DNA of 21,001 nt from a virus: positions 1 through 21,001 of IMG/VR virus record IMGVR_UViG_3300044797_000055. The stretch is one strand, 5' to 3'. Both the position numbers and the translations under genes were made by a program. Each line of letters starts with the position of its first letter. The stretch's first letter is position 1. Below, piece after piece: positions 1 through 21,001 of the stretch. The notes under the pieces were generated by a model, which saw only the letters and a list, made by a program, of their open reading frames with translations, made no database searches and was not told the DNA's origin.

Positions 1-1597
1 CTCCAGCAGCTAGAGCTTGAGCTGAATAACCATTAGCCATTACCGTGGCTCCTGTTCCAGTTGTAAGTACACGGAAGGTACAGGTCCAGTTACCGTTATA
101 AGCAGCTCCGGTTCCTGTAGCTGTATCCAGCATGTCACAAATAGGAGTAGGAACAGATGCAGTGTTAGTGACATTGGAATCCCATGCAACTATAACGTGG
201 GTGGAAGTATCACCACCATCCGTATAGGTAAACTTTCCGCTGACTCTAACTTCAGCACCAATATAGTTAAAGCATCCAGATGGTACTGTCCAACTAACCA
301 TGGGGTTGGGTACCGTGGTAGCCGATGATCCGTTAATACCACCAGAAGCAGATACTTGTACCATGTTTGCAGAAGACATCTGGCAGGCACCAACACGGCT
401 AGAGGGAACAAAAGCATAACTAACAGATGAATTAGTCATTGGATGTTGTGCTGTAATGGTAGCTGCGGTAGTGGCAAGAATAGGATAGTCCATTGCGGTA
501 TTGACAGGATAAGTGGTAATTTGACTGCCACCCTTGGTGAATAGAGCATCGGCACCGTATGTGGAAGCTGCCTGACCGTAAGTGGCATTGGCAACGGCAC
601 AGGCAGGGGTAATAGTTTCAAGAGTGGTTAAGGTACAATTAGTTGAAGTGGAAGGAATCTGATAGGCAAGAGCATAAGTACCACCAGACAAGGACAGGTA
701 TACTACATATCCTACTGCACCTGCCGATGCTGCCGGTGCCGCCACGTCAATAGCCTTGGATGCGACAGAGGTAAAGACAGTGGAAGCAGCAGAACACGGA
801 CCTTCATTACCCATGATGTCCACGTAGGCGACACAGCCATACAAGTTACCGCTCCAGGATGCTGAACCTGCCACGGTAGCGTCAGAACAGAATTGGTGAG
901 TGCTGTCACAAGCTGCTTGAGCTGTAAGTGTGGTGGGTACTGCTAGTGCTAGACCAGTGGGAGTAGGTAGCCAGTTACGTGGCGATCCGCTTCTCACGTC
1001 CAGTATGGTTACAGTGGGATATCCAACCACAAGAGCGTTAATCATGGCACTGGTGCCACCTAGAGCCGTCCAAGCTGCATCCACCACCACTTGACCGCCA
1101 CCGGCAGCATAAGCAGCAGCAAGAGCACTGGAAAGACCAAATGTACCGTCAGTAACAATGGCACTTTGACCGTGAGTATTGGCAAAGGTTCCGGTAAGAG
1201 TAGCACAAATAGGAGTACCACCAATACCAAGGTTACCAGGAGGACAAGTAACATAGCTAATTGCCGTCATGGCTGTAGCGGTTTCAGCGTTACCATCCTG
1301 AATAAGTGGAGCATTCAATAGCACTGAGTTCCATGCTATTTGAACTGCTATGGGTGTACCATCTAGCATAGCTGTAGGTGGAGTAACGGTAATGGAAGTA
1401 CCTGATCCAGTGGTAGTATTTCCACTAATAATAGTGGAATGCCAGGTGGAATAGGCACTGGCATAGAACATACCTCCAACGTGAGATAGCGGAGAGGCAT
1501 TACCAGGAATTTGCTGAGCACTGATAGGGATATTACCAATACCAAGAATCCCAAGTGCTAGTACTATTGATAGTGCTATTACCAAGAACTTCTTCAT
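1..1597 (-). CDS. Large secreted virion-surface-like protein with signal peptide (partial, runs off left edge)
   Basis: An uninterrupted minus-strand frame starts at ATG 1597 and stays open to the window edge, giving at least 532 residues with no stop. A good Shine-Dalgarno (AAAAGGAG) lies 10 bases before the ATG. The N-terminus is a textbook Sec signal peptide: MKK, a hydrophobic core rich in I/L/V/A, then a likely cut after ISA before QQ near residue 27. The rest is Gly/Thr/Ser/Ala-rich and probably beta-structured, with spaced cysteines that could form disulfides after export. A segment near residues 140-190 (DGTFGLSSALAAAYAAGGGQ and the following VVVDAAW) resembles structural proteins seen in phage contigs. 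I recognise no catalytic motif. The frame is seen directly; a role as an exported virion or adhesin protein is inferred from the signal peptide and the terminase operon context. Confidence 0.8.
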   Translation of the reverse strand, partial: MKKFLVIALSIVLALGILGIGNIPISAQQIPGNASPLSHVGGMFYASAYSTWHSTIISGNTTTGSGTSITVTPPTAMLDGTPIAVQIAWNSVLLNAPLIQDGNAETATAMTAISYVTCPPGNLGIGGTPICATLTGTFANTHGQSAIVTDGTFGLSSALAAAYAAGGGQVVVDAAWTALGGTSAMINALVVGYPTVTILDVRSGSPRNWLPTPTGLALAVPTTLTAQAACDSTHQFCSDATVAGSASWSGNLYGCVAYVDIMGNEGPCSAASTVFTSVASKAIDVAAPAASAGAVGYVVYLSLSGGTYALAYQIPSTSTNCTLTTLETITPACAVANATYGQAASTYGADALFTKGGSQITTYPVNTAMDYPILATTAATITAQHPMTNSSVSYAFVPSSRVGACQMSSANMVQVSASGGINGSSATTVPNPMVSWTVPSGCFNYIGAEVRVSGKFTYTDGGDTSTHVIVAWDSNVTNTASVPTPICDMLDTATGTGAAYNGNWTCTFRVLTTGTGATVMANGYSAQALAAG

Positions 1598-1678
1598 TTT
1601 ATATAAGCTCCTTTTAGTTTTGTTTAACAGTTTAATGCCTTTCATTTCAGTGTCCTCGTGGTGAAGCGGCAAAACACT

Positions 1679-1996
1679 TTAGAAATCCATTCCCATCTCG
1701 TCACCATCATTATCACTGGTGACATGCTGACCTACAGGTTGACCTACAGGTTGACCACCACCTTCACCGTAGTGTTCGTGAACGTGAGATGCAATACCTT
1801 CTGCATCGCCAGATTCATGTTCATGGTGTTCAGGTGGCATGTGGTGGTGCATAATATGAACGTGTACTTTACTACCATCATGGTGAATGTGAATATGAGG
1901 TGGACGATGCTGACCGGATTTATCGGCCACGTCACCTGAACTTTCACCACTTTGACCTGACATATGTGATTGTCTTTGCTTATTCATTGAATACAT
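1679..1996 (-). CDS. Histidine-rich acidic small protein
   Basis: This 105-residue protein starts at ATG 1996, with AAAGGAG five bases upstream. It contains 18 histidines, clustered in residues about 33-75 as alternating H-I-H-I-HH, H-V-H-V-H and HHH/EHHEHE stretches. Many Asp, Glu, Gly and Ser residues surround them, and there is no hydrophobic core or membrane segment. Near the C-terminus a GQPV unit repeats, encoded by two exact 12-bp DNA repeats (1729-1740 and 1741-1752). Alternating-His sequences commonly bind Zn, Ni, Cu or Co, so metal binding is plausible but not shown. The gene sits between the HiPIP-like gene and the left-edge secreted protein in the same orientation. A long frame on the opposite strand is a shadow. 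Confidence 0.7.
   Translation of the reverse strand: MYSMNKQRQSHMSGQSGESSGDVADKSGQHRPPHIHIHHDGSKVHVHIMHHHMPPEHHEHESGDAEGIASHVHEHYGEGGGQPVGQPVGQHVTSDNDGDEMGMDF
1729..1752. repeat. 12-bp direct repeat, two copies
   Basis: GACCTACAGGTT occurs twice in exact tandem, and a GACC start of a third unit follows. On the minus strand each unit reads as GQPV-type codons near the end of the His-rich protein and contains a GGTCAA hexamer like the large arrays at 14.7-15.2 kb. Confidence 0.85.
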
Positions 1997-2006
1997 TATA
2001 GCTCCT

Positions 2007-2228
2007 TTAATTATCCCTCTCCCATCTCTTACACCAATCTACCGGACGAATAGGATTATTAACAGCCTCACAACGAGGTATATGGGCACGTATATAGTGA
2101 GCACACCCAGAACAAGACTTGCCAGGGTGACGAGAAGGATGCTCATAATTAACCTGGCTATGATCCAATTTCTCATCATCCTGCCGCTCATGTTGGGATA
2201 ATGCCCTTTCTATAGCACCCTTAGACAT
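2007..2228 (-). CDS. HiPIP-like four-cysteine small protein
   Basis: This 73-residue protein has cysteines at 39, 42, 53 and 66 (C-x2-C-x10-C-x12-C) followed by W69. The segment CSGCAHYI ... RCEAVNNPIRPVDWCKRW follows the pattern of high-potential iron-sulfur proteins, whose four cysteines (C-x2-C-x13-16-C-x13-C, with a Gly/Asp-Trp-Cys end) hold a 4Fe-4S cubane. The second spacing is shorter than in classical HiPIPs, so an iron-sulfur or zinc-binding knuckle are both possible. The first 36 residues are charged and probably disordered. Its ATG (2228) overlaps the stop of the upstream gene by one base (TAATG), so translation is probably coupled. A virion or regulatory role is unknown. Confidence 0.72.
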   Translation of the reverse strand: MSKGAIERALSQHERQDDEKLDHSQVNYEHPSRHPGKSCSGCAHYIRAHIPRCEAVNNPIRPVDWCKRWERDN

Positions 2229-2467
2229 TACGGCATTTTCCTGAAACCATCAGTAGCTTCTAGCACGGCACGTCTTTGGGGCCATGACATACCACGTAAA
2301 GGTCTATTATGGTTACGTTTCTCTACAGGTACATCTGCCAATGTCTCTATCACTTTACCTTCATCATCACGTTTGGTGACAAAGTGACGTTCCAAGTCTT
2401 TAATACGGATATCAAGATTCTTTACTTTGGTATCGTACTCTTCACGGCTAATCCACGGCCAATTCAT
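2228..2467 (-). CDS. Small charged hypothetical protein, probable short coiled coil
   Basis: A 79-residue protein that I do not recognise. Residues about 9-30 (EEYDTKVKNLDIRIKDLERHF) have heptad-like spacing of V/L/I/L and alternating charge, consistent with a short coiled coil. The C-terminal half is Arg/Asn/Pro-rich (residues about 50-70, with SWPQRRAVLEA). The start ATG 2467 overlaps the stop of the HTH gene by ATGA, and its own stop overlaps the next start, so it sits in a translationally coupled chain. There is no signal peptide, no membrane segment and no cysteines. Confidence 0.68.
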   Translation of the reverse strand: MNWPWISREEYDTKVKNLDIRIKDLERHFVTKRDDEGKVIETLADVPVEKRNHNRPLRGMSWPQRRAVLEATDGFRKMP

Positions 2468-2649
2468 TTTGCACCTGCCTTATTCAGAGCACGGTGTATA
2501 GTACGTTCACTGGTAGAGAACCTAATAGCTAAGTCCTTGATCTTTATACCCATCATTTTCAACTTGGCTATATTATCAGCCTTATCCATTACAGAATCAA
2601 AATTAGTCTTTCTTAAGTTAGGACTAGGTTCATATGCCTGTGGCATCAT
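2464..2649 (-). CDS. Small helix-turn-helix protein
   Basis: About 61 residues. The C-terminal half (about residues 30-60, MGIKIKDLAIRFSTSERTIH followed by RALNKAG) reads as a helix-turn-helix: a first helix ending in KDLAIRF, a short STSE turn, and a recognition helix RTIHRAL. This is the pattern of resolvase/Mor-type and small phage HTH proteins. ATG 2649 and ATG 2646 are both possible; AGGTG lies just upstream and better fits 2646. A GTG at 2652 is in frame but unlikely. It could regulate this operon, or bind the palindromes described elsewhere, but nothing in the sequence ties it to a site. Confidence 0.7.
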   Translation of the reverse strand: MMPQAYEPSPNLRKTNFDSVMDKADNIAKLKMMGIKIKDLAIRFSTSERTIHRALNKAGAK

Positions 2650-2747
2650 CACACCTGCCTTATAGATTTACCTTCAAATATATCTGCAAGTGGCATTGGT
2701 AATACTTTCATGTGATTTACAATATCATTACCGTATATATGTAGCAT
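2649..2747 (-). CDS. Possible 32-aa protein coupled to the HTH gene
   Basis: A short frame from ATG 2747 encodes 32 residues beginning MLHIYGNDIV. It ends with TGA overlapping the ATG of the HTH gene (TGATG), the same coupling used by its neighbours. The frame stays open upstream of the ATG and into the fibronectin gene out of frame, with no other ATG and no clear Shine-Dalgarno. It may be the remnant of a longer gene whose 5' part was replaced when the fibronectin cassette arrived. Weakly supported. Confidence 0.35.
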   Translation of the reverse strand: MLHIYGNDIVNHMKVLPMPLADIFEGKSIRQV

Positions 2748-2818
2748 CGTAATTGGACTACATTGTACAGTAAATGAAAACCCGCCCAGTATTCCATACC
2801 CATTGGGACTCAAAGGTG

Positions 2819-3217
2819 TTACTGAGCCACTACACTGAGTCCCGTTGGAGGGTTTGGATTTGCCGGAATCGTCCCGTTCACTACATTGGACGGTCCGCTA
2901 TATGCACTCCCAAGTACAGCGTCCACTTCATAATAATATGTAGTTCCAACTGTTACTGATGTATCTGTATAGGTCAATACATTAATATTAGATGCAACAG
3001 CAGTAAATGGCCCTGCCGCTGTTGTTGCCCGATACACTGTATATGTGACTCCAGCAGTAGTGGAAGCCGTCCACGTCAAGACTGATTCTGGTGTGGTGGC
3101 CGCTGGTCCGGTAGATGCTTGCGCAGAAGCGTTAGGGGTAAAAATCCCCACCGACGCAAGGGCCAAGATTGCAAATGTGCACCATAATCTAAGGCTATTT
3201 TGTAACAGTCTAAACAC
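2819..3217 (-). CDS. Secreted fibronectin type III domain protein
   Basis: From GTG 3217 the protein is 132 residues with a well-shaped signal peptide: MFRLLQNSLRLW, a hydrophobic core CTFAILALASVGIF, and ASA before Q at about residue 32. One fibronectin-III module follows (about residues 38-125), with the typical VLTWTAS, VTYTVYRAT, YTDTSVTVGTTYYYEVDAV and SNVV strands. The sequence stops at PPTGLSVVAQ, which looks like the first strand of a second module, so the protein seems cut short. The frame is open back to ATG 3307, where AAAGGAG sits at ideal distance. That start would give a 44-residue basic extension and would overlap the zinc-ribbon gene over most of its metal-binding part. I prefer GTG for the signal peptide, but the start is uncertain. 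Confidence 0.68.
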   Translation of the reverse strand: MFRLLQNSLRLWCTFAILALASVGIFTPNASAQASTGPAATTPESVLTWTASTTAGVTYTVYRATTAAGPFTAVASNINVLTYTDTSVTVGTTYYYEVDAVLGSAYSGPSNVVNGTIPANPNPPTGLSVVAQ

Positions 3218-3315
3218 ATTGGTATTGAATTTACAGAATGACTTTTTTCCTTCCTTTTTTTCTTTCCTAATATTTGTGCTATTGCTGGCTTTTTGCAGTG
3301 ATAACATTTTCTCAT
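3076..3315 (-). CDS. Small zinc-ribbon protein, C-terminus probably replaced
   Basis: 79 residues beginning MRKCYHCKKPAIAQI, with a CLDC knuckle at about residues 34-37. The two CxxC pairs, separated by a Lys-rich stretch, are typical of phage zinc-ribbon proteins. The start overlaps the upstream stop (ATGA at 3315-3312), and AAAGGAG touches the ATG, so initiation may depend on coupling. Residues after about 46 become Arg/Pro/Leu-rich (LRRWGFLPLTLLRKHLPDQR) and look like an out-of-frame reading of the fibronectin signal-peptide gene. I infer that the original gene ended near residue 46 and that the tail is a recombination by-product. Confidence 0.6.
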   Translation of the reverse strand: MRKCYHCKKPAIAQILGKKKRKEKSHSVNSIPMCLDCYKIALDYGAHLQSWPLRRWGFLPLTLLRKHLPDQRPPHQNQS

Positions 3316-3626
3316 CTCCTTTTAGTCCCAATCTCTAGTGCTATCTCCCAAGCCATCTGCCCAATTCGTTTCTCTCCACGTGGCAATCCAAAGATATTGT
3401 TAGCTTTCATTGTAATTTCATGCCATTGTTCAGGATACCGTATCTTCATTACCCGTATTAGTGTCATAGTAATCAAATTATGCCGACTAATCTTGTGTTT
3501 AGGTCCAAGTGGAAAGTAAGTCTCTGAACCTTTACATATCTTGTCATAAATATATCCACGTTCGCGTTTGAGCCAATCGCGGGCTGTGGCCTCCATCCAG
3601 TGCTGCCGCTTGGAATATGGGATCAT
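3312..3626 (-). CDS. Hypothetical basic cytoplasmic protein
   Basis: 104 residues, not recognised. It is helical-looking and basic, with an aromatic-rich N-terminal part (MIPYSKRQHWMEATARDW) and a middle part containing HNLITMTLIRVMKIRYPEQW. It has no signal peptide, which separates it from the secreted proteins on both sides. Both ends overlap neighbours by ATGA (3626-3623 and 3315-3312), so it belongs to the same translational chain. Codon choice and the A+T-rich look match the phage backbone rather than the G+C-richer genes just upstream. Confidence 0.72.
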   Translation of the reverse strand: MIPYSKRQHWMEATARDWLKRERGYIYDKICKGSETYFPLGPKHKISRHNLITMTLIRVMKIRYPEQWHEITMKANNIFGLPRGEKRIGQMAWEIALEIGTKRR

Positions 3627-3901
3627 TGTACATTAAGTGTTATTGTCACTACTCCTGTTTGTCCATTTACACTGGTTACTCCACCTAATTGCGCGTAAGG
3701 TGCTCCGGCAATTGAAATCCATAGACCATCAGAGGCAAAACAGTATTGGGTTAGTCCACTGGCATTAAGAGTGCAAACAGTGTGCAAACCTTGAACTTCC
3801 ATCTGGAACGGGGCACTGGTAATAACGCTCTGACCCTTGACAAGTTTGTAGCCTGCCAGGAGAGCGAGTAGCGTCAGAAGGACTATGGTGAATGTTTTCA
3901 T
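3623..3901 (-). CDS. Secreted or membrane-anchored fibre-tip-like protein
   Basis: 92 residues. The N-terminus MKTFTIVLLTLLALLAGYKL is a signal peptide or anchor, with a possible cut after VKG before QS. The C-terminus GGVTSVNGQTGVVTITLN carries the VxSVNGQTGxVT motif that is widespread in phage tail-fibre and baseplate proteins. Two cysteines (about 43 and 54, HTVCTLNASGLTQYC) could form a disulfide after export. ATG 3901 overlaps the stop of the 976-aa gene (ATGA). The pairing of a fibre motif with an export signal is odd, since tail fibres normally assemble in the cytoplasm. Confidence 0.74.
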   Translation of the reverse strand: MKTFTIVLLTLLALLAGYKLVKGQSVITSAPFQMEVQGLHTVCTLNASGLTQYCFASDGLWISIAGAPYAQLGGVTSVNGQTGVVTITLNVQ

Positions 3902-6828
3902 TGTTTACCTGCCAATAGCAAGCCTAATTTAACCGGCGCAAATGGGATTTCCGGGTTGATATATGTCAAAGCAAATGAAGATACGTCGCCAGCATTGTTG
4001 GTTTGATATCCAATCCCGGTAAGGTCGAAGGATATCAGACCCAATGACGGACTTATCCCCGTTTGTTTGTAGGTGTAAGGCTGGTTCGCGCCAACGAGAG
4101 CACCTGGATCGAACGCTCCCTGATTCACGCCATTCACGTAAATATATTCCGCATCGAGGCCAGAACCCACCACGGTACCGAGATTGTAGGTTGCGTTATA
4201 GATTCCCACCGGAACGTGAATGTTAATCTTGTAGTCATTCGAGGTTTGGCTAGATGCGTAGTGATTGTTAAAAAGCTGGTAGTCGGTGAACGACGGAGAG
4301 AACACTTGATTCTGGCAGCATCCTTGATATGACGGAGCATTGGATGCTCCTATTCCGAACCCGCCTTTCCAGAACTTTCCATTTGAATCAATGAAATCGG
4401 TTGTAGCCTGAACCATCGCAATGTCGTTCAAAGGGAAAATGTAAATCAGCATTTGCTTTGACACGGCGGCATCTACGGTGCTCGTGACGACTACCGTTGC
4501 TGTAACGGGAGCGGTGAGTGATGCTGGGGGCGTATATAATCCTCCGCTTGTCAGCGTTCCTCGGATGCTTGTTCCACCGCTGCCCTTAAATGTCATAACC
4601 GATATACCCGCACCGTTTTGGGAAGAAAAACTGGCGGATGCCGTAATTCCGGTTTGTGTAGCTGTAAAGATAGAATCCTCTGTGGCAACGCCCTGAAAAC
4701 CACCATCGGAGGGCTCTAAGAAATTTGTCGCAGGCTGACCGGCAATACTTCCTGGTGTAATGGCATAACCCTGAAGGTTGGCAATAGCTGCAATGGCAAC
4801 TTCATTGCTTCCGGTGGTTGTAAAAGAATTTGATGTGATCGACGTTTGACCCGTTGCACTGCTTGTAAAAGGGGTCGGTACCACGTCCACCGTAATTGTC
4901 GCGCCGTTTGGATTGTATTCACGGACGTTAATAGATGAGTAAGTTTGCCCGGAAGAATAATTGGCGGTCCAGATGTTGCTCGAACATCCGGTGATACTGG
5001 TAAGATACCATACAGAAAATCCCCCTCCACTTGGAACCGTGAAGTCTGCCGCCGTTTCGTGCGTGTAATTGTTTCCGCATACATCTGTTACTGATGTGGC
5101 TGCATAAGCGACAATAATATAAACGAAATCCCCGGTAATCGAGGTAACGGCTTGGGTCGTAGATATCGTGCTTGAATTTGCTACAGTTGCCGTGGCAACG
5201 AGATTTTGAGGAAGGATAGTTCCCGCCGACTGCGGAGAGGTCCAGGTAACCCCACCATTGCTATAAGCAACAAGTTGCTGCTGCGGGGTGCTGGCAGCGA
5301 TGTAGTATTGATTATTTTGCACATCGACGGCAGTGCCCATGACAGCCACGTTCGTCGAGGCCGATCCGGTTGAAGCTGTGTAAGTGACCACTTCTCCGGT
5401 CGTTGTCGCGCCCGAAGTTGAGGATTCCTCAAGACTCGATTCGTCTATAGCCTCCCAATTTGAGGTAGCGATGCTTGCGCCGTTGATCTCCCGCATGGCA
5501 TTCGCTGCCGTCAGGCTCATGTCATCGTAGGACACGCCGATTTGCCAGCCGTAGCCTCCATCCGTAGTGATAACGCCGTAATTCTGCATTGCGGTTAGAA
5601 GAATCTGGGCGCAGGGCGAGAAGGTCGAGATGTTGAATGACGAGTTGAGGATGAATCGCTGGCCGTAGAAATTCACGCCCGCTCCGGCATTGGCGCTCGT
5701 CGTGGCGGGCCAGAGATTAGCATTGTGCATATAGCCATTTTGCAACGTGATCGACATGGCGTGCGTGATAGCAGTGTTGTTGGCGCAGGCCGCCGACACT
5801 TCATCTCCGCGCAGCATCAAGGGAGCGATTTGATTTCCGGCGGCGGTGGTTGAAACGGACGGGAGCGCATAACTGTTATAGGCGTATTCGATACCACTAA
5901 TCGAATTGCACGTTCCCGCTGGACCGCATACTCCCGTGTCGCCGGAGCTTGACGATCCCGCCGTCACCGCACCCGTCGTCGTGGTGGATGCAGCAGCGTG
6001 AACGAGCGGAAAAGTGATCGTGTTCGCCGTGGCTGAGGTTAGCTGGACCGGATTGAGATTGCACCAGGTATCCGCCCCTGTGAAACTGCCGATGGTCACA
6101 TACGCGCCCGCCGCCGCCGCCCGTTGGAATCCGGCAGATGTCGGCGTTGTTGTGAATGTGGCGGTCGCGCTTCCAGAGCCGTTTGCAACGCAGCTTGTCA
6201 CCGGAGCTTGCGCGAAATACTGGTATCTCTCCCAGATGTTCCCCGTATCGGTTCCCACGTCGATTTCGTGGTGGTCTGCATTGCCGTTTCCTGAGATCGC
6301 ATCGAACCAGCCGTTTTGAATGTTGACTTGAGGCCAAACAGGATCAGGGAAATAGGCACTCGGTGCGCCGTAATAAAACACCAAGTAGTTTGTCGGCGTC
6401 GAAGCGGTGACGTAATTCAGGCCCATGTCTGGGAAGAAGTTTATAGGGATAGTTCCCGCGCCTCCGACGAAGGTTGCGGAGCTTTGAGTACAATGTGTCG
6501 TACCATTGCAAACTGGCAGGCCGGATACTTTCGTGTTGTAAACATGGTCCCAGGGAAGAAGGGGATACCCACCAATGGAACTTGGCGCGGCAAGCGTGGT
6601 CGGTGGAGTGTAGACGCCTGTCGAGGAATTGATGCTTCCAAGGCACGTTCCGCCATTCGCCGCGTTTGCACAAGCCCACGATGAACCCGTACCACAATTC
6701 GTCGCACAGCTAAACGTTACCGTTGATCCGCTTGGAGTAGCGACAGGATTGGTCGGGGTGATTGTAGGTGTCTGTGCCTGTGCGGAGAGCGCGGCGAGTG
6801 TGAACGCGGCTAGGAGAAGTGCTCTCAT
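3898..6828 (-). CDS. Large secreted multidomain protein (Ig-like, jelly-roll, malectin-like)
   Basis: 976 residues with signal peptide MRALLLAAFTLAALSAQA cut before QT. Domain order by eye: Ig-like segment (about 20-75, with SSTGVYTPPTTLAAP); a long domain (about 85-460) with NADHHEIDVGTD and LRGDEVSAACANNTAITHA, resembling secreted proteins I associate with Acidobacteriota; a jelly-roll segment (about 540-750) like the 254-aa neighbour; a second Ig-like segment (TSGGLYTPPASL); a malectin-like carbohydrate-binding region (about 805-955, with DSNGKFWKGG, NDYKINIHVPVG and EYIYVNG); and the tail APVKLGLLLAGKQ. Two related Ig motifs flank the middle. The start overlaps the upstream stop by ATGA. 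Base use is G+C-richer than the phage backbone, suggesting transfer from a host. A role in binding cell-surface glycans or matrix is an inference. Confidence 0.85.
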   Translation of the reverse strand: MRALLLAAFTLAALSAQAQTPTITPTNPVATPSGSTVTFSCATNCGTGSSWACANAANGGTCLGSINSSTGVYTPPTTLAAPSSIGGYPLLPWDHVYNTKVSGLPVCNGTTHCTQSSATFVGGAGTIPINFFPDMGLNYVTASTPTNYLVFYYGAPSAYFPDPVWPQVNIQNGWFDAISGNGNADHHEIDVGTDTGNIWERYQYFAQAPVTSCVANGSGSATATFTTTPTSAGFQRAAAAGAYVTIGSFTGADTWCNLNPVQLTSATANTITFPLVHAAASTTTTGAVTAGSSSSGDTGVCGPAGTCNSISGIEYAYNSYALPSVSTTAAGNQIAPLMLRGDEVSAACANNTAITHAMSITLQNGYMHNANLWPATTSANAGAGVNFYGQRFILNSSFNISTFSPCAQILLTAMQNYGVITTDGGYGWQIGVSYDDMSLTAANAMREINGASIATSNWEAIDESSLEESSTSGATTTGEVVTYTASTGSASTNVAVMGTAVDVQNNQYYIAASTPQQQLVAYSNGGVTWTSPQSAGTILPQNLVATATVANSSTISTTQAVTSITGDFVYIIVAYAATSVTDVCGNNYTHETAADFTVPSGGGFSVWYLTSITGCSSNIWTANYSSGQTYSSINVREYNPNGATITVDVVPTPFTSSATGQTSITSNSFTTTGSNEVAIAAIANLQGYAITPGSIAGQPATNFLEPSDGGFQGVATEDSIFTATQTGITASASFSSQNGAGISVMTFKGSGGTSIRGTLTSGGLYTPPASLTAPVTATVVVTSTVDAAVSKQMLIYIFPLNDIAMVQATTDFIDSNGKFWKGGFGIGASNAPSYQGCCQNQVFSPSFTDYQLFNNHYASSQTSNDYKINIHVPVGIYNATYNLGTVVGSGLDAEYIYVNGVNQGAFDPGALVGANQPYTYKQTGISPSLGLISFDLTGIGYQTNNAGDVSSFALTYINPEIPFAPVKLGLLLAGKQ

Positions 6829-8531
6829 CGTTTACCTGCCAAGAGCAAGCCTAATTTGACCGGAGCTGGATTATTGGGAATCGCACTTGGCACATACGCG
6901 CCAATTGTTGCCCCGCAAGTCGTTTGCGGTCCTGTGACAACATTTAGCGGCCAAGACGATGTTGGAAGCAAGACTTGATTGTAAATTCCACCCAAAACAA
7001 CCCCCGCGCAGATCGCTAGAGAGGTCGCTGTCAGTGTTAGATTATCAATGCTTTGATTCGTGAATGCCGGATCGCTCTCCATTGAATGCGAGCATCCCGT
7101 TGTGCCGCAATTTCCGCTCGCCGCTTCCCATGTAGCATAAGTGGAATAGTTCGTGGTACAAGCCCAGACCATGAAATTCGTCGATGCCACACCAAGGCCG
7201 TTATAATCATAAACATTCCCAGATCCATACGTGCCATCATTGTTTCCGCCGCCGCAAGTACTGATGGAATAAGACCCATTTCCTAGAATTAGATTATTCT
7301 CAATCAGGTTATTGGAGACAATATTGCTGGCCGACTCATCTCCCACGACATAAGCGCCGCCAACGGTATTTCCATAAATCGTATTATTGTAGACCAAATT
7401 ATTGCTGGCTGCAGTCGAATCGTGGGCGTCGATCTGTAGTCCTTCATTGTTCCCAAACACTACATTTCCGTAGACTTTTACGCCACTCGTTATTTCAATG
7501 AAAATTCCGATGGCACTGTTTCCCCAAATTTGATTATAGGAAATCACGGTCCCGGTCGATTGGCAATCCAGCCATATACCCATACCTGTATCCGAGTAAT
7601 CCTGTGCTCCATTCTGATAAATGTAGTTTTCAGTGATTGTCAGGCCGGAAGTGGTCATTCCCGTCGAGCACGTTCGAATCCCGCCGCTGAAAGCAATGTT
7701 CTGCGTTCCGTTTCCGTAGATCGTGTTGTTGGCGAGCAGCGTTGTTGCGGTATAATCTCCAACCTCGATGCCGGATTCGCCGTTGTCAAATGCGGTCGAA
7801 TCGGTTATGGAATTATTCGATTCTGTCGGGCCCCCAGTTCCCTCCACATAGAATCCGAAAGTATAGCTATATGCAGCAGTCATTCCCGTCATCGTGACAT
7901 TGCTGGAATTGGAGTAAATGTCCGCGCCGGATGTATTTGAGTAAAGCGCCTGAAGATTCTCGATAATTAGATAGTTCTGGCTGAACGAGAAAATCAATCC
8001 ACTGATAACCGAGGCAACGAGCGTGTACCCCTGTGAACCAGGATTACCTGCACTTTCGTAGTAGTAGAGCGTCGTCCCGGTCGCATACCACTGCCCTTCC
8101 GTCAGTGCTCCTTCCGATGCAGCCTTGGTAGCCAATACGTTGTTTTTGAACAGTTGATTTGGCGTAGCCGAAACAGTCGCAACCCACACGTTGCCAGCGT
8201 AATTCGTCCAAGTGGGCGTAACGCCTCCGTTGAAAATCGGCGGTGCTCCTGTTCCATACGAGCCAATCGTGATGGGATTCCCGGAGGTTCCCGATTGCTC
8301 AACATAAACGATTTCATACCAAGTGCAACTACTTCGGAATAAAAGCGAATCACCAGGACTGAATGTGTGCGTGCGGGCATGAGCTGCGGTTAGCCATGGC
8401 GTCGATGTACTGGTTCCGTTGTTTGAATCACTTCCTACGGTTACGCAATTATCCACGTAATACGTTGCGGCGCGCGCTGGCAAGACAGATAACGCGGCAA
8501 CAAATAGAAGGAGTGAGAATAGTTTTTTCAT
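6825..8531 (-). CDS. Secreted right-handed parallel beta-helix protein
   Basis: 568 residues with signal peptide MKKLFSLLLFVAALSVLPARA cut before ATYYVDN. The opening block (TYYVDN, GTSTSTPW, FSPGDSLLFRSSCTW, GNPITIGSYGTGAPPIFNGG) is the usual start of secreted beta-helix proteins. From about 170 to 430 there are repeated Asn-rich rungs such as NNTIYGNG, ENYIYQNG, YNQIWGN, NNTIYGN and ENNLILGNG, the signature of pectate-lyase/tailspike-like solenoids. It ends in APVKLGLLLAGKR, shared with the 976-aa protein. The start follows the previous stop as TGACATG. A polysaccharide-binding or depolymerase role fits the fold, but catalytic residues cannot be assigned by eye. Confidence 0.85.
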   Translation of the reverse strand: MKKLFSLLLFVAALSVLPARAATYYVDNCVTVGSDSNNGTSTSTPWLTAAHARTHTFSPGDSLLFRSSCTWYEIVYVEQSGTSGNPITIGSYGTGAPPIFNGGVTPTWTNYAGNVWVATVSATPNQLFKNNVLATKAASEGALTEGQWYATGTTLYYYESAGNPGSQGYTLVASVISGLIFSFSQNYLIIENLQALYSNTSGADIYSNSSNVTMTGMTAAYSYTFGFYVEGTGGPTESNNSITDSTAFDNGESGIEVGDYTATTLLANNTIYGNGTQNIAFSGGIRTCSTGMTTSGLTITENYIYQNGAQDYSDTGMGIWLDCQSTGTVISYNQIWGNSAIGIFIEITSGVKVYGNVVFGNNEGLQIDAHDSTAASNNLVYNNTIYGNTVGGAYVVGDESASNIVSNNLIENNLILGNGSYSISTCGGGNNDGTYGSGNVYDYNGLGVASTNFMVWACTTNYSTYATWEAASGNCGTTGCSHSMESDPAFTNQSIDNLTLTATSLAICAGVVLGGIYNQVLLPTSSWPLNVVTGPQTTCGATIGAYVPSAIPNNPAPVKLGLLLAGKR

Positions 8532-8532
8532 G

Positions 8533-9297
8533 TCAATTGCACGTGTTGGACATATCGCATCCAGCCATTAAAGCACTGGGCGCTTTAAACGCCGCTATGG
8601 TTCCAGTCCAGTTGCCCGTATTCGCATTCGATATAGAGCCGGTAATCATGCTCTGTGTGGTCGTAACCGCCAAGTCTTCGCATCCAAATTTTGAAGAGGT
8701 CCCTAGGGTTGCACCATCTACTCCGCGAAGGGTAGCACCAGTACCGCCGATGGAACCGGCTGTAAATGCCCCCGCGGTAATTGTCCCGCCGCCGCACAGA
8801 ATGATTGTGTCCTTCGCATTTGTTGTGGTGATCGAGCCGGATGGAGGCACGGTAAATGTGCTAACAGTTCCGTTATTATATCCTCCCGACTGGACATCCA
8901 CTGGGCTCGTCATGGTTACAGTCGAGGGAGCATAATGCAGGACGATCATGGATTGAAAAGCACTGCTAACATTCGGCGTACAAGTAAACGTCGTCGAGCC
9001 TGAAGCCATGTTGGTGGCGTAGGAAAGCTGGACTTGATAGTCTCCCGAATCCGCCTGAAATGTTAATGTGTTGAAGGTATTTGACGGCGTGCTGCTTGCC
9101 GGATCGCCAGTTGTGGCGGCAGTGGAAGCGCACATCACGAGCACAAAATCACCACCGCTCATCGTGAGAGCCGGGCTGGTAATTGATGAAACGGAACCCA
9201 CGCCTGTGTTTGCGACGTAAGTATAATTCGTGAATCCGGCACGCGCAGGGAGCACGCAAAACAGGATATATGCAAGCATAAGAATGATTTTTTTCAT
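8533..9297 (-). CDS. Secreted jelly-roll-like protein
   Basis: 254 residues from ATG 9297; a start 12 bases upstream would only lengthen the n-region. Signal peptide MKKIILMLAYILFCVLPARA, cut before GFTNY. The body follows a beta-sandwich pattern seen repeatedly in secreted bacterial proteins: GGDFVLVMCAS, NTFNTLTFQADSGDYQVQLS, STTFTCTPN, MIVLHYAPSTVTM, TTTNAKDTIILCGGG, SKFGCEDLAVTTTQ and NWTGTIAAFKAPS. The same order of elements occurs in the middle of the 976-aa protein, so the two share a domain. Six cysteines suggest disulfides outside the cytoplasm. The previous gene's TGA lies one base before the ATG. The function is unknown; an adhesin-like surface role is inferred. Confidence 0.82.
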   Translation of the reverse strand: MKKIILMLAYILFCVLPARAGFTNYTYVANTGVGSVSSITSPALTMSGGDFVLVMCASTAATTGDPASSTPSNTFNTLTFQADSGDYQVQLSYATNMASGSTTFTCTPNVSSAFQSMIVLHYAPSTVTMTSPVDVQSGGYNNGTVSTFTVPPSGSITTTNAKDTIILCGGGTITAGAFTAGSIGGTGATLRGVDGATLGTSSKFGCEDLAVTTTQSMITGSISNANTGNWTGTIAAFKAPSALMAGCDMSNTCN

Positions 9298-9298
9298 G

Positions 9299-10138
9299 TC
9301 AATCCACAATCCAATAGTTGAAACACAAAGGATTACTTGAAAACGTTCCTAAATTGATAGTGAAACTGGTACTCGCCACCTGCGCGGCCAAACGCGGAGC
9401 AGTGAGTCCGGTATCAGAAGTTGTATTGCACGTCACGCCGATTTTCGTTCCAATGACCGTAGCTCCGACTGGCTGAATAAAGATATTGCTATTTGCCGTG
9501 ACCGCAGTCGTGTCCACCGTGCAGGTGCCGGTTGAAGCATTCGTCGCACAAGAAAATGATCCCGCAGGAGCCGCTGTGCAAGATACAACAGACGGATTCG
9601 CGCCCGTTCCGGCTGCCGCACAATTCGTCGTACTAGCTAAAAGCGGAAGTGTCACAGTTCCGGTAAACGTTGGAGAAGCAAGCGGAGCACATCCTGTACA
9701 GGCTGCTAATATTCCTGCTGCTGTATCAGGAATACCACTATCAGCAATCTGACCACCTGTGCCAGTGAAAGCAGCAAAATCAGTACTGGTAACTCCACTT
9801 GCAGGTCCAGTGGTTATACCTGCACCTGATCCAGCAAGGGCTTTAGAGGATGTAACGGTTGAGGCTGTGGCAGCAATAGCAACCTGTCCTGCCGTCATAC
9901 CAGATAATCCGCCACCACCAGCTCCTAATGCTGTCCAGGTGTTAGTAGCGGAACAATAATTAATAGTGAAAGGAGTAACCGATAGTTGGACAGATGCAGT
10001 GACACCAGGAGTACAAGTAGCGGCAAGGGCAGTAACGTAATTTAAGGTGCCACCAAAGTTCTGTTGTTGGGCATGTAATAGAAATGCTCCAATGGTGGCG
10101 AATACGAGTAATGCTATTAGTCGTTTAATATCCTTCAT
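9299..10138 (-). CDS. Tail-fibre-like protein with signal peptide
   Basis: 279 residues. The N-terminus MKDIKRLIALLVFATIGAFL ends in LHA before QQQ, a plausible Sec signal. The middle has phage appendage motifs: AGQVAIAATASTVTSSKALA, GGQIADSGIPDTA and LASPTFTGTVTLP, the last a hallmark of tail-fibre repeats. The C-terminal third is Cys-rich (SCTAAP, SCATN, TCTVD, VTCNTT, LCFNYWIVD). The DNA changes character inside the gene: the 5' part (about 9700-10138) uses A+T-rich, CTA/GGT/GTA-type phage codons, and the 3' part (about 9299-9690) is G+C-richer. A recombination joint within the fibre is therefore likely, a common way for phages to swap receptor-binding tips. Confidence 0.8.
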   Translation of the reverse strand: MKDIKRLIALLVFATIGAFLLHAQQQNFGGTLNYVTALAATCTPGVTASVQLSVTPFTINYCSATNTWTALGAGGGGLSGMTAGQVAIAATASTVTSSKALAGSGAGITTGPASGVTSTDFAAFTGTGGQIADSGIPDTAAGILAACTGCAPLASPTFTGTVTLPLLASTTNCAAAGTGANPSVVSCTAAPAGSFSCATNASTGTCTVDTTAVTANSNIFIQPVGATVIGTKIGVTCNTTSDTGLTAPRLAAQVASTSFTINLGTFSSNPLCFNYWIVD

Positions 10139-10140
10139 AA

Positions 10141-10626
10141 CTATCCTAACCTTGATATTTTCGCTGTCATTCCCACGGCATTACCGCCCACTGTACGTTG
10201 CAAACGAATGAATCTGCCCCCGGTCGGGGATAAGTCCGAGCGTGATACTGTTGCGGTGGCAGATGCAATGGTATAAGCAGCATTAGAAGGAGTAATATAG
10301 AAACCGTCAGCATCAGTGTCAGCTTCCTGTACAGCTACGGATTCACCAGTACCGGGAGCACCATTGTAATGAAGTTCCACTGATATTGAGGGTGCAGGAC
10401 CAGCACCTTGTCCAACTTGGATATTTACACTGGTACTGGATATGACGGCATTGGCTACCACACCAGTCGTTTCAAAAGTAACGTTAGTATCATTTACAGG
10501 TTCTTGGGTGAATGTGGTACCATGAGCACCAAATAAATATTCATAACTACCCTTGTCAAGATAATGACCTTGTTTATTATTTTGTACCCAAGTAAATGAA
10601 CCTGGAGTACCAGGATATAAAGACAT
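10141..10626 (-). CDS. Beta-rich virion-like protein downstream of terL
   Basis: 161 residues, no signal peptide, not recognised. It is Gly/Thr/Ser/Val-rich with predicted strands (TNVTFETTGVVANAVISS, SVNIQVGQG, SISVELHYNG, AYTIASATATVSRSD, RFIRLQRTVGGN), consistent with a small structural or decoration protein. The ATG (10626) directly follows the terL stop with no gap, so it is probably coupled to terL. Its stop is two bases before the fibre-like gene. In most tailed phages portal or head genes follow terL, so this position is unusual. Confidence 0.75.
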   Translation of the reverse strand: MSLYPGTPGSFTWVQNNKQGHYLDKGSYEYLFGAHGTTFTQEPVNDTNVTFETTGVVANAVISSTSVNIQVGQGAGPAPSISVELHYNGAPGTGESVAVQEADTDADGFYITPSNAAYTIASATATVSRSDLSPTGGRFIRLQRTVGGNAVGMTAKISRLG

Positions 10627-12297
10627 CTAGTTAACCATCCTTTCAGTAGGCCGCTGGATACGTCCAAGTCCACCACCACGGCCACGGCCACGTCTAATCT
10701 TCTCTAGTGCAGTAGCTCTACGGTTAAGTGAAGCTATAGTGTTGATATCCATATCTTCTACAGGTTTATTACGGGACTTGGCAAAGGCCAGGACTTTTTC
10801 GTGGACAGCTTCAACGATAGGTTGGGTACCGGCACGTTGACGTGACTTGAGAAGGTAACGGGCCGCATCCCAAGAATCATCACCATCGAACTTTTCTATC
10901 TCCATGGGATCATCTTCATCCGTGGTAATCATAGGGATAGTTTCGATGAGTTTAGTACAAGATGGGTCTATTTCTAGTTCCTCTGCCTTCATTAGTTCAT
11001 ACATGCACTGAGCGCCATGAATACGGCTATCATCGGCAGGAGTAGGGTAGGGCATATTATTGGCAGTGAAAATATCGCCCATCTGGGCAGCAAAAGAATC
11101 CTGTTCGGAACGTTTCTGGAAAGCGTCAGGGGAAAGGTAGATGGCATCAATCAGTTTACGTTCGGCAGGTTCAGTGCGGTCCACGATTTCCTGAGCCTGG
11201 GCGCGGGCAGAGTGGTGATTAGCCACAAGTTCACGGTAGATGCGGGTGACTTTGCCTACACGTGCGCCCCAGTAACAGGCCATAGGATGCTGAAATCCCC
11301 AATCTATGCCTAACCAGCGCGGGTGCCAGTCACGGTCAGGCAGGCACCGTTTCACGAACTTTTCAGGATTCCAGATATCATAGAACTGACCTGCAAATTC
11401 ATCCCAATTACCAAGTAGCCACCCAGTCCTTAATCTGGCAGGTAAGTTATCTAGCTCATGTCCACGCTGGGTATTGTTAATGAAGAACATGAACCGTTCG
11501 TCCAGTAATAGGTTCTTATTCTCCTTCATACCAGGCTTAATATCAGTGTGACCGTAAGAACAGATACCACCGAAATCCACTACTTTACGTCCATCTTCGT
11601 TTAAGCACCCATAATAGTCGCACTGGTCAAGTTTACGTTCGGCAAGGGCAGAGCGGACCCATTCCAGGTTGTCCCAGGCATAGGATGGGATAAAAGCATA
11701 ATCTTCGGCCCGTTCCTTGCCCATATATTCACGTTTATACATTAGTCTGCGGATATAGCTATGGCTAAGTCCACCAGGGTTCATGCCCCACACTGTCTTG
11801 CACATCTTGTCGGAAATGTGGCGACCATTAATTTTGCCAGTCCAGCGCCGCGTTTCGTTCAGTTTGACAAGCATCATTTCGGTGCAGCGCGTGGCCTCAT
11901 CCGCGAACACATCCATGTATTCCTTACCTTGAAAATCGTTAATGTCCTCTTCATGTTCCGAATAGCCAAACACTATTCTGGACATAGGATTAGTAGGGAT
12001 GTACAGGGTCTTTTCACTGGACCGCCACCATTCGCGCATAAACGGCCACATGCGGAAATAGATACCCTCAAGCATAGTGTCGCGGAGTTGATTCCACTTG
12101 CGCCGGAACAAGAGTCCGGTAGTGCCAGGGTATTTCATTCTCCTTAATAGCATTATATTGGCGATAGCATGGGTCTTGGCAGAACCCTTACTACCACCAA
12201 TACCAATAATAGAAGGGCCGTTACGGTTCTCTACCATACGTAATAGTTCACGTTGCTTGGGGAAGAAAGAGAATGAGATATTGGCAGGGATAGACAC
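10627..12297 (-). CDS. terL: Terminase large subunit (packaging ATPase-nuclease)
   Basis: 556 residues. It powers and cuts DNA during packaging at the portal. The ATPase domain has Walker A GGSKGSAKT (34-42), an FQGKEYMDVFADEAT segment with Walker B and catalytic Glu134, and a coupling-like MNPGG at 172-176. The linker LRTGWLLGNWDEFAGQFYDI precedes the RNase H-like nuclease: acidic Asp332 in LGIDWGFQHP, Asp391 in YLSPDAF, and a C-terminal acidic cluster GDDSWDAARYLL. All key acidic residues appear present. It starts at GTG 12297, which overlaps the TAG of the preceding gene by one base (TAGTG). A Gly/Arg-rich tail (RRGRGRGGGLGR) may bind DNA. Length is normal for the family. Confidence 0.95.
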   Translation of the reverse strand: MSIPANISFSFFPKQRELLRMVENRNGPSIIGIGGSKGSAKTHAIANIMLLRRMKYPGTTGLLFRRKWNQLRDTMLEGIYFRMWPFMREWWRSSEKTLYIPTNPMSRIVFGYSEHEEDINDFQGKEYMDVFADEATRCTEMMLVKLNETRRWTGKINGRHISDKMCKTVWGMNPGGLSHSYIRRLMYKREYMGKERAEDYAFIPSYAWDNLEWVRSALAERKLDQCDYYGCLNEDGRKVVDFGGICSYGHTDIKPGMKENKNLLLDERFMFFINNTQRGHELDNLPARLRTGWLLGNWDEFAGQFYDIWNPEKFVKRCLPDRDWHPRWLGIDWGFQHPMACYWGARVGKVTRIYRELVANHHSARAQAQEIVDRTEPAERKLIDAIYLSPDAFQKRSEQDSFAAQMGDIFTANNMPYPTPADDSRIHGAQCMYELMKAEELEIDPSCTKLIETIPMITTDEDDPMEIEKFDGDDSWDAARYLLKSRQRAGTQPIVEAVHEKVLAFAKSRNKPVEDMDINTIASLNRRATALEKIRRGRGRGGGLGRIQRPTERMVN

Positions 12298-12683
12298 TAG
12301 TCAGATACCATTTCCATAAAAATACTTTTGGATTCTAGTTTTGGGGAAATTCCTAGTTCCGGTTCAGGTATTTCCATAGAACTGGTACCAAGTCCAATAT
12401 CAGGGAATTTTTGTACAGGTGGAGGTACCATCGAGGCGGGGGTGGTGTCTCTATTAGCGCCTATACCCCTACCCTGTTCGGGCCATGCTAGTACGTAGAT
12501 AGTGCCAGCTTCGGTCACGTCACTGTAACGGACTAGACCTGGGACACGGCCACGAAGCTCGACGTACAGTGCGTTACGCTCGTCCGAGGTACGGAACTGG
12601 CGACGATGGTAATGTGACACTGGGGGCGCGGCCATCATGCGGCGTACATGGCGCGGCAGTTTCACTGTAACGTGTCTTGTCAT
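12297..12683 (-). CDS. Hypothetical protein between terS and terL
   Basis: 128 residues, not recognised. The N-terminal half is strongly basic (MTRHVTVKLPRHVRRMMA, HYHRRQFRTSDERNALYVEL), with two likely strands (RVPGLVRYSDV, GTIYVLAWPEQ); the C-terminal half is Pro/Glu-rich and probably disordered. The position between the terminase genes suggests a packaging accessory. ATG 12683 lies just after a 41-bp tandem duplication that copies this start region, so an identical decoy start exists 41 bases upstream. Two near-matches to the phage-wide palindrome (12310-12323 and 12370-12383) lie inside its 3' part. Confidence 0.7.
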   Translation of the reverse strand: MTRHVTVKLPRHVRRMMAAPPVSHYHRRQFRTSDERNALYVELRGRVPGLVRYSDVTEAGTIYVLAWPEQGRGIGANRDTTPASMVPPPVQKFPDIGLGTSSMEIPEPELGISPKLESKSIFMEMVSD

Positions 12684-12741
12684 GATTAGTGACTATTCAC
12701 TTTCACTGTAACGTGTCTTGTCATGATTAGTGACTATTCAC
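12660..12741. repeat. Exact 41-bp tandem duplication
   Basis: Copy one is 12660-12700 and copy two 12701-12741, identical base for base; a nine-base start of a third unit (one mismatch) follows. Each unit carries the last codons and stop of terS and the start codon with first eight codons of the 128-aa gene. Because 41 is not a multiple of three, the extra copy is out of frame and stops quickly. Confidence 0.95.
12686..12724 (-). CDS. Putative 12-residue leader peptide created by the duplication
   Basis: In the upstream copy of the 41-bp repeat, ATG 12724 reads MTRHVTVKVNSH and then TAA, two bases before the ATG of the 128-aa gene. It shares its first eight residues with that gene. Either it is a harmless by-product or it couples translation from terS into the 128-aa gene. 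Confidence 0.4.
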   Translation of the reverse strand: MTRHVTVKVNSH

Positions 12742-13150
12742 TTTCATTGACAGTGTTCGCGTTATTGATAGTGATATTGAGACTAGACTGTACTTGCTCT
12801 TCCTTGGGATACAATTGCATTAGCTTGGCACATTCCTTCGCTGCTGCTAGTCTAGTGCTGTTGTCGACCACTTCCATAGTATCGGTGATCTTTCCCTCAT
12901 AGCTCGCGGTAATGGTACTGGTCGCATTCATTAGCGGCAGGAAGTAGTCGCGCACAAAATTCTCAGGCGTTAAACTTAGCTTGTCCATTGCTGCCAGTAA
13001 ACGTTTTCTGGTACTGACAATAGCATTGCTACCGGACTTCACGGAACTATAACCTACTGCAAGTGCCGATTCTCCAATAGGTTCCCCCATTAACACTTTT
13101 TTGAGTAATGCTCGCCGTTTTAGCGATAAAGGTAATGTATTCGTAGACAT
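12734..13150 (-). CDS. terS: Probable terminase small subunit
   Basis: 138 residues. The N-terminal half (KRRALLKKVLMGEPIGESAL and AVGYSSVKSGSNAIVSTRKR) reads as a DNA-binding HTH region. It is followed by LTPENFVRDYFLPLMNAT and, after GKITDTMEVVDN, by STRLAAAKECAKLMQLYPK, a pattern I know from small terminase subunits of the HTH type. Small subunits recognise the packaging site and recruit the large subunit. It is the first gene of the leftward operon, two genes before terL, which supports the call. No Shine-Dalgarno precedes ATG 13150, and the candidate -10 lies only about 10 bases upstream, so the message may be leaderless. Confidence 0.75.
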   Translation of the reverse strand: MSTNTLPLSLKRRALLKKVLMGEPIGESALAVGYSSVKSGSNAIVSTRKRLLAAMDKLSLTPENFVRDYFLPLMNATSTITASYEGKITDTMEVVDNSTRLAAAKECAKLMQLYPKEEQVQSSLNITINNANTVNESE

Positions 13151-13159
13151 ACGCGAAAA

Positions 13160-13188
13160 ATCAAATCACACTTTCCCTGCCTTGTCAA
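13160..13188 (-). promoter_or_regulatory. Leftward promoter for the packaging operon
   Basis: On the minus strand TTGACA (13188-13183), a 17-base spacer and TTTGAT (13165-13160) match a sigma70-type promoter. The expected start point is within a few bases of the terS ATG (13150). Confidence 0.5.
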
Positions 13189-13203
13189 GCCCTTCCACTT
13201 TTC

Positions 13204-13218
13204 GTGTAATTTTTACAC
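13204..13218. other. Small perfect inverted repeat
   Basis: GTGTAA TTT TTACAC, a six-base stem with a three-base loop, lies in the A+T-rich part of the divergent control region between the leftward promoter and the DnaA-box-like motifs. It may be an operator or an origin element. Confidence 0.45.
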
Positions 13219-13232
13219 ACTAATATTTATAG

Positions 13233-13252
13233 TTTTCCACAAGTTTTCCACA
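13233..13252 (+). promoter_or_regulatory. Two DnaA-box-like motifs; candidate origin element
   Basis: TTTTCCACA occurs at 13233-13241 and again at 13244-13252, an 11-base period, beside an A+T-rich stretch. It fits the relaxed DnaA box TTWTNCACA. A third copy is at 17817-17825. An origin role is inferred. Confidence 0.45.
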
Positions 13253-13262
13253 AGTAAGTGAT

Positions 13263-13276
13263 ATTTCTATGGAAAT
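13263..13276. promoter_or_regulatory. Palindromic operator candidate upstream of the rightward -35
   Basis: ATTTCTATGGAAAT, a full match to the family consensus ATTTCYATRGAAAT, centred 24 bases before the second site. Confidence 0.6.
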
Positions 13277-13279
13277 AGC

Positions 13280-13308
13280 TTGACACGTTTCTATGGAAAT
13301 GATACTTT
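13280..13308 (+). promoter_or_regulatory. Early rightward promoter with operator in the spacer
   Basis: TTGACA (13280-13285), a 17-base spacer and TACTTT (13303-13308). The spacer contains the palindrome GTTTCTATGGAAAT (13287-13300), so a protein bound there would block RNA polymerase. It should drive the rightward genes starting at 13462. Confidence 0.6.
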
Positions 13309-13352
13309 GGAAATAATACTTTCACGGTAGTAAAAAACAGGTAGCGGTCGCA

Positions 13353-13400
13353 GGGTCACGATCATGGTCATGGTCACGGTCATGGTCATGGTCAGGGTCT
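13353..13400 (+). repeat. GGTCA-type hexamer array, short copy (8 units)
   Basis: Eight tandem hexamers of the form NGGTCA, with small variants, lie in the untranslated leader between the early promoter and the first early gene. The units match the large arrays at 14758-14949 and 14990-15178, but here they are not in a reading frame. Confidence 0.85.
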
Positions 13401-13415
13401 AGTACAGGAACAATA

Positions 13416-13434
13416 CCACTATCAATGATAGTGG
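13416..13434 (+). promoter_or_regulatory. Leader hairpin before the first early gene
   Basis: CCACTATC AAT GATAGTGG is a perfect eight-base stem with a three-base loop. It sits 13 bases before the TTGGAG ribosome site of the 55-aa gene. No T-run follows, so a leader or RNA-processing element is more likely than a terminator. Confidence 0.55.
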
Positions 13435-13461
13435 AAATAAAAGTGAATTGGAGAATATAAC

Positions 13462-13629
13462 GTGACAAAACAGCAAGCGATTCGCAAGCTGGCCGAGTAC
13501 GGATACCAGTTTCTTCGCAATGATGGAAAATTCTGCGTATACTTTAGCAAAGATGGCAGAGAATTACTCGCGGACCCAAGGGAATTGCTGGCCGAGGTAG
13601 AACTAGATCGAGCACTAAAATCTAAATAA
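13462..13629 (+). CDS. Small early hypothetical protein (55 aa)
   Basis: From GTG 13462, with TTGGAG eight bases upstream, the frame gives 55 residues: MTKQQAIRKLAEYGYQFLRN, then a strand-like GKFCVYF and an acidic helix RELLAEVELDRALKSK. It is the first gene after the early promoter. A helix-strand-helix layout with no signal peptide suggests a small cytoplasmic regulator or host-takeover protein, but I do not recognise it. An in-frame ATG is absent, so GTG is the only reasonable start. Confidence 0.72.
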   Translation: MTKQQAIRKLAEYGYQFLRNDGKFCVYFSKDGRELLADPRELLAEVELDRALKSK

Positions 13630-13645
13630 TGAATTGGAGGAAACA

Positions 13646-13936
13646 ATGATTACAAAAGAGCAGGCGATCACGGCAGGCGAGGGATTCCGTATGGAATTCC
13701 ACTTTAATGGATGCACGCGCACGATTGGCCCACGCGGTGGAGTCAAAACGAAGGTTGAGATATGGCGAGCTAATGGGAAGTGTCAGACTTGGAAGACCAG
13801 ACCAGACGAGTTTAGTCTGCCAATCAAGCATGGATTCAATGGTCCTTACTCTTACATAACAGAAAAAAATGCTTCTGGCTGGCATCTAGCCTCAGAGTGC
13901 CCGCTAGATGCTCAGGTGGTGGAGCAGTCAGCATAA
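13646..13936 (+). CDS. Small early hypothetical protein (96 aa)
   Basis: ATG 13646 is preceded by TTGGAGG at five to six bases; a TTG inside that motif is in frame but is the ribosome site, not the start. 96 residues, beta-rich by eye (GFRMEFHFNG, TKVEIWRANGKCQTWKTRP, GPYSYIT), with three cysteines and a basic middle. It resembles the many small phage early proteins of unknown function. It shares the GAATTGGAG leader with the genes before and after. Confidence 0.72.
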   Translation: MITKEQAITAGEGFRMEFHFNGCTRTIGPRGGVKTKVEIWRANGKCQTWKTRPDEFSLPIKHGFNGPYSYITEKNASGWHLASECPLDAQVVEQSA

Positions 13937-13978
13937 CTGTGCATTGCCCATGAGGGGCACTAACACTGTCCCGATTGG

Positions 13979-13993
13979 GGAACGCATAGTTCC
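13979..13993 (+). promoter_or_regulatory. Leader hairpin before the 120-aa gene
   Basis: GGAAC GCATA GTTCC forms a five-base stem shortly before the GAATTGGAGG ribosome site of the gene at 14013. It is the second of three hairpin-plus-GAAYTGGAG leaders in the early region. Confidence 0.4.
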
Positions 13994-14012
13994 AATCTGA
14001 ATTGGAGGATAT

Positions 14013-14375
14013 ATGAATCACTCAGCAAACGGAGTAATCGCAGTGGGAGCACCCGGCAGTCAAGCGCGCAAGGAAACCAATCAAAAGGCATTCTCTGACA
14101 TCTACCGAGAGGAACTAGAGCGTGCTATGACTGAATATCCAGAGGAATATATACCAATGGATGTGAACGTACTTCACGGGATGAGTCGAGTTTTACAGAA
14201 CCGCCACCGTCGTTGCAGCTCGACGCGCTTGAAGACTTCATCAAGGGCTAGGATGATGGCAGCACTATTGCGTGGTAGTGCCAATAAAGACTCCTGCGCA
14301 ATTAAGGCTACCTGTGAACGTCTGGGCCTTAAACATACGTATCAGGCAATCAATGGTTTTCTGAATGGTGACTAG
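14013..14375 (+). CDS. Hypothetical early protein, basic middle (120 aa)
   Basis: ATG 14013 with GAATTGGAGG six bases upstream. 120 residues: a flexible N-terminus (GVIAVGAPGSQARKE), a helical acidic segment (FSDIYREELERAMTEYPEEY), a strongly basic stretch (LQNRHRRCSSTRLKTSSRAR) and a C-terminal helix pair ending GLKHTYQAINGFLNGD. The basic block and the helical end (ATCERLGLKHTYQAINGFL) could be a nucleic-acid-binding HTH, but this is only suggestive. Not recognised. Confidence 0.72.
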   Translation: MNHSANGVIAVGAPGSQARKETNQKAFSDIYREELERAMTEYPEEYIPMDVNVLHGMSRVLQNRHRRCSSTRLKTSSRARMMAALLRGSANKDSCAIKATCERLGLKHTYQAINGFLNGD

Positions 14376-14410
14376 ACTTCCTTCCAGCGCATCGTATAGG
14401 TGTGCTGGCG

Positions 14411-14427
14411 GATTAGCCTAGCTAATC
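14411..14427 (+). promoter_or_regulatory. Leader hairpin before the 86-aa gene
   Basis: GATTAGC CTA GCTAATC is a perfect seven-base stem with a three-base loop, followed by AAATCTAAACT and the GAACTGGAG ribosome site of the gene at 14453. The layout copies the hairpin leader at 13416. Confidence 0.5.
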
Positions 14428-14452
14428 AAATCTAAACTGAACTGGAGACTAT

Positions 14453-14713
14453 ATGAAACGTATCATTGAATCCGAGGAACTATCGGGACTGGAAGCCCTG
14501 ATAGGTGAAACTGTATTGTTAATGTGCGCCAACTATTTCTACACTGGCAAACTCACAGGCGTGAACGAAACGTGTGTAACGCTGGAATCTCCCGCTATCG
14601 TGTACGAGACAGGAGAATGGTCCAGTAAACAATACAATAATGTCCAGAAACTACATACAACAAAATGGTATGTACGTATTAATGCCATTGAGTCGTTTGG
14701 GATAAGTAAATAA
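14453..14713 (+). CDS. Small beta-barrel-like phage protein (86 aa)
   Basis: ATG 14453 with CTGGAG six bases upstream. 86 residues. The segment LIGETVLLMCANYFYTGKLT and GVNETCVTLESPAIVYETGEW has the alternating strands and 'function of adding a modification/bulge' spacing typical of small SH3- or Sm-like barrels found in phage early regions. A second strand pair (KWYVRINAIESFGI) closes it. I have seen this pattern in phage proteins of unknown function; no activity can be assigned. The stop overlaps the next ATG by one base (TAATG), so the repeat-protein gene is coupled to it. Confidence 0.75.
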   Translation: MKRIIESEELSGLEALIGETVLLMCANYFYTGKLTGVNETCVTLESPAIVYETGEWSSKQYNNVQKLHTTKWYVRINAIESFGISK

Positions 14714-14952
14714 TGGATGATCTACGAAATCGGTATAGACGCCGGATCATATTACGGTCATGGTTAGGGTCATGGTCAGGGTCAGGGTCAAGGTCATGGT
14801 CAAGGGCAGGGTCAGGGTCAAGATCATGGTCATGGTCAAGGTTAGGGTCATGGTCAGGGTCATGGTCAGGGCCAGGGTTAGGGTCAAGGTCAGGGTCAGG
14901 GTCAGGGTCATGTTCAAGGTCAAGGTCATGGTCAGGGTCATGGTCAAGGTGA
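14713..14952 (+). CDS. Ser-Gly/Trp/Arg dipeptide-repeat protein, copy 1
   Basis: 79 residues. The basic head MDDLRNRYRRRIILR is followed by 32 hexamer units read as Ser-Xaa dipeptides (SW, SG and SR, with a few L, A or P). The start overlaps the stop of the 86-aa gene (TAATG). The next gene repeats the same head and design, which favours real translation. All frames through a hexamer array tend to stay open, so coding is not certain. If made, the protein would be disordered, basic and Trp-rich, with an RS-like nucleic-acid-binding character. No family recognised. Confidence 0.5.
   Translation: MDDLRNRYRRRIILRSWLGSWSGSGSRSWSRAGSGSRSWSWSRLGSWSGSWSGPGLGSRSGSGSGSCSRSRSWSGSWSR
14758..14949 (+). 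repeat. GGTCAN hexamer array, 32 units
   Basis: An unbroken run of 32 hexamers in TCANGG register (TCATGG, TCAGGG and TCAAGG, with occasional TTAGGG, CCAGGG and GCAGGG). Base four is T, G or A but never C in this copy. No unit is deleted or inserted. GGG-N3-GGG stretches, for example 14869-14925, could form G-quadruplexes on this strand. Confidence 0.95.
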
Positions 14953-14956
14953 AAAA

Positions 14957-15181
14957 ATGACGGACTTACGAAATCGGTATAAGCGCCGATCTAGGTCAAA
15001 ATCACGGATATGTTTATGGTCAGGGTCAGGGATAGGGTCACAGTCAGGGTTAGGGTCATGGTTAGGATCACGGTCACGGTTAGGGTCAGGATCAAGATTA
15101 GGGTTAGGGTCAGAGTCAGGATTAGAGCCAGGATCATGGTTATGGTCAGGATTAGGAATAGGGTCATGGTCAGGGTCATAG
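14957..15181 (+). CDS. Ser-Gly/Trp/Arg dipeptide-repeat protein, copy 2
   Basis: 74 residues, starting five bases after the stop of copy 1. The head MTDLRNRYKRRSRSKSRI matches copy 1 (M-x-DLRNRY-x-RR), then a more degenerate Ser/Leu-Gly/Trp/Arg dipeptide repeat follows (WSGSGIGSQSGLGSWLGSRS and on). The head is encoded outside the hexamer array, so its conservation argues for a duplicated gene rather than a chance frame. The greater divergence suggests copy 2 is older or less constrained. Function unknown. Confidence 0.5.
   Translation: MTDLRNRYKRRSRSKSRICLWSGSGIGSQSGLGSWLGSRSRLGSGSRLGLGSESGLEPGSWLWSGLGIGSWSGS
14990..15178 (+). repeat. GGTCAN hexamer array, degenerate second copy
   Basis: About 31 hexamers in the same register as the first array, with more variants (TCACGG, TTAGGA, TCAGAG, ATAGGG). 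It ends in GGGTCATAG, where TAG stops the reading frame. Confidence 0.9.
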
Positions 15182-15223
15182 TAATAAATATACAGATGTC
15201 AAATCCACCCGAGAGGCGACACA

Positions 15224-15433
15224 ATGAGCACTCCCTTTGAACTGTACGTAAGCAACATTGGATTGGTTTGGTCTGGCAATAGCTTTATGCAGGCTATGTC
15301 TGCATATAACAAATACGTTAACCAGTCGAAAAGCCCGAATGGTAGAGCCTCTGGTGAAGATGTCACTCTGCTACATAATGATAAAATCAGAATGGAGTAT
15401 GCAGGCACATTATCTAAAGAGGAGGCACAATGA
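15224..15433 (+). CDS. Small phage hypothetical protein (69 aa)
   Basis: ATG 15224, with GAGAGG about eight bases upstream. 69 residues with a compact alpha-beta look: FELYVSNIGLVWSGNSFMQA, a helix MSAYNKYVNQSKS, then GRASGEDVTLLHNDKIRMEY. The order strand-helix-'GRAxGEDVTL'-strand recurs in small phage early proteins I have seen, without known function. Its stop overlaps the next start (ATGA at 15430), and an internal GAGGAGG provides the next ribosome site. Confidence 0.75.
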   Translation: MSTPFELYVSNIGLVWSGNSFMQAMSAYNKYVNQSKSPNGRASGEDVTLLHNDKIRMEYAGTLSKEEAQ

Positions 15434-15624
15434 AATATAAAATATACTGCGGTCCTACGTTAGTCCGCGATTTGGCACGGCGATTAAACGTGTCGGGATT
15501 CCACGTCTATCTGGAAGGAACAGAGCACGTCTATGTAGATACTGAGGAAGGTGTCAATACGTTGTTAACATTCCTCGGCCGTCAATCGTACTCCCTCAAT
15601 GACATTAAGGAGATCGGACAATGA
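15430..15624 (+). CDS. Small hypothetical protein (64 aa)
   Basis: 64 residues from ATG 15430, with GAGGAGG six bases upstream inside the previous gene. The sequence MKYKIYCGPTLVRDLARRLN, GFHVYLEGTEHVYVDTEEGV and NTLLTFLGRQSYSLNDIKEIG suggests a small beta-alpha-beta domain. It has ATGA overlaps at both ends and so belongs to a coupled trio of small genes. Not recognised. Confidence 0.75.
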   Translation: MKYKIYCGPTLVRDLARRLNVSGFHVYLEGTEHVYVDTEEGVNTLLTFLGRQSYSLNDIKEIGQ

Positions 15625-15725
15625 GCAAAAAACACTTTATTGCATTGGCAGACGAGATACGTCAGTACCAAAAGACCGCTGGGAATGAATGGGGTAATGG
15701 ACAGCCAGGTGGCGCTATCAAGTAA
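15621..15725 (+). CDS. 34-aa protein resembling a shortened phage small-protein family
   Basis: MSKKHFIALADEIRQYQKTA ... GQPGGAIK, 34 residues, starting by ATGA overlap with the previous gene. An N-terminal (K/Q)HFIALAD-type helix and a C-terminal GGAIK are familiar from longer phage small proteins (about 60-70 aa, from memory). This copy appears to lack the middle. An internal GGAG in the previous gene serves as ribosome site. Function unknown. Confidence 0.6.
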   Translation: MSKKHFIALADEIRQYQKTAGNEWGNGQPGGAIK

Positions 15726-15772
15726 CGAGTTTCCCTGTACGTGGCTTACTCCAATTCGACACGGACAGGGTA

Positions 15773-15802
15773 GGGGTATTACCAGTATAATGGTAGTACC
15801 CC
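15773..15802 (+). terminator. Strong hairpin between small early genes (terminator or leader)
   Basis: GGGGTATTACCA GTATAA TGGTAGTACCCC gives a 12-pair stem with one G-U pair and a six-base loop. It is followed by TAATATTA rather than a T-run, and lies about 20 bases before ATG 15824. It could terminate inefficiently or protect the downstream message. Confidence 0.5.
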
Positions 15803-15823
15803 TAATATTAAAATGGAGCTAAC

Positions 15824-16207
15824 ATGAAACTAACACTATTCAAGCCTCAATGGGTATTAGATATGGAACAGTCTATACTAGAACTAGACCAGTATATAGC
15901 CACTATCAAGGAACGTGATCGACAGTTCTATGCCGGTGAACTACCCTTACCTAATCAGGGTAGTAATAGTGATATTGGTACCATCATTACCACTACCATT
16001 ACCACTACCAATACTAATACTGGTACTAATACTAGTACTAATACTAGTATTGGGGGATGTGAAGTAGCTGGCGAAGCCAGGTACGAACAAGTGGGTAATA
16101 TACCTGAGTCTGGACCTGTACCAGCGCATAGTCAGGGTCATAATCAGGATCATAACCAGGGTCAGGGTCAGGTACGGGGATCGGAAAATAGCCCTGAAAC
16201 GTCCTGA
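15824..16207 (+). CDS. Low-complexity Thr/Asn and Gln/His-rich protein (127 aa)
   Basis: ATG 15824 with GGAG seven bases upstream. 127 residues: a helical head MKLTLFKPQWVLDMEQSILE through KERDRQFYAGEL (about 1-40) looks folded. The next part is a Thr/Asn-Thr repeat (about 52-75) from ACT/AAT-rich DNA, and the end (about 103-118) is GHNQDHNQGQGQ, encoded by GGTCAN-type hexamers in a different frame from the dipeptide genes. The tail is probably disordered. Repeat DNA of two kinds seems to have expanded inside one gene. Not recognised. Confidence 0.65.
   Translation: MKLTLFKPQWVLDMEQSILELDQYIATIKERDRQFYAGELPLPNQGSNSDIGTIITTTITTTNTNTGTNTSTNTSIGGCEVAGEARYEQVGNIPESGPVPAHSQGHNQDHNQGQGQVRGSENSPETS
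16007..16046 (+). repeat. ACTAATACTAGT-type repeat, inverted partner at 20609-20648
   Basis: A 40-base stretch built from ACTAATACT units. Its reverse complement matches 20609-20648 at 37 of 40 positions. Here it codes the Thr/Asn repeat; there it is non-coding. Confidence 0.75.
16127..16171 (+). repeat. GGTCAN hexamer array, short coding copy
   Basis: About seven units (AGTCAG GGTCAT AATCAG GATCAT AACCAG GGTCAG GGTCAG) at the end of the 127-aa gene, read in the GGT-CAN frame as Gly/Asn/Asp-His/Gln dipeptides. Confidence 0.75.
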
Positions 16208-16299
16208 GACGGGCTTAAAAGGGTCTGGATGGGTTCTAGGACGTTCCATACCCCTAAAATGGCCCTGTAAGGCTAGGAATCGCTAGAAAGGGGTACTGT

Positions 16300-16488
16300 A
16301 TGACCATCAGGGAAGGGCTTAGGTGGTACTTTTCTACCGTGAAACTAATTCTGAAACCGGCAAAGGGCCTAGAACTACCTCTGTCAGAGACACGGAGAAG
16401 GATTCGGGCCTTACGTACGGTTACTGATACTGAATCTGCCGTATGGTCCGCTAAGAGGTGCCTAGCTAGACTTGAGGTGAAGAAATGA
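16300..16488 (+). CDS. Small basic hypothetical protein (62 aa)
   Basis: ATG 16300 with AAAGGGG six bases upstream. 62 residues, strongly basic and helical (MTIREGLRWYFSTVKLILKP, LPLSETRRRIRALRTVTDTE, SAVWSAKRCLARLEVKK). No signal peptide or membrane segment. The stop overlaps the next ATG (ATGA at 16485), so it is coupled to the small membrane protein. It may bind nucleic acid or a membrane partner. Not recognised. The 92 bases before it hold only its ribosome site. Confidence 0.65.
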   Translation: MTIREGLRWYFSTVKLILKPAKGLELPLSETRRRIRALRTVTDTESAVWSAKRCLARLEVKK

Positions 16489-16595
16489 CTAGAATTGAAA
16501 AGGTAATCATCTTAGCTGCCCTTACCGTGGGCCTGGCCCTGGGATGGGCTATCAGCGCATGGGGTCCGGTACTATTTGGATGGCCGCTACAGTGA
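16485..16595 (+). CDS. Small single-pass membrane protein (36 aa)
   Basis: ATG 16485 overlaps the previous stop (ATGA). MTRIEKVIILAALTVGLALG, then WAISAWGPVLFGWPLQ: a short charged head and one long hydrophobic helix with Gly/Ala/Trp. It could be a holin-like, superinfection-exclusion or membrane-anchoring peptide. The operon position among early genes, without an endolysin nearby, argues against a classical lysis cassette. It is the last rightward gene before a convergent region. Confidence 0.6.
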   Translation: MTRIEKVIILAALTVGLALGWAISAWGPVLFGWPLQ

Positions 16596-16599
16596 CAGT

Positions 16600-16635
16600 T
16601 TCATTTCTATAGAAATACAGTTTCCATGGAAATAC
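16600..16635. promoter_or_regulatory. Double palindrome operator module, copy 1
   Basis: ATTTCTATAGAAAT (16603-16616, perfect palindrome) and TTTCCATGGAAA (16621-16632, perfect palindrome), centres 17 bases apart. The 36-base module recurs exactly at 16769-16804. It lies in the gap between convergent genes, where a promoter is not expected. Confidence 0.65.
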
Positions 16636-16739
16636 CCTGGTACTGCTAAGTCCTTTGTTAGCGACAGTCAGAGAGTTAACCTAGTAATATATATAAAGAA
16701 AAGTAGAAAGAGCGAAGAGCGCCCTACCAAATCTAAAGG

Positions 16740-16764
16740 ACTTACGGTTCAAGCGCATGTTTTT
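16740..16764 (-). repeat. Duplicated 3' end of the RepA-like gene
   Basis: A 25-base sequence identical to 16805-16829, which holds the last codons and stop of the leftward ATPase gene. This copy lies beyond the gene and is non-coding, so it records a short duplication or recombination. Confidence 0.8.
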
Positions 16765-16768
16765 CCTC

Positions 16769-16804
16769 TTCATTTCTATAGAAATACAGTTTCCATGGAA
16801 ATAC
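16769..16804. promoter_or_regulatory. Double palindrome operator module, copy 2
   Basis: Exact second copy of the 36-base module at 16600, with palindromes at 16772-16785 and 16790-16801. It sits three bases after the stop of the leftward ATPase gene, between the two copies of that gene's tail. Confidence 0.65.
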
Positions 16805-16806
16805 AC

Positions 16807-17556
16807 TTACGGTTCAAGCGCATGTTTTTTTCTCTTGGAGACGCCTAGGTGCTTGGCTACCTCGGCTCCTTTGTCCCTGTACTCCCAGTCATCGAACACT
16901 AAAATCCCTGTTTCATCAAACTTTCCAACCACGGCAAAACTAGGGTCATTCTTGAGTGATACGTACAATAAGCGTTCAGGATCACTAATGTCCTTGGGAT
17001 TGGTCGCTACAATAATGAAATTGGTACTGGTAGCTCGTTCCCATATCGAACTGCCAGCGACAAGCTGCCGGGGATTCTGGTACGTTTCGTGTGGCTTTAG
17101 TTTGGCAACCCCTACAGTACCGATTATCGTAATACCATCTTCACAGTACGAACTAAGGTTGCTTAATAGCTCGTCCACTTCATGGGGATTATTAGGGTTT
17201 CTAACCATCATGTCCAAGCCTTCCCAAAATACCAGTTTAGCTCCGCATCTTTCTACTTCTTCCATAATTGCATAGCGCGGTTTACTGAATTTACCGAAAG
17301 CAGCAATCGTGTAAATATCCGATGGATTGAATCCAATTTTTTCTATGGTATCAATGGAATCTTGGAGGGGACGATCACGGCAGACCATGCACCAAGGTAC
17401 GGGGTGAGACTCAAGACCTATAACTGGAATACCAGCATTCCATAACACAAGTGCTGGCAACATGAAACGGGACTTACCAGCACTACTAATACCAGCTAAA
17501 AGGTGGATTCTATTACGTGGAAGGATTTTATCAATAAGATAGTCAGACTCAGACAC
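16807..17556 (-). CDS. RepA/AAA_25-like P-loop ATPase, probable replication or recombination helicase
   Basis: 249 residues from GTG 17556, with TTGGAGG ideally spaced; a TTG at 17568 lies inside that ribosome site. RecA-fold NTPase: Walker A GISSAGKS (22-29), a segment IPVIGLESHPVPWCMVCRDR, Walker B-like GAKLVFWEGLDMM, strand GITIIGTVGVAKLKP, and GSSIWERATSTNFIIVATNP, the usual order in RepA- and KaiC-like phage ATPases. GSSIWERAT resembles the conserved G-S motif of AAA_25/RepA helicases. It points left, against all other early genes, and is flanked by palindrome operators on both sides. A role in replication initiation or DNA unwinding is inferred from the family. Confidence 0.82.
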   Translation of the reverse strand: MSESDYLIDKILPRNRIHLLAGISSAGKSRFMLPALVLWNAGIPVIGLESHPVPWCMVCRDRPLQDSIDTIEKIGFNPSDIYTIAAFGKFSKPRYAIMEEVERCGAKLVFWEGLDMMVRNPNNPHEVDELLSNLSSYCEDGITIIGTVGVAKLKPHETYQNPRQLVAGSSIWERATSTNFIIVATNPKDISDPERLLYVSLKNDPSFAVVGKFDETGILVFDDWEYRDKGAEVAKHLGVSKRKKHALEP

Positions 17557-17561
17557 TTGCA

Positions 17562-17614
17562 CCTCCAATGTGACACCGATAGGGACCGCCCATTGGAGGG
17601 GAAGCGGTCCCTAT
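17562..17614 (-). promoter_or_regulatory. Leader hairpin whose loop is complementary to the ribosome site
   Basis: On the minus strand ATAGGGACCGC and GCGGTCCCTAT form a perfect 11-base stem (17614-17604 with 17589-17579) around a 14-base loop. The loop holds CCTCCAATG (17599-17591), the exact nine-base complement of the CATTGGAGG ribosome site (17570-17562). Loop-to-ribosome-site pairing would form a pseudoknot and shut off translation. Confidence 0.6.
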
Positions 17615-17671
17615 TCGTGTCTAGCCGAACCTTTGTCCGGGTGACTGCCCTGGCCGGGGCATTGGTACTAG

Positions 17672-17700
17672 TTTATACTTAATTTTATTGGATTTGTCAA
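17672..17700 (-). promoter_or_regulatory. Strong leftward promoter for the RepA-like gene
   Basis: Minus-strand TTGACA (17700-17695), 17 bases, TATAAA (17677-17672). Near-consensus sigma70. It predicts a leader of about 110 bases that contains the hairpin at 17579-17614. Confidence 0.7.
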
Positions 17701-17705
17701 TAGAA

Positions 17706-17733
17706 ACCCCCGCCACTGAGGGGTAACGGGGGT
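17706..17733. terminator. G+C-rich hairpin in the 17.6-17.9 kb control region
   Basis: ACCCCCG and CGGGGGT form a seven-base stem around a 14-base loop, just upstream of the leftward promoter. Without a T-run it is a weak terminator candidate. It may insulate the two divergent promoters. The 350-base gap also holds a possible 21-codon frame at 17765-17830 behind AGGAGG, and a DnaA-box-like motif. Confidence 0.4.
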
Positions 17734-17816
17734 CTAGGGTCCATCAGGTTGAGGAGGCTATGGGATGCTCAGGAGAGAGGTCCATAACCATTGCCGACGC
17801 ACTGACCCTACCATAG

Positions 17817-17825
17817 TTTTCCACA
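17817..17825 (+). promoter_or_regulatory. DnaA-box-like motif
   Basis: TTTTCCACA, the same nine bases as the pair at 13233 and 13244, about 40 bases before the rightward promoter. Confidence 0.4.
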
Positions 17826-17844
17826 GGTAGCAAGGGAAAAGTGA

Positions 17845-17890
17845 ATTTCTATCAAAATGTGCTTGACTTCCATAGAAATTGTGTTACTAT
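17845..17890 (+). promoter_or_regulatory. Rightward promoter with operator palindromes
   Basis: TTGACT (17863-17868), a 16-base spacer and TACTAT (17885-17890). The site ACTTCCATAGAAAT (17866-17879) overlaps the -35 and spacer, and a weaker site ATTTCTATCAAAAT (17845-17858) lies upstream. This copies the design of the promoter at 13280. It should drive the DNA-metabolism genes. Confidence 0.6.
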
Positions 17891-17919
17891 TACGGGCGAC
17901 TCAGGAGAACCAAATTACA

Positions 17920-18099
17920 GTGAAAGTACGTAGCGACAGGGTAAGCGGGAACGTGCGAATGTCCCGGAAACGGCTTCAGTACGAAGCTAGTCTAGCGCGG
18001 AAATGGATGCTGCGGCACCAACCCCTAGAAATGGCGCGTATAGAAGCTGCGGCCAGGAAACGGTATCCGCTTACTCCTGCCACTAATACTACCAGTTAA
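17920..18099 (+). CDS. Small basic hypothetical protein (59 aa)
   Basis: GTG 17920 with CAGGAG twelve bases upstream, rather long; ATT 17914 is better spaced but rare, and ATG 17959 is a shorter option. The core LQYEASLARKWMLRHQPLEM and ARIEAAARKRYP resembles small phage proteins with an 'xRxWMRxHxPxVxxxIxxxAxxKYP' helix pair of unknown function. The protein is basic with a disordered Thr/Asn end. It is first in the operon after the operator-bearing promoter, a usual place for a regulator. Start uncertain. Confidence 0.62.
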   Translation: MKVRSDRVSGNVRMSRKRLQYEASLARKWMLRHQPLEMARIEAAARKRYPLTPATNTTS

Positions 18100-18166
18100 G
18101 TATCACTGTAATATTACTATACTATCAGGTTAAGTGAGGGTACATGTACATATTAAGGGAAGATAT

Positions 18167-18613
18167 ATGAAAATATCCAAGCTCAAGAAACTGAAACAGT
18201 GGATACTCGCGGAACCACGTAGATATTATCAGAATGTATGGGTTGCGAATAAGGAAAACCCAATTACACAGCAACAAAATCCACCCTGCGGCACTGTCGG
18301 GTGTCTTGCCGGTAACGCATGTTTGATGGAAGGACATATAAAGCGTATAGATGGTATAGGAAATGCTTTCGATAAAAATGGCAATTGTGTGTATTGTCCA
18401 AAATTGGCACAGCAAATTCTTGGTCTAACACGTCAAACTGCCGAGTGGCTATTTGATGTATCAGGCAATGGATGGAGTACTGAGGCAAAGATAGCTTATG
18501 ACAATGCCACTACTCTTGAAGGTCGTGCCCAAGCTGCCGCAATGGAATTGGATAGGTTAATTAAACAGGGTTCACGCAAGTCCAAGTCTAAGTCTAAGTC
18601 TAAAACTAAATAG
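18167..18613 (+). CDS. Cysteine-containing phage hypothetical protein (148 aa)
   Basis: ATG 18167 with AAGGGAAG seven bases upstream; an in-frame ATG at 18134 lacks a ribosome site. 148 residues with PPCGTVGCLAGNACLMEG, then NCVYCPKLAQQILGLTRQTA, EWLFDVSGNGW and TTLEGRAQAAAMELDRLIK. This order (CGTxxCLAG, LGL, LF...W, RAxxAxxxLDxLI) matches a widespread phage and plasmid protein of unknown function. The C-terminal tail is a Lys-Ser repeat (KSKSKSKSKTK) from AAGTCT-type DNA repeats. Five cysteines could bind metal. Confidence 0.75.
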   Translation: MKISKLKKLKQWILAEPRRYYQNVWVANKENPITQQQNPPCGTVGCLAGNACLMEGHIKRIDGIGNAFDKNGNCVYCPKLAQQILGLTRQTAEWLFDVSGNGWSTEAKIAYDNATTLEGRAQAAAMELDRLIKQGSRKSKSKSKSKTK

Positions 18614-18625
18614 GGAGATAATATC

Positions 18626-19468
18626 ATGGCAATAGGAAGTTTGCAACCGGAAAACGCTGTCGGTGGTGGTGCAGTTGTCGATGGTGAGTATCTAATTAAG
18701 GATATAGCAGCAAAGATGTTTGACTATGGAGGAAAAGCGGAACCTGTTCCTGCCATTTGTGTTACCTACCATGGTGATGATGGGGTAGAGACGGAACAAT
18801 TCTATAGTGCTGGTAATGGCGCGAAACTTCACCCTTCAAAAGACGGAAAGAGGTTTGAAGTTATCAGCAAGAACAGTAATGCTTTCCAGTGGATTGGATC
18901 CATTCTTAACGCTGGATTCCCCAAGGATAAGGTTGATGATGATGTCACTGTATTCAAGGGTACACGGATACTAGTGGAATCCAAAGCCCAACCTAAGCGT
19001 GCAGGACTCAAAGACCAGACTGAGGGTAAGACCATTGCACTAGTAAGCAAGATATTGGCGCTACCTGGTGCTAAATCAGCACCTAAATCTACGCCTGTGT
19101 CAAGCCCAAAAGTGGCAACTTCTACTGTCGGCACCTCAGAGTCCGTAGCCAGTGCCGTACCTGCCGGTAACAGTACGAATGGCAGTCTGGACCTAAACGA
19201 AACGGCCCGTACCCTAATTATGACTATTCTTGACAATGCTCCTGAACATGCCATTACACGTGTTAAGTTGGCTACAGACGTGATGATGGCGGCAGTCAAG
19301 AACGCAACCCTAAAGCCTCACATGACAGCACTTAAAAAGCTGGCTGGTGATGCGTCATGGCTAGTGGAAAATCAGCTAGAGAACCTGATCCAGAATGATG
19401 AATGGCTCGTAGCACATCCGGCAGGAGAAGGATGGTTTACGGATGGTGAGGAAGTGAAGAAAGTCTAA
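18626..19468 (+). CDS. Probable phage DNA-metabolism protein (280 aa), ssDNA-binding candidate
   Basis: ATG 18626 with GGGAG eight bases upstream. The N-terminal domain (about 1-125: VDGEYLIKDIAAKMFDYGGK, VPAICVTYHG, EQFYSAGNG, LHPSKDGKRF, WIGSILNAGFPKDKV) matches a phage protein usually found beside recombinases and nucleases; a barrel-like fold is likely. A Ser/Pro/Thr-rich linker (about 150-190) leads to a helical C-terminal domain (RTLIMTILDNAPEHAITRVK) and an aromatic/acidic end (WLVAHPAGEGWFTDGEEVKK). The neighbours downstream are a nuclease and a P-loop recombinase, so single-strand binding or annealing is a fair guess, not a demonstrated function. Confidence 0.75.
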   Translation: MAIGSLQPENAVGGGAVVDGEYLIKDIAAKMFDYGGKAEPVPAICVTYHGDDGVETEQFYSAGNGAKLHPSKDGKRFEVISKNSNAFQWIGSILNAGFPKDKVDDDVTVFKGTRILVESKAQPKRAGLKDQTEGKTIALVSKILALPGAKSAPKSTPVSSPKVATSTVGTSESVASAVPAGNSTNGSLDLNETARTLIMTILDNAPEHAITRVKLATDVMMAAVKNATLKPHMTALKKLAGDASWLVENQLENLIQNDEWLVAHPAGEGWFTDGEEVKKV

Positions 19469-19510
19469 ACGTATAGTATACTATTAGCACCACTATAGGA
19501 GGTGGTGATT

Positions 19511-19849
19511 ATGGATAAAAATGCAGTCATTGTAGCGGAACTGAAAAAGCGTCATGCCAAGGCTAAGGCCGATGTAGCGGTCATTGAATTGGCATTGGGT
19601 ATCTTTGGTGGTGATACTGTCACTGAAGTACCCAAACAAAAACGTGGCAGGAAAGCGAAGGCAGCCAGTACTAATCCTGACACTGGTACTTCCGATACCC
19701 GTACCCGTAATGAGAAGATGAAGGATGCTTGGGCACGGCGTAAGGCGAAGGCAGCATTAGCAAGACTAACACTTGGAGCTGACCCTGAAATTGAAGAGGA
19801 AACTGTCACTAAATCTAAGGGTGCTTACCTAATCGCGGTGGAGGACTAG
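19511..19849 (+). CDS. Basic protein with AT-hook-like motif (112 aa)
   Basis: ATG 19511 with AGGAGG eight bases upstream; GTG at 19502 lies in the ribosome site. A helical N-terminus (MDKNAVIVAELKKRHAKAKA, DVAVIELALGIF), then KQKRGRKAKA, an AT-hook-like RGRK core, a Thr/Asp-rich linker and a second basic helix (NEKMKDAWARRKAKAALARL). This fits a small DNA-binding phage protein. It sits between the 280-aa protein and the nuclease in the same operon and may assist DNA processing. Not assigned to a family. Confidence 0.7.
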   Translation: MDKNAVIVAELKKRHAKAKADVAVIELALGIFGGDTVTEVPKQKRGRKAKAASTNPDTGTSDTRTRNEKMKDAWARRKAKAALARLTLGADPEIEEETVTKSKGAYLIAVED

Positions 19850-19852
19850 CAC

Positions 19853-20404
19853 ATGCGGATCACTGAGGGGCGTATCGTAGACTTGTCGGAACTAGTACTT
19901 AGCTCTGAACAGAGCCAGGTACGTTCCTCTGGTATCCATGTCAGTAGTATTATCAGGCATATTGCAAGAGAAATGGGACGTAAGCAGGGCAATGAATTTA
20001 CCGCGTATGATCTTGACCATTTCGCGGTAGTTGGTAGACTTTGGGAAAACCAATTAGCTGAAGCTAAGTATCAATCTCCCAGGTATGAACGTATAGGTGA
20101 GATTGAGTGTGAGGGTATCATAGGAAGTCCAGACTGTATTGATACCGAGGAGTGGGCGGTACTGGAATTTAAGTGTACCTGGCGATCAGCGTCCAAGCCC
20201 CCTGAATCCGAGTTTGATTGGATGACACAGATTAAGGCGTACTGTATGATGTTAGGAATGTGCAGGGCTACACTGGTAGTGTTCTATGTACGTGGAGTGT
20301 TGCGTCCACCGCAACCAATAGCCAAGGAATATTCACTGTTATTTACACCTGCTGAACTAAAAGATAATTGGAATATGCTAAAGACTAACGCTAAGGATTT
20401 GTAG
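19853..20404 (+). CDS. PD-(D/E)XK nuclease, RecB/Cas4-like phage exonuclease
   Basis: ATG 19853 with GGAGG eight bases upstream. 183 residues with the full active-site pattern: Glu65 in GRLWE, Asp94 in GSPDCID, Glu105 and Lys107 in VLEFKCTW, then Gln126 and Tyr130 in QIKAY, the QxxxY motif of RecB-family nucleases. An N-terminal helix with H29 and R35 (SSGIHVSSIIRHI) also fits. No cysteine cluster for an iron-sulfur centre is seen, so it is less like Cas4 itself. Expected to resect double-stranded ends for phage recombination. The next gene encodes a likely recombinase, which supports the role. Confidence 0.88.
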   Translation: MRITEGRIVDLSELVLSSEQSQVRSSGIHVSSIIRHIAREMGRKQGNEFTAYDLDHFAVVGRLWENQLAEAKYQSPRYERIGEIECEGIIGSPDCIDTEEWAVLEFKCTWRSASKPPESEFDWMTQIKAYCMMLGMCRATLVVFYVRGVLRPPQPIAKEYSLLFTPAELKDNWNMLKTNAKDL

Positions 20405-20684
20405 TATAACAAGTTCCCCTCTCCTATATTATACCCATATCCACAAGCACTATCGTGGAATGGATCATAGCGCAGGGGAGAGTGGAAGCACGGTGACACT
20501 GGGCACAGTGTTTAGCACATTGTGTACCAGCACCGGAGCCTAATCCGCAGAGGACGCTAAGGTGGAGCTGAGCTTTCCCCGGTTCCACCTTGGCGACAAG
20601 ATTAGTAATAGTATTAGTACCAATATTAGTACTAGTATTAGTATTGGTAATAGGGTAGGTTAGGGATAAGTCTCAGGAGGCTAC
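20405..20684. other. 280-base non-coding region with several hairpins and repeats
   Basis: No convincing gene. Structures: ACACTG GGCA CAGTGT (20496-20511, followed by TTT), a 10-pair stem with one G-T pair at 20557-20566/20584-20593, CTCTCC/GGAGAG partners near 20420 and 20475, and the ACTAATACT-type repeat at 20609-20648. It could be a small structured RNA or terminator plus leader before the recombinase. No tRNA fold found. Confidence 0.4.
20609..20648 (-). repeat. ACTAATACT-type repeat, inverted partner of 16007-16046
   Basis: Non-coding copy; its reverse complement matches the 40-base stretch inside the 127-aa gene at 37 of 40 positions. It is itself nearly palindromic (ACCAATATTAG and the matching TATTAGTATTGGT). 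Confidence 0.75.
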
Positions 20685-21001
20685 ATGGTTAAGTCACTGT
20701 CATCAAAAGAGTTAATGAATGCGGAGCTATATCCGCTTAGGGAATTTATTATGCTGGCAGGTAAGGATGGTGTAGGTAAGAGTAGTGCTATTGTAAGTGT
20801 AGCGTGGTTTATAGAGCAATATAAGCCTGAAGTTACGTTCAATGTACTTGACACTGAAAGTAAGTTCAGGTCAGCTTTACGTGGATTTGGTCCTGACGCT
20901 CCCACCAATGTACAGTACTATAAAACTGACAATATGAATGAAGTGACAGAGACAGTAGCCAGTATCATTACTAATCATAAACCTGGTGATTGGTTGGCAG
21001 T
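20685..21001 (+). CDS. P-loop ATPase, Sak4/RecA-like phage recombinase (partial, cut by right edge)
   Basis: ATG 20685 with CAGGAGG four bases upstream. The visible 105 residues read MVKSLSSKELMNAELYPLRE, then FIMLAGKDGVGKSSAIVSVA with Walker A GKDGVGKS (26-33), and a second strand FNVLDTESKFRSALRGFG as in RecA-fold proteins (an acidic residue after the second strand). The frame ends at GDWLAV, where Walker B is expected, just before the edge. The size and order resemble the Sak4-type single-strand annealing recombinase next to a RecB-like nuclease. A helicase loader or DnaB-type ATPase cannot be ruled out. Confidence 0.8.
   Translation, partial: MVKSLSSKELMNAELYPLREFIMLAGKDGVGKSSAIVSVAWFIEQYKPEVTFNVLDTESKFRSALRGFGPDAPTNVQYYKTDNMNEVTETVASIITNHKPGDWLA

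Follow-up and report, generated by a model that had tools for sequence, protein, structure and literature searches.

The host-attachment appendages of an uncultured lineage of Acidobacteriota phages may be exported by the Sec pathway, oxidised in the periplasm and joined to the particles at lysis, a reading to which we give an even chance. The window analysed here, 21,001 bases long, is a complete IMG/VR record and a linear fragment of a phage genome. An earlier note described in it seven proteins with export signals and offered three explanations, namely an exported surface coat, a system that modifies the host matrix, or a virion built with periplasmic parts. The last of these fits best, because in relatives of this phage a signal precedes a tailspike-type anchor domain, the gene occupies the spike slot, and complete genomes encode no signal-free spike; an exported coat or matrix role keeps some probability. 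Since the window is a fragment, it lacks the terminal spike and the portal side, and statements on those parts rest on relatives. Particle assembly in tailed phages is regarded as a cytoplasmic process, and we know of no tailed phage with an export route for its host-attachment spikes.

Export signals in the window

All seven open reading frames are present and lie downstream of terL as described, and both reported tail-fibre motifs were recovered (Table 1). Leftward, the gene order runs from a likely small terminase through a small protein, terL and a conserved 161-aa protein to the signal-bearing proteins. Signals were predicted by heuristic scoring of the n-, h- and c-regions combined with the -3/-1 rule; at the threshold score of at least 5, 10 of 10 known E. 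coli signals were found and 0.5% of shuffled proteins passed, and about 0.03 signals are expected by chance per seven proteins. By this heuristic, the features of Sec/signal peptidase I substrates (positive n-region, hydrophobic h-region, small residues at -3 and -1) are clear in five of the seven, three of which have Gln at +1. The textbook signals attributed to all seven are therefore firm for five, while that of 2819-3217 depends on a GTG start without a clear ribosome site and that of 3623-3901 is weak, with a Lys in the c-region. Relatives of the former protein in L023, L091 and G003 carry clear signals. The six full-length proteins contain 0, 2, 16, 10, 6 and 10 cysteines in their mature parts (signal cysteines subtracted), all of them even numbers. 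PHROG and Pfam scans of the seven yielded almost nothing beyond the Beta_helix match of 6825-8531, a protein for which searching found no relatives.

Table 1. Leftward genes of the window; the arrow marks the predicted cleavage site and is followed by the signal score
Feature	Position	Strand	Signal, score	Remarks
Probable small terminase subunit (by position)	12734..13150	-		first leftward gene of the packaging module; homologues in the same place in G002 and G004; no PHROG match
Terminase large subunit (terL)	10627..12297	-		PHROG terminase, E=9e-24; 60-73% identity in relatives
Small conserved beta-type protein (161 aa) between terL and the fibre slot	10141..10626	-	without signal; 0 of 13 homologues scored	homologues in G001-G004 and others
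Fibre-like protein	9299..10138	-	LHA↓QQQNF, 6.0	LASPTFTGT motif; 10 mature Cys; mature start QxQNF common to fibres of G001, G003 and G010; weak K1-lyase_C match, E=0.004
Predicted exported beta protein	8533..9297	-	ARA↓GF, 6.8	6 mature Cys
Predicted exported right-handed beta-helix protein	6825..8531	-	ARA↓AT, 6.9	Pfam Beta_helix, 1.5e-14; C-terminus APVKLGLLLAGKR
Predicted exported large modular protein	3898..6828	-	AQA↓QT, 6.3	C-terminus APVKLGLLLAGKQ; relative at 74% identity lies within a longer protein, also with a signal, of another phage (L192)
92-aa protein	3623..3901	-	4.8, below threshold	fibre motif VTSVNGQTG
Fn3-like small protein	2819..3217	-	6.3, only with start at GTG 3217	
His-rich conserved small protein	1679..1996	-	without signal	homologues in G001, G002 and G004
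SPbig, predicted conserved exported protein	2..1597	-	PISA↓QQ, 6.1	directly upstream of portal in relatives; truncated by contig end

The two largest of the predicted exported proteins share nearly the same C-terminal peptide (APVKLGLLLAGKQ/R), and the DNA that encodes it (3898-3942 and 6825-6869) doubles as the stretch immediately before the next start codon; proteins in G004 and L192 have looser versions of the peptide at their C-terminus. We also weighed APVKLGLLLAGK as a dedicated sorting signal at the C-terminus but do not claim it, since its occurrences, in two window proteins and loosely in two relatives, are too few. Elsewhere in the window, two adjacent short ORFs (14713-15181) consist nearly entirely of Gly, Ser, Trp, Leu and Arg in tandem (GSWSGSGSRSW...), both beginning with a similar MxDLRNRYxRR. 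At 16576-16900, sequence encoding FYRNTVSMEI / FISIEIQFPWKY is apparently repeated in overlapping frames, perhaps as an interspersed repeat.

Relatives in phages and in Acidobacteriota chromosomes

A search with terL led to four related contigs, and the capsid protein of one of these extended the set to 26. Five relatives, 45-50 kb long, end in direct repeats of 97-127 bases, which marks them as probably complete genomes. INPHARED contained no relatives of the capsid, portal, SPbig or spike. We regard the lineage as uncultured, podovirus-like soil phages of Acidobacteriota, a phylum that is among the commonest of soil bacteria and has few known phages. The common gene order is terL, 161-aa protein, one or more variable fibres, small proteins, His-rich protein, SPbig and portal, continuing with scaffold, capsid, tail proteins, internal virion proteins and spike; in each relative whose contig extends to this end, the spike gene lies behind those for the internal virion proteins. 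SPbig and the spike occur in nearly all relatives at fixed places, which is not the pattern of optional morons. The fibre cassette of the window is enlarged, with five to six signal-bearing genes versus one in G001 and none in G002 and G004, and its extra genes, which vary between relatives, could be morons. Several relatives also encode small signal-bearing proteins in separate clusters within their early, rightward arm, namely G001 (8376-9916), G002 (19265-20405) and G004 (19353-19865).

The terminal spike carries a signal in all 16 relatives scored (15 by score, G017 by eye), SPbig in 21 of 24, and the terL-side fibres in five of five. No signal was detected in terL (0/21), portal (0/24) or capsid (0/27), nor in any other core family apart from 4 of 22 scaffolds and 1 of 21 tail-tube-class matches, the latter being G011_24411, a separate signal-bearing protein encoded after the spike. 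The four scaffold genes (G011, G012, G017 and G022; for example, L034:8505-9878) encode a signal-like hydrophobic N-terminus, MFKHLILPWLLPIFGMFFSAGA, and no cysteine; scaffolds act inside the phage head, and the four that score imply that such N-termini need not all be export signals.

None of the five terminally redundant genomes encodes a low-charge fibre-like protein without a signal. When G001 and the window were added to these five, the only signal-free low-charge proteins of at least 150 aa were the tail-tube protein, an internal virion protein and a membrane protein, this survey counting as signal-bearing the G017 spike, which the score misses and whose signal is visible by eye. Because all fibre-like candidates bear signals, the receptor-binding proteins, if the particle has any, would have to come from the signal-bearing set, which is the main argument for a location in the virion.

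Relatives of the spike domain were found in ten GTDB contigs, all of them Acidobacteriota MAGs; the capsid alignment matched no GTDB genome. Several Acidobacteriota loci (contigs L135-L148 and L105-L134, all from MAGs; e.g. L137 and L139) contain a related virion cluster with terL, portal, scaffold, capsid, tail proteins and a spike, the predicted cleavage site of which reads A↓QGSRKDDI or similar. Within one Acidobacteriota family, 44 of the 89 species genomes carry the capsid gene, at a single location in almost all cases, against one of 247 genomes in a phylum-wide sample. In six divergent genomes, an NAD synthase gene with a DsbA-like gene beside it is located 17-29 kb downstream, and genes of the ferrochelatase, UbiA and isopropylmalate-dehydrogenase types flank several of the clusters. 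In several species, the cluster occupies this shared site next to housekeeping genes. The chromosomal capsids show a dN/dS of about 0.06-0.1. Judged from these sequences, the chromosomal cluster looks like one inherited vertically under selection, as in a gene transfer agent; to our knowledge, none has been described in Acidobacteriota. A gene for a DsbA/DsbC-like disulfide oxidoreductase (L176:9445-10356), conserved next to the cluster end in six genomes, may have a function for the exported spikes or simply happen to lie there. The view that the opposite-strand genes of the chromosomal clusters are all real insertions was dropped, many of them being probably spurious reading frames in DNA of high GC content.

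The terminal spike and the pairing of cysteines

The anchor domain examined is that of the relatives' terminal spike, outside the present fragment, and not that of any window protein. The first ~105 residues after the predicted cleavage site form a conserved domain, modelled by AlphaFold with a pLDDT of 80. Foldseek searches of BFVD matched it to phage tail spikes, pectate-lyase-type proteins and EPS depolymerases (18 matches with E<=0.001, best 6e-6). Its best matches in the PDB include tail parts of Ur-lambda, XM1 and Pan3, and the head-binding domain of the P22 tailspike was matched with a TM of 0.46, none of these being significant alone. With hhalign, the spike profile aligned to the N-terminus of the annotated tail spike of E. 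coli phage ECO1230-10 (E=1e-5), a protein in which the matching domain begins at residue 1, without a signal. Similarly, a distant relative (L099/G027) has the same domain starting MNRFDG. It lacks a signal and has only two cysteines among its 335 residues, and its genome encodes three other fibre-like proteins that do bear signals; an anchor domain that can start in this way does not need a helix before it. From these two signal-free proteins, the signal looks like an exact N-terminal addition, and the mature spike would begin directly with a domain resembling, in the predicted structure, the virion-anchor domains of tailspikes. Homology to the N-terminus of lambda Stf was not supported. Lectin- and lyase-like Foldseek matches of SPbig were dropped as evidence of function, its AlphaFold model being poor (pLDDT 52).

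Proteins exported in this manner could also act outside the virion, by coating or modifying the surface or matrix of the infected cell, by excluding other phages, or as free depolymerases or adhesins. Signals, disulfide-type cysteines, a beta-helix and carbohydrate-binding-like parts would all suit such roles, exported morons such as lambda Lom and Bor are found in other phages, and exported proteins without an assigned role are known from Porphyromonas phages (PMC10367356). This may well hold for some of the extra window genes, and those at 8533-9297, 6825-8531 and 3898-6828 may have other roles than attachment. As a reading of the whole set we find it unlikely, given the position of the spike behind the internal virion proteins, the tailspike anchor-like domain kept right behind the cleavage site, and the want of any other receptor-binding candidate in complete genomes.

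Spike cleavage sites were placed with a Gln-containing pattern, which all spikes with an intact 5' end fit; so placed, they have a small residue at -3 and Ala or Gly at -1 in every case, and Gln at +1 in 16 of 16. The hydrophobic part of the spike signal varies while the A/G↓Q motif is conserved, and an alignment of 18 SPbig sequences (31-73% identity to the first) has 14 invariant columns, the mature Gln among them. Gln is found at +1 in 33 of 76 predicted phage signals versus 4 of 26 in one Acidobacteriota genome, so that a Q-rule is not clear in the host.

Proteins that fold in an oxidising compartment would be expected to tend toward paired cysteines. Among mature signal-bearing proteins with a length of 200 aa or more, 37 have an even number of cysteines and 5 an odd number (p=2e-7), the even:odd ratio in core proteins without signal being 67:73; after removal of relatives with more than 30% identity, the ratios are 24:3 (p=2.5e-5) and 4:12, respectively. 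Within the spike anchor domain, cysteines are gained or lost in pairs between relatives. Cysteine makes up 1.8-2.6% and charged residues 6-7% of the signal-bearing families, compared with 0-1.6% and 12-34% in most core families. The export and disulfide formation that the earlier note had expected are thus supported by conservation of the cleavage site and by cysteine parity: on sequence grounds, the signal-bearing proteins are very probably exported in reality, and it is probable that they fold with disulfides in the periplasm.

Hydrophobic N-termini that stay uncleaved, whether to anchor the protein in a membrane or to form structural helices of the virion, would accommodate the charged residues located between the hydrophobic core and the cleavage site in the G017 and G022 spikes, as well as the atypical N-termini of some SPbig proteins. 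They would not account for a cleavage motif more conserved than the hydrophobic part before it, for cysteine parity, or for the G027 spike relative that starts at its anchor domain, and we consider this reading improbable. Misassigned start codons, or host genes joined in error to a phage contig, might be suspected from the fragmentary window and the unclear start of 2819-3217, but such an artefact is very improbable and largely refuted by the relatives, as the arrangement recurs in 26 contigs and in chromosomal clusters, with signals in frame with conserved mature domains.

Assembly route and comparison with known systems

In the periplasmic-parts route that we favour, the appendages (spikes, fibres and SPbig) would be made as precursors with Sec signals and cross the inner membrane, where signal peptidase I would cut them, leaving an N-terminal Gln in the main families. 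They would fold with disulfides in the periplasm, the head and tail tube being built in the cytoplasm, and at lysis the particle would meet the finished appendages, the N-terminal anchor domain of the spike docking on the tail. Finished P22 spikes can join spike-less particles in vitro, which makes docking at lysis physically plausible; we know of no carrier here that would take exported spikes onto a cytoplasmic particle. The likeness of the domain and the position of the gene suggest that exported spikes become attached to particles, for which we see equal chances either way. Somewhat more tentative is the wider proposal of a two-compartment virion assembly that is joined only at lysis and whose route is also kept by the GTA-like element of Acidobacteriota chromosomes. 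The arrangement suggests spikes that fold outside the cell interior and are joined to the particle last. If this is true, part of the virion matures outside the cytoplasm, which would explain the use of disulfide-stabilised spikes by a phage, and the combination of signal and anchor domain provides a simple genomic test applicable to other phages.

No tested fibre, spike or tail protein of the reference phages T7, P22, epsilon15, lambda, SP6 and phiKMV reaches the signal threshold, although one phiKMV fibre scored 4.96 from an internal Met, just below it. Those that pass are proteins known to be exported (Lom, Bor and Rz of lambda, and the Rz-like spanins of P22 and epsilon15) and three small proteins (one of T7, two of SP6). 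Lom and Bor are likewise phage-encoded with export signals, but these morons are accessory outer-membrane proteins, whereas the genes described here are conserved and belong to the packaging and tail modules. WceF of Pantoea stewartii has a tailspike-like fold behind a signal peptide; in contrast to the present proteins, it is a bacterial, Tat-exported biofilm enzyme and no phage gene (PMC7949094). In the literature on exported tail fibres, the only case found was that of Porphyromonas gingivalis phages, whose exported proteins follow the Bacteroidetes Q-rule (PMC10367356, PMC5837995). Those proteins, too, are phage-encoded Sec/SPI substrates with Gln at +1, but they comprise five genes of unknown function in one phage family, whereas here the candidates are spikes and fibres of Acidobacteriota phages. 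The closest likeness in position and fold is to P22-type and other podovirus tailspikes, which share the place at the end of the virion module, the N-terminal anchor-like beta domain and the beta-helix/pectate-lyase-type relatives; those spikes begin at the anchor domain without a signal, whereas here a Sec signal precedes it and the cysteines are paired.
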